Part shown: positions 1 to 64,000 of the stretch, in pieces
Layout of the letters: every line of letters starts with the position of its first letter
How positions within the stretch are numbered: position 1 is the stretch's first letter
Assembly (NCBI GenBank): GCA_036874045.1
Contig: JAZBRI010000010.1
Coordinates: forward strand, 4,794,001-4,858,000
Reading direction: 5' to 3'
Source of the DNA: Cymodocea nodosa
Lineage: Eukaryota; Streptophyta; Magnoliopsida; Alismatales; Cymodoceaceae
Length of the DNA stretch: 64,000 nucleotides
The notes under the pieces: generated by a model
The model's input: the letters and a program-made list of their open reading frames with translations, nothing else
Databases searched by the model: none
Told to the model about the DNA's origin: nothing
Made by a program: the position numbers and the translations under genes

Positions 1-1
1 T

Positions 2-334
2 AATTGGAGAAATCACCCGAATCTATCTTGGAGAAACAACAATTTCCAGGGAGGAGAAAATATAAATGACAAAAATATAAGTTATGAAGCATTAATTGAA
101 CAAGGATCTAGAATAGAGAAGTTAGAAAAGATAATTCAACAATTAAACAATCATCTAGATCTTGTATTTGGAAATGCTACCATTCAAAATCAAAATATAA
201 ATAGAATACCCCCTAGATAGAAGGAATCAATAGAAGTTAGACCTATGGGAGGATTGCCAATGCAAGCAATACCTAACCCTGTCAATAGAGTTGTTAATGA
301 AATTGATACCTCCTAAGGGAGGGAAGTTGAATGA
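2..334 (+). pseudogene. gag C-terminal tail, copy A
   Basis: Reading frame 2 starts inside gag with the motif NWRNHPNLSWRN, a signature of Athila-type gag tails, followed by a glutamine-rich, coiled-coil-like segment and a tail with ESIEVRP and NEIDTS, ending in TGA at 332-334. Two premature stops interrupt it: TAG at 218-220, where the copy in element 1 has Gln, and TAA at 314-316. The capsid part lies left of the window. The tail ends about 220 bp before the F-box ORF, as in copies B and C. The spacer 335-554 is AT-rich and carries GTTGAGTTA-type short inverted repeats around 422-490. Confidence 0.8.
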
Positions 335-554
335 AGTAGTATAACTAAAGTAACTATGTATAATATAGTAAGTAGAAAAATATAAAAGAAAAAAAAATGT
401 AATTTTAATTGTAGTTAGTAATATCGTAGAGTTATTACTTAACTCAATGAACTTAGTTTGTTGAGTTATGACCTAACTCCACGAGGGTATGTAAATAGCT
501 ATGTTAATTTTGTCTCTGTTAAATTTTTGTTTATGTTATACAGAATCACAATAG

Positions 555-1695
555 ATGGAATTGATGAAATTACCACTAGATGCACTGAGGGAAGTACTAA
601 GTAACCTGTCAACTAAAGATCTGTGCAAATTGTGTTGTGTATCAAAGGAAATCAAAGACTGTGTTAGAGAAAAATATTTTCATGGACTACAAGCTGCAAA
701 ATGACTAAGATTAGAGATGGATTTTTATGGAAGTCATTTAATCGTAGTTCAATTAGCTATGAATATCTGAATATGGAAGAAAATGCTGGAATTCCACCCA
801 ACACATTAGAAGGAATAGATCATATTATGGGGATAGATGAAGGATTAATTATTTACAGAACCAAACCAAGGTATGCAATTCTGTTACCTGACATTTTGAT
901 TAGAAATCCTATCACAAGAGAAGAATGGAATATACGAAGGCCTAATAGATTTGAAGTACCAACTAAAAATTGTGGGTTAGCTTTAACATTTTCTGATAAA
1001 AATTCAACCATTCCTGAAAGATTGTATTACTGGAGACCAACTAGAAATTCGGATGACGATTTATGCTTAAGTGCGTATGATTTTCTGCATAGATCTTGGA
1101 TTGAAAATACTATGATATATCTAGGACAAAAAGCATTAATTAACAACATACATGTCATACTTGATGGATATATATATATCTACTCACAGATATATCAATT
1201 GCATTTAGATCTGATTTATACATAGTAAGCATAGACGGTTATCATGATGACTTTATAGAAATATTGCTTATACCTAGTGATATAACTAAACCACCGTTTG
1301 TAGAATATGATAAAATTCAATTAGGAATGTGGTATAATGAATATGATGATCCTACTTTATGTTTGATAAGATGGTAGGATGAATGGAGGAAATTTTAAAT
1401 ATGGATTATGAAAGACCTAAATGAATAGAAGTGGGAAGAGGAATATATTGAATTAGATGTAGAAATAGAAACAGCTACATTATCTTGGAGTAGAAAAGGA
1501 TCCCTTTCTGCATTTCATTTCATTAATGGAAATACACTTATATTTAGTATTGATAACATACTACAAGTTTGCAAGTTAAAAAGGAAAACGGGCTGCATTA
1601 AAACAGAATTAATAGCAAGAATAATTATGCCTAAAAAGTTTGCTTGGACTAACACGTTTATTCCATTTGTTACTACTTTTCAATCATGTTCTTAA
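555..1695 (+). pseudogene. Retroelement-borne F-box-like protein, copy A (degraded)
   Basis: ATG at 555 opens a protein starting MELMKLPLDALREVL, followed by a KDLC..LCCVSK segment. This fits the F-box consensus (Leu-Pro, hydrophobic ladder, Val-Ser), the part that binds SKP1 in SCF ubiquitin ligases. About 330 further residues, rich in aromatic and acidic residues (RPNRFEVP, LYYWRP, MWYNEYDDP), look like an F-box-associated substrate-recognition region, though no kelch or LRR repeat was seen. Breaks: a 1-base loss in an A-run near 699 shifts the frame, a second shift lies near 1170 in an AT run, and stops occur near 1376, 1399 and 1423. At the Trp before ENTMIYL this copy keeps TGG (1097-1099) where B and C have TAG. 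The natural stop is TAA at 1693-1695. Substrate is unknown. Confidence 0.75.
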
Positions 1696-3515
1696 ACTGT
1701 GATTTTATGCTGTTAATGTTGTGTGTATTCTGCATTTTTTTAAAAAAAAGAGAAAAAAGAAAAATTTTAGTTTTAGTTTTATTTTATAAAAAGAAAAAGA
1801 AAAGAAAAATAAAATATCAATCTAGTTTGTTGGTATCTATTCTAGGAAACCAACTAGCTTGCTTGCGAGCCACCAAAGGCATAGGAGCTTGGGTTCCACA
1901 AGACATTGATTTAACAATTTATGTTTTGTTGTTAAATGTTATTTTGTTATATATTTTGCTTTTATGTGTGAATGAAAAGTTTTTCAGAATCAAAAGTTGG
2001 AAGATATTGAAGGAGATACAAAAGAACAAGGTATGTAATTGATTACTTATCCTAAATTTACATTTAAACTCAGTTCATGGAGTTATTCATTAACTCAATG
2101 AATTAAGTTCGTTGAGTTAGGTGCTAAGTCAACGAAACAATATTCCTACCTGCTAACATTTACTGTATTTACTATAAAATCTTTTACATTGACGACAATG
2201 CAAAATGTAGGTATGGGGGGGAGGTAATTAGATTAAAATCCAAGTAATTTTGTTAATTAGAGGAATTAGAATGGTACTGCAAAAGTTTTGTGGAAATTGA
2301 AATTTTTTTTTATAAATTTGCTATAACTATCTAATAATTGAGACTGTCAAATTTTTAAGCACTATAACTGCTTTAATGTTATATTTAGAATCTTATAAAA
2401 GATGCTACAGAATTTTACTATTCATACAAATCTAGATATAGTATCTTATGTTTTTGCTGAATTTTATGAGTTTAATAGTTTCACGATTTTAAAAAGAAAA
2501 TAAAATGCTTAACTGAAACTTAGTAAATTATCTAAAATCCTAAAAGAGCTGAAATGTTGATTTTTGGATTAAATGAAATACATATGATCAAGGATACATT
2601 TAATTTGAGTGATTAAACTTGTAGAATGATTTATGTGTAAATCTTATTAAACTACAGAAAGAGTATGAGCTTATTGATATGGATTCATATTTTCAGTAAA
2701 TAATAGAAGCAGGACTATAGGAGATTTGTATTTTATTACATTTATATTAATGAAATATGTCTATATACTGTGTTGAAAAGAAAAAAGAGGAAAAAAAACT
2801 TTGAGAGTTTATTCACTTGTTTGATCATGAGCCTTTTGTACTTGAGTAAATAGGTATGTAAGGATTGTTGACCTGAAAAAGGACTCTTTAAATTTGGCAA
2901 CCTAAGATCTTGATCGGATATGGGATTGTTGATTGAAAGCTCGATACATGGGTACACTAGAAAGCTCTTGTATGATTCAAGCTTTTCAAATTAACTTTTA
3001 AAGTACAAATATGCATATTGTTCTGAAAAGATAAAAGTGTTTTGTGAAATACAGAAATCTTTTAAATCGAGTATATTTTCTGTTATCTAAGATTACTAAA
3101 GTATGAATCTAGAATAGATTTTTGAAGTTGTTTATTTGAGATACAATTCATTATTCTCCTTGTTTCAATTATCTTGAATTGGATTGTGTTTTGATTCGTA
3201 TGTAGTTGAAATTTATTATAGAAATCATATTGGAAAATTCAAGATAACAGATGTTTGAAAAGAAGAAAAAATGATAATATAATTACCACCTATATGATGC
3301 TAATATATTTTGTATGTAATTTACATATATTTTAAATATATTTGCAGGTTGAAGAGGAGAAAATAATGTTAAAATAGATTACTAAAAAATAAAGAATATC
3401 TATCTAGTAATCTAATTTATGTATTCTAAAAAAGAAAAAATGAAGAATTAATTCTAGCACTATAGAAAGACCAACTAGTTAGATCTTAGTTTACTAAGGG
3501 ACTAGCAAAATTTAA
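1696..3515 (+). other. Long 3' untranslated region of copy A
   Basis: No sense-strand gene. It holds, in order: a T/A-rich run; a well conserved block at about 1840-1910 present in all three F-box copies; short inverted repeats of the GTTGAGTTA type near 2066-2130; an internal polypurine tract at 2208-2224; and from about 2340 to 3370 a block alignable with the region after RNase H in the plus-strand copia element (10380-11290). An open frame of about 70 codons on the opposite strand (2742-2957) is conserved in copies B and C. Confidence 0.7.
2208..2224 (+). promoter_or_regulatory. Internal polypurine tract, copy A
   Basis: Run GTAGGTATGGGGGGGAG, preceded by ATGCAAAAT. The same motif lies at the same place in copies B (14815-14832) and C (62108-62125). 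It resembles the Athila-type plus-strand primer but sits 1.3 kb before the LTR, so it is either a second primer site or the relic of an earlier element end. Confidence 0.55.
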
Positions 3516-3527
3516 GTATAGGAGAAG
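3516..3527 (+). promoter_or_regulatory. Polypurine tract next to LTR, copy A
   Basis: AGTATAGGAGAAG directly before the TG of the LTR. Copies B and C have AGTATGGGGGAAG or a close variant at the same place. This is the expected plus-strand primer of reverse transcription. Confidence 0.75.
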
Positions 3528-5505
3528 TGTTTAGAATGAAAAAGTACATAATATTAATGGTTAAATGATGGTTAATTGCATAATATTTAGCTTATCATAT
3601 GAGAATTAGGCCATTATGTTATAATTGCACTATTATATGCTTTAATGAAAGAATCTACATAATTTCAGGAAATTAATGTTAATTTAGTACATTTCTGAAC
3701 TGTTGGTAAGTTATAGGCTTTGAAATTCTTAAGTCTTCGAATTTTCTGTTATTTCAGAGAGTTATATTGCATGTATTGGACAGTTATGTTTTAAACGCTT
3801 GAAGAATATTTTATTATTTCTTGGAATATACGTGTTGAAATATTAATATATGACTTAAGTGAATGTTCGGTAAGTTATTTGCTAACTATCCAAAATGTAT
3901 CTGAGCATCGGATAGTTAGGTTTGCAAGTATCTGAAATATCTTTTTATCATAAAACTTACTGAGGACACGTGTCGCGTTCTGGAAACTTGACTTAAGTTA
4001 TCTTTCGGAAAGTTATCTGCTATCCAAAATGCATATAAGTTTCGGATACTTATAGTTTTAACTATCCAAAACATCTGAACTCGTTATTTCTTTATTGCAC
4101 GTGTTTTATAGTTAAATCAATGAAGTAAGTCCGTTGAGTTATCTATAACTCCATGGACCATTTATTTTCTAATATGCCACTATAGTAGTTGTAGAAATAG
4201 AAAATTTGAAGGAAAACCATGATTGCACGTAACACGTAGGAATTCACTCGTGGAATGAAGAAGAAATCACCATCGTTGATATGAAAAAGGAAATCTAACC
4301 AATCATTTAAGCAGAAACAATTACTATAGAAAGAAATATAAAAGAAGAGGAGAGAGACGAAGAAGTGTGTGTGTGTAGGGTGGAGGACCGTGCTAACTGC
4401 AGGCAGCGTTGAAAGTTCCCTGAAGCTCCACACCACCACCAAAATCACCAACCATTAGAGGTCTGTGAGGATACTTTCCTGATGTCGGGTTGATTCCGAG
4501 CAAAACACGATGACTGACAACCATTGTGAGGAGTGATCGCGTCGTAGAAAGGGAAACCATTTTCACCAAGCACTGACTCATATCTTAGGAGATCATAAAG
4601 CTTCTAGACTTGGTTTCGGGTTGATGCCAGTATGTTGAAGAGGAGATCATCTTACAATTTTGGATTTGCGATTCTATAGGGAGAGGAGGCAAGATTGTAA
4701 GTGATTAAGTTTTAAATGCTATAATCGCGTCGCATGTAGTGACGAAAGTTTTTACTATCGATAGAGATTTTTACATTTCACCTTTCATTCATCTTCAAGA
4801 ACATATCAAAACAAAAATACCAAAAACAACAAATTATCTGTGTTTACGTTTAGTATTAAAGTGTTGTATTGTTTGTTTTGTATCGTGATTAATGTTACAT
4901 TGTCAGTATTGTGAATGTTTTATGTTTGTTTGATTAAAAAAATAGAAAATAGTTTTATTATTTACTGAAGTTGATTCGTTCCAGATACTTAAAGATTTTA
5001 ACAGTTACTGTTTGAAATATCTAAATGTTAGTGTTGCTTAATGATAAATCTAATATTAACTAACATTAAAGAGCTTAATTGATGTTATTTACAATTTGTG
5101 GAACCACCTAATGATTGGCCGAATTCCTTTGTAAATACTAGTATTTAACTGGAAAGATAGACTCGTGGAGTTAACTTAAGTCCACAAAATCAGTCTGTTG
5201 AGTTAGCCATAACTCAATGAACTAAGTCCATTGTGTTAACTGTAACTCCATGGAGTGCTTACTGAATACATCTATACTCCAATATAAAAATCAGAACAGT
5301 ACACAATTCTTACTCAATCTCTATGGGATCAACTTGTACTTGCACACAAATACAATATACACTGTGCACTTGTAGTTAAAACACAAATTGGAATTAATAT
5401 TTCAGTTGTGTGAAAGGTTGTTTGTTTACTTCTAAAATTAATTATTGATATAAGCATAAAGACAAATTAAACAAGTTTAAAAATAGAAGTTAACAAATCA
5501 ATACA
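3528..5505 (+). repeat. 3' LTR of copy A
   Basis: Starts TGTTTAGAATGAAAAAG and ends CAAATCAATACA. It aligns along its length with the LTRs of element 1 and of copy C. It carries GGATAGTTA- and GTTGAGTTA-type inverted repeats (3840-4140 and 5160-5250), a TATA box, and a pyrimidine/purine-rich leader. Its 3' end stops before the primer-site-like units that lengthen the LTRs of element 1 and copy C. Confidence 0.85.
4337..4344 (+). promoter_or_regulatory. TATA box in LTR of copy A
   Basis: TATAAAAG in the middle of the LTR, followed by a purine-rich leader. The element 1 and copy C LTRs have the same motif at the matching place (12869-12876, 29189-29196, 59624-59631 on the minus strand). Confidence 0.55.
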
Positions 5506-6319
5506 ACTCTTTTAAGAACTTGGCATAGGTAGGTAATTGCTCTATTGCATCTAGTAATGGAATGCTAATCCTAACCTATTCAAAGATTTCTCTCATCTTA
5601 TTACTCTAGTCAATATCCTTATATGAAGTTCTTAATCTATGGGGAAAAGGGGTAGGTTGACTTTCTAAAGGAATACTTACCTCGAATACCTTACCTTTAC
5701 CCTTTTTATTACCTAATAAAATTTCATTTTCAGAGTCTTCATTTAGTTGATTAGATGAACCTAAATCATCTAAAGGGACACTCATCAGTATAAGAGGAGT
5801 TTCCTTTTCAGGAATGCTCACCTCTCTCCCGGACCTTAGAGCAACATAAGTTTCAACTGATTCATCCTCAACCAAGGATGTTGATCTTAAATCTATGTTT
5901 TCATAACCATCTATGTCAATGGGGGCACTAGAGGCTTTTGCTAAGTTTAATAAATCCATAGAGGTGTTAAGTTCAGTAATTGCCTTAGCTAAGTTGACTG
6001 AAGATTCAACACAAGGGATATTTCCTATAGAATTTTCCATTTTAATTTCACAACTATAGCTACTAGTGTCATAAACATCAGCATTATAATTTAAATTTGG
6101 CATAGATAGGCTAACATTAGAACTAGAACATGCACCTACATCATTATTTAGCATATAAAATGGGCAATCAACATCAACATGATTATTCAATTTGCATTTA
6201 GAACATGTAGGTGTCAAATCAAAACTAAATTCATCCATATTATAAATTAAATATTTATCTAGAATGACATGTAAATTTTCAACTAAATGAACAAACCGAA
6301 TGTATTCAATCAAGCACAA
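5506..6319 (-). pseudogene. CCHC-first gag/pol ORF of element D (truncated)
   Basis: ORF from 6319 to the TAG at 5606-5608, continuing open in the same frame with one more stop to the copy A junction. Near residue 38 it has a CCHC zinc knuckle (CSKCKLNNHVDVDC). Later come LRSGR and PFPHRL, the linker that in Athila-type elements joins gag to protease, then SIPLLDAIEQLP and AKFLK just before the break. Protease and pol are not present. No capsid domain was found between the primer site at 7699 and this zinc knuckle, the same CCHC-first arrangement as in elements 1 and 3. Likely role: nucleic-acid binding in the retrotransposon particle. Confidence 0.7.
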
Positions 6320-7698
6320 TCTTCAAGTGATTTAAGCAAATTTCCAACATAATAAAGGAATTGATAAACAATTACTTTTTCTTTTACTTGACACTTAATT
6401 TTCCATAATTCATTCAAATAAACTATTCTAATATCATGCCACTAAGTTCTAGATACAAACAACAATGCATATATCTTACAAACATTGTATATAATCTAAG
6501 TTTCATCTAAAACGAGTAATCATGGAATTTCTAAAACTAAACTGTACTACCTTGGCTTAAAAATTTTCTATAGAAATTTATACAACTTGAAAATTCACAC
6601 ATAAATATTTGTCTAAAAGGTACTTCTAGTTTCTAAGAAAAATTAGAGACAAAAATATTAAAAACTAAAGTATTATCAAAATCGTGTGAAACTTAGATAA
6701 CTCAGAATTTGTAATCTACAGAATAGCTCATTTTAGAAAAATTCTCTAGAAATGTATATAAATCCAAATATAACGTATAATACCTTGTTTGAAAGATAAC
6801 TACTGTAGTTTCATGGAAAAATTTCAAAAATAAGCTTTATTTAAACATGTAACTGTAGTTTCAATTAAAAGAATGCATGTTATGAAAAATTTACCCATAA
6901 AATAACATGCTGATAGAAATGAGATAGCTCAACCTAACTATCCGATTTTAATGTAATAAAATTGGATAGTTATGGGTGTAACCATCTGGTTAGGGAAAGA
7001 TTGGATAGTTATGGCTATAACTATCTGATTTTTTCATGAAGAGGTCGGATAGTTATACGCATAACTATCTGATCTTCATTAATATTGGTAAAATCTAATA
7101 TGTTAAATTTGAAAATTCACACAGAATTCTACATAACTCCAAATGAAACAAATAAATACTCGTTGGAAAGATAATTTCATCTAGTTTCTGGAAAAAATAA
7201 CTGAATTAAATTTTAAATACTTTCATAATAGCATATTTTCAAAATTCAATAGTAGAAACCTATCCAGAATTCTATAAAACATCCCTGTATTCTAAGATTT
7301 TTATCTTTTAACATACTAATCAGAATTTTATGCATAAGTACTCAAAAGAAATCTCAGAAACTTAGTATTTCAGGAAAAATATCATAAAAATGAGTTATAA
7401 TCTCGTGCACATTAAAAATTTAAATTTCTAGATAGGAAGATTCTATCTTAATAATTTATACACAAAGATTATGATTACTCCATTAAGCTACTTGTCACCA
7501 AATTATACACTTCATTAAACATGTGACAAGCTATTTAGATAATGAAGAATTGAACACATAGAATGACCAATCCATGTATCTATTTCCTTGCAAACAAATA
7601 CAAACAATAACTCAACAAGAAAACAAACAAAACTAGAATAATATAGAGGATATTAAATATTGCTAATCATCTAATAAATCATTTTAAAGCACCAAAAC
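6320..7698. other. Leader region of element D, no gene seen
   Basis: AT-rich stretch between primer site and ORF without a convincing open frame. It contains a cluster of inverted repeats with arms such as GATAGTTAT at 6920-7070; two are perfect with 4-base loops (7004-7025 and 7048-7069). Confidence 0.6.
7004..7069. repeat. Two palindromes with GATAGTTAT arms
   Basis: GATAGTTAT, loop GGCT, ATAACTATC at 7004-7025; GATAGTTAT, loop ACGC, ATAACTATC at 7048-7069. Both have 9-bp perfect arms and belong to the AGTTA...TAACT core family found in other elements of this window. Confidence 0.8.
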
Positions 7699-7716
7699 TC
7701 CCCAGCAACGGTGTCA
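7699..7716 (-). promoter_or_regulatory. Primer-binding site of element D (tRNA-Asp type)
   Basis: On the minus strand TGACACCGTTGCTGGGGA, six bases after the LTR end. It matches the complement of the 3' end of plant tRNA-Asp(GTC), TGGCGCCGTTGCCGGGGA, with three differences, all C-to-T or G-to-A type. Confidence 0.75.
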
Positions 7717-7722
7717 AAAACT

Positions 7723-9892
7723 TGTAACACTTTTATATGTTGTTAAATTAATGGCAAAAGTGTAAATTTTACATTTATAACTGCGAGCGCATGGTGCCCA
7801 TTGTAATAAGCATGTGTAAGTACAAGTTAAATTCACAAGGAGTTTGTTTAAATTAATTTTATTGAAATGATTATCTGATAAAATACCCACACTAAATTAA
7901 CTCATAATTATACTCTAATTACTTGATATTAATATACAAAATTTGTAGCACAATTAACGTTTATAAGATTACCCCAAAATCTAATTAATTCTTAAATTAT
8001 CATAAGATATTCAAGAAATCAATGAGTATCAATCTTGAAATCACAAAAGTTATGCTCAAATTTTAACTCTAATAACTTCTAACCTGAACGTTTAAAAATT
8101 CAGAATAAATAATAGTTGGAAAGATCCTCAAAATATCTTTAAAATGATAGTAATTTCGTGGATTAACTCAACTTAAAATGCTAGCAATATCTTATTTAAG
8201 AAAGGGGTGCAGATGGTTATGGAAACTTTCCATAAATGCACATTCAGTGCAAAAATCAGATCTCCATCAAATCTTGATGAAACACTAAGAAATAAATGTG
8301 CCTTGAAAGTAGATCCGTTACACTAACAAGAAAAATTTATAGAACCAAATTTCACAAAACATAAAATGCAAGCATTGTACAAGCATTGAGCTCAAAATTG
8401 GCACTCGATAGAGATTCAAAACCGCTGAGACCTTTAGAAAATAAAATTGAAAACCTTTGAAAAACATTCTAAAAAAAATCTAAAACTTTGCAAACATGTT
8501 CTACATATATAATACTTACAAAACAAAACAAAAAACGAGATTTAGAGGTGACGAACAAGTAGATACAACAAGAACAAAAGCTACAAACATTCTGGAAATC
8601 TAAGAAATGGAAAACTACATTCACAAATTATACAATCACATTCATTCACACTATACACATGATATGAACCATTCTTTATATCAATTAACACCAAAACAAT
8701 ATATGAAATTTAATTTAAAACATTTAAAACAAAGATTTATGCATAAAAATTTCGTTCTTCAACACATTCAAACCATACTCATACATATAAATTTCAAAAT
8801 ATGAAAACCTAGTATGAGGATCTCTCCTTTCCATCATACCTTTAAGTTTTCCACTTTTCTTCAAGCAAGAACTCCCCAAAGTCCTTGAAACCAATGCTCC
8901 ATAGGGTTGTCACCACCTGTAGCACGTCCAAGTGAAGCTTCTAGGGTTGCATTGAAGAAGATGGGTGCACGTCCTCAAGATCTAGCCTCCAAGACCCACA
9001 ACTTTGGCTTCCACATCTAAGGATGATGCTTCCTATTACTCAACCCTGAAGATCATAACCTTTTTCTCCACTCCGAATCAGTCACACGAGCCTCCCAATC
9101 CACCAAGAGCAACACCCAAGGGAGATCCTAACATATGGCCATCTGAATTGAAGAGAAGGTGTCTTCTAGGAAGAAGGGAAGAAGCCAAGGCTCACCATTC
9201 TTGAAGGGAGCTTGTTCAAGATCAAGGAGAAGATGGAACTTGCCAGATGGAGTTGCTGGAATGGTTGGAACCACTGGCTGCAATTTGTTTGGAAGAGGAC
9301 GAGATAGCCTAGGATTGAGTGGTCAAACACTTTAAATAGTCTAGGCTATTGTTGCTTGATCTCCAATAAGTTGCATCTAATGGACCACATTTTTTTTCTC
9401 TTTGATCCACCTTGATTTCATGATTTATTGACCTTTACAACTCAAAACCAAGTTAGATGCACATATACATTGAATATAAATCATATGATGCAAATATAGT
9501 ATACATGCATGCATGAGTTGCCATATATGAAAAGTTGCCAAATTAGGAAGGTTTTGGTCCACAACTTCTTCACATGTGCATAGATGAATTACTTAAAGTT
9601 CTTTAGTTTAACATCATATTTAAGTGATTTGGCAATTATACAATGTATATAAAGTCATACATTGAAGAATTATAAGAATTATGTCTAATACAAGGGCTAT
9701 TGACTAGGTGTTTAATTGATAAAGGATAAATTTCTACATTATCAACTATTTAATCCCTAATTCATGCATATGTCTAAAAATATGATTTTCATGTAATCCT
9801 TTATAAGAACATATATAATGATGACTTATAATCCTTAATATGCATGAATTAACATATATAAAATGCACAAATTGATACTTTACACTACTACA
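7723..9892 (-). repeat. 5' LTR of element D
   Basis: On the minus strand it starts TGTAGTAGTGTAAAG and ends AAGTGTTACA before the primer site, length about 2.17 kb. The start resembles that of the solo LTR at 38540-40632 (TGTAGAGTC...). A richer-GC leader lies at 8870-9300; short open frames there and at 8607-8804 have no family features. The 5' end is placed by where copia RNase H homology begins and is uncertain by a few bases. Confidence 0.65.
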
Positions 9893-10204
9893 TTGTGTTG
9901 CACTTAGATTTTGTAGATAAGGCAAACTTTAGAAGATTTTGGATTATCTTATGATACATTTGAGATTTATTGTGATAGTAGTTCTGCAATAAATCTTTCC
10001 AAAAATCTTGTATTATATTCTAGAGCAAAGCATATAGAGGTTAGACATAATTTTCTAAGAGATAACGTAATTAAAGAAAAAATTAAATTAGGATTTGTGT
10101 CTTGTAAAGATCAATTAGCTGATATATTTACAAAAGCTCTAGATGAAAATACATTCTACAACATAAGATTAAATTTTAGTATTTGTAGGCTATGTGATGT
10201 ATAA
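9893..10204 (+). pseudogene. Copia element E+ RNase H C-terminus (fragment)
   Basis: Frame starting at 9893 gives the C-terminal part of Ty1/copia RNase H: IRQTLEDFGLSYD, YCDSSSAI, SRAKHIEVRHNFLRD, QLADIFTKALDE, ending RLCDV and TAA at 10202-10204. It matches the same region of minus copia E- (37878-38230). Two TAG stops near the start (9905 and 9914) replace Gln and Trp of the E- copy. Upstream copia sequence is cut by the LTR of element D. RNase H would remove RNA from the cDNA hybrid. Confidence 0.85.
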
Positions 10205-11645
10205 AATGCTTAAACTCCACAAAAGATAAATATTGTTGATGATGTTGTTTACCTCATAGATATTATATACTTATCATAAATATCTAAGTAATATCTAATC
10301 TACTACTTAAGATACTATGTATTTACGATAAAATTATTGTAGTATCTTATTGATTTTACTTATTTTTCTCCAAGTTTAATGGTTTTTCAAAATTTTAAAT
10401 GGAAATGTCTATGAAAAACATTAAATTCCTCTAAAATCCTGAAATTTTGATTTAGTGTTTTCTTTGGAACAATGAAAGTGCATATGATCAAGAATGAGTT
10501 GACTTGATTGACTAAACTTGTAGAACAATTTATATGTAAATCATATTAAACTAATAATCAAAAGTATCAGCTTATTGAAATTGATTCATATTCTTAGTAA
10601 AATCATAGAAGTAAAAATTGTATGGGATTTGTGCTTTATTACATCTATATTAATGAAATACATATATACTGTGCTTAAAATAAAAAGTGCTTACAAAGTG
10701 AAAATCTTTGAGACTTTTTTGATCACGAGCCTCTTGTACTTGAGCAGATAGGTATGTAAGGATTGTTGTCCTAAAAAAGGATTCTTTAAATCTAGCAACC
10801 TAAGGTCCTGATCAGACTTGAGATTGTTGATTGAAAGCTCATTACACAGTTACATTAGAAAGCTCTTGTATGATTCAAGCTTTTCAAACTAACTTTTAAA
10901 GAAAATTATCAATATTTACTGTGTTGAAAAGATAAAAGTTGTTTCATTAAATACAGATATTTTTGAATCGAATATAGTTTCTACCAATATGACTACTAAT
11001 TTGTTGAATCTAAATTAGTACTTTTGAAAATGTTTATTTGAGATACATTCCTTTATTCTCCTTGTGTTAGTCATATTAAGTTTAAAGTTATGTTTTGATT
11101 CATATACAGTTGGAGTTGATTTTGGAAATCATTCTTGATGAATTTAGGATAACAGAAAATTTCTGAAAAGAAAAATTTAAGGTATAGTTATAATTAACAC
11201 CTATTTTATACAAGTATATTTGGTATGTTATTGAATTTATTTGAAGTATATTTGTAGGGGGAGGAATTACAATGTCCAAAATAGATTAATATCATTCAAA
11301 AGATAAATCTTAGTTAATCTAAGTTTAGTCCTCTTAAGAACTTGATGAAAAATTTTAACAAACAAACAGACTATTTTAGGTTCATAAAAAGAATATTAGA
11401 ATAGTTTACAATGTTCTCAAGATAATGTTTTATATAAGTTACTTATAACTTATATGTTGTTTTCAGAAGCTTTCAGTTGAAAACATCTGAAACTTGTTTT
11501 TTTTTGGTCAAGTATACTAATTAGACGTTATCTTGTGTAAGGTAACAAGTAAAACTACCTCTAGACAGTGTTTCACTTGTTAGGTTAGGTAACTCAACGA
11601 GTTATGCTTAAATTTTTGGGTACCTTGATTGAATAAACTTTATTC
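10205..11645 (+). other. Post-pol region of copia E+
   Basis: No sense gene seen. From about 10380 to 11290 it aligns with the 3' UTR of the F-box gypsy copies (for example 2540-3400). A purine run GTAGGGGGAGGA lies at 11254-11265. Around 11440-11510 are hairpin-prone repeats, and near 11590 a GTTGAGTTA-type half site. Ends at the AATAT target site of element 1; the element resumes at 29888. Confidence 0.65.
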
Positions 11646-11650
11646 AATAT
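11646..11650. repeat. Target site duplication, left side of element 1
   Basis: AATAT, directly before the TG/CA LTR end at 11651 and identical to 29883-29887 after the other LTR. It fixes the true ends of element 1. Confidence 0.85.
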
Positions 11651-11714
11651 TGTTTGGGTTTTTAGGCAGCACTAGAGAACTTGTTTAGTTCCCTGACAAC
11701 GGCGCCAGAAAACT
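11651..11714 (-). repeat. Primer-site-like extension units at the LTR 3' end
   Basis: Two units of 31 bp (11651-11681) and 33 bp (11682-11714), each reading on the minus strand AGTT.TCT, then a primer-site-like sequence, then ..ACA. The inner one contains TGGCGCCGTTGTCAGGGA, almost the perfect tRNA-Asp complement. They lie inside the LTR as fixed by the target duplication. Confidence 0.75.
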
Positions 11715-11963
11715 TGTTTGGGTTTGTTAACTTTCGTTGTAACTTAGTTAATTTATCTTTATGCTTATCAGTAATTCCTTTTTAGAAGTCAACAAACAAT
11801 CTTTCACACAAATTAGATATTAATTCCCATTTGTATTTTAACTGCAAGTGCACAGTGTACATTGTATTTGTGTGCAAGTACAAGTTGATCCCATAGAGAA
11901 TTGAGGTAGAATTGTGTACTATTCCATTTTTAATAATGAAATTTATATATTTAGTAAGCACTC

Positions 11964-11987
11964 CGTTGAGTTATAGCTAACTCAACG
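11964..11987. repeat. Palindrome CGTTGAGTTA / TAACTCAACG
   Basis: Perfect 10-bp arms separated by loop TAGC inside the LTR. The 5' LTR has the same palindrome at 28290-28313. Confidence 0.85.
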
Positions 11988-12868
11988 AACTAACCTCGTG
12001 GAATTGAAGTAACTCAACGAAGTTATCTATCCAGTTTAATATTGCTATTTACAGAGGAATTCGGCCAACCATTGGGCGGTTCCATAGATTGTAAATAACA
12101 TCAATTAAGATCTATAATGCTAGTTAATATTGGATTTATTATTCAACAACACTAACATTCAGATATTTCAAACAGTAACCATTAAAATCTTTAAGTATCA
12201 GAAACGATTCAATTCAGTAAACTGTAAAACTATTTTCTATTTTCTAAATTAAACAAACATGAAACATTCAAAACTCTAACAATGATAACATCAATCACGA
12301 TACAAAACAAACAATTCAACACTCAAATATTAACTATAAACACAGATAAGTTGTTTTTGATATTTTTGTTTTGATATGATCATGGAAATGGGCGAAAGGT
12401 GAAATGTAAAAGTAATCTCTATTGACAGTAAAAACTTCTGTCACTACATGCGACGCGATAACACCACTAAAAACTTAATCACTTACAATTCTGCCTCCTC
12501 TCCCTATAGAATTGCGAGTCTAGATTTGCAAGATGATCTCCTCTTTAGCATACTGGCATCAACCCAAAACCAAGGCTAAAAGCTTTACGATCTCTTGAGA
12601 TATGAGTCGGTGGTTGGTGAAAACAGCTTCCCTTCTCGTGACATGATCACTCCTCACAGTGGTTGTTAGGCACTGTGCTTGGCTTAGAATTGACCCGACA
12701 TCAAGAAAGTATTCTCACAGACCTCCGATGGTTGGTGATTGTGGTGTGATGGTTGTGGTTGTGGTGGTTGGTGTGGTACTTCAGGGAACTTCCTACGCTG
12801 CCTGCAGATAGCTTGATTTGTCCTCCTCTACACACATTGACCACACTTTTTTCTTCTTTTCTCTTTTT

Positions 12869-12876
12869 CTTTTATA
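12869..12876 (-). promoter_or_regulatory. TATA box in 3' LTR of element 1
   Basis: TATAAAAG on the minus strand, same position in the LTR as in copies A and C, followed by an AG-rich leader. Confidence 0.5.
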
Positions 12877-13573
12877 ATTCTTTAGTGGTAACTGCTTCTG
12901 CTTAAATGATCGATTGTATTTCCTTCATTTATATCAACGATGGTGATTTCTTCTCCCTTCCACGAGTGAATTCCTGCGTGATATGTGCAATCGTGGTTTT
13001 CATTCGAATGTCTTGTTTCTATAACCGCTACAGTGGCATATTAGAAAATAAATGGTCCATGGAGTTACAAATAACTCAACGGACTTACTTTATTGATTTA
13101 ACTATAAAACACGTGCAATAAAGAAATAAGTTGCTAACCTAATGCGTTACCTTAGTGTATACTCATGTAACTCAACGCGTACAGTTATGCTAACTTAATG
13201 AGTTAAACATGTGTATCTCACGTGACATAATAAAGTATTTAAATTCAATACGTGCATAAATCTAACTTAACGAGTTGTTACTGTTCACCTAAATATTCTC
13301 TTAACATTTAAAACATAACTGTCTAGTACATGCAATATAACTCTTTGAAATAACAGAAAATTCGGATACTAAAGAATTAAAAACCAGCAACTTACCAATA
13401 GTTCAGAAATGTATTAAATTAACGCTAATTCCTTGAAATTATGCAGATTCTTTCATTAAAGCATATAATAGTGCAATTATAACATAATGGCTTAATTTTC
13501 ATATGATAAGCTAAATATTATGCAATTAACCATCATTTAATCGTTAATATTATGCACTTTTTCATTCTAAACA

Positions 13574-13587
13574 CTTCCCCCATACTT
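13574..13587 (-). promoter_or_regulatory. Polypurine tract of element 1
   Basis: AAGTATGGGGGAAG on the minus strand immediately before the TG of the 3' LTR. It fixes the orientation of the element. Confidence 0.85.
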
Positions 13588-15284
13588 AAATTTTGCTAGT
13601 CCCTTAGCAAACTAAGATTTAACTAATTGGTCTTTCTAAAGTGCTAGACTTAATTCTTCATTTCGCTCTTCTTTAGAATAATAAATTAGATTACTATATA
13701 TATATTCTGTATGCTTCAGTAATCTATTTTAACTTTGTTTTCTCCTTTTCAACCTACAAATATATTTAGAATATATGTAAATTTCATACAAAATATATCA
13801 GATCACTTAGGTGTTAATTATATTATCATTTTTTCTTTTCAGCATCTTTCATCTTGAATTTTCCAATATGATTTCCAGAATAAATTTCAAGTACATTCGA
13901 ATCAAAACACAATCCAATTCAATATGATTAAGAAAAGTAGAATAAAGAATTATATCTCAAATAAACAACTTCAAAAGTCAAATCTAAATTCATACTTCAG
14001 CAATTTTAGATAACAAAAGATATACTCGATTCAAAAGATATCTGTATTTCACAAAACTCTTGTATCTTTTCAAAACAGTATATGCATATTTGTACTTTCA
14101 AAAGTTAATTTGACAAGCTTGAATCATACAAGAGCTTTCTAGTGTACCCATGTATCGAGCTTTCAGTCAATAATCCCAAATCTGATCAGGATCTTAGGTT
14201 GCCAGATTTAAAGAGTCCTTTTTTAGGTCAACAATCCTTACATACCTGTCTGCTCAAGTGCAAAAGGCTCGTGATCAAACAAGTCAATAAACTCTCAAAA
14301 TTTTTCTCTTTTTTTTTCTTTTTCTTTTCAACACAGTATATGAACGCATTTCATTAATACAGATGTAATAAAACACAAATCTCGTATATTCCTACTCTTA
14401 TTATTTATTAAAAATATGAATCTATATCAATAAGCTCATACCTTTTTTGTAATTTAATAAGATCTACACATAAATCATTCTACAAGTTTAATCAATCAAA
14501 TTAAATGTATCATTGATCATATGTATTTCCTTTAATCCAAAAATCAACATTTCAGCTATTTCAGGATTTTAGATAATTTACTAAGTTTTAGTTAAACATT
14601 CTGATTTCTTTTTTAAAATCGTGAAATTGTTAATCTCATAAATTTCAGCAAAAACATAAGATACTATATCTAGATTTGTATGAGTAGTAAAATTAGTAGC
14701 ATCTTATATTAAATTATAAATATAACATTTCAGTAGTTACAGTTCTTTAAAAATTTTTGCAGTTCTATTTTAATTCTTCTACTAACAAAATTTACATGGC
14801 TGTTACTTTAATTACCTCCCCCCCATACCTACATTTTGCATTGTCCTCAATGTAAAAGATTTTTTAGTAAATACAGTAATTGTAGCGGGCATGAATATTG
14901 TTTCGTTGACTTAGCACCTAACTCAACAAACTTAATTCGTCGAGTTAATGAATAACTCCACGAATTGAGTTTAAATGTAAATTTAGGATAGGTAATTAAT
15001 CACATACCTTGTTCTTTTGTATCTCCTTCAATATCTTCCGATTTTTTTTTTTTTTTTTTGAAAAACTTTTCATTCACAATTAAAAGCAGAATATATAATA
15101 ACAAAACTTAACTTTTTAATCAATGTCTTGTGTGGAACCCAGGCTCCTATGCCTTTGGTGGCTCACAAGCAAGCCAGTTGGTTTCCTAGAACAGATACCA
15201 ACAAACTGGATTGATATTTTTGTTGTTTTTTTTTCTAAAAATAAATGTAGACTACACACAACATTAAAAACACAGAATCATACT
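13588..15284 (-). other. 3' untranslated region of element 1
   Basis: No sense gene. Holds the copia-like UTR block (about 13700-14800), a conserved antisense open frame (14142-14357, plus strand, GTG-started), an internal polypurine tract at 14815-14832, GTTGAGTTA-type repeats near 14905-14965, and the conserved block after the F-box ORF at about 15120-15200. Confidence 0.65.
14815..14832 (-). promoter_or_regulatory. Internal polypurine tract, element 1
   Basis: Minus strand GTAGGTATGGGGGGGAGG, 1.2 kb before the LTR-adjacent tract, at the same relative place as in copies A and C. Confidence 0.55.
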
Positions 15285-16487
15285 TTAAGAACATGATTGA
15301 AAAGTAGTAACAAATGGAATAAACGTGTCAGTCCAAACAAACTTTTTAGGCATAATTCTTCTTGCTATTAATTCTATTTTAATGCAATTCGTGTTCCTTC
15401 TTAATTTGTAAACTTGCAGTATGTTATCAATACTAAATATAAGTGTATTTCCATTAATGAAATGAAATGCAGAAATAGATCCTCTTCTGTTCCAATATAG
15501 TGTAACTATTTCTATTTCTACATCTATTTCAATATATTCCTCTTCCCATTTCAATTTAGTTAGGTCTTTTATAATCCATATTTGAAATTTCTTCAATTCA
15601 TCCCACCATCTTATCAAACATAAAGTAGGATCATCATATTCATTATACCACATTCCTAATTGAATTTTATAATATTCTGCAGATGGTGGTTTAGCTATAT
15701 CACTTGGTATAGGTAATATTTCTATAAAATCATCATAACTGTCTATGCTTACTATGTACAAATCAAATCTAAATGCAACTGATATATCTGTGACTAAATA
15801 TATATATCCATCAAGTATGACATGCATGTTGTTAATTAATGATTTCTGTCCTAGATATATCATATTGTTTTCAGTCTAAGATCTATCCAGAAAATTATAC
15901 ACACTTAAGCATAAATCTTCATCCCAATTTCTAGTAGGTCTCCAATAATATAATTTTTCAGGAATGGTCAAATTTTTATCAGAAAATACTAAAGCTGACC
16001 CACAATTTTCAGTTGATACTTCATATCTATTAGGCCTTCCTATATTGCATTCTTCTCTTGTGAGAAGATTTCTAATTAAAATATCAGGTAACAGAATTGC
16101 ATACCTTGGTTTGGTTCTGTGTATAATTAATCCTTCATCCATCCTCATAATATGATCTATTCCTTCTAATGTATTGGGTGGAATTCCAGCAGTTTCTTCC
16201 ATATTCAGATATTCATAGCTAATTGAACTACGATTAAATGACTTCCATAAAAATCCATCTCTAATCTTAGTCATTTTTGTAGCTTGTAGTCCATGAAAAT
16301 ATTTTTCTCTAATACAGTCTTTAATATCCTTTGATGCACAACACAATCTACACAGATCTTTAGCTAACAAGTTACTCAGTACTTCCCTTAGTGCATCTTG
16401 TAGTAATTTCATCAATTCCGTTTGTTGTGATTTTGTATGACATAAACAAAAATTAATAGAGACAAAATTAACATAGCTACTACACAT
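15285..16487 (-). pseudogene. Retroelement-borne F-box-like protein, copy B
   Basis: Most complete copy. One frame segment runs from 16487 to a TAG at 15876-15878; after it the protein continues as a 192-codon stretch to the stop at 15285. The F-box part reads ELMKLLQDALREVLSNL, then KDLCRLCCASK. The ATG used in copies A and C is ACG here, so the only upstream ATG is at 16487. The C-terminal region carries LYYWRP, MWYNEYDDP, IRWWDELKKFQIW and AFHFINGNT and ends TTFQSCS, as in copy A. The TAG replaces the Trp of copy A. The ORF sits 155 bp after gag. Inferred role: adapter of an SCF-type ubiquitin ligase; target unknown. Confidence 0.75.
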
Positions 16488-16641
16488 CCTTGTGGAGTTA
16501 GGCCATAACTCAATGGACTAAGTTCGTTGAATTAAGTAATAACTCTACGATACTATTAACTATAAATAAACTTACATTTTTTTTTATATATAATTTTTTT
16601 CTACTTACTATATTATACATAGTTACTTCAGTTATGATGTT

Positions 16642-17724
16642 TCATTCAGTTACCCTCCTAGAGGAGGTATCAATTTCATTAACAATTCTGTTTATAGGGT
16701 TAGGTACTGCTTGCGTTGGCAATCCTCTAGTAGGTCTAACTTCTATTGATTCTTTCTGTTTAAGGGATATATTTCTATTTATATTTTGATTTTGAATTTC
16801 AGCATTTCCAAATACAAAATCTAGATGATTGTTTAATTCAGTTAATTTAACTTCAAGCATAGTGCTTGAATCTATTTCATGCATTCCCCTTAGTAATATT
16901 CTTTTATCTGCAATAACTTTAGCTAAATTCTCCCATTATGCAGTTCTTTTTGCAAAGTTTTCTAAGTATGCCCATGCTTCTTCACTACACAATTTTAAAA
17001 ATCCATTCTAACAAGTAGATTCTAATAAAGATTTCGTTGAAACATCTATGCCTTCATAAATTATACCTATCAATTGTGCTTTACTCATTGCATGATGTGG
17101 ATATTGAGTTAGTAAATCTTTAAATCTTTCAAAATATTTCCAGAATGATTCTCCTTGTTTCTGGCTACACATTAATATTTCCTTTTTCTTTTTAATTGTT
17201 TGATGTGTTGGATAATATTTTTCCAGAAAAACAAAGCAAAATTCAGTCCATGTAGAAATTGAATTAGGCGACATAGTATATAACCATCTCTTAGCTGTGT
17301 CTTTTAAAGCAAAAGGGATATATCTAAGTTTAATAGCATCTATATTCATGTTCGGCATTTTCATCATTTGACAAACTTCGTTAAATTCTCTAAGGAAATA
17401 ATAGGCATCCTTTCTTTCTAATCCATGAAAATGTGGCAATTGACTAATATAATTATATTTCAATTCAAACCTATCTCCTTCAAAGTTTGGCAATCGAATA
17501 CATGAAGGTTCATCAACTAATTCAGGATATAGAATTTTCCCTAATGGTTTCTCTACTAGAGCAGCCATATCTTTGTTCTCTTTTAAAGAAAGGTTAGCTG
17601 CACCCCTAAGGATTTCATTAAAGTCTAATTCAGTCAATTTTTTAGTACGTCTCTGTGTTAAATAATCCTGTGTAGGTGTTCTTACTAATCGTTTAGTGCT
17701 AGGAGAACGAATCCATGTGCTCAT
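16642..17724 (-). pseudogene. gag capsid ORF located after pol, element 1
   Basis: ATG at 17724; one frame to TGA at 16642, broken by TAG at 17008-17010 and TAA at about 16937. Residues about 85-235 match the retrotransposon gag (capsid) domain of Athila type: LPHFHGLERKDAYYFLREF, IKLRYIPFALKDTAKRWLY, STWTEF, FLEKYYPT, GESFWKYFERFKDL, CPHH-like PHHAMS, IYEGID. The usual CCHC knuckle and NWRNHPN motif before the tail are missing here, so an internal deletion is likely (copy A retains NWRNHPN). It lies 5' of the F-box ORF and 3' of ORF X and pol, the reverse of the usual gag-pol order. Would form the particle shell. Confidence 0.85.
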
Positions 17725-18721
17725 AAACTCTTAACATAAATAAGATAGCAGAAGATTAATTACATACCAGTTTGAAGCTTTATACTCAGTAAATAGTTGT
17801 TGACGGATGAAGTTGAATCAGCTGCTTTTCCTTCTAGTTCCCCAATGAATTTTCTTTTCTTAAATGCTGGTAACTTGTAAACAACATTTTGTTCTATATT
17901 TATAATGCATGTCCATAAAGCAAATGAATCTTGTTGCAAGAATGTGACTTGTAATGTGTAGTATGGTTCCTACGTTTATGGTACGTGTGCCACTTCTAAT
18001 TTCAAATTTCAGTAACCGCTAAACCCATAAAGTTTCATTTGTGGCTAAAAGAATAACTGTTTAGCTTAATCCATGAACTAACCTTGTTGAGTTACAGATA
18101 ACTCAACGGAATAGCTTCGGTTACTGTTGCTAACTCCACGGACTAACTTCGTTGAGTTACAGATAACTCAACGGAGTGACCTTATATTATATTATTGACC
18201 TCGTGGAGTTAAGGTTAACTAAACAGACTTACTTCGTTGAGTTAACACTTAGCTGATTTTCTAAAACTTACTCCTCGTATTAACTTCTATATATAAATTT
18301 TTCTTGCATTTTTCCAACTTAAATAAAATTAAATACATGACATTAATGCAGCATTCTATTTAAAACTCATTTAAATCTGAACATTATATAAATTTTTAAC
18401 TTGTAGTACATTTCATGTTATGCAAAATTTAAATTTTTCTTTACAACATGTAGATATTTTCAGGCATTAATCTGTTAACGTGCCTTTAATCTTGTCCTTC
18501 AGCAGATTGCATAATGTTTCACAATTTATATAATATTCAAGATAATTCATTCATTTATATCATTCATTCACAAACAAGCATGTAAAAATATCTGAGAAGT
18601 ATACATTCATTAATATGAATAGTTTCACATTACATTCAGTCAGATATCTTTCATACAATTATAAGTACAAGTAGACGAACAATACAATTTAATCTCTCTT
18701 CCTAAGTTCATCTACTTCCTT
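17725..18721 (-). other. Spacer between ORF X and gag in element 1
   Basis: No gene seen. AT-rich with a cluster of GTTGAGTTA...TAACTCAAC palindromes at 18060-18250 on the gag-proximal side. Could hold a promoter for the downstream gag and F-box ORFs, but no clear TATA/leader pair was singled out. Confidence 0.5.
18086..18172. repeat. Two palindromes with GTTGAGTTA arms
   Basis: GTTGAGTTA, loop CAGA, TAACTCAAC at 18086-18107 and again at 18151-18172; both have perfect 9-bp arms. Confidence 0.85.
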
Positions 18722-20921
18722 TTAGAGTTTTTCTAATTGTAGCTCTAATTGGTTAATTCTTTCTACAGCTCCTGTAACTCCTCTAGAAGGTTCAACAATT
18801 TCTGCAGCAGCATAGTTTCGGTACTCTTTCACTGAAATGGTTCTTGATCTTATCTTTTTGAATGCCCATTTTGTGAAATCAATACTATCCACCATCAGTA
18901 GTGGAATTAGAACTCCATAAAATAATTTTTTCTTCACTACTTTTAGCTTGGAGATAAATACTGCAGACTAATTTATCTGAATTCTATTTACAACTGCATA
19001 TGTAACCCACTTGACAAATTGACTCAATTCTATATCATGGTTTTGTTGTTGGTAGACATTCTTAATTAAAATGTTAGCTATCATGTGTGCTTTACCATTT
19101 ACAGTCTATTTAATAATGGCACACTAGGATTGATAGCCAAACTATCTTTGATTTCCTACTCTATCCATTCAACGGTAGTTGTGCTTTCCAAAATTTCTTT
19201 TCCTTCATTCTTCAATCCAAGAATGTTGTGGACAAGCTCTGGTGTTATCTGTACATCAGCTTCCTCCACGTTGGAAATTAATTGTCCTTCTTCCTCTCTT
19301 AAATTAGCATAGAAACAGGGCACTAGATTTTCATATAATGCATGCCATTTCTGTTGAGAAATAAATTACAGTAGACCCTAGAACTCAAATAATTCCTTAA
19401 TTTCTTGCATTTCGTCCCAATTTACTAGTCTATTGTAAATAATATCATAACCCCTAATCTCTTGGTATTTGTGATAAGCTTCCTGACTCCAAAAGTGTAC
19501 TTCATTCAGAACTGTTGCTTCAGTTTGGTCAGGAATGTGACTTTGTTGTTCCAGAGGGGTTTGTTCTTGACTTTTCTCTTCCATAGGCTGAACTTGAACT
19601 TGTGAAAATGCTCTGCAAATTCCTGAACATTTGCTTCTGTTTGTGGTGGTGAGCCGACAAAACTCTCCACTATGTCTTGAATACTTTTCATAAATTGCTG
19701 AAGAGTTACTTGCTCTTTAGTGGAATCTGTAGAGTCATTCCTTTCTATATGTACTTGTTCAGCCTCTTGTTTAGTTTCTTCTTTTTCTTCTTCCTCCTGA
19801 CTTCCAATCTGCATTGTCACTGTTCTTTCTGATTCTATGGCAAATTGGGATGGAGTTACGGGCAAATCAGCTTCTGCCCTAATTTCTGTTTCTTCTATTT
19901 GTACAGGCTGCAGACTAGTTTCAGCCTATTTTTCTTCTTCTCTATGCTCTTGCTGTTACTGCTCTTGCTCCTCTTCAGAATCGGATAGTAGGTTTACAAA
20001 AATTGGCTCTGTAGGCCCTATTGATATTGGTACTTCAAATTTAATCTCCTCTTGATATTCAAGCACTATCTCTTTTCCTTTCCTTCTTCTAATTAATTGT
20101 GCCTAGTCTTTCTCTTTATCATCTGAAATTAAATCCACAAAAATAGGCTCTATAGGCCTTTGAGCCATAGGTACTAGCTCTTCTTGTTTAATTCTTTCTA
20201 TAATTACTGGTCTCGAAGGACCAGCTTCAGCTTCTCTTGCAGCACTTGATTTAGCTACTACCTGATGTTGTTCAACTTTAATTTTGTACTAGGCCCTCAA
20301 CTTTTCTTCGACCCTTCTTTTCCTTATGGCATCATACAAAATATGTGCCTTGGCTATAGCTATTCCTTCTTCATCTCCTTGGTCTCTTACTATTTTGACC
20401 AAGCTAGAAAACTCTTTCTCTTCTTCTTCAGTTCTCGGCCAAGCAAATGCTACTCGTGGTAATGGCTCTGTTGGCTGAACTGGACGTCATAACTGCTATT
20501 CCTCAGGGACAGGTCTTTTAGCAGTCGGTTCCTCCTATTCTTCTTCTACTTGTTGCTGTCGCCATATTTCACCCCTTACACAACCAGCAATGCACCTTTT
20601 GAACCATAATCTGGCCTTGCGTTGGATTAGCTCTAGGGCTACTTAGTTATTTGGCCTAATTTTTCTTTCTTTACTAACAGCAATTTCCATTGCTACTTTG
20701 ATTCTTGTTTCCATTATCTAGGGTATTTGTATACCCAAATCTACTAAAACTCTTCTCAATTTGAAAAGTTCAGATTCTACCTTCTGTAGCTCTTTTTCTC
20801 TTGTGGTATTCTTGATTTTCTATCGCTTGTGCCATTCCTCTAACTCTTTCAAAAATTCTGATGTGTCAACAGCATCTTCCCAGAACTCGGGTGTCATCTT
20901 TGTCATCGTGGAGTTACGCAT
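18722..20921 (-). pseudogene. ORF X of element 1 (plant transposon protein-like, degraded)
   Basis: Begins with ATG at 20921 (MRNSTMTKMTPEFWEDA) and can be followed, with frame shifts and about ten stops (seven TAG), to 18722. The first half is Glu/Lys/Gln-rich and probably coiled coil, with repeated PIEPIFVDL-like segments. The second half has ELFEF, a hydrophobic LL.FI segment, FYANLREEEG, VQITPELVHNILGLKNEGKE and later KKLFYGVLIPL and RTISVKEYRNYAA. Comparable segments occur in ORF X of the copia elements (33277-35886 and 30033-31951). It resembles the putative plant transposon protein domain seen after pol in Athila-type elements. Function unknown. Confidence 0.65.
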
Positions 20922-21125
20922 TGGCACGAAGTCACTTTGATCTCTACTATTCTAAGTTTTAAATGATTCTACAGATAATGCCCCCCAAAACCCAAAGTTT
21001 AAGATAAATAAGCCCTAAGTTTAGGTAGGTAATCGAGTCATTTACCACACTAACTCTCACTCTCTCATTTGTGGAATTACGATTAACTCCACGGACTAAG
21101 TCTGTGGACTTAACTACAGTACTCT

Positions 21126-21214
21126 GTTGAGTTATAGTTAACTCAACGGGGTAAGCTCGTTAACTTATCCTAGACTTAACGGAGTAAGTTCGTTGAGTTA
21201 AGCGTAACTCAACG
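21126..21214. repeat. Palindromes GTTGAGTTA / TAACTCAAC
   Basis: 21126-21147 has 9-bp arms and loop TAGT; 21191-21214 has 10-bp arms CGTTGAGTTA / TAACTCAACG and loop AGCG. Both are perfect. Confidence 0.85.
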
Positions 21215-21283
21215 GACTTCCTGTAAAGTTATATCTAATAAAAAATACTTAAGATAATAATTTTTTCTTTAGTCAAGACCGAA

Positions 21284-21575
21284 GAGCTCCGGTTTAACCG
21301 CTTTTACTTTTCCATATTTTAAAAATTATTCAGTCAAACCGTTATATTCCTCGGTTGAACCGAAATTAAATATTTTCTTTCTTTCCTCATTTTTTTTACT
21401 AGTTGAATCGATACTATGCTTCGGTAAAATCGACATTTTTACTTAATAATATATAGATTTTTTTTTATGTTTTGGTCAAACCGATGGATCTTGTCGGTTG
21501 AACCACAATGATTTATTTATTTATTTTTCTTGTGCTTTGGTAAAATCGATAACTCCTTTCAGTTTAACCGTGACT
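21284..21575. repeat. Cluster of GGTTNAACC palindromes
   Basis: Includes CGGTTTAACCG at 21290-21300, TCGGTTGAACCGA at 21351-21363, and near-matches GTCAAACCG, AGTTGAATCGAT, CGGTAAAATCGA, GGTCAAACCGA, TCGGTTGAACC and CAGTTTAACCG at 30-60 bp spacing. Not seen elsewhere in the window. Confidence 0.75.
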
Positions 21576-21633
21576 ATGTATAAATAAATAAATATATATA
21601 TATATATATTTAATATGATAAAATGATTTCTTA

Positions 21634-24286
21634 CTAAGTAAAGCTCGAGTAGTCCTCCTCTCTTACTTCTTCTATAATTCCAAAAGAACTTTTTGGTATC
21701 TTCAAAATAGGTCTAAGTCTTTGTCCATTTACTTTAAATATGTTCTGATTTTTAGGATTTTGAATTTCAATAGCTCCATAGGGATACCATCTAGATCTTA
21801 ATTTTCCTAGATGGTTATGGAGTCTAGTCAAGTAAAGATATACTTGTCCTATTTCAAAGGTTTTCGGAATAATTTTCTTGTCATGCCAGAACTTCATTTT
21901 CTCTTTTTCTCTTACAGTTTTTGAATAAGCTTCATTCTTAAATTCTTCTAATTCAATCAATTGTATTTTCCTTTTTTCAACCGCTTGATTTAAATTAGTG
22001 TTCAGAGTTTTTAATGCCCAATAAGCGTTATGTTCAATTTCAGCTGGTAAATGATAACTTTTTCCATATACTAGCCTAAAAGGTGACATACATAAGCTTG
22101 TCTTATAAGCAGTTCTATAAGCCCAAAGTGCATCTATCAATCTATTAGCCCAATCTGTTCTAATAGGATTCACTATTTTTTCTAAGAATAACTTAATTTG
22201 TTTGTTTGCACTTTCTACTTATCCACTGGTTTGCGGATGATATGATGTTGCAATTTTGTGGTTTACTCCATATTTCTTCATTAAGGCTTCAAAACTTCTA
22301 TTACAGAAATGAGTTCCTCTATCACTGATAATAGCTTTAGGTATTCCAAATCTGGCAGTTATATTGGTTCTTATAAAATGTATTACCACTTTGTTGTCAT
22401 TAGTTCTTGTAGGAATAGCTTCTATCCATTTAGATACATAATCCACCCCCAACAATATGTAATTAAATTGATTAGACATAGGAAATAGACCCATAAAATC
22501 TATTCCCCACACATCAAAGATTTCAACCACAACAATAGGATTAAGAGGCAGCATATTCCTCTTTGATATTCTTCTGATTTGTTGACACTTTAAACAACTT
22601 AAATAGTATTTATGAGCATCTTTGAATAGTGTTGGCCAATAAAATCCACATTGTAGAATTTTGGCAGCAGTTTTCCCTAAACCAAAATGCTCTCCACATG
22701 CTTGGTCATGGTAGAAAGACAATATACTCTAATATTCAATTTCTGGAACACACCTCCTTAAAACCAGATCAGGACATTTCTTAAATAAGTGTGGGTCTTC
22801 CTAATAGTAATATTTTACTCTTCAAAAGAACAATTTCTTATATTGTCTATTCCAATCTTTAGGTGTTAAACCAATAACTAAGTGGTTTACTATGTCTGCA
22901 TACCAAGGCATTATTTTGATGGTTATTAGCTGTTCATTAGGAAAATTATCCTTAATTTCAATATTTGATTTTTCTATTCGTAATCTGGATAAATGATCTG
23001 CTACTACATTCTCACAACCTTTTTTATCTTTAATTTCTAGATCAAATTCTTGTAATAACAATATCCATCGGATCAATCTAGGTTTAGTCTTTTTCTTTGC
23101 TATTAGGTGTTTTAAAGCTGAATGATCCGTGTACACTATCACTTTAGCTCCAATCAGATATGATCTAAACTTTTCTAAGGCAAACACAATGGCTAATAGC
23201 TCTTTTTCAGTAGTTGTGTAATTAACTTGAGCATCATTTAAGGTTTTGCTTACATAATGAATCACTCTAGGAGATTTTTCTATCTTCTGTCCCAACACTG
23301 CTCCTACAGTAAAGTCAGATGCATTGCACATTAATTCAAATAGATGGCTCCAATCAGGTGCTTGTATTATAGGAGTTGAAATTAAGCTAGTTTTAAGCTT
23401 GAAAAATGCTTCTTTGCAATTTTTTTCAAAGTTAAATGGGACATCTTTTAATAGATTAGTTAAAGGTCTAGCTATTTTGCTAAAATCTTTAATAAATCTT
23501 CTATAAAATCCAGCATGTCCTAGAAATTATCTAATATCTTTTACTGATTTAGGTTCTGGTAGATTAGAAATTATTTCTATTTTAGCTTTATCTACTTCCA
23601 ACCCCTTCTTTGAAACAACATGTCCCAAGATGATTCCTTGATTAACCATGAAGTGACATTTTTTCCAATTTAGAACTAGATTTTTTTCCACATAGTGTTT
23701 TAATACTTGGTCTAAATTTTTTAAACACACTTCATATGAAGTTCCATAAACAATAAAATCATCCATGAATATTTCTAAAAAATCTTCAGTCATTCTAGTG
23801 AATATGCCCTACATACACTTTTGAAAGGTGGCTGGTGCATTGCATAATCCGAATGGCATTTTCTTAAAAGCATAAGTTCCAATAGGATAGGTGAAAGTTG
23901 TTTTCTCTTGATCCTCTAATGCTACTGGAACTTGGTTATATCCTGAATACCCGTCTAGGAAATAAAAATATTCTTGCCTGCTAATTTTTCTAGCATTTGA
24001 TCTATAAAATGTAAGGAAAAATGATCTTTCCTAGTTACAGCATTTAGCTTTCTATAGTGTATACACACTCTCCAGCCTGATTAAATTCTAGTAGGTATCA
24101 AGTCCTGACTTTCATTCCTAATTACTGTTAATCTTGATTTCTTGGGAACTACATGGATTGGACTAACCCATGAGCTATCATAAATCGGATAAATTATATC
24201 ATTATCTAACCATTTTACTATTTCCTTCCTGACTACTTCTTTAAGGTTTGGATTTAATCTCCTCTCAGGAATTTTAACTAGTTTAG
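21634..24286 (-). pseudogene. pol of element 1: RT, RNase H, integrase
   Basis: Starts at the edge of the nested solo LTR with KIPERRLNPNLKEVVRKEI, the N-terminal RT region of Athila pol, then GWRVCI.YRKLN, and in a second frame FMDDF (RT active site), [28 protein letters not shown]. RNase H follows with [10 protein letters not shown] (23331-22822), then the integrase zinc finger (H..H, CLKCQQI), core DDE region (GIDFMGLFP, IISDRGTHF, YHPQTSG) and a C-terminal part with LRSRW and VNGQRLRPI, ending at 21634. From 23793 to the end all pieces are in one frame interrupted only by single stops, mostly at Gln or Trp positions; a shift separates the first RT segment. Copies the element RNA and inserts cDNA. 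Confidence 0.9.
24282..24286. repeat. Target duplication of solo LTR, left
   Basis: TTTAG, identical to 25916-25920 on the other side of the solo LTR. Confidence 0.85.
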
Positions 24287-25915
24287 TGTTTGGATATTTT
24301 AGAAGTTTTAAATTTATAAACCGCAAGTGCACGGCATCCAATGAAGTACGTCGGAAAGTACGAGTCGAACCACAGAGAAATGGGGATAATCTAGGATTCT
24401 AATTACAAGAATATGATAAGCAAATACTTTCCAAAAATAGATTACACTACAAAAAAAGTAAGTCCACGGATTTTTAATTTATCGATCAATCAACAGATTA
24501 GACTGAAAATTTAATCTCAATCAGATCTGTTAATTTGGACTTCAGATAAAAATTTTCACACTTAAAAACGCACGAATGGTATGACTGAAAATTCGGGGAT
24601 TGAAAATGATGCATAAAATTGGAAACTTCTGCGCGTTAACAACAGTATCTTAAAAACCTTATAAATCCCGAATTACTCAACCAAAAATTACAAAGTCAGA
24701 TGTGTTGCAAAATAGACAGAATTTAGATATTAATGAAATATTTATTCGAATTTTTAAGTGATCTGAGTTGTGATAAAAATAGGTTACAATCACGACAAAA
24801 GAGTCTCAGACCGAATTCTGTGCTCGATAGAGTTATAGCTTCAAAATGGCAACAAATCTTCTCGGATTGCTATGAAATTTTATAGAATCACAGAAGACTT
24901 ATAATATCACAATTATGATTCTTTTCAGAATTTTAAGTTAAACATAATCGCTCCAGAACACGTATGAACTCTCGGATTAAACACAGAACAGAAAAACGCA
25001 GATCTGCAAACAAGCATGCGAGATCTTCATCATATACGAATTTTTTTTCACATAACACAATAAGATTTCTTCATAGGAGCATCCGTAAACATCAATACAT
25101 GATAATAGAACATCAATCACGTCTGTTTCTATGATTTTAGCAATGAAATAACAAGGTTTTTCGGATACAATTGCATAAACACATAAAAATACGAATCTGT
25201 CTACTATGAACTATTTGATACAATAAAACTTGAAGAAACTTACATCTAAATACATAAATCTATTGTAAACTTAAAGATAAACATAGATCTGAAGTGTAGG
25301 AAGACGTGGAGTGAAGAAATGATAGAGGAAAAATGCTCACAACAACAAGATGTGTGGCTGCCTTTTCTTGTATATGAGGGATGAAGGATTGTTGGTGGAG
25401 ATGACTTATGGAATGAGCTTTGAAGAGGAATCCAAGTTGAAAGTGTGGAGAAATGGCTGCTGGTCTTCTTCCCTCCTTCAAGATCACGAGCTCCCCTTTG
25501 GAAGTGTGGAGGACGGCTGCTGGAATGAGGTGGAGGTCCAAAAGAGCAAGAGCTAGACCTAGATGTGCGTCACTCTCTTTTATATAGAGAATTTCCAAGT
25601 TTGGAGATCCATCTTTGATTCAACGATTGGGATTAAATCCCACTTGATTTTCTTTCTCTAATCTTCAATTTCCATGATCTTCTATTGAATTATAAACTTT
25701 TCACAACAATAAATACAACAAAATATCAAGTCATCCAAAAAATTCATAAATGATGCATGTTTGAAATAATTTCCTACTTTTAACTGTATAAAATGGGGAT
25801 TGGTTCTTATTGGTTAAATAATGAAATAAATGCATAATATGACTTTAATAAATCTCATGTAAATCTACTTAACCAATAAGATCCTATAAAAATATGCAAC
25901 ATTTTAATCCAAACA
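24287..25915 (-). repeat. Solo LTR in pol of element 1
   Basis: 1,629 bp with TG/CA ends (minus strand TGTTTGGATTAAAATG ... TCCAAACA) flanked by TTTAG on both sides. The solo LTR at 57665-59292 is the same family in the other orientation. A TATA box (TATAAAAG, minus) lies at 25577-25584 with a leader after it. No primer site or internal sequence, so it is the product of LTR-LTR recombination. Open frames at 25260-25598 are LTR leader sequence, not genes. Confidence 0.9.
25577..25584 (-). promoter_or_regulatory. TATA box in solo LTR
   Basis: TATAAAAG on the minus strand, followed by GAGAGTGA; same place in the related solo LTR (57995-58002). Confidence 0.6.
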
Positions 25916-27869
25916 TTTAGCATTCTCTTCTAAATATATGTGGTGACAACATAAATTGCAATTAACCCTTTTATGTTAATCATAGTCCATCTTATTGCTT
26001 CTTTATAAGTTTTTACTACATCTTTTAATTTAGCAATTTGATCCTCTTTTAAATCTGAAGCAATAGTGATTAGACATGTTCATTTTTCTTCCAAAAATAT
26101 ATAGGTTAAATCAGGAGGTAAATGTTTTAATTCTAACTGTTGCCTATCAGAAGCTAGAGCTCCTAATTGAACAACATTAATTTCTTCTTGATCTCCTTCT
26201 ACATTTATGCTTTCACTTTCTTCTAAAATCTCAGAATTAAGTTGCCTATTTAATTCTTCTTGAATCACATCATCTAGCATATCTCCTTCATCCTCCAAAA
26301 AGTCTATAATATGTAAGGACATTTCTAGCTCTTCAAACTTTTCTAGTTTAAAAAGGTTTAATTGAGTATCCTCATTACCATATGCTAACTTCATAATTCC
26401 AGTTTTACAATTTATAACAGCCCCTGATGTTGCTAAAAATGGTCTTCCTAAAATTAAAGATGATCACTATTTTTATGCTTAATTTGTTGGGAATCCAAAA
26501 TTACAATATCAATAGGATATATGAAGTTTTTGATTTTAATTAATACATCCTCTATTTTTCCTCTAGGGTATCTTATACTTCTATCTGCTAATTGAATAAT
26601 AGTCCTAGTAGGGATTAAGCCTTCTAATCCTAAGGATGCAAATATATCACTTGGCATAATATTTATACCTGCACATAGGTCTATTAAGGTTCTTTCTAGA
26701 ATGGTATTTCCTATGGTACATGATATAACAGAGATTCTAGGATCAGATAACTTTTTAGGAATTTGTGGCAGAAATAGGGAACTACTTTGCTCAGCTAAAA
26801 AGACCTTCCTAAGAACTTTTTGCTCTCTTTTCTTAGTACACTAATCCTTAAGAAATTTAGCACAAGGTGGCATTTTCTGCAATAGATCTAACAAAGGAAT
26901 GTTAACTTGTACTCTTTCAAAAATTTCTCTAATTTTTTCTTGCTTATTAGGTATTGTTTGTTGTAATCTTTCAGGATAGGGTGCTAACGATTGTGATTTA
27001 AAGGATTCTTTTTCTTTCATTTGATTTGTTTGATCATTTTTAGTCTCATTTTTAGATTTAAATTTTTCTTCATTGATTGCTATATTTTTAGATATTACAT
27101 TCTCATTATCATTTTGATTTTTGCTCTTATCCACCTTCATATTATTTTCATTTTGAATTCATGGTGGTATATTAGTTCCAGATCTTAATGTTATACATAC
27201 ATCTTTCAGATTTTTGTTACTCTCATGATGTTCTTGTATATCATTTTTGTGATTATGATCTTCAATTGTTTTTAGTTTTAAAGTGCATTCCTTAAATTCT
27301 CTTGCGTTAGTATTTTCTTTTGTCTGTATATCTTGCAAATTATGTAGATCTATAACATTATAATTATCAATGTCCTATTGCATAACTTGTATTTTCATTG
27401 TATATTCGTCCAATGCTTTTAGTTTTCTTTCCAAATCATCTAATCTCATTGCATTCAATTTTTGATCAATTTTCATTATGGCTTTTTCAGTTTCTTATAT
27501 AATATCAATTTTTGGTTCTGCATATGCTTCCTTATAGTTTAATTAGTTGACTTCTTGTTGTTGACACATATATTATTCTAGTTTGTCCATGTTTTGTTCT
27601 AAACTACGCTCCAATTTGTCATACCTATCCCAAACTTCATTGTCTCTCAACATATTACACCTTCTAAGCTGACCATCAGTTAGGTAAACTATAGGATTCT
27701 CATACTCAGCTCTATTATATTGAATATAATTCATCTATTGTTCATGTGCTCTAACCATCTACAACCTTCTCAATTTCAAACAATCAGAGATGTCGTGACC
27801 TTCCAATCTGTAGAATTCACATATGCTAACTACAGGTTTCAAAAATCTTTGAGCATAAGCATATGCTAT
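25916..27869 (-). pseudogene. CCHC-first gag/protease ORF of element 1
   Basis: First ORF after the primer site. The expected start (ATG in element 3) is ATA here at 27869. The N-terminus has a zinc knuckle directly at residue 17, CEFYRLEGHDISDC, with the second Cys changed to Tyr. It continues through a Lys/Glu/Asn-rich coiled-coil region, VCITLRSGTN, LAPYPERLQQ, NIPLLDLLQKMPPCAKFLKD, then an aspartic protease core (TLIDLCAGINIMP, where element 3 has DLGGS; later YPIDIVILD), and a region before RT. It is broken by several stops and shifts and by the solo LTR. No capsid domain precedes the zinc knuckle; the capsid is at 16642-17724. The protease would cut the polyprotein. Confidence 0.8.
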
Positions 27870-27950
27870 ATTCTCAATTAGAAAATATAACACACAACAC
27901 TCCTCAGCTATTAAAATAGAACAGCACTCACAGTTGCTTAGCTACTCAAC

Positions 27951-27968
27951 TCCCCGACAACGGCACTA
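27951..27968 (-). promoter_or_regulatory. Primer-binding site of element 1 (tRNA-Asp type)
   Basis: Minus strand TAGTGCCGTTGTCGGGGA, seven bases after the LTR CA end. Three differences from the complement of plant tRNA-Asp(GTC) 3' end. Better-matching copies at 28017-28033 and 11694-11707 lie inside the LTR and are duplicates. Confidence 0.75.
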
Positions 27969-27975
27969 GAAAACT

Positions 27976-29882
27976 TGTTTGGGTTTTTAGGCGGCACCAG
28001 AGAACTTGTTTAGTTCCTCGACAATGGCGCCAGAAAACTTGTTTGGGCTTGTTAACTTCCATTTGTAACTTAGTTAATTTATCTTTATGCTTATCAGTAA
28101 TTCCTTTTTAGAAGTCAATAAACAATCTTTCACACAAATTAGATATTAATTCCAATTTGTATTTTAACTGCAAGTGCATAGTGTACATTGTATTTGTGTG
28201 CAAGTACAGGTCGATCTCATAGAGAATTGAGGTAGAATTGTGTACTGTTCCATTTTTAATAATGAAATTTATATATTTAGTAAGCACTCCGTTGAGTTAT
28301 AGCTAACTCAACGGACTAACCTCGTGGAATTGAAGTAACTCAACGAAGCTATCTATCCAGTTTAATACTGCTATTTACAGAGGAATTTGGCCAACCATTG
28401 GGCGGTTCCACAGATTGTAAATAACATCAATTAAGATCTATAATGCTAGTTAATATTGGATTTATCATTCAACAACACTAACATTCAGATATTTCAAATA
28501 GTAACCATTAAAATCTTTAAGTATCAAGAATGATTCAATTCAGTAAACTGTAAAACTATTTTCTATTTTCTAAATTAAACAAACATGAAACATTCAAAAC
28601 TCTGATAATGATAACACCAATCACGATACAAAACAAATAATACAACACTCAAATACTAACTATAAACACAGATAAGTTGTTTTTGGTATTTTTGTTTTGA
28701 TATGATCATGGAAATGGGCGAAAGGTGAAATGTAAAAGTAATCTCTATTGACAGTAAAAACTTTTGTCACTACATGCGACGCGATTACACCACTGAAAAC
28801 TTAATCACTTACAAATCTGCCTCCTCTCCCTATAGAATCGTGAGTCCAGAATTGAAAGATGATCTCCTCTTCAGCATACTGGCATCAACCCGAAACCAAG
28901 GCTAGAAGCTTTATGATCTCCTAAGATATGAGTTAGTGGTTGGTGAAAATAGCTTCCCTTCCCGCGACGTTATCACTCCTCACAGTAGTTGTTGAGCACT
29001 GTGTTTGGCTCGGAATCAACCCGACATCAAGAAAGTATCCTCATTAACCTTCGATGGTTGGTGATTGTGGTGTGATGGTTGTGGTGGTTGGTGTGGTACT
29101 TTAGCGAACTTCCTACGCTGCCTGTAGATAGCTTGGTTTGTCCTCCTCCGCACACACTGACCACACTTTTTTCTTCTTTTCTCTTTTTCTTTTATATTTC
29201 TTTAGTGGTAACTGCTTCTGCTTAGATGATCGGTTGGATTTCCTTCATTCATATCAACGATGGTGATTTCTTCTCCCTTCCACGAGTGAATTCTTGCATG
29301 ATACGTGCAATCCTGGTTTTCCTTCGAATGTCCTGTTTTTGTAACTACTATAGTGGCATATTAGAAAATAAATGGTTCATGGAGTTACAGATAATTCAAC
29401 GGACTTACTTTGTTGATTTAACTATAAAACACGTGCAATAAAGAAATAAGCTGCTAACCTAACGCGTTACCTTAGTGTGCACTCATGTAACTCAATGCAT
29501 ACAGTTATGCTAACTTAACGAGTTAAACATGTGCATCTCACGTGACATAATAAAGCATTTAAATTCAATATGTGCATAAATCTAACTTAACAAGTTGTTA
29601 TTGTTCACCTAAATATTCTCTTAGTATTTAAAACAAAACTATCCGGTACATGCAATATAACTCTCCGAAACAACAGAAAATTTGGATACTAAAGAATTAA
29701 AAACCAACAGTTTAGAAATGTATTAAATTAACGCTAATTCCTTGAAATTATGTAGATTCTTTCATTAAAGCATATAATAGTGCAATTATAACATAATGGC
29801 TTAATTGTCATATGATAAACTAAATATTATGCAATTAACCATCATTTAACTGTTAATATTATGCACTTTTTCATTCTAAACA
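27976..29882 (-). repeat. 5' LTR of element 1
   Basis: Minus strand TGTTTAGAATGAAAAAG ... CCCAAACA, 1,907 bp, next to AATAT at 29883. Contains the palindrome 28290-28313, a TATA box at 29189-29196 and the two primer-site-like units at its 3' end (27976-28006 and 28007-28039), exactly as in the 3' LTR. Confidence 0.85.
29189..29196 (-). promoter_or_regulatory. TATA box in 5' LTR of element 1
   Basis: TATAAAAG on the minus strand; this would be the start region for the genomic RNA of element 1. Confidence 0.55.
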
Positions 29883-29887
29883 AATAT
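29883..29887. repeat. Target site duplication, right side of element 1
   Basis: AATAT, matching 11646-11650. Confidence 0.85.
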
Positions 29888-30032
29888 TCATTTAAAACCC
29901 AAACTCGACTAATAAACTCATTAAGTTATTCTACTGAAACCTTATTTAAACACTTATTACACAGGAACTTTGGTTATCTCGTATTATCTTTCTGAAAATC
30001 TTTCCCGCTTGTTCCTATTACCACCTACGATG

Positions 30033-31951
30033 ATGTATTGAAAGTTCTACAAAGGGCAAGGCAAAGGAAAAGGAAGAGGTAGAGGAAATGCAAAAGGCAA
30101 AGAAATAGATGTAGATGAAGTTCTGTGTACATGGTTTAAGAAGATTTTTCAAGTAGACAACAAGTTAGCTCAAATATATCATGACTATTTCTTTTCTAAA
30201 GAAATACTTGATGAAGTTAGATAAGAACTTCAAAATATAGCTAATAGTATATAATACATGGGTATACGAAGTAAATTTGATAGAGAGTATCGCATGAAAT
30301 GTGCTAAAATAGCTTTTTTGGAACAATATGCTAAATACTTAGAAAAAGGAGTAAGTTCATCAAATAGAATTCCTCAAACACTTATAAATGGAACAAGACT
30401 ACAATCATTTGAGAAAGAACATGAATCTGCAATACCTACACCTTTATTTTCAAAGGAAAAACAAACAAATATTGCTGTTGATCAGAGAAAAGTTGAAAGT
30501 CTTCGAAAGGTAATAGCTATAGAAAGTGCCTTGGAAGAATTGAAATAGAAAACTTTTATGAAACAAATACATAAGAAAATAGCAATAATTCAACAAGAAG
30601 AACAGCTGACTTGTTACAAGAGACATAGAGTCAGAAAAATTATTTCTAAGGAAACAAATCTTGTTGAACAAGAAAAATCAAATGAGGATTTAGTTCCAAA
30701 GGGCAATGTATGTCTAGACATTGTGTCTTTTAGTGCATCTGATAAGCTCATCAGTTCTGAGCACACTAAAATTGATGATGACAATGAAACTTTATTATCT
30801 TTTTCTAGAAAACTTGAAAAGAAATGAAAGTAACAAATTAGTTCAAGTTTTTCTATGGTTTCAAACGTTGATGATAAGGAAATTGAACACTCAAAGCATT
30901 AGGTAGATGACATTAACAAGTTATTGCAGAAGTACTTGAAAATATTGAGGTAGTAACTAGTTCAGAGGCTGGATTGTCTAGAGTAGCAACTATTGAAAAA
31001 GACAAGATTCTAGAAGAGCTTAATGTTGATCAACCTATTTAAGAATCTATAGAACTAGAGTTTGAGAATTCACAGCATATTGAAATGGAAATATTTGTTG
31101 AGGAACATGAAGAATTACAGATAGATACATTGATTGTTTAATTTGTGGAAAAATTACACTCTAATTATTCTATAGAAACTAAACTTATGGATGTAGTGGA
31201 TATTGAAAATGTTCCTTACACTATTGAAGCTAAAAAATCAAGCTTACCTAAGCAGCTTCAAGAAAATATTTTGACAAAGGAACACAATGACATTCATTTT
31301 GAAGAAGAGATTCCTGAAGATGAATTAAATGTTGAATCAAGGCTTTAGGTATCACCTTCTATGTATAGAATACTACCCATTCAAGGAAATTCAATATATT
31401 TTAGGTTTGAGGAAGCATTGTAGAAATACAAAAGTTTGATTTCATGTCAAATTCTACATGCTCGACCAATAAAGTTTAGAAGTTTACTGGAAATAAAAGA
31501 TTTATTTGAGTTTCAAGGCTTAATGCAATTCTTACCAGTTGGAATAAAATGGAAGCAATATAAAGAGCTTATTTCAGCTTTTTACACCAATCTGGTATAG
31601 AATGAAAATCTTTTGAAAACTCAAACAACTCAACAAGAGTTTACTTTATCTCTTGAATTAGTTTTTGAAGTTTTGGGATTAGGAAATGAAGGTGTTGTTG
31701 TTACAAACAGATTTGACATTGTTAAATAGTTGGAATGGGACATTCAGTCTTTATCACAGATTCCAGGTGTATATACTGAAATGAGATTAATGGAAAATTT
31801 GAATGCAGAAGCTAGGTTTATTGCAAATAATCTACATGCAAATTTATTTTAGAGAGTCGGACATAATCTAGAAGTAAGCAGAAGTTGTTTATATGCAACT
31901 TTTGGCATACTACACAGAATTCAAATTAATTGGTTTAATGTTTTCATATAA
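30033..31951 (+). pseudogene. ORF X of copia E+ (3'-truncated)
   Basis: Possible ATG at 30033; early frame gives a Gly/Lys/Arg segment (GQGKGKGRGRGNAKG) like the GCGRGRGR start of ORF X in E-. A charged, coiled-coil-rich middle follows to about 30830; a frame shift lies before 31145. The C-terminal part (from about 31360) has KDLFEFQGLMQFLP, SAFYTNL, VLGLGNEG, ARFIANNLHANLF, RVGHNLEVSRSCLYATFGILHRIQINWF, clearly homologous to E- ORF X. Many in-frame TAG stops; one lies where E- has Gln (LF-stop-RVGH against LFQRFGH). It ends at TAA 31949-31951, exactly where LTR sequence of E- begins, so the tail is missing. Function unknown. Confidence 0.7.
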
Positions 31952-32983
31952 TGTTCAATATACAATTCAAATAGAAAAATAAAGCCCTTATTCAAAACTA
32001 ATTTCGAATTGTATAAAACCTGATCTTTATGCACACAGCTTCTTTCCTTCTCTTTGCTCAGCTTCTATATCTCTTCTTCTCCAGTTGTCGAATTTCCAAA
32101 CTTCTTACGTTTGCAGCTCCTTTTTTGAAATTGCTTGGAATTTCGAACTTCTTCTGATGTTGGAGAATTTTTCAGAATATGAATATTCAAATTTAACTTT
32201 TCAGTTAGGGATTCAGATTGAATATTCAGACTTGGTTTTTGAGATTGGGATCCTTTGTTGTAATGTAGCTCGTACTCTCTATTAGTAGTCATACTCTGTT
32301 ATCTTCAACATTCAGCATGTTCATCTACTTAATCCATAATCCACGTACTAATTTTTTCTTTAATCCAAATTACTATCTTTTTGTGTTTCCACTTTCTCCA
32401 CTATAATTTTGAATTTCCACGATCTCCACTCGTAGATTCACCGAAACTTTATCTTCCTAGAGTCTTGTAGAATATCTTCTAAGTCTTTAATTTAGTCGAA
32501 CACTTATCATTTAAGTCCTGTAAAAACTCGAACACTTATCTATAACTCTTTGAGTTTTTGCACCTATAAAACACGTGACTGAACAAGGAAAACTTATATG
32601 TTCGTTAGTCATTTTATAAAACTCGAACAGTTATCTATCCATGCGTATAAAAACTTGAATAGTTATCTAACTATTCGATTTTCATTACCAAACGCACATG
32701 GAAAACATGTGACAACTTAAAACATTAAAAAGCACACGTGTAGATAACTTAACTATACGAGTTTTTAACATAAACTATTCGACAAAAACGAAACGTTAAT
32801 TATCCGAAAGTTTAACTATCAAAAATCTAACTCTTCGGAAATCTTTAACTTATTTGACATAAAAATGAAACTTTCCGATAATCTGTTAACTATTATATTT
32901 AGAGAAATATACTTAGAGAATAATATTTAGATTTATTTAAAAATTTTAATAAAGCATATATCATCAAAACAAAATTCTTAACA
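31949..32983 (-). repeat. 3' LTR of E-, truncated
   Basis: Minus strand starts TGTTAAGAATTTTGTTTTG after the PPT and follows the 5' LTR until about 31949, where the last 175 bp or so of the LTR are missing and ORF X of E+ is joined. It keeps a segment of about 50 bp (near 32350-32400) that is missing from the 5' LTR. Contains a run of palindromes such as 32657-32676. Confidence 0.8.
32657..32676. repeat. Palindrome GAATAGTTA / TAACTATTC
   Basis: Perfect 9-bp arms with 2-base loop TC in the copia LTR, carrying the same AGTTA...TAACT core as the gypsy palindromes. Confidence 0.85.
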
Positions 32984-32997
32984 ATCTCCCCCTTTTT
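32984..32997 (-). promoter_or_regulatory. Polypurine tract of E-
   Basis: Minus strand AAAAAGGGGGAGAT before the LTR TG. A second AAAAAGGGGGAGA lies 46 bp upstream in the element (about 33037-33049). Confidence 0.8.
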
Positions 32998-33276
32998 GAT
33001 GATGTCAAAACTTAATAAGTCAAAAATAATCTATCTCTTCTCCCCCTTTTTGCCATTATAAAAAGTAAATAAAATGTAAGGAAGAAAAAGATTCTAAGTA
33101 AATATCGTTCAAAAAGATATTTTTAAACATGCATAATTGTCATGGATTAAGCATAAACTGTTTAAATATGAATTGTGAAAAATAATCACATGAGTATTAA
33201 ATGTAGTAAATAGTTTACATAATATTTTTGGTTACAAATTACAAGAAATAAATCATGTAATACATTATTTATATAA

Positions 33277-35886
33277 TCACAAGTCTCTTTGTCTTCGAAA
33301 AATAGTGATCAGAGTGTTTGAAATTTGCTTTGCAATTTCTGTACTAACTCTGTTTATCTGATCAATTACTACTTGATTTAAATCATTTTGTGAAACCTAT
33401 GATGGTTACTATAAAAATTCAGAATGGATGTCTGTATTTATACCTGTATTTGTATCTATTTGTATACCTGTATTTATATCTATATATATACCTGTATTTA
33501 TATCTGTATGTTGCTGTTGTGCTGAAAATTGTGTTGATTGTTGATGTTGCTGTTGGGACTATGTTTGCCGATCCTGTTGTTGTTGTTGTCGGACTATAGG
33601 TGTATCTGCTACCTGGTATTTTTGGAGTTCCTTTGTAGAGAAAGATCTTGACTTTAATCTTTTTTGTGGACAAGGTGTAATATCTGTTTGACTTGCCACA
33701 ATTCTCAAAATCGTATTACCATAAAATAATTTACTCTACAAATGTAAGATATGGGAAATAAAAATATCATACCAGTTCACCTGTATATGGTTAATTAATG
33801 CATATGTAGCATAAAGACAACATCTGCCAACTTTTGCACCATGACCAAACCTCTGAAACAATGAAGCATGCAATATTTTTGCAATAAAATGTGCTTGGCC
33901 ATTTAAGTCATTTAGTAATCTCAATGGTTTGTTGGTAGTTGGATCTTTGGCTAAACCTTTAATGTCCCATCCCAATTGATAAACCTATTTTCTTTCTGAT
34001 AATTTAACTCCATTTTTTAGACCAAGTACTTGATAAAGTAAATCTGGAGTTAAATATATGTCATTGTCTTGTATATTGGAAACAGGGATACCTTCTTCCA
34101 CTATTAAGTTTGAGTAAAAACAACTAATAAGTTCTAGTATAACAAGATGGTCTAGCTGTTGTGGAAGTAGAGTCAACAAGCCTTGAAATTCAAACATTTT
34201 CTGTATATGTGCCATCCCTTCAAACTTAACTAGTCTTGAATATAAAACTGTAAAAGTTTTATACGTTTGAAATTTGTCATAACAGGAACTATTTTTGAAC
34301 CATAATAATGTATTTTCATCTAAACTCTATTTAGGATTGGGTATTTTCCTATCATGATGTTCTGATCTGGGACTTGATCCAACATTATCAGCAACATTTG
34401 AATTTTCAGATCTTTTAGAACTGGTGGAATTTCCATCAAAACTAGTATAAATGTTTGAAATATCTGTTATTGTCGTATCAATAATCTGCTGAAATTCTTC
34501 TATTTGATCTTCTGGAAACATTTCAGTAGCAACAGTATCTGTAGTAATTTGTCTATTAGCAACATGTATGTCTATAATTGATCTATATAGCAACTATCTC
34601 TGTATGAAAGAATGTTCTATATCCGTCTATGTAATAGAATCATCTTATATTTCTGAAATTTCTATTCTTGAGACATAGGAAGTGTGATATTCAATTTGTA
34701 ACTATGTATGTTGTTGATTATATACATTTATCAACAAGTATATTATATACTGTAATAGACATAATCATATGTATAAACTGTAATATAAGCAACTATACCA
34801 AAAATCAAAATTTTATATCCGAGATACAATTAGAGGAAAAATATTTATACATTCCTCTTCATATGAAATATCATCTATATTCATAGACTTAGTGTCTATA
34901 TCATCAAAATTGATATCATCTGTATATGTATCATCAAAATTTCCTACATGTTCTTTGTCCGTAGGAAAAGAATGTGTACTTGCAGCATGATGTGAAAAAC
35001 TGTCCATTGTATTAAAAGATACATTATGCACTAATGTGACACAATACCTTAGAGTATATGCTTGTAATCCAATATTAGTCACATCTACCGGGATTCCTAA
35101 CACAAATGTCTGTCCAGCTTCTGCAATGGAACATAGTTTTCCATTTTTCAATGATTCTTCTTTTTGTTGCATTATTCCTTCTACACCTATAGTTAGTCCA
35201 AAATATTCTAATGTCTTTTTCTTTTTCCGACTATATGTCTATAGTGTTTCTAGTTGTTTAGGAGGTTCTAAAATTTTCTTAATTTCTCCTGTTAAAGGCA
35301 CCTAGGGTCTTGATGGTCATTCACCATGATGCCTAGGTTGTAATAATGGAATATAGAGTTTTAAGCTCTCAACCTCTGCCATTTTTAGTTGATAAACTCT
35401 TTGTCCTTCACTTCGAAGGCTCATTTTCTTAATGGTAGTTTTCTGTTCATCTATACACTATTGAATGTCATCTAAAACAGCCGGGAGAAAATAGTATTGG
35501 GAATACAAAGATTCTAATTCCCTGTTTGCATTTTCTATCATTGGTCCTCATTTCTTTCCATAGTAAGTGATAGATTATACCGATTTTTCTAGTACATGTC
35601 TAGAACTTGTAACAACTACAGGGTTAGGTTGTAAAGTTCTTTTCCATAATTGTAATGCGAAAAGTTCAGTCTGTTTTAGTCTAAACTATGTTTCAGCAAA
35701 ATTGTGAATAAACTTCCAACAGAAATTTTTCTCGTCTTGAACAGATTTTCTAATTTCATGTAGTACTTCATTTGTAAAAGTATACCTTGAGTAGATATCG
35801 TTGATTTCACTTTCTATTTTCTAAAGTTCCAACTCTCTTTTCTGCACTTTTGTCATTCTACCACGTCCTCTTCCACATCCTGACAT
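33277..35886 (-). pseudogene. ORF X of copia E-
   Basis: One continuous frame of about 870 codons with a handful of stops. Starts at 35886 with MSGCGRGRGRMTKVQ, a Gly/Arg start. A charged coiled-coil-like N-terminal half is followed by FEFQGLLTLLPQQ, SCFYSNL, DIYLTPDLLYQVLGLKNG, then RLLNDLNGQAHFIAKILH, LFQRFGHGAKVGRCCLYATYALINHIQVNWYDIF, and KLFYG. The last part has a Gln-rich segment (RQQQQQDRQ, SQQQHQQ) and INTDI/TNTGI repeats, then a short helix before TGA at 33277. It occupies the place of the env-like ORF of SIRE elements but no signal peptide or membrane segment was seen; it resembles the plant transposon protein domain. Function unknown. Confidence 0.7.
33419..33505. repeat. Short tandem repeats in ORF X
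   Basis: Imperfect 12- to 18-bp repeats around TGTATTTATACC encode alternating Ile/Asn/Thr/Asp residues in ORF X of E-. The open frames on the other strand here are a by-product of the repeat. Confidence 0.7.
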
Positions 35887-37877
35887 TGTCAATTAATCTT
35901 CGCTGTGCACTATAGAACTTAGTGGAAGTAAAGATTGTGAAGCTAGGGTTTTACCAAGGTAGAAACACGAAAGGTTGTTAGTAAAACATTTATAACTCTT
36001 CGAGTTTATAAATGGATAAACAGATTCAATCATTGAAATCATAAATATAAGATCCGTTTCTGATAAATAACTTGAGTGCTTACAATAATTGTACGAGTTT
36101 TATAACCAATAAAAGTAGAATACTTAGCGTAACTATTCGTGTAAAGAAAATAACTTCGGGCTAAGTGAAAAGTGAGAAAACTCAAAGACTTATGATAACT
36201 ATTCGAGTTTTGTGAGCAGTAAAGCACATAATTATACAACAAACGAGAATAGTTATTGTTAGAGATTAAGTCTTTCAGAAAAATATAAGAATATTAATTT
36301 AACTATTCGAGTTTTTTGAATGGATAGGTGTGAAAGTCGAAGAGTTAAACATAACTGTTCGAGTTTCAACTGAGACATAATAAAACAATGAAATTCAACA
36401 CGTGCATAATTCTAACTTAAGGTATTCAGATATTTTCGGATACTTATAAACCTAACTATCCGATGCTTAGATGCATTTTAGAGAGTTACTAGATAACTTA
36501 CCGAACATTCACTTAAGATATGCATTTAGGCTTTGACACGTGTACTTTAGGAAATAATAAAATATTCTATTGAACGTTTAAAACATAACTGTCCAATATA
36601 CATATAATATAGTCTTCCAAAATCATAGAAAATTTGGATACTTAAGAATTAAAAAAAATTGTATTTCACGGATAGTTTAGAAATGTATTGAATTAATGTT
36701 AATTTCTTGAAATTATGTAGATTCTTTTATGAAAACATATAATAGTTCTAAAGAGTAGAATTATTATATGAGAAATTGCTCCCCCTACATAAATGTAGTC
36801 TAAAGAATTTATGGCGTACTTAAACTGGGTTGCCAAGCCTTAAGTAGATTTGGCCTTAAAAGGTCAAATATCTTACTTAAAAAGGATGTTAAGCCTTAAA
36901 TAGATTTGAGTCTCTCTCTCTCTAAATATATTTTTTAAATATGAATTAAATACAGAAATAAATAGTAGATTTAACAATTTAGACTTTTTGGCTTTTATCT
37001 TATTCAGTTTACAAAAGATAATTCATAAAGATATACCTTCAGGAACTTAAAAGAATTCAATAATAAGTACACGAACTTAAGACAATAAATACAGTACATT
37101 ATGTGTAAATAGTAGATAATAACAAAGAAAAATAACAAAGATTATATGCATAGATTATGGCAGGATTGTTATAACACCTAGAAAATAAATTAAGCTTGAG
37201 TACATTGCCCCTTTTTTTTTCTTTTTTTAATTTTTATATTCATATATATATATACTTTATGTATTTCCTCCCACAATATCATCTTTTTACATGATTACAA
37301 TCCCTTGCTTAGGGAAAAGATAACTAGTTACTCAATGACAAGTGAGAATAGGTAATTTATTTTTTTTAGTATAATTTGAATTACTTGCAAAAATGAGTTT
37401 TCAATCAGCACATCCCAAACTAGTTGGTTTAAGTGACTAGGGTTTAAGATCCCCCAACGGACTTAATTACTCAAGTAATTGCAGACAAAAAAAGAAATAA
37501 AATAAGACAGTAAATTAAATTAGAGGCAACCGCAAGACTTAATTTTTCTAAGAGAATGTTAATAACTTTCCTTTAATAAAAAGTGCATACTGTCTATGTA
37601 TTTTCCTGTTAAAATCTCTGTAATAGCATATACATAAGTAACAAAAATACAGTTGGCACTGACATTGAAGCAATTTAACTTTCCTTAAGTAATCTTTTCT
37701 GAATTTTTCTTAAATAAATTGACTTCAATAAAACTCAGAATTTCATAAATTCTTAACTACTAGAAAACTGTAATTTGAAAATAGATATTTTGTTTGGTTT
37801 TTTTTTTTTTAAATAATACATACATTAAATTCTAAAACTACCTTTATAACAAATCAAAATGCAATGAACAAAACTAT
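35887..37877 (-). other. Spacer between pol and ORF X in E-
   Basis: No gene seen. 35985-36520 is dense in half-sites and inverted repeats of the GAATAGTTA and GGATAGTTA types. 36770-37460 contains short conserved strings like those in the E+ post-pol region (for example TGCTGATTGAAAACTC near 37395-37410) and a poly-T tract near 37795-37812. Confidence 0.55.
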
Positions 37878-38539
37878 TTAAACATCAGATAACCTACAAA
37901 TACCAAGTTCTAATCATAATTTTGAAAATGTATTTTCATCTAAGGGTTTTGTAAATAGATCTGCTAATTATTCTGTGGTAGGAACAAAATTTAATACTAT
38001 TTTTCCTTTTATAACATTATCCCTTAGAAAATGATGTCGAACTTCTATATGTTTTGCTCGTGAATGTAAGACAGGATTTTTAGACAAACTTATTGTAAAA
38101 CTACTATCATAGAAAATCTTAGTTGGTTCATAGTCTAAATTAAAATCTTTTAAAGTTTGTCTAATCCATAAGATTTGAGCACAGCAAAGTGCAGCAACTA
38201 TATATTCAGCTTCAGTTGTAGATAATGCTACACAATTTTACTTTTTGCTAAACCATGACACTAAAGAATTTCCAAATAATTGACAAGTGCCACTAGTACT
38301 TTTTCTTTCAAACTTACATCCTACGAAATTAGCATCACTATAACCTACTAAGTTTAAAGAACTGTGTTTAAAGTAAAACAGTCTGAAATTGATGGTTACT
38401 AGTAGATATTTAAAAATTTGTTTAACAGCAAGTAGGTGTGATTCCTTAGGATTAGATTGATATCTAGCACAAGTACACACATTAAACACAATATCTAGTC
38501 AGCTAGATATCTAGCTGTTAAATAAAGTAATGAACCTAT
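37878..38539 (-). pseudogene. Copia E- RNase H (3' part of pol)
   Basis: Continues pol after the nested solo LTR: CTCARYQSNPKESHLLAVKQ, YLLVTINFRLFYF, GYSDANFVGCKFERKSTSGT (RNase H Asp), then ALSTTEAEY, IRQTLKDFNLDYEP, SRAKHIEVRHHFLRD, LADLFTKPLDE, ending RLSDV and TAA at 37878. One TAA replaces the Gln present in the second copia copy (TTEQLAN near 54640). Confidence 0.85.
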
Positions 38540-40632
38540 TGAGGTTTTTGTTGTCCCCAAAATAAGATCTTAAAACTCACAAAGGGACCAAAATGATAAA
38601 ACATTAAACTCAAAACTCATTTTAAAATAACCGCAAGCACACGGTGCAATTGTAATATACTCTGGCGAGTACGGGTCGAATCCACAAGGATTTGGCTTTT
38701 ACAAAATACTTCTAAGGTGCAAAAACAATAATAATTACATGTGATTCAAAGTTTATCAAAAATTCACTCAATAGAGTATAAATTTCTCATTTTCATTCAT
38801 AAAACACTAAACCACTACAACACAGAATCTCGAAATTCAGTCAAGTTCACACATATCCTCCTCTCAGTATCTCAACGGTAAAATTCAGTAAAAATATCAT
38901 ACTGAGTGCTCATTGGATTAACTTTACAACTCCACTGATTTTGTTAAAAGATATGAAATAGTCAAGCATCGGCAATGCTTTTCCTACAAACGCGCAGACT
39001 GGCAATTAACATCCCTAAATTGCGCACAGTTACTAAAAATGATATAAGATTTTCAAATCTGCACGAAAATCTGCAAAGTCAGTGTGTTTAGAAACTTAAC
39101 TCATTCATCTAACAGATAAAATTTACAGAAATCGATTTCGTGCTGTAGATAAAAGGAAATCGAGTTTGGCACTGAAGCAAAAATTGGGCGAAAAACGCCA
39201 GGATGCGCCAGAAGCGACATCAACGAAATAAATTAGAAAACCTATACAAATCGATTGGAAAAATTCTAAAAACTATACAGGAGTAAAGTATACTTGAAGC
39301 TCTACAAAATAGAATCAAAAAATAAAGAAAAACATCACTGGATCAGTGAGTTACGACCTAAACAAAATCGTCAAATTTACAGGATTCTAAACCGACGATC
39401 AACATCCACAAATTAGCTTTGTTAGCATACAAATATTCACATATGCACAAGATTCAAACCAAATTTGTTTCCATTCATTCAAACTAAACATAATAGACTA
39501 CTGAAATGAAAGTTCTATGATTAAACTACAATGTAACATTACAACTAAACCTAAAACTACACTACCCTACTGAAATTACAAAGAACACAACTTTAAACAA
39601 GAAAATGAAAACCTAAAGAGCTAAACCAATACAACCCTTTTTACCTTGAAGAGCAAACTTGTTTTGGAGAAAAATGGTGCATGAGATGTGCTCCTAGCCG
39701 TCCTCCTAGCCAAGAATTTCGTGGCTGTCACCACACGAGTTCTCTTCCGGAAGCGGGAGGTCTTCAAACACCACCAAACACCAAGAAACAAGTAGTCATC
39801 TACCTAAAGTCCACAACCCTTGCCTTTCTTCTACTAGGACTGATCCACGGAAGAGGGGAGACAGTTGCACGGCTTCAGATGTGCTCCAAACAGCACCCAC
39901 AAGGTCTGGAAAAGATGCCCTAGCCGTCCTCCTACTAGCAACCACCAAGAGGAGAAGAGAAGAGGTTGGCCGAACCTTGTCTTCTACCTTGGAGCTCCAT
40001 GAGAGGGGGGAGGAACACCACCTTCCACGAGTTCTTGAGGGGGGAAGAGGGGCTGACGACCACAAGGGTTGGAAATGGGTGTAAGCTTGTCCAAGATAGG
40101 GGAATTGGTAGCCTTGCCTCTCCTTTTATAGAGGCTTCAAGTGGTGGAACTTGATCTCCACCTTTGATCTTCAATCCAAGGGCCAAAATTCCTCCTATCT
40201 TGATTTGCTTCACTTTTCTTATTCTTCAACCTATAAAACTCAAACAAATACATTAAAACACTCAAGAAATAAGATAAGATATATTCCTAAACATGGATAC
40301 TTCAAAAGGGCCAAAAATCAAATTTTTCATTGAATTCCAGAAATACCCATGTACTTATTTAAATACTTAATCCTAAGTACTAAAGTAAATTTAATCTACT
40401 TAATAAAATGAAATTATGTTGCCACCAAGATGTAAATGTGTTTACATGAGATGCTAAATAACAAATATCGTCTCATTTATGCATTACTTTGTTCATTTAA
40501 GCCTATAACTACATTATTTGCCTAGAATGCATTATAACTTAAATCTTCATTAAACACTTAAGAGTATATGACTTTAAACACATAAAATGCATCACTTAAC
40601 TATATAAAATATGCATAAATTATGACTCTACA
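38540..40632 (-). repeat. Solo LTR inserted in pol of E-
   Basis: About 2.09 kb on the minus strand from TGTAGAGTCATAA to near 38540. It splits the sequence that is continuous in the second copia copy (55190-55200): GAACC on the left and AAACC on the right look like a target duplication with one change plus three extra bases (TAT) on the left. The related LTR at 7723-9892 starts alike. It has the conserved GAATCCACAAGGATTTGG-like end sequence at 38680-38697, a TATA box at 40123-40130, and a GC-richer leader (39660-40130) whose open frames on both strands are not genes. Confidence 0.75.
40123..40130 (-). promoter_or_regulatory. TATA box in solo LTR
   Basis: TATAAAAG on the minus strand, followed by GAGAGGCAAGG leader. 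Confidence 0.55.
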
Positions 40633-43095
40633 AAACCAATCATACTTCTATATTGTTTTACATCTATAGTTTTTCCAGAGTCATCTTTATCCAACTTAGT
40701 GATAGTACTCATTGGTATATTCTTTGTTTTAGTGTTGTCTAAACCAAACCTCTTTAATAAATCTTGAGTATATTTTTCTTGTGAAATAAAAGTACCCTGA
40801 TCTAATTGCTTAATTTGTAAGCCTAGGAAAAATGATAGTTCACCCATCATACACATTTCAAATTGATTAGTCATGTCTTTCGAAAAGGACTCAACTAATT
40901 TATCATTTGTTGCTCCAAATATGATGTCATCTACATAGATTTGAACTACCAATATATCTTTTTCGATCTTCTTGATAAAAAGAGTGTGATCTGCCTTTCC
41001 CATAGAATACCCTTTTCCCATAAGAAATTTAGATAATCTTTCAAACCAAGACCTAGGGGCTTGTTTAAGGTCATATAGTGCCTTCTTAAGCTTATAAACA
41101 TATTCAGAATGTTTTGAATCTTCAAAACCTAGAGGTTGTTTTACATACACTTCTTCTTTTATATATCCATTTAAAAAAGCAGTCTTAACATCCATCTGAT
41201 ATAATTTGAAATCCATATAACAAGCATATGCTAACAAAATTCGTATTGATTCTAGTCTAGCAACAGGAGCAAATGTTTCATCATAGTCAATTCCTTCCTC
41301 TTGCTTGTAACCTTGAGCAACTAATCTAGCTTTATTTTTAACTATATGTCTATCTTGATCTACTTTGTTTCTAAATACCCACCTTGTTCCTATTATGGAC
41401 TGATTTTCAGGTGGTGGAACTAGATCCCATACATCATTTCTTATAAATTAATTTAGCTCATCTTACATAGCTAAATACCAAAATTCATCTTCTAAGGCAT
41501 CTTCAATTTTCTTAGGTTCTAGTAAAGAAACAAATGAATAAGCACTACAAATGTTGACTACTGATGACCTAGTCCTAACTCCTTGATTAGGATCGCCTAT
41601 TATCTGATCGATAGGATGAGATAAAGCATAACGCCAATTTCTATGTTGTTCCATATTTTCTATAGGTATGACATTATTTTCTTCTAAATTTTCATCATTT
41701 AAGTTTATATTTCTTATTCCGTCAGATAACCTCTCAATTTCTCTATCAACATCATTTGATACCATTTCTGGGAGAATTTCTAAATCAAAGTTTTCAACAT
41801 GTCTTAAATCCAAATGAGAATTTTCATGAAATTTCACATGTAGGGTTTCCTCAATGGTTTTTGTTAATTTATTATAAACTCTATATGCTTTACTTCTAAT
41901 GGAATAACAAACAAAAATACCCTCATCTGATTTGGCTCTAAATTTGTCTCTTCGTTCCTTAGTGTTTAAAATAAAACACTTACAACTAAAATGTTTTAAA
42001 TAACTTATTTTGGGAACCCTGTTATACCATATCTCATAAGGAGTTTTATCTAAAATTGGTCTTAGATGTACTCTATTTATAACATAGCATGCTGTATGAA
42101 CTGCTTCTGCCCAAAGAAATAGTGGTAACTTATTCTCATTTAACATGATTCTGGACATTTCCTAAAGTGATCTATTTTTACGTTCTACTATCCCATTTTG
42201 TGAAGGAGCTCTTGGAAATGAGTACCTATGATCTATGCCTAATTCTTCACAAAAGGTGTCCATTTGATCATTATCAAATTCTGTACCATGATCACTCCTA
42301 AGTTTTTGAATTTTAACATTTTGTTCATTCTGAACTTTATTACAGAATATTTTAAATATTTCAAAAACTTCAGTTTTATTAGCTAGAAAATATACCCAAG
42401 TAAATCTAGAATAGTTATCAACTAGTACAAATTATAATGTTTACCTCCTAAACTAGTTGTCCTAGTAGGTCCAAATAAATCCATATGCACTGGTTCTAAT
42501 ACTCTTTTGCTTGTTATTTCATTTAAACTTTTAAAGGATGTTTTATGTAATTTACCTAGTTGACATGCATCACACATAAACTCTTTTGAGTACTTAATAC
42601 TAGGTAAACCTCTAACTAGATTCTTTTTAGACAGCTTTTGTAATAATTTTAAGTTTGAGTATCCTAGCCTTCTATGCCATAAAATGACTTCATCTGATTT
42701 TGCAATTAAGCAAGCATTGTCTTTAATAATATCAGAAGGAAAATTCAGAATACAAACAGATCCTTTCTTGTATGCAGTAAATAAAACTTCATTTGTAGAC
42801 ATGTCCATAATTTTATAGGAATCTTTTTCAAAAATTACTCAGTAAAACTTCATTAAAACAGGAACACTCAATAAATTAAAACCTAAGTTTTCCACTAATA
42901 AGACATCATTTATAAAGCATTTCTCAGTTACCTGAACCTTGCCAGACCCAAGGATATTTGTTTTGCTTTTATTTCCAAAGGTAACTTATCCATTCTTGGT
43001 CTTTATTATTTCTGTAAGTAATCGCATATCTCCAGTCATGTGGTTGGATGCTCCACTGTCCATTATCCATTTTGATTTGTGTACCTACAAAATAG
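40633..43095 (-). pseudogene. Copia E- pol: protease, integrase, RT
   Basis: Protease active site WIMDSGASNHMTGD (DSGA at 43049-43060). Integrase: LWHRRLGYSN and CDACQLGK zinc-binding region with one His changed to Tyr, MDLFGP, an RSDHGTEF segment, VERKNR; then [69 protein letters not shown], ending at RSMIG where the solo LTR begins at 40632. A few stops and shifts separate the pieces (for example at 41463 and 42422). RT and integrase are close in sequence to the second copia copy at 55172-56785. Confidence 0.9.
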
Positions 43096-45106
43096 TCAAA
43101 AAGAGATTTTATCTCTTGGAACCCATTTTTGAGTGGGTCCAAGAATTTTAGAAAGAGTCATATCAAAATTATCAATATTTTTAAACTTCAACTTATCTAT
43201 TTTCTGATAATTATTTTTGTGTTTCTTTCTCTTAGTGTTATAATTATCAAAACATTTATCTCTATGTAAACCAGAGTTGAAATTTTCATTTCTGACATTA
43301 TTTGATTTCCAATATCTGATATTCTTTAAATATGAAGAAAATTTATCAAGAATATTAAGATTCTGAAATGACTTAGCTTGATTTTTCTGAAAATTTCTTT
43401 TGTCATTCTTGCATCGTGTGCTATCATTTATATGCTGCATTTTATCAACTTGCACATATTTTTCTCCCTTTTTAATCACACATGGAATAGTTTGTCTTTT
43501 ACTATTCTTAGTACTGGAAATAAAAACATTATTTTTAGTAGTACCATCATGCAATATATAATTTTCAGAAGATGCATCGTGTAAACCAATACCATGTTTT
43601 TCTACATTTGATATTTTATTACTAAGTTCATTTGTTATAGTTTGACTATTATTCCATTTACTTAATATAGCCTTTTGATCATAGACCTTAATCTTTAACA
43701 TATCAATTTCTGAATTTAAATCAGTAATAGTCAGTTCTAGTTTTTCAATTTCACAGATCATTTTCTTCTTATCAGCAATTAAATTTTCACAATTAGCATG
43801 CAATTTTCTTTCTATAGCAGTGAACTTTAAAATTTCCTATGCATGCCTTTGATTTTCTTCTTTAAATTTATTCAACATAGAGTTTAGAAAATCAATCTTA
43901 TTTTCAGATTCATCTAGCATTTCCTAGTGTTCTTTCTTTCTATTTTGACTTTCTTATATTTTCTGGCTAGTCTATTGTATTCAACAAGTAATCTATCAAA
44001 ACTATCAAAGTTAGCATTTTGATCAGTGGATACCTCACTGGAATTTGCCATAAAGCATACGTTTGCCAAATTTTCTTCTGAATTTGATGTTGATGAGGAT
44101 TCATTGTTTGATGTTGAATCCTTTCTTTCTTCACTTTGTGAAGCAGAAGAGTCATCCCATGTCACTTTAAGTGCCCTTCTCTTTCTGAATTTCTTACTCC
44201 TAAAATTCCTCCTCGAATTCTTCTTATCTTTGTTGAGTGAACAATCAATTTGAAAGTGACCCGGTCTATTGCACTTGTAGCATATGATTTTGTCTTTCGT
44301 GAATGACTTCTTCTCCATATCTCCAAATGTCTTTGCTAACTTGAAGTTCCTGCATTTCTTCAAAAGATTTCTAAATTTTCTAGTCAACAATAGTAAATCA
44401 TCGTTAGAATCACTAGTGACTTCTAAGACTTTATCAGCCTCAAATGCCAGATTCCTTCTAGGATTTTTCTCTTTTAGATCTAAATGTTGTACTTCATAGG
44501 CTGTCAGATTTCCTATGAGATCATCAAGAGTATATGTATTTAAATCTTTGGACTCTTCAATAGATGTTGTCTTTTGAGCCCAAATTTTAGTTAAAGATCT
44601 AAGGATCTTTCTTACCAAGTCTTTTTCCTCGAATTTCTTGCCTAAAGATTTAATGAATTTACAATCTCAAGAAAACAGGAAAACATGTCAGAGATACATT
44701 CATTTTCGTGCATTTTAAAAAGCTCATATTTATGTACTAACATATTAATCTTAGATTCCTTGACCTGGTTAGTACCTTCGTTGGTAACTTCTAATGCATG
44801 CCATATCTCATATGTAGTTTGATATGCAGAAACTTTATTAAATTGATCATGAGATAAAGCACAAAACAAGATGTTTAAACCTTTAGCATTTAGTGACATT
44901 CACTCCTTTTCATCAAAAGTCTAAGTATCATATGGAGTCGTAACTAACACTATAGGATTGCTAATTATATGCCATAGTTTGAAATCGATTGACTGAAAGA
45001 ATACTTTCATCCTATATTTCCAATAGCCATAATTGCTACCTTCGAACATAGGAGGACGATTAGTGGTCTGTCCCTCAATCATAACTAAGATTTCAGTATT
45101 ATCCAT
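43096..45106 (-). pseudogene. Copia E- gag
   Basis: Starts at 45106 with MDNTEILVMIEGQ and NRPPMFEGSNYGYWKYRMKV, the usual N-terminus of SIRE-type copia gag. Continues with YEIWHALEVTNEGTNQVKESK, then after a shift LTAYEVQHLDLKEKN, and a CCHC zinc knuckle CYKCNRPGHFQIDC (near 44270). A Ser/Glu-rich stretch and a long coiled coil follow (43803-43600), ending GPTQKWVPRDKISF at 43096, the gag-protease junction typical for this group. Interrupted by several stops/frame changes. Forms the particle core. Confidence 0.85.
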
Positions 45107-45181
45107 TTTAAACAGATGATCATGAGTAAATGATAGGAAAAATCAATTCCTAAATAAAGAAATAAAAGCTCTTAATAAAGA

Positions 45182-45199
45182 TAATATGCTCTGATACCA
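45182..45199 (-). promoter_or_regulatory. Primer-binding site of E- (tRNA-Met type)
   Basis: Minus strand TGGTATCAGAGCATATTA, two bases after the LTR end; TGGTATCAGAGC is the usual initiator tRNA-Met complement in Ty1/copia elements. Confidence 0.9.
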
Positions 45200-45201
45200 G
45201 T

Positions 45202-46359
45202 TGTAGGATCGTCTGTATCACAAGAGGGGGGTGAATTGTGTCTTTAGTAATTAAAATAGTAGCGGATATAACAAGAGCACAAAACACTCGTAAATGAAAT
45301 TCTATTCTTTATGTAAAGATAGAATTTATAATATCTTTTCAGCTCAATTCCCTTCTTGACAGTTTTGATACAGTAATGTTCGATATACAATTCAAATAGA
45401 AAAATAAAGCTCTTATTCAAAACTAATTTCGAATTGTATAAAACCCGATCTTTATGCACACAGCTTCTTTCCTTCTCTTTGCTCAACTTCCGTATCTCTT
45501 CTTCTCCAGTTGTCGAATTTCCAGACTTCTTACGTTTGCAGCTCCTTTTCTAAAATTGCTTGGAATTTCGAACTTCTTCTAATGTTGGAGAATTTTTCAG
45601 AATATGAATATTCAAACTTAACTTTTCAATTAGGGATCCAGATTGAATATTCAGACTTGGTTTTTGAGATTGGGATCCTCTATTGTAATGTAGGTCATAC
45701 TCTCTATTAGTAGTCGAACTCTGTTGTCTTTCACGTTTAGCATGTTCATCCACTTAATCCATAATCCACTTTCTCCACTATAATTTTGAATTTCCACGAT
45801 CTCCACTCGTAGATTCATCGAAACTTTATCCTCCTAGAGTCTTGTAGAATATCTTCTAAGTCTTCGATTTAGTCGAACACTTATCCTTTAAGTCCTATAA
45901 AAACTCGAACACTTATCTATAACTCTTTGAGTTTTTGCACCTACAAAACACATGACTGAACAAGGAAAACTTATATGTTCGTTAGTCATTTTATAAAACT
46001 CGAACAATTATCTATCCATGCGTATAAAAACTCGAACAGTTATCTAACTATTTGATTTTCATTATCGAATGCACATGGAAAACACGTGACAACTTAAAAC
46101 ATTAAAAACATACGTGCAAATAACTTAACTATACGAGTTTTTAACATAAACTATTCAACAAAAATGAAACGTTAACTCTCCAAAAGTTTAACTATCGAAA
46201 ATCTAACTCTTCGGAAATCTTTAGCTTATCCGACATAAAAATGAAACTTTCCGATAATCTGTTAACTATTATACTTAGAGAAATATACTTAGAGAATATT
46301 ATTTAGACTTATTTAAAAACTTTAATAAAGTATATATCATCAAAACAAAATTCTTAACA
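45202..46359 (-). repeat. 5' LTR of E-
   Basis: 1,158 bp, minus strand TGTTAAGAATTTTG ... GATCCTACA. Compared with the 3' LTR it lacks about 50 bp near 45765, between short direct repeats TCCAC. Carries the same GAATAGTTA-type palindrome cluster (45900-46270). Confidence 0.85.
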
Positions 46360-46498
46360 TAAATAACTACAAAACTAACAACCATATCAAAACATAAAGA
46401 ATTTACAAAAAAAGAACTATAACATGCGATTAAGAATAAAAATATTAACAAAAAGAAATATTTGTTTATTTATTTATTTAGTTTATTTTATTATTCAC
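46360..46498. other. AT-rich spacer, no gene
   Basis: 139 bp between the E- 5' LTR and the gag stop of element 2; no motif recognised. Confidence 0.5.
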
Positions 46499-47899
46499 TC
46501 ATATGGATGGTGAAGGGTTGGTTCTTGAAGTCTCTCCTTGTGCCAAGTGCACACCTGCCATGCAGGGATTTGGTGCAGTGTTACTAGGTAATTCTCCCCA
46601 TGCTCTACCTGTAGATGAAGTAGATAACCTATCAAACTTTGCTTCTAATCCCTTAATGATTTGGTCATGGCTAGCTAAAATGGGATTTACTTGTCTGCTA
46701 ACTTGAATTAGGGATTGAATCCCTTTCTCCATTTCAGTAAATCTTTTCTTTAGAGCAGACATTCTATCACTTAAAATTGGTTGAGCAGGTCCATGATGCT
46801 TAGTATGGTTTCCAAGTGCTTTCGGTTGTTGCCACGAAAAATTAGGATGGTTTCTCCATCCTGGGGAATAATGTGATGACGGTTGGAATGACCTTTGTCC
46901 CATACCAATGGCATTCACTTCCTTAGACTATTGTCCTTGCAATGTAGGGCATTCTTCCATGATGTGCCTAGGAATTCCACATGCTATACACTTGACTTCA
47001 ACTACCTTATCCTTTTCTTTCTGTTGGCTTATAATTAAGTCTTCTACCTTCTTAACCATGGATGACATCCTAGCTTCCATGCCTACCATGGGGTCTATTG
47101 TGTGCATGCCCCTTGCTAAAGTTCTGTCAAATGTTCTATCTGACGAACTTTCCATTTCCATTGTCCTCTTAGCAAGGTCCACAAGTCTATTCCATGCACT
47201 GACTTCATCTAATCTCATGAAGTGTCCAAGACATACAGATTCTAGCATCAACTTGGTCTAATAATCCAATCCTTCATAGATTACTTGGCATTGTCTTGAT
47301 TTAGGTAGACCATGATTAGGACATCGTGCCACTAGTCTATTGAAATGTTTAAAATATTTCCAAAAAGGTTCATTGGTTTGTTGGTAGATGTTTAGAATAG
47401 CATTCTTAGCTTGAATGGTCTTATGCAAAGGATGAAATTTCTTAATAAAGACAACACAAAAATCAATCCAAGTACAAATTGAATTAACAGGAAGAGTATT
47501 CAACCATATCTTTGCATCATCTCGAAGGGCGAAAGGAATAAATCTCAACTTTATTACATCAACAGGCACTTTAGGTAGATTAATCATGTTGCAAACATTG
47601 TTAAAGTCATTTAGAAATGCATATACATCTTCCTTATCTAGTCCATGAAATCTAGGCAACTAATTGACATAATTCATATGTAATTGAAATTTATGTCCAT
47701 CTACTTATGGCAAAACCAAACAAGAGGGATGGTTATGAGTTTGAGGATAGCAGATGTCCTCAAGAGAAGGTAATTGTTAGTTTCTACCTTGGTCTCCCGT
47801 CCTTACAAGCTCTTCTAACACTCTAACTTCTTCTTCTTCTAAAGGGGGTTGTCTAACTAATCTAGATGCACTATCTCTCACCCACTTAAAAGATTGCAT
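46499..47899 (-). pseudogene. gag of element 2
   Basis: One frame from ATG 47899 (MQSFKWVRDSASRLV) to TAA at 46499, about 467 codons with few stops. Capsid domain: LPRFHGLDKEDVYAFLNDF, IKLRFIPFALRDDAKIWLN, STWIDF-like CTWIDF, FWKYFKHFNRLVARCPNHG, IYEGLD. Then a complete zinc knuckle CIACGIPRHIMEEC, the Athila signature GWRNHPNFSWQQ, a coiled coil, and GELPSNTAPNP. The frame ends soon after, before any protease. It is thus a stand-alone gag lying downstream of integrase. Confidence 0.85.
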
Positions 47900-48104
47900 A
47901 CACTAACAATATTGTAAAAGAAATATTTTGATAGAAAAAAGTATAAATGACACTTATAGTGGAATAGTCTCTAATCCCAACACCTACATGTTAGATAGGT
48001 AAGTACATGCATGAAAGGCAAGATTTACATAATGACAAGAACAACAAAAACAAATAAGAGTAATTACATCTAAAACTAATAAGAAGAAAAAGAAAAAAAA
48101 AACA

Positions 48105-50504
48105 CTAATTATCAGATTTAACATAGATAGCATCGATTAAAACAATATTCTCTCCATGGCCAAATAATCTTTGTTGTAAGAAAGGTTTTAAACGGTGTCC
48201 GTTGACCTTAGAAACTTCCCTATTCTTAAGGTTTTCAATCTCCACTACTCCATGAGGAAATGTACTTTTTACCACAAAAGGTCCTATCCACCGTGATCTT
48301 AATTTACCAGGAAATAGATGTAGTCTAGAATTATACAACAGTACCTACTACCCTACTTCAAAATTCTTATGAAAAAGCTTGCTTTCATGAAATCCTTTAC
48401 TCTTTTCCTTAGCTATCTGTGAATTCTCATATACCTCTTGTCTTATTTTTTCCAATTCAATTAATTGAAATTTCCTTTTCTTATCGGTAGCTTTCAAATC
48501 CAAGTTGAGTCTTTGAATAGCCCATCTCGCCTTGTGTTCGAGCTCTATCGATAAGTGACAGACCTTCCCAAATACTACTCTATATGGAGACATATCTATC
48601 ACAAACTTATAAGTAGTCCAATAAGCCCATAATGCCTCATCTAATTTTTTTGCCTAGTCTTTTCTTGTCTTTCCTACTATTTTCTCCAAAATTTGCTTAT
48701 TGGAATTCTCTACTTGTCCATTAGTTTGTGGGTGATAGGGGGTTGCCATTTTATGGTTTACTCCAAATTTTTTCATTAATACTTCAAAACTTCTATTATT
48801 GAAGTGTGTTCCCCTACCACTAATGATTGCTCTTGGAATGCCAAATCTAGCAAAAATGTTGCTCTTAATGAAATTAATTACTACCTTAGAATCACAAGTC
48901 CGTGTGAGAATAGCCTCAACCCATTTGGACACATAGTCAATAGCTAATAAAATGTACAAGTAACCTCCAAAATTAGGAAAGCGTCCCATGAAATCAATAC
49001 CCCACACATAAAATACTTCAACTTCAATAATTGGTGTAAGCAACATCGTATTTCTTCTAATTAGTCTTCCAACTTTTTCACAATCCAAACAATTTTTGAC
49101 ATAGAAGTATGCATCCTTATGTAATGTGGGCTAGAAAAAACCACATTGAAGAACTTTTGCTGCAATCTTAATAGGGTTAAGATGACCACCAACAAATTGG
49201 CCATGATAAAATGATAGCACACTATGAATTTCCATATCTGAAATGCATCTCCTCAAAATTAAATTAGGTCCTGACTTATATAGATAAGGGTCATCCTAAT
49301 AGAATTCTTTGACCCTAGCTAAAAATCTCTTAATATCTTGCCTTGACCAATTTCTACGTAGTCATTTTGTCACAAGATAATTCACAATATCTGCAAACCA
49401 AGGGATTGGAGTTATAGTCATCAACTGCTCATCAAGAAATGATTTATTAATGGGTAACTCCCCTTAGGGTGTGACAATATGAGACAAGCAGTCGACAACT
49501 ATGTTCTCACATCCTTTCTTATCTTTTATCTCTATATCAAATTCTTGCAAGAAAAGAATCCATCTAACTAATCTAACCTTAGCATCCTTTTTAGCTAATA
49601 AATATTTAATGGTAGAGTGATCAGTGAAAATGATAACTTTAGAGCCTAACAAATAAGATCTAAACTTTTCAAAAGCAAAAACTATAGCTAAAAATTCTTT
49701 CTTAGTAACTATATAGTTCAATTGGGCTGCATTAAGAGTTTTAGTAGCATAATAGATTACCATAGGTAATTTATCAATTCTTTGTCTCAACACAGCACCA
49801 ATTGCATAATCCGATGCATCACACATCAACTCGAATGGTTGAGACCAATTAGGTGGATACACAATAGGTGCTGAGGTGAGGACTCCCTTAAGTTCATCAA
49901 AGGCATCTAGACATTCTTTAGAGAATCCAAATTTATTATCCTTTGATAATAAACTAGTTAAAGGACAGGCAATCTTACTAAAATCTTTAATAAACCGTCT
50001 ATAAAACCCAGCATGACCCAAAAATGCTCTTATATCCTTAATAGATTTAGGGGGTGGTAGGTTGGCTATCAAGTCTACTTTGGCCTTATCTACTTCCAAC
50101 CCATTCTTAGAAACATGGCTCAACACAATTCCATATTGTACCATGAAGTGGCATTTCTCCCAATTTAAAACCAAATTTTTCTCTATACATCTTTTTAAAA
50201 CCAATTTTAAATTCTTAAGACACATATCAAAGGAAGATCCTACTACAGAAAAGTCATCCATAAAAATCTCTAAGAAATTATCAATCATGTCCGAAAAGAT
50301 TCCAGTCATACACCTTTGAAAAGTTGTAAGAGTATTACACAAACCAAAATGCATGCGTTGGAATGCAAAAGTACCAAAAGGACATGTGAATGTGGTCTTC
50401 TCTTAGTCACAAGGTGCTATAGGAATTTGGTTATATCCAAAATAACTATCTAGAAAACAATAATATTCTTGCCCAGCTAACTTCTTTAACATTTGATCTA
50501 TAAA
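48105..50504 (-). pseudogene. pol of element 2: RT (partial), RNase H, integrase
   Basis: A single frame from 50504 to 48105 with single nonsense stops and no frame shift in the sequence followed. [58 protein letters not shown]. RNase [29 protein letters not shown]. Integrase: H..H and CLDCEKV zinc finger, GIDFMGRFP, IISGRGTHF (second catalytic Asp changed to Gly), HPQTNGQVE; C-terminal [18 protein letters not shown]. Stops fall at Gln or Trp positions (for example before EKTTF, in YY-stop-DDP, in F-stop-PTL, in KD-stop-AKKLDE), matching C-to-T or G-to-A decay. The N-terminal RT and protease are missing. Confidence 0.9.
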
Positions 50505-50556
50505 TAGAAGTTTAAAAATTAAACAAGTTAAAAATAGAAGTTAGCAAATCAATACA
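50505..50556 (+). repeat. LTR 3'-end remnant of element 3
   Basis: Ends AGCAAATCAATACA, as the LTR of copy A does at 5505. Two AAATAGAAGTT direct repeats 30 bp apart lie at the junction with element 2. Confidence 0.65.
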
Positions 50557-50563
50557 AGTTTTC

Positions 50564-50581
50564 TAACGCTGTTGCTGGGGA
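50564..50581 (+). promoter_or_regulatory. Primer-binding site of element 3
   Basis: TAACGCTGTTGCTGGGGA, a decayed tRNA-Asp complement, followed like in element 1 by the string TAAGCAACTGTGAGTGCT. Confidence 0.75.
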
Positions 50582-50662
50582 TTGAGATGCTAAGCAACTG
50601 TGAGTGCTATTTTGTTTTAATAGTAGGAGGAGTGTTGTGTGTTTTATTTTATAATTGAGAAT

Positions 50663-52482
50663 ATGGCATATGCTTATGCTCAAAGATTTCTAAAACCTAT
50701 AGTTAGCATATGTGAATTCTGCAATTTGGAAGGTCACAACATCTCTGATTGTTTGAAACTAAGATGGTTAGATCACATCAACTACAAATGAATTATAATT
50801 AATATAATAGAGCTGAGTACGAGAATCCTATAGTTTACCCAACTAATGGTTAGTTTAGAATGTGTAATATGTTGAGAGACAAGGAAGTTTGGGATAGGTA
50901 TGACAGACTAGAGCATAGCTTAGAGCAAAACATGGAAAAGCTAGAACAACACAAGTTTTCTAGCGCCGTTGCCGTCCAATACATGTGTCAGCAACAAGAA
51001 GTCAACCAATTAAATTATAGGGAAGAATATACATAACCTAAAATTGATATTATTTATGAAACTGAAAAAATCATAATGAAAATCGATCAAAAATTGAATG
51101 CAATGAGATTAGATGATTTGGAAAGAAAATTAAAAGCATTGGACGAATTTACAATGAAATTACAAGTTACGCAACAGGAAAACACAAATGAAAAATTTAA
51201 TGTTACAGATTTGCATAATTTGCAAGACATATAGAAAAGAGAAAATACCAATGCAATAGAATTTAAAGAATGTAATTTAAAACTAAAAATAGTTGAAGAT
51301 CAAAATCACGAAAATGAAATATAAGAACATCATGAAAGTAATGAAAATCTGGAAGATGTATGTATAACATTAAGATCTAGAACTAATATACCACCAAGAA
51401 TTCAAAAAGATAGTAACATGAAGGTGGATAAGAACAAAAATCAAAATGATAATGAAAATGTAATATTTGAAAATTTAGAAATCAATGAAGAAAAATCTAA
51501 ATCTGAAAATGAGACTAAAAATGATCAAATGAATGAAATGAAAGCAAAAGAAGCTTGTAAATTACAATCATTAGCACCCTATCCTGAAAGATTACAACAA
51601 ACATTTCCTAAAAAATAAGAAAAAATTAGAGAAATTTTTGAAAAAGTACAAGTTAACATTCCTTTGTTAGACTTATTGTAGAAAATGCCACCTTGTGCTA
51701 AATTTCTTAAGGATTGGTGTACTAAGAAAGGAGAGCGAAAAGTTTTAAGGAAAGTCTTTTTAGCTGAGCAAAGTAGTTCCCTATTTCTACCACAAATTCC
51801 TAAAAAGTTATTTGATCCTGGAATCCCTGTTATATCATGCACCATAGGAAATACCATTCTAGAAAGAACCTTAATAGACCTAGGTGGAAGTATAAATGTT
51901 ATGCCGAGTGATATATTTGCATCCTTAGGATTAGAAGGCTTAATCCCTACTAGAACTGTTATTCAATTAGCTGATAGAAGTATAAGATACCCTAGAGGAA
52001 AAATATAGGATGCCAATCAAAAATTTCATATATCCTATTGATATTGTGATTTTGGATTCCCAACAAATTAAGTATAAAAATCATGATACATCTTTAATTT
52101 TGGGAAGACCATTCTTAGCAACATCAGGGCTATTATAAATTGTAAAACTGGAGTAATGAAGTTAGCATATGGTAATGAGGATACTCAATTAAACATTTTC
52201 AAACTAGAAAAGTTTGAGGAATTAGAAATGTCCTTACATACTATAGACTTTTTAGAGGATGAAGGATATATGCTAGATGATGTGATTCAAGAAGAATTAA
52301 ATAGGCAACTAAATTCTGAAACTTTAGAAGAAAGTGAAAGCATAAATGTAGAAGGAGATTAAGAAGAGATTAACATAGTAAATGAAAATGTTTAATTAGG
52401 AGCTCTAGCTTTTGATGGTCAAAATTTAGATTTAAAACATTTACCTCCTGAATTAACCTATATATTTCTGAAAGAAAAATGA
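50663..52482 (+). pseudogene. CCHC-first gag/protease ORF of element 3
   Basis: ATG at 50663 starts MAYAYAQRFLKP with an intact zinc knuckle CEFCNLEGHNISDC at residue 17, and no capsid before it. A frame shift follows; later pieces: MKVDKNKNQNDNEN, LAPYPERLQQ, KMPPCAKFLKDW, and the protease core TLIDLGGSINVMPSDIF with ADRSIRYPRG (51685-52008), then MKLAYGNEDTQLN and an acidic linker (52156-52362). TGA at 52480-52482 after LKEK also occurs at the matching place of element 1. A 30-bp insertion carrying a primer-site copy lies at about 50950-50979. Confidence 0.8.
50950..50979 (+). repeat. Primer-site copy inserted in the element 3 ORF
   Basis: Element 3 has about 30 bp (core ACAAGTTTTCTAGCGCCGTT) that are absent at the matching place of element 1 (27587-27598). 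The insert equals the LTR-end/primer-site junction, keeps the reading frame, and is bordered by CAA on both sides. Confidence 0.75.
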
Positions 52483-54508
52483 ACATGTCCAATCATTATT
52501 ACTTTAGATTTAAAAGAGGATCAAATTTCTAAATTAAAAGATGTAGTGAAAACTTATAAAGAGGCAATAGGATGGACTATGACTAATATAAAAGGGCTAA
52601 GTGCAACATTATGCTATCACCACATATATTTAGAAGAGAATGCTAAACTAGTTAGAATTCCTAAGAGGAAATAGTGAAATGGTTAGATAATGACATAATT
52701 TATCCGATTTCTGATAGCTCATGGGTTAGTCCAATCCATGTAGTTCCCAAGAAATCAAGATTAACAGTTATTAGGAATGAAAGTTAGGACTTGATACCTA
52801 CTAGAATTCAATTAGGCTGGAGAGTGTATATAGACTATAGAAAACTGAATGTTGTGACTAAGAAAGATCATTTTCCCTTACCTTTCATAGATTAAATGCT
52901 AGAAAAATTAGTAGGACAAGAATATTTTTATTTCCTAGATGAGTATTCAGGATATAACCAAGTTCTAGTAGCATTAGAGGATCAAGAGAAAACAACTTTC
53001 ACCTGTCCTAATGGAACTTATGCTTTTAAGAGAATGCCATTCAAATTATGTAATGCACCAGCCACCTTTCAAAGGTGTATGTAGGGCATATTCACTGGAA
53101 TGACTGAAGATTTTTTAGAAATATTTATGAGTGATTTTACTATTGATGGAACTTCATATGAAGTGTGTTTAAACAATTTAGACCAAGTATTAAAATGCTG
53201 TGTGGAAAAAAGTTTGGTTCTAAATTGGGAGAAATGTCACTTCATGGTTAAACAAGGAATAGTCTTGGGACATGTTGTTTCAAAGAAAGGGTTAGAAGTA
53301 GATAGAGCTAAAATAGAAGTAATTTCTAATCTACCAGAACCTAAATCAGTAAAAGATATTAGATCATTTCTAGGACATGCTGGATTTTATAGAAGAATTA
53401 TTAAAGATTTTAGCAAAATAACTAAACTTTTAACTAATCTATTAAAAGATGTCCCATTTAACTTTGATAAAAATTGCAAAGAAGCATTTTTCAAGCTTAA
53501 AACTAGCTTAATTTCAACTCCTATAACACAAGCACCTGATTGGAGCCATCTATTTGAATTAATGTGCGATGTATCTGATTTTGTGTAGGAGTAGTGTTGG
53601 GATAGAAGATAGAAAAATCTCCTAGAGTGATTCATTATGCAAGCAAAACATTAAATGATACTCAAGTTAATTATACAACTACTAAAAAAGAGCTGTTAGC
53701 TGTTGTGTTTGCCTTAGAAAAGTTTAGATCATATTTGATAGGAGCTAAAGTGATAGTATACACGAATCATTCAGCTTTAAAACACCTAATAGCAAAGAAA
53801 GAGATTAAACCTAGATTGATTCGATGGATATTATTATTACAAAAATATGAACTAGAAATTAAATATAAAAAAGGTTGTGAGAATGTAGTAGCAGATCATT
53901 TATCAAGATTACAAATAGAAAAATCAAATATTGAAATTAAGGATAATTTTCTTAATGAACAATTATTGACCAACACAATACTTTGGTATGCAGACATAGT
54001 TAATTACTTAGATACTAGTTTAAGACCTAAGAATTGGAATAGACTGGATAAGAAATTATTCTTTTCAAGAGTAAAATATTACTATTGGGAAGACCCATAC
54101 TTATTTAAGAAATGTCCTGATCTAGTTTTAAGGAGGTGTGTTCCAAAAACTGAATATTAGAGCATATTGTCATTTTGCCATGACCAAGCATGTGGAGGGC
54201 ATTTTGGTTCAAGGAAAACTACTGCCAAAATTCTACAATGTGGATTTTATTGGCCAACATTATTCAAAGATGCTCATAAATATTGCTTAAGTTGTTTAAG
54301 ATGTCAACAAATAGGAAGAATATCAAAGAGGAATATGATGCCTCTTAAGCCTATTGTTGAGGTTGAAATCTATGATGTGTGGGGTATTATGGGTCCATTT
54401 CCTATGTCTAATCAATTTAATTATATATTGTTGGGGGTGGATTATGTATCTAAATGGATAGAAGCTATTCCTACAAAAACTAATGACAACAAAGTGGTAA
54501 AATTCTAA
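52483..54508 (+). pseudogene. pol of element 3: RT, RNase H, integrase (truncated)
   Basis: RT: MLEKLVGQEYFYFLDEYSGYNQV, TTFTCPNGTYAF, LCNAPATFQRCM, then FMSDF where the active site FMDDF is expected, [17 protein letters not shown], [15 protein letters not shown]. RNase [11 protein letters not shown] region and [10 protein letters not shown] (Asp changed to Asn) at 53627-54160. Integrase zinc finger MSFCHDQACGGHFG and CLRCQQIGR, then a deletion in the core (GIMGPFP lacks the Asp-Phe of GIDFMG), ending at NDNKVV at 54508. Both catalytic changes are G-to-A type, so enzymatically dead. Confidence 0.85.
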
Positions 54509-56785
54509 AACTACCTTTATAACAAACCAAAATGCAATGAACAGGACAATTTAAACATCAGATAACCTACAGATACCAAGTTCTAATCATAATTTTGAAA
54601 ATGTATTTTCATCTAAGGGTTTTGTAAATAGATTTGCTAATTGTTCTGTGGTAGGAACAAAATTTAATACTATTTTTCCTTTTATAACATTATCCCTTAG
54701 AAAATGATGTCGAACTTCTATATGTTTTGCTCGTGAATGTAAGACAGGATTTTTAGACAAACTTATTGCAAAACTACTATCACAGAAAATCTTAGTTGGT
54801 TCATAGTCTAAATTAAAATCTTTTAAAGTTTGTCTGATCTACAGGATTTGAGCATAGCAAAGTGCAGTAGTTATATATTCAGCTTCAGTTGTAGATAATG
54901 CCACACAATTTTGCTTTTTGCTAAACCACGACACTAAAGAATTTCCTAATAATTGACAAGTGCCACTGGTGCTTTTTCTTTCAGACTTACATCCTACGAA
55001 ATCAGCATCACTATAACCTACTAAGTTTAAAAAACTATGTTTAAAGTAAAACAGTCCAAAATTGATGGTTCCTAGTAGATATTTAAAAATTTGTTTAACA
55101 GCAAGTAGGTGTGATTCCTTAGGATTAGATTGATATCTAGCACAAGTACACACACTAAACATAATATCTGCTCAGCTAGCTGTTAAATAAAGTAATGAAC
55201 CAATCATACTTCTATATTGTTTTACATCTACAGTTTTTCCAGAGTCATCTTTATCCAACTTGGTGATAGTACTCATTGGTGTATTCTTTGTTTTAGTGTT
55301 GTCTAAACCAAACCTCTTTAATAAATCTTGTGTATATTTTTCTTGTGAAATAAAAGTATCCTGATCTAATTGCTTAATTTGTAAGCCTAGGAAAAATGAT
55401 AGTTCACCCATCATACTCATTTCAAATTGATTAGTCATGTCTTTCGAAAAGGACTCAACTAATTTATCATTTGTTGCTCCAAATATGATGTCATCTACAT
55501 AGATTTGAACTACCAATATATCTTTTTCGATCTTCTTGATAAAAAGAGTGCGATTTGCCTTTCCCATAGAATACCCTTTTTCCATAAGAAATTTAGATAA
55601 TCTTTCATACCAAGACCTAGGGGCTTGTTTAAGGCCATATAGTGCCTTCTTAAGCTTATAAACATATTCAGGATGTTTTGAATCTTCAAAACCTGGAGGT
55701 TGTTTTACATACTCTTCTTTTATATATCCATTTAAAAAAGTAGTCTTAACATCCATCTGATATAATTTGAAATCCATATAACAAGCATATGCTAACAAAA
55801 TTCGTATTGATTCTAGTCTAGCAACAAGAGCAAATGTTTCATCATAATCAATTCCTTCCTCTTGCTTATAACCTTGAGCAACTAATCTAGCTTTATTTTT
55901 AACTATATGTCCATCTTGATCTACTTTGTTACTAAATACCCACCTTGTTCCTATTATGGACTGATTTTCAAGTGGTGGAACTAGATCCCATACCTCATTT
56001 CTTATAAATTGATTTAGCTCATCTTGCATAGCTAAATACCAAAATTCATCTTCTAAGGCATCTTCAATTTTCTTAGGTTCTAGTAAAGAAACAAATGAAT
56101 AAGCACCATAAATGTTGACCACTGATGACCTAGTCCTAACTCCTTGATTAGGATCACCTATTATCTGATCGATAGGATGAGATGAAGCATAACGCCAATT
56201 TCTATGTTGTTCCACATTTTCTATAGGTATGACATTATTTTCTTCTAAATTTTCATCATTTAAGTTTATATTTCTTATTCCGTCAGATAATCTCTCAATT
56301 TCTTTGTCAACATCATTTGATATCATTTCTGGGAAAATTTCTGAATCAAAGTTTCAATATGTCTTAAATCCAAATGAGAATTTTCATGAAATTTCACATG
56401 TAGGGTTTCCTCAATGGTTTTTGTTGATTTATTATAGACTCTATATGCTCTACTTCTAATGGAATAACCAATAAAAATACCCTCATCTGATTTGGCTCTA
56501 AATTTGTCTCTTCGTTCCTTAGTGTTTAAAATAAAACACTTACAACCAAAGGGTTTTAAATAACTTATTTTGGGAACCCTGTTATGCCATATCTCATAAG
56601 GAGTTTTATCTAAAATTGGTCTTAGATGTACTCTATTTATAACATAGCATGTTGTATGAACTACTTCTACCTAAAGAAATAGTGGTAACTTATTCTCATT
56701 TAACATGGTTCTGGACATTTCCTGAAGTGATCTATTTTTACGTTTTACTATCCCATTTTATGAAGGAGCTCTTGGAAATGAGTAC
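54509..56785 (-). pseudogene. Second copia pol fragment: integrase tail, RT, RNase H
   Basis: Minus-strand SIRE-like pol, near-identical to 37826-42200 of E- but without the solo LTR. 56326-55172 is an open frame of 384 codons with [32 protein letters not shown] and LGLQIKQ; a TAG at 55172 is followed in frame by RNase H (GYSDADFVGCKSERKSTSGT, ALSTTEAEY). A frame shift near 56350 precedes the integrase tail. Left end: joins element 3 at 54508. Right end: broken at GAGTAC (56785) by element C; E- shows the uninterrupted sequence at 42205-42230. It is the best preserved RT in the window. Confidence 0.9.
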
Positions 56786-56850
56786 TGTTCACTTGGCTAG
56801 CACGACACTAGAAAACTTGTTTGGATCTCTAGCAACGCACCAGAAAAACT
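56786..56850 (-). repeat. Primer-site-like extension units in LTR of copy C
   Basis: Units of 32 bp (56786-56817) and 33 bp (56818-56850), each on the minus strand AGTTTTCT-like, then a decayed primer-site-like string (TGGTGCGTTGCTAGAGA; TAGTGTCGTGCTAGCC), then ..ACA. Same pattern as in element 1, but different sequence decay. Confidence 0.65.
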
Positions 56851-57659
56851 TGGATTTGTTAACTTCTATTTTTACTTAGTTAATTTATCTTTATGCCTAT
56901 TCTTCTTTTTTTTATATAGAAGTAAACAAACAACCTTTAATACAAGTTAGATATTAATTCCAATTTGTATTTTAATTGCAAGTGCATAATATATATTGTG
57001 TTAGTGTGTAAGTACAGGTCGATCCCATAAGGAATTACTTAAGAATTGAGAACTGTTCTGTTTTTAACAATCAAATTTATATATTCAATAAGCTCTCTGT
57101 TGAATTACAGTTAACTCAACGGACTAACCTCGTGGACTTAAGTTAACTCCACGAGCCTGCATTTCCTATTTAATACTGCTATTTAGACAGGAATTCGGCC
57201 AAACATTGGGCGATTCTATAGATTGTAAATAACATCAATTAAGCTCTTTAATGTTAGTAAACACTAGATTTATCATTAGGCAATACTAACATTTAGATAA
57301 TTCAAACAGTAACCATTAAAATCTTTAAGTCTTTTGAATGAACCAATTTAAGTAAACTGTAAAACTAAAACAATCACAACACTGACAAAGATAACATTAA
57401 TCACGATACAACACAAACAATACAACACTCAAATACAAAATACAAACACAGATAAGTTATTTTTGGTATTTTTGTTTTAATATGAACATGGAAATAGGAG
57501 AAAGGTGAAATGTAAAGTAATCTCAATCGACAGTAAATACTTCCATCACTACATACGACGTGGTTACACCACTAAAAATTAAACCACTTACAATTCTGTC
57601 TTCTCTCCCTATAGAATCGCGAGTCCAGAATTGCAAGATGATCTCCTCTTCAGCATATA

Positions 57660-57664
57660 GGCAT
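57660..57664. repeat. Target duplication of solo LTR, left
   Basis: GGCAT, repeated at 59293-59297. Confidence 0.85.
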
Positions 57665-59292
57665 TGTTTGGATTAAAATGTTGCATATTTTATAAGATCT
57701 TATTGGTTAAATAGATTTACATGAGATTTATTAAAGTCATATTATGCATTTATTTCATTATTTAACCAATAAGAACCAATCCTCATTTTATATAGTTAAA
57801 AGTAGGAAATTATTTCAAACATGCATCATTTATGAATTTTATGGATGACTTGATATTTTGATGTATTTATTGTTGTGAAAAGTTTATAATTCAATTGAAG
57901 ATCATAGAAATTGAAGATTGGAGAAAGAAAATCAAGTGGGATTTAATCCCAATCGTTGAATCAAAGATGGATCTCCAAACTTGGAAACTCTCTCTATAAA
58001 AGAGAGTGATGCACATCTAGGTCTTCTCTCTTGGACTCTTTTGTTTTCCACCTCCAACACCACCAGCCATCACCCCCTCTTGGAGCTCCATGTCTTGAAG
58101 CAAGGAAGGAGAACACCGGTCATTCCACACATCTCTTCAACTAGGATCTAATCATCTTCATCCCACAAGTCATCTCCAACGTGAAAGCCTTCATCCCACA
58201 TCTTGGAGGAGGGACGTCCACCACTACAAGGGTTCTCTTCTTCATTTGTGAGGTTCCACAAATCATTTCTCCCCTTTCCTCTCTTCTTTGGCTTCAGATG
58301 TATCACTTTTTATCATGTTTCACGTAGGTAGTTATTTATGTTCTTAGTTTTCATTGTAATAGGGTAAAAGTAGAAAATAGATTCGTTGTTGTTTGTTTGT
58401 TCCTTTTTGAATCCTTGAATCTTTGTTCTTTTCATCTGAAAATCATAAAAATAAGTGTTGTTATTGATATATATTTATATATTATTGTTTGTTGATGTTG
58501 AAATCTGGATATTACATTCTGTTATGCATGAAACAACATGGAATTCGTTGAAGGTTGTGCATGTCGTTTGCAGATTTGTAGTTTTGTTGATCTGTTTTTT
58601 ATTCCGAGAGTTCATATGCATTCTGGAGCGATTCTGTTTAACTGAAAATTCTGAAAAAAATCTTAATCGTGCTATTATAAGTCTTCTGTGATTATCTAAA
58701 ATTTCATAGCAATCAAAGAAGATTTTTTGCCATTTTGAAGCTATAACTCTATCGAGCACAGAATTCGGTCTGAGACTCTTTTGTTGTGATTGTAACGTGT
58801 TTTTCTCACAACTCCGATCCCATAAAAATTCGAATAAATATTTCATTAATATCTACATTCTGTATGTTTTGCAACGCATCTAATTTTGTAATTTTTGGTT
58901 GAGTAATTAGGGATTTATAAGGTTTTTAAGATACTATTGTTAACGCGCAGAAGTTTCCAATTTTATGCATTATTTTCAATCCCCGAAATTTCAGTCATAA
59001 CATTCGTGCGTTTTTAGGTGTGAAAATTTTTATCTGAAGTCCACATTAACATTTCTGATTGAGATTAAATTTTCAGTCTAATCTATTGATTGGTCGAAAA
59101 ATTAAAAATCCGTGGACTTACCTTTTTTATAGTCTAATCTATATTTGGAAAGTATTTGCTTACCATATTCTTGTAATTAGAATCCTAGATTATCCTCATT
59201 TCTCTGTGGTTCGACCCGTACTTGCTGACGTACTTCATTGGACACCGTGCACTTATGGTTATTAAATTTAAAATTTCAAAAAAACCCAAACA
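57665..59292 (+). repeat. Solo LTR in LTR of copy C
   Basis: 1,628 bp, TGTTTGGATTAAAATG ... ACCCAAACA, with GGCAT duplication. Same family as 24287-25915, opposite orientation. TATA box at 57995-58002. The end region contains GGTTCGACCCGTACTTG, a string also found in the other solo LTRs. The open frames at 58455-58846 are part of the LTR and are not supported as genes. Confidence 0.9.
57995..58002 (+). promoter_or_regulatory. TATA box in solo LTR
   Basis: TATAAAAG within CTCTCTATAAAAGAGAGTG, 330 bp into the LTR. Confidence 0.6.
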
Positions 59293-59623
59293 GGCATCAA
59301 CCCGAAGCCAAGGCTAGAAGCTTTACGATCTCCTGAAATATGAGTCGGCGCTTGGTGAAAATGACTTCCCTTCCCACGACACGATCACTCCTCACTGTGG
59401 TTGTCAAGCACTATGTTTGGCTCAGAATCGACCCGACATCAGGAAAGTATCCTCACAAACCTCCGATGGTTGGTGATTATGGTGGTGGTGATGTGGTGGT
59501 GATAATGGTTGGTGTGGTACTTTAGACAATTGCCGAAGCTGTCTGTAGAAAGCTTGGTGCTCCTCCTCTGTACACAGTGGCCATACCCATCGATCGCACA
59601 CACTTTCTTCTTTTTCTTCTTTT

Positions 59624-59631
59624 CTTTTATA
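59624..59631 (-). promoter_or_regulatory. TATA box in LTR of copy C
   Basis: TATAAAAG on the minus strand, at the place matching the other family LTRs. Confidence 0.5.
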
Positions 59632-60752
59632 TTTCTATAGTGGTAACTGCTTCTGCTTGAATGGTCGGTTGGATTTCCTTCATTCATATCAACGACGATG
59701 ATTTCATCTCCCTTCGACGAGTGAATTCCTACGTGATGCGTGTGATCGTGGTTTTTCCTTCCAACTGTCCTATTTCTGCAACTGCTACAGTGGCATATTA
59801 AAAAATAAATAGTCTATGGAGTTACAGATAACTCAACGGACTTACCTTATTGATTTAACTATAAAACACATGCAATAAAGAAATAAGCCGCTAACATAAC
59901 GCGTTACCTTAGTGTGTATTCATGTAACTCAACACGTATAGTTATGCTAACTTAACGAGTTAAACATGTGCATCTCATGTGATATACTAAAGCATTTAAA
60001 TTCAACACGTGCATAAATTTAACTATCTGATGCTCAGGTGCATTTCGGATACTTACAAACTTAACTATCCGATGCCTAGATGCATTTCGGATACTTACAG
60101 ATAACTCACCGATATATAACTTAAGTAATTCTACTAGATCTCGACACGTGTCATCAACAATTTAATAATAAAAGAAACATTTCGGAGAGTTACAGGTCTA
60201 ACTATCCGATGCTCAGATGCATTTCGGATAGTTACAACTAACTCACCGAAAATTCACTTAAGTCACTTTTCCAGAACATGACACATGTCCATAGCTATTT
60301 TATAAATAAAAAGGAGATTTCGGAGAGTTACACATATAACTGTCCGATGCTCAACTGCAATTTCAAATAGTTATAGATAACTCACTGAAAGTTCACCTAA
60401 GTTATGCATTATGGTTTCGACACGTGTACTTCAGGAAATAATAAAATATTCTTTTAAAACATAACTGTTCGGTATGTTAAACTTAACTATCCGATACATG
60501 TTCAGTATGTTAAACATAACTGTCCGAAATAACAGAATTTTTGGATACTTATGAATTTCACAACCTACAACTTACTAACAGTTCAGAAATGTACTAAATT
60601 ACATTAATTCTCCAAAATTAAGCAGATTCTTTACTTAAAGCTTATAACAGTGCAATTATAATGTAATGGCTTAATTCCCATATGATAAGCTAAATATTAT
60701 GCAATTAACCATCATTTAACCGTTAATAATATGCACTTTTTCATTCTAAACA

Positions 60753-60766
60753 CTTCCCCCATACCT
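60753..60766 (-). promoter_or_regulatory. Polypurine tract of copy C
   Basis: Minus strand AGGTATGGGGGAAG directly before the LTR. Confidence 0.8.
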
Positions 60767-62578
60767 AAATTTTGCTAGTCCCTTAGCAAACTAAGATCTA
60801 ATTAGTTGGTCTTTCTAAAAGTGCTAGAATTAATTCTTCCCCCTTTTTTTTTCTTCTATTCAACATAAGAACTTGCATTATTATATAGATATATTGTATG
60901 TTTCAGTAATCTGTTTTAACATTATTTTCTCCTCTTCAACCTACGAATATACTTAGAATATATGCAAATTACATACAAAGTATATCATCATCACATAGGT
61001 GTTAATTATATTATCGTTTGTTCTTCTTTTCATTATCTGTCATCCTGAATTTTCCAATAAGATTTCTAGAATAGATTTCAACAACATATGAATCAAAGTA
61101 CAATCCAATTCAATATGATTAAGACAAGTAGAATAAAGAATTGTATCTCCAATAAACAACTTCAAAAGTCAATTCTAGATTCATATTTCAGCAATTCTAG
61201 ATAATAGAAAATATACTCGATTTATAAGATATCTGTATTTCACAAAACACTTGTATCTTTTTAGAATAGTATATGTATATATTTTTTTCTTCTTTTTGGC
61301 TTTTTCTCCTTTTTTTTTGTGTACTTTAAAAGTTAATTTGACAAGCTTGAATCATACAGGAGCTTTCTAATGTACCCATGTAACGAGCTTTCAGTCAATA
61401 ATCCCAGATCTGATCAGGATCTTAGGTTGCCAGATTTCAAGAGTCCTTTCTTAGGTCAACAATCCTTACATACCTATCTGCTCAAGTACAAAAGGCTCGT
61501 GATCAAACAAGTCAATAAACTCTCAAAGTTTTTTTTATTTTTAAAAAACAATCAACATTAATCACATACTATATATGTACGTATTTCATTAATACAGATG
61601 TAGTACAACACCAATCTCATATAGTCCTGCTTCTATCATTTACTGAAAATATGAATCCATAACAATAAGCTCATACTTTTTCTGTAGTTTAATAACATCT
61701 ACACATAAATCATTCTACAAGTTTAATTAGGTAGATTAAATGTATCTTTAATCATATGTGTTTCATTTAATCTAGAATTCACATCTCAGCACTTTCAGGA
61801 CTTCAGATAATTTACTGATTTTTCCTTAAGCATTCTGATTTCATTTTAAAATTGTGAAACTATTAAACTCATGGAATTCAGAAAAAACATAAGATACTAT
61901 ATCTAGATTAGCATAAATAGTAAATTCTATAGCATCATATATAGCCTTCTAAATACAACATTCAAGCAGTTATAGTTTATAAAAATTTTACAGTCTCAAT
62001 TATTGGATAGTTACAGCAAGTTCATAAAATTTTCAATTTCCACAAAACTTTTCAGTACTATTTTAATTCCTTTAATTAACAAACTTACATGGCTGTTACT
62101 TTAATTACCTCCCCCCTATACCTACATTTTGCATTGTCCTCAATGTAAAAGATTTGACAATAAATACAGTAATTGTAGTAGGCATGAATACAGTTTCGTT
62201 GATTTAGCACCTAACTCAACGAATGAGTTTAAATCTAAAATTAGGATAAGTAATCAATTACATACCTTGTTTCATTTGTATCTCCTTCTGCATATTCCGA
62301 TTTTTGATTCTGAAAAACTTTTCATTCATAGATAAAAGTAGAATATATAACAAAATAACATTTAATAGATATTGATAATTCAGTATCTTGTGTGGAACCC
62401 AAGCTCCTATCCTTTGGTGGCTCACAAGCAAGCCAACTGGTTTCCTAGAATAGATACCAACAAACTGGATTGATATTTTTATTTTTTTTCTTTATAAAAT
62501 AAAAATGAAAACTACATTTTTTTTTTTTTTCTAAATATAAATGCAGAATACACACAACATTAAATACAAAATCACAGC
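60767..62578 (-). other. 3' untranslated region of copy C
   Basis: No sense gene. Contains the copia-like block (about 60900-62080), the antisense open frame at 61370-61561, an internal polypurine tract at 62108-62125, and the conserved post-F-box block at about 62388-62470. Confidence 0.65.
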
Positions 62579-63520
62579 TTAAGAACATGATTGAAAAGTA
62601 GAAACAAATGGAATAAACATGTCAGTCCAAGCAAACTTTTTAGGCATAATTCTTGCTATTAATTTTGTTTTAATGCAGTTCTTGTTCCTTCTTAGTTTGT
62701 AAACATGTAATATATTATAAATTCCAAATACAAGTGTATTACCATTAATGATATGAAATGCAGTTTATCAAATTCTGTAGATGGTGGTTTAGCTATTTCT
62801 CTCGATATAGGTAATATTTCTATAAAATCATTATAACTGTCTATGCTCACTATGTATAAATCAGATTCAAATGCTATTGATATATCTGTGACTAGATATA
62901 CATATCCATTAAGTATGACATGCATGTTATTAATTAATGATTTTTGTCCTAGATATATCATAATATTTTCAATCTAAGATCTATTCAGAAAATTATACAC
63001 ACTTAAGCGTAATTCTTCACCCCAATTTCCTGTAGGTCTCCAATAATATAATGTTTTCAAGAATTGTAGAATTTTTATCAGAAAATATTAAAGCTGTCCC
63101 ACAATTTACAGTTGGTACTTCATATCTATTAGGTCTTCCTATATACTATTCTTCTCTTGTTATAGGATTTCTTATCAAAATATCAGGTAATAGACTTGCA
63201 TACCTTGGTCCCGTCCTGTATATGATTAATCCTTCATCTGTCCCCATAATATGATCTATTCCTTCTAATGTGTTTGGTGGAATTCCAGTAGTTTCTTCCA
63301 TAGTCAGATATTCATGGTTAATTGAACTATGATTAAATGACCTCCATATGAATCCATCTCTAATCTTAGTCATTTTTGCAACTTGTAGTCCCTGAAAATA
63401 TTTTTCTTCAATACAGTCTTTAATTTCCTTTGATACACAACATAGCCTGCATAGATCTTTAGCTGACAAGTTACTCAGTACTTCCCTTAGTGCATCCAAT
63501 GGTAATTGCATCAATTCCAT
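62579..63520 (-). pseudogene. Retroelement-borne F-box-like protein, copy C
   Basis: ATG at 63520 gives the clearest F-box: MELMQLPLDALREVLSNL, then KDLCRLCCVSKEIKDCIEE. The protein follows copies A and B (MTKIRDGFIWRSF, MEETTGIPPNTLEG, RYASLLPDILIRNPITREE) to a TAG at 63146. Later in frame: a TAG shared with copy B at the Trp before ENIMIYLG, and from 62961 LGQKSLINNMHVILNGYVYLVTDIS. About 200 bp present in A and B, including MWYNEYDDP, are deleted at about 62764, shifting the frame. Stop-equivalent TAA at 62579-62581. Not functional as it stands. Confidence 0.75.
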
Positions 63521-63715
63521 TTGTTGATTCTATATAACAAAAACAAAAATTTAGTAAAGACAAAAATTAACATAACTACTGCACACCCTCGTGGAATTAA
63601 GGCATAACTCAACGGACTAAGTTCGTTGAGTTAAGGACTAACTCTATGATACTATTAACTATAAATAAAAACATATATATATATATATATATATAGCTAC
63701 TTTAGTTATACTGCT

Positions 63716-64000
63716 TCATTTAGCTATCCTCCTAGAAGAGGTATCAATTTCATTAACAGTTCTATTGATAGGGTTAGGTACTGCTTGCATTGGCAATCCT
63801 TTAGTAGGTCTAACTTCTATTGATTCCTTCTATCTAAAGGGTATATTTCTATTCTGATTTTGAATTGCATCATTTCCAAATACAAAATCTAGACGATTGT
63901 TTAATTGTTGGATTATCTTTTCTAATTTCTCTATTCTAGATCCTTGTTCAAGTAATGCTTTATAACTTATATTCTCCTCATTTAAATTTTCTCCTCCCAG
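63716..64000 (-). pseudogene. gag C-terminal tail, copy C
   Basis: From the window edge: GGENLNEENISYKALLEQG, RIEKLEKIIQQLNN, LDFVFGND, a stop at the Gln seen in element 1, ESIEVRPTKGLP, NEIDTSSRRIAK and TGA at 63716-63718. A (AT)n run at 63673-63695 lies between gag and the F-box ORF. Confidence 0.75.

Follow-up and report, generated by a model that had tools for sequence, protein, structure and literature searches.

Within the window, the 64,000-nucleotide stretch of Cymodocea nodosa DNA that was analyzed in full, positions 11651-29882 are occupied by an LTR retrotransposon that we call element A. All of its domains lie on the minus strand, so A reads from 29882 to 11651. Two LTRs of approximately 1.9 kb each, 92.7% identical over 1925 columns (blastn; K2P 0.069), bound the element. 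Their termini are TG..CA, and the target duplication AATAT flanks both sides (11646-11650 and 29883-29887). A tRNA-Asp-like primer binding site with 3 mismatches in 18 positions lies next to the 5' LTR, and a polypurine tract (PPT), AAGTATGGGGGAAG, immediately precedes the 3' LTR. The query for the primer-site search was an Asp-tRNA-type sequence, which matched four times in the window and not at all in 100 shuffles. A second PPT-like tract is present near 14812-14850. The paired LTRs, target duplication, primer site and PPT are those of an LTR retrotransposon, and the treatment of this interval as one unit in a preliminary description is borne out by the LTR identity, the termini and the duplication. 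The features of A follow in reading order; L001 is a control contig carrying a canonical Athila-type element.

27976-29882, minus: 5' LTR (LTR alignment)
27951-27968, minus: primer binding site, tRNA-Asp-like
27762-27941, minus: pol-frame start, carrying the zinc-knuckle motif
26844-27374, minus: linker with LRSG and PYPERL motifs (tblastn to L001 2220-2375, E 6e-9)
26083-26840, minus: protease region (Pfam E 0.007, weak and below cut-off; tblastn to the L001 protease region, E 2e-26)
24287-25915, no strand: later insertion foreign to A, with TG..CA ends and target duplication TTTAG
23530-24286, minus: reverse transcriptase, RT (Pfam)
22825-23526, minus: end of RT, and RNase H (Pfam)
21637-22728, minus: integrase (H2C2, rve and C-terminal part; rve E 5e-16)
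21068-21234, minus: hairpin repeat array, integrase/ORF X spacer
18725-20486, minus: ORF X, decayed (weak match to PF20167)
18064-18248, minus: hairpin repeat array, ORF X/gag spacer
17011-17724, minus: gag capsid, downstream of pol (PF03732, Retrotrans_gag, 1e-19 at 17730-17008; capsid HMM 1.1e-55)
16645-16935, minus: gag tail without zinc knuckle, stop at 16642-16644
16492-16538, minus: hairpin repeat, gag/F-box spacer
15288-16487, minus: F-box gene (F-box and F-box-associated region), one internal stop (Pfam)
14903-14961, minus: hairpin repeat, F-box/3' LTR spacer
13574-13590, minus: PPT
11651-13573, minus: 3' LTR (LTR alignment, AATAT duplication)

A Pfam search of stop-to-stop pieces of A returned RVT_1 (E 1e-10 and 2e-7) and RT_RNaseH (1e-35), with a single RNase H region and no second RNase H among the 20 pieces scanned. 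Pol follows the Ty3/gypsy order of protease, RT, RNase H and, last, integrase. Downstream lie ORF X, whose match to PF20167 (plant transposon protein; E 7e-4, 20 bits) is below the cut-off of 45, and an F-box gene that scores above the domain threshold (PF00646, E 1.2e-4, 22.3 bits versus a cut-off of 20.5), with a weak F-box-associated match (0.034). The linker with its LRSG and PYPERL motifs resembles the gag-protease linker of canonical elements. Stops or frameshifts break gag, pol and the F-box gene. Pol is also interrupted by the later insertion, which is marked by its target duplication and by an uninterrupted site in a partial copy (copy B, below); a second copy of this insertion lies within an LTR at 57665-59292.

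The order along A is therefore [zinc knuckle-protease-RT-RNase H-integrase], ORF X, [gag capsid], F-box gene and 3' LTR, all on one strand, and the Pfam domains agree with the order first described from the sequence. Where Ty3/gypsy elements have gag before protease, the sole capsid of A (17730-17011) lies beyond integrase. The frame past the primer site, originally described as opening with a zinc knuckle and having no capsid, indeed contains the motif (C-x2-Y-x4-H-x4-C in A, C-x2-C-x4-H-x4-C in copy B) and no match to the capsid profile described below.

Capsids and related copies in the window

To locate capsids we used an HMM of 23 outside gags, built without A, L001 or a second element in the window (element C), and run on 2098 six-frame segments from the window and the L001 control contig. 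It matched A (17730-17011, 1.1e-55), C (47659-47261, 6.4e-51) and L001 (2.3e-43), and the next match had an E value of 1.5. By this measure the window holds just two capsids, neither of them coming right after a primer site. The possibility that a capsid near the primer site had been missed is ruled out by this independently built HMM, and no copy in the window has a capsid ahead of pol, the arrangement that the preliminary description had named as counting against its reading. The predicted structure of the capsid piece was poor (mean pLDDT 60, pTM 0.37); the 50 matches listed for this model against the PDB all have capsid folds, with a best E of 1.1e-3 and TM-scores no higher than 0.45, which supports the capsid assignment weakly. 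A protein search with the capsid gave 12 matches among 141 candidates, all on short metagenome contigs without gene context. A capsid alignment had no match in genome contigs, scans of viral contigs for other copies had none, and a search of genome contigs with RT-RNase H returned only two contigs, both contaminants. Other related copies in the window are as follows.

48174-50504, minus: element C, RT (truncated), RNase H and integrase
46502-47899, minus: element C, gag with capsid and zinc knuckle, downstream of integrase, several in-frame stops
50516-54499, plus: copy B, LTR end, primer-site region, zinc knuckle, protease, RT, RNase H and part of integrase; no capsid
62-5515, plus: copy 1, gag tail, F-box gene and 3' LTR
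56806-63925, minus: copy D, gag tail, F-box gene and 3' LTR
5609-6322, minus: another pol-frame start, zinc knuckle and LRSG linker; primer site (7699-7716) 1.4 kb before it, no capsid between

Element C is a divergent second element with its capsid after pol. Its rve (3.8e-15 at 49130-48717) and Retrotrans_gag (2.4e-18 at 47659-47261) matches lie on one strand, and approximately 0.2 kb separate the pol stop from the gag ATG. C is cut at RT, a Copia LTR starts 142 nt past its gag, and no LTRs of C are visible in the window. Zinc knuckles are retained in the 3' gag of C, whereas A has a single one, ahead of pol. The pol-gag join is spanned by one A-family and one C-family copy, and integrase comes first in both.

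A and B have in common the LTR end, zinc knuckle and pol, and each of the three pol frames (A, B and 5609-6322) opens at the zinc knuckle, with capsid absent. Gag tail, F-box gene and 3' LTR are contiguous in three copies: A, copy 1 and copy D, the last two of which extend beyond the window edge. All four gag tails end in stops and none reaches the LRSG-protease region; in the canonical Athila-type comparison (L001, plus P0013 and P0018, which have A's gag type), gag reads on into protease. The gag tails of copies 1 and D have a further in-frame stop approximately 11 codons ahead of the LP-NP motif.

The capsid tree pairs A with C as sisters, with support of 94/93 (26 of 26 rows; the branch is not starred). 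The pol tree allows the same grouping: constraining A and C together improves on the free quick tree by 5.1 log units (p-AU 0.68), in an analysis of 43 of the 123 trimmed rows. Pol distances alone fail to pair them, RT-RNase H identity being 66% and C ranking 110th by identity to A, near the bottom among the matches listed. The two capsids are 50% identical, and each reaches 58% with some outside gags.

Substitution patterns in the aligned sequences show selection on the capsid and the F-box gene. The A-C capsid comparison gives pN 0.31 and pS 0.73, and the F-box genes of A versus copy 1 and A versus copy D give dN/dS of 0.40-0.61 (Fisher p 0.006 and 9e-5). For pol of A and B, dN/dS is 0.22-0.54. 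That of the gag tail is 1.0-1.6, which together with its in-frame stop indicates that the tail is unconstrained.

Origin of the gene order

We consider it likely that A, which is old and decayed, belongs to an Athila-like sublineage of Ty3/gypsy whose native order is, on the most likely reading, pol before gag: LTR, primer site, nucleocapsid/protease/RT/RNase H/integrase, (extra ORF), gag, (F-box gene), LTR. The presence of a second, distantly related element with the same order makes this look like a lineage with rearranged gene order. Since every copy in the window is decayed, activity of the layout is read from the copies and from selection rather than seen. The preliminary description had proposed a gag that was split or permuted and a capsid made from a separate message. 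This holds in part: the capsid lies after pol within one LTR unit, and in A gag is split between a zinc knuckle that opens the pol frame and a capsid in a downstream gene.

Under this reading, a canonical gag-pol ancestor would have acquired or relocated gag into the slot downstream of pol that holds the Athila extra ORF, and would have lost its 5' capsid while keeping the zinc knuckle at the front of pol. A nucleocapsid-pol protein would be translated from full-length RNA and the capsid from a second, shorter message, either spliced or begun inside the element, with protease and assembly uniting the parts in the particle. With this arrangement, RNA level rather than frameshift or readthrough would fix the ratio of capsid to pol.

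Splice and promoter signals ahead of gag differ between A and C. C has a strong 3' splice-like site 3 nt ahead of the gag ATG (96th percentile of 114); the nearest YAG in A is 97 nt ahead and poor (4th percentile of 446). Approximately 180 nt upstream of its gag ATG, A contains TATAAATA; 14.4 kb hold 17 TATAWAWA sites, this one included, and no such site was found ahead of the C gag. We rejected an internal TATA box as a signal in A, its occurrence being within chance expectation for AT-rich DNA.

It is unlikely, in our estimation, that A is instead a one-off recombinant that integrated once in joined form, whether of complementing same-LTR elements (one with pol, one with gag and the F-box gene) or of tandem copies from which the LTR between them and the outer copies of gag and pol were deleted, and that in C a pol end came to lie next to a gag by unrelated chance. 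Such an origin would fit a join seen once in the A family, where the 5' half alone is present in B and the 3' half alone in copies 1 and D (though these two run off the window), and a C without LTRs. Integrase-gag neighbors do arise: in a predicted Tanacetum protein (P0025), the tail of an integrase is fused to gag of other types. Mutually helping gag-less and gag-only plant elements have been described (BARE-2, TR-GAG; PMC7730604, PMC11728184). However, the same order occurs in two divergent elements that group in the capsid tree, and no LTR or primer site is left between pol and gag in A. The closure of all four gag tails before protease, and the three pol frames that begin at a zinc knuckle without capsid, also argue against recombination.

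It seems very improbable that an element without a capsid later received the gag-F-box stretch (~13.6-18.7 kb) as a separate insertion. The related hairpin arrays in the two spacers flanking ORF X could pass for the ends of such an insertion, but the same motif recurs in the LTRs and in the gag/F-box and F-box/PPT spacers. For 13574-18700, where the preliminary description had allowed for a separate insertion, we found no LTR, primer site or target duplication belonging to the stretch itself, whereas the true insertion at 24287-25915 is recognizable by its duplication and the uninterrupted site in B. We rejected nesting because three copies have the gag tail, F-box gene and 3' LTR in common. 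An assembly artefact that misjoined two elements can be given hardly any weight: misjoins are possible in a dense nest of related repeats such as this window, but the outer ends of A have matching LTRs and a matching 5-bp duplication, and C repeats the order elsewhere in the window.

A bolder extension of the native pol-first order, which we offer tentatively and with considerable doubt, treats each gene after pol (ORF X, gag and F-box) as a cassette behind a copy of the hairpin, which also occurs in the LTR approximately 0.3 kb before its inner end. The hairpins would signal the making or shuffling of separate messages, as promoter, splice or template-switch points, in an ancient pol-first lineage. 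The capsid would thus be an independent gene, and the F-box gene a captured host gene under selection, perhaps degrading a silencing factor as does the F-box protein P0 of poleroviruses. We picked the hairpin motif out of the spacer sequences by inspection, which makes its statistics post hoc; its matches also overlap.

Comparison with known elements

Ty3/gypsy elements carry gag, comprising capsid and zinc knuckle, ahead of pol, and the order of capsid first and enzymes second is regarded as fixed in LTR retrotransposons, where it underlies the setting of the capsid-to-enzyme ratio. A tRNA-Asp-type primer site is usual for Athila, and an additional RNase H marks Tat elements and is absent from Athila. 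A plant survey gives the Ty3/gypsy domain order as GAG-PROT-RT-RH-INT (PMC6317226). The Athila controls L001/L002 have an intact 2004-aa gag-pol frame, with capsid, zinc knuckle, LRSG, protease, RT, RNase H and integrase of L001 all in one frame. A resembles L001 in the order and sequence of RT, RNase H and integrase (63% identity for RT-RNase H, 66% for integrase), and 7495 of 7988 scored candidates had E ≤ 1e-30, in a comparison by sequence identity and E value. A differs in that its capsid is a separate gene after pol, its pol frame opens with the zinc knuckle, and it has an extra F-box gene.

A is also like Athila in its tRNA-Asp-like primer site, 5-bp duplication and long LTRs, and may be so in its post-pol extra ORF, whose PF20167 match is weak. 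PF20167 is reported in the Athila 3' ORF (PMC11728184), and Athila elements with an additional 3' ORF (PF20167/PF03078 or env-like) carry it, as does A, in sense between pol and the 3' LTR (PMC11728184, PMC7264820); in A, this slot also contains gag and the F-box gene. Ogre and other Tat elements share with A a large size, extra ORFs and tandem repeats outside coding parts, and half of Retand elements are reported to have arrays between pol and the 3' LTR (PMC11963269), but Ogre/Tat gag stays ahead of pol in the survey's account (PMC6317226).

The same reference survey states that elements with unexpected domain order were dropped "in every case" as likely mispredictions (PMC6317226), so lineages of this kind may sit unnoticed in existing genomes. 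The claim that no Athila lineage with this order had been described agrees with our searches of open-access PMC papers, which found no LTR element with pol before gag. A lineage living with the reversed order would demonstrate that gag expression can be independent, and would make the question of the capsid-to-enzyme ratio testable in plants. In foamy viruses, Gag and Pol are made from different messages, with gag first and Pol coming from the spliced message; the proposed roles would be swapped in A, with the capsid coming from the second message.

Gene order of element A and its capsid gene

Element A, a Ty3/gypsy retrotransposon that is probably Athila-like, is bounded by long terminal repeats (LTRs) of 1923 and 1907 bp (92.7% identity) that begin with TG and end with CA, and AATAT is found at both flanks. 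The inter-LTR K2P distance is 0.069, giving an age of 2.6-4.9 million years under two plant rates. The polypurine tract (PPT) directly adjoins the 3' LTR. Pfam matches to stop-to-stop pieces place the genes in the order protease (weak), RT, RNase H, integrase, PF20167 (weak match), Retrotrans_gag (1e-19) and F-box.

Elements and copies in the window:
11651-29882, genes all on the minus strand: element A
27951-27968: tRNA-Asp-like primer site of element A
62-5515, plus strand: copy 1, with gag tail, F-box and 3' LTR in the same order as A
63925-56806, minus strand: copy D, with gag tail, F-box and 3' LTR in the same order as A
50516-54499, plus strand: copy B, with LTR end, primer-site region, zinc knuckle and pol
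50504-46502, minus strand: element C, a divergent second element

A further copy of the tRNA-Asp-like primer site is present in each LTR of A (11690-11707 and 28015-28032), about 40 bp from the LTR inner end, as though the site had been drawn into the LTR during a previous copying round.

Capsid sequences were sought with an HMM built from 23 gag proteins, all from outside the window, and run unfiltered on 2098 six-frame segments from the window and a control, L001, with canonical gag-pol order. Three segments stand out: the gag of A (1.1e-55), the gag of C (6.4e-51) and the gag-pol frame of L001 (2.3e-43). No further capsid was found in these segments, including after the primer site, the next-best match having an E-value of 1.5. 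The zinc-knuckle pattern C-x2-[CY]-x4-H-x4-C, searched in segments of at least 20 aa, matches five times in the window: at the starts of the A and B pol frames, in frame 6322-5609 (1.4 kb past a primer site at 7716-7699), in the gag of C and in a Copia gag. Together, these results indicate that the pol frame of A's family opens with a nucleocapsid-like motif; next comes an LRSG linker, which in canonical elements connects gag with protease.

A second case and the probable derivation of the order

In element C, RT, RNase H and integrase (rve, 3.8e-15) are followed by a spacer of about 0.2 kb and then gag, comprising a capsid (2.4e-18), the zinc knuckle CIACGIPRHIMEEC and a tail closed by a stop at 46502; several in-frame stops break this gag. 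Copy B cuts the RT of C and a Copia LTR starts 142 nt past its gag, so the element's own ends are not in view. The A and C capsids share 50% identity over 133 columns and are sisters in the capsid tree (26 rows; support 94/93, branch not starred). For RT-RNase H, using 43 of 123 trimmed rows, a tree constrained to unite A and C was 5.1 log units better than a quick free search (p-AU 0.68); this tree allows the grouping and does not show it. By plain identity, many database rows are nearer to A's RT-RNase H (up to 76%) than is C (66%).

Copies 1 and D leave the window before the expected capsid start. One homologous stop closes gag in A, copy 1 and D, and the gag of C runs a few codons longer. 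About 11 codons upstream of the LP-NP motif there is an extra stop in copies 1 and D, and copy 1 contains yet another. None of these four tails reads through to LRSG and protease. Gag does so in L001 and in the database proteins P0013 and P0018, the latter two being Tasmannia proteins of A's own gag type. Because relatives thus have the canonical order, comparison of these sequences suggests that A's order is likely derived.

L001 and L002 are near-identical plant retrotransposon contigs (99.7% mutual identity) in the records of two bacteria from one culture collection, Solirubrobacter sp. CPCC 204708 and Geminicoccus harenae CPCC 101083, and are contamination. Both have gag and pol in canonical order within a single intact frame, and they supply homologous landmarks for all pieces of A. 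A predicted protein of Tanacetum coccineum (P0025) has an integrase tail fused with a gag capsid; it is probably a gene model spanning neighboring elements.

Selection, insertions and intergenic repeats

Further features of element A:
15288-16487: F-box gene, with copies at 491-1692 and 62582-63616
24287-25915: later insertion in pol, with a TTTAG duplication and TG..CA ends
14903-14961, 16492-16538, 18064-18248, 21068-21234 and LTRs: hairpin-forming repeat (about 33 bp), found at each gene boundary after pol

The F-box gene, in three copies and under purifying selection, is apparently a captured host gene. Its dN/dS is 0.40-0.61 for A against copy 1 or D (Fisher p 0.006 and 9e-5), similar to that of pol (0.22-0.54 in six pieces compared between A and B). 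Between the A and C capsids, pN is 0.31 versus a pS of 0.73, with synonymous sites near saturation. These ratios argue that the F-box has been kept as a working gene of A's family and that the capsid has been constrained ever since A and C split. Constraint was not found in the gag tail (dN/dS 1.0-1.6).

The 1.63-kb insertion, either a solo LTR or a small non-autonomous element, occurs twice in the window (in A's pol and at 57665-59292 in D's LTR), both times with TG..CA ends and 5-bp duplications. Given the TTTAG duplication, the other copy in D's LTR and the uninterrupted sequence of copy B at this position, it is later than A.

The hairpin motif GT[TG]GAGTTA/TAACTC[AC]AC matches 40 times in the window versus 0.9 expected (maximum of 4 in 30 first-order simulations): 37 times in A-family copies, twice close to the LTR and primer site of the element located at 6-8 kb in the window, and once just left of A. 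Its sites in A lie at integrase/X (ORF X, the extra ORF between integrase and gag), X/gag, gag/F-box, F-box/PPT and in the LTRs. With ORF spans set by us, 14 of 16 matches in the internal region fall outside ORFs; of the other two, one precedes the F-box gene's first ATG and one is at the ORF X edge. For eight hairpin stretches, RNA folding gave z values of -0.9 to -6.2. Immediately after the integrase stop (21270-21550) is another group of short dyad repeats, of the CGGTTCAACCGA type. Retand elements are known to have tandem repeats in their noncoding parts (PMC11963269).

Proposed expression model and comparison with known elements

Full-length RNA would serve as the pol message, with translation right behind the primer site. 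Because gag is a gene in its own right, with an ATG and a stop to itself, it would need another message, for which the predicted splice and promoter signals are mixed. In C, a good 3' splice-like site precedes the gag ATG by 3 nt and there is no TATA-like site; A has a TATA-like site and no 3' splice-like site near gag. As zinc knuckles occur at both ends in this group, we infer that gag may have moved to the position that in Athila is taken by the downstream ORF, with loss of the 5' capsid.

In open-access PMC text, we found no described LTR element with pol before gag or otherwise out of order, and no described F-box capture. PMC6317226 states that elements with unexpected domain order were removed in every case. 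In PMC7264820, gag-pol is described as the common organization, with additional ORFs placed after pol.
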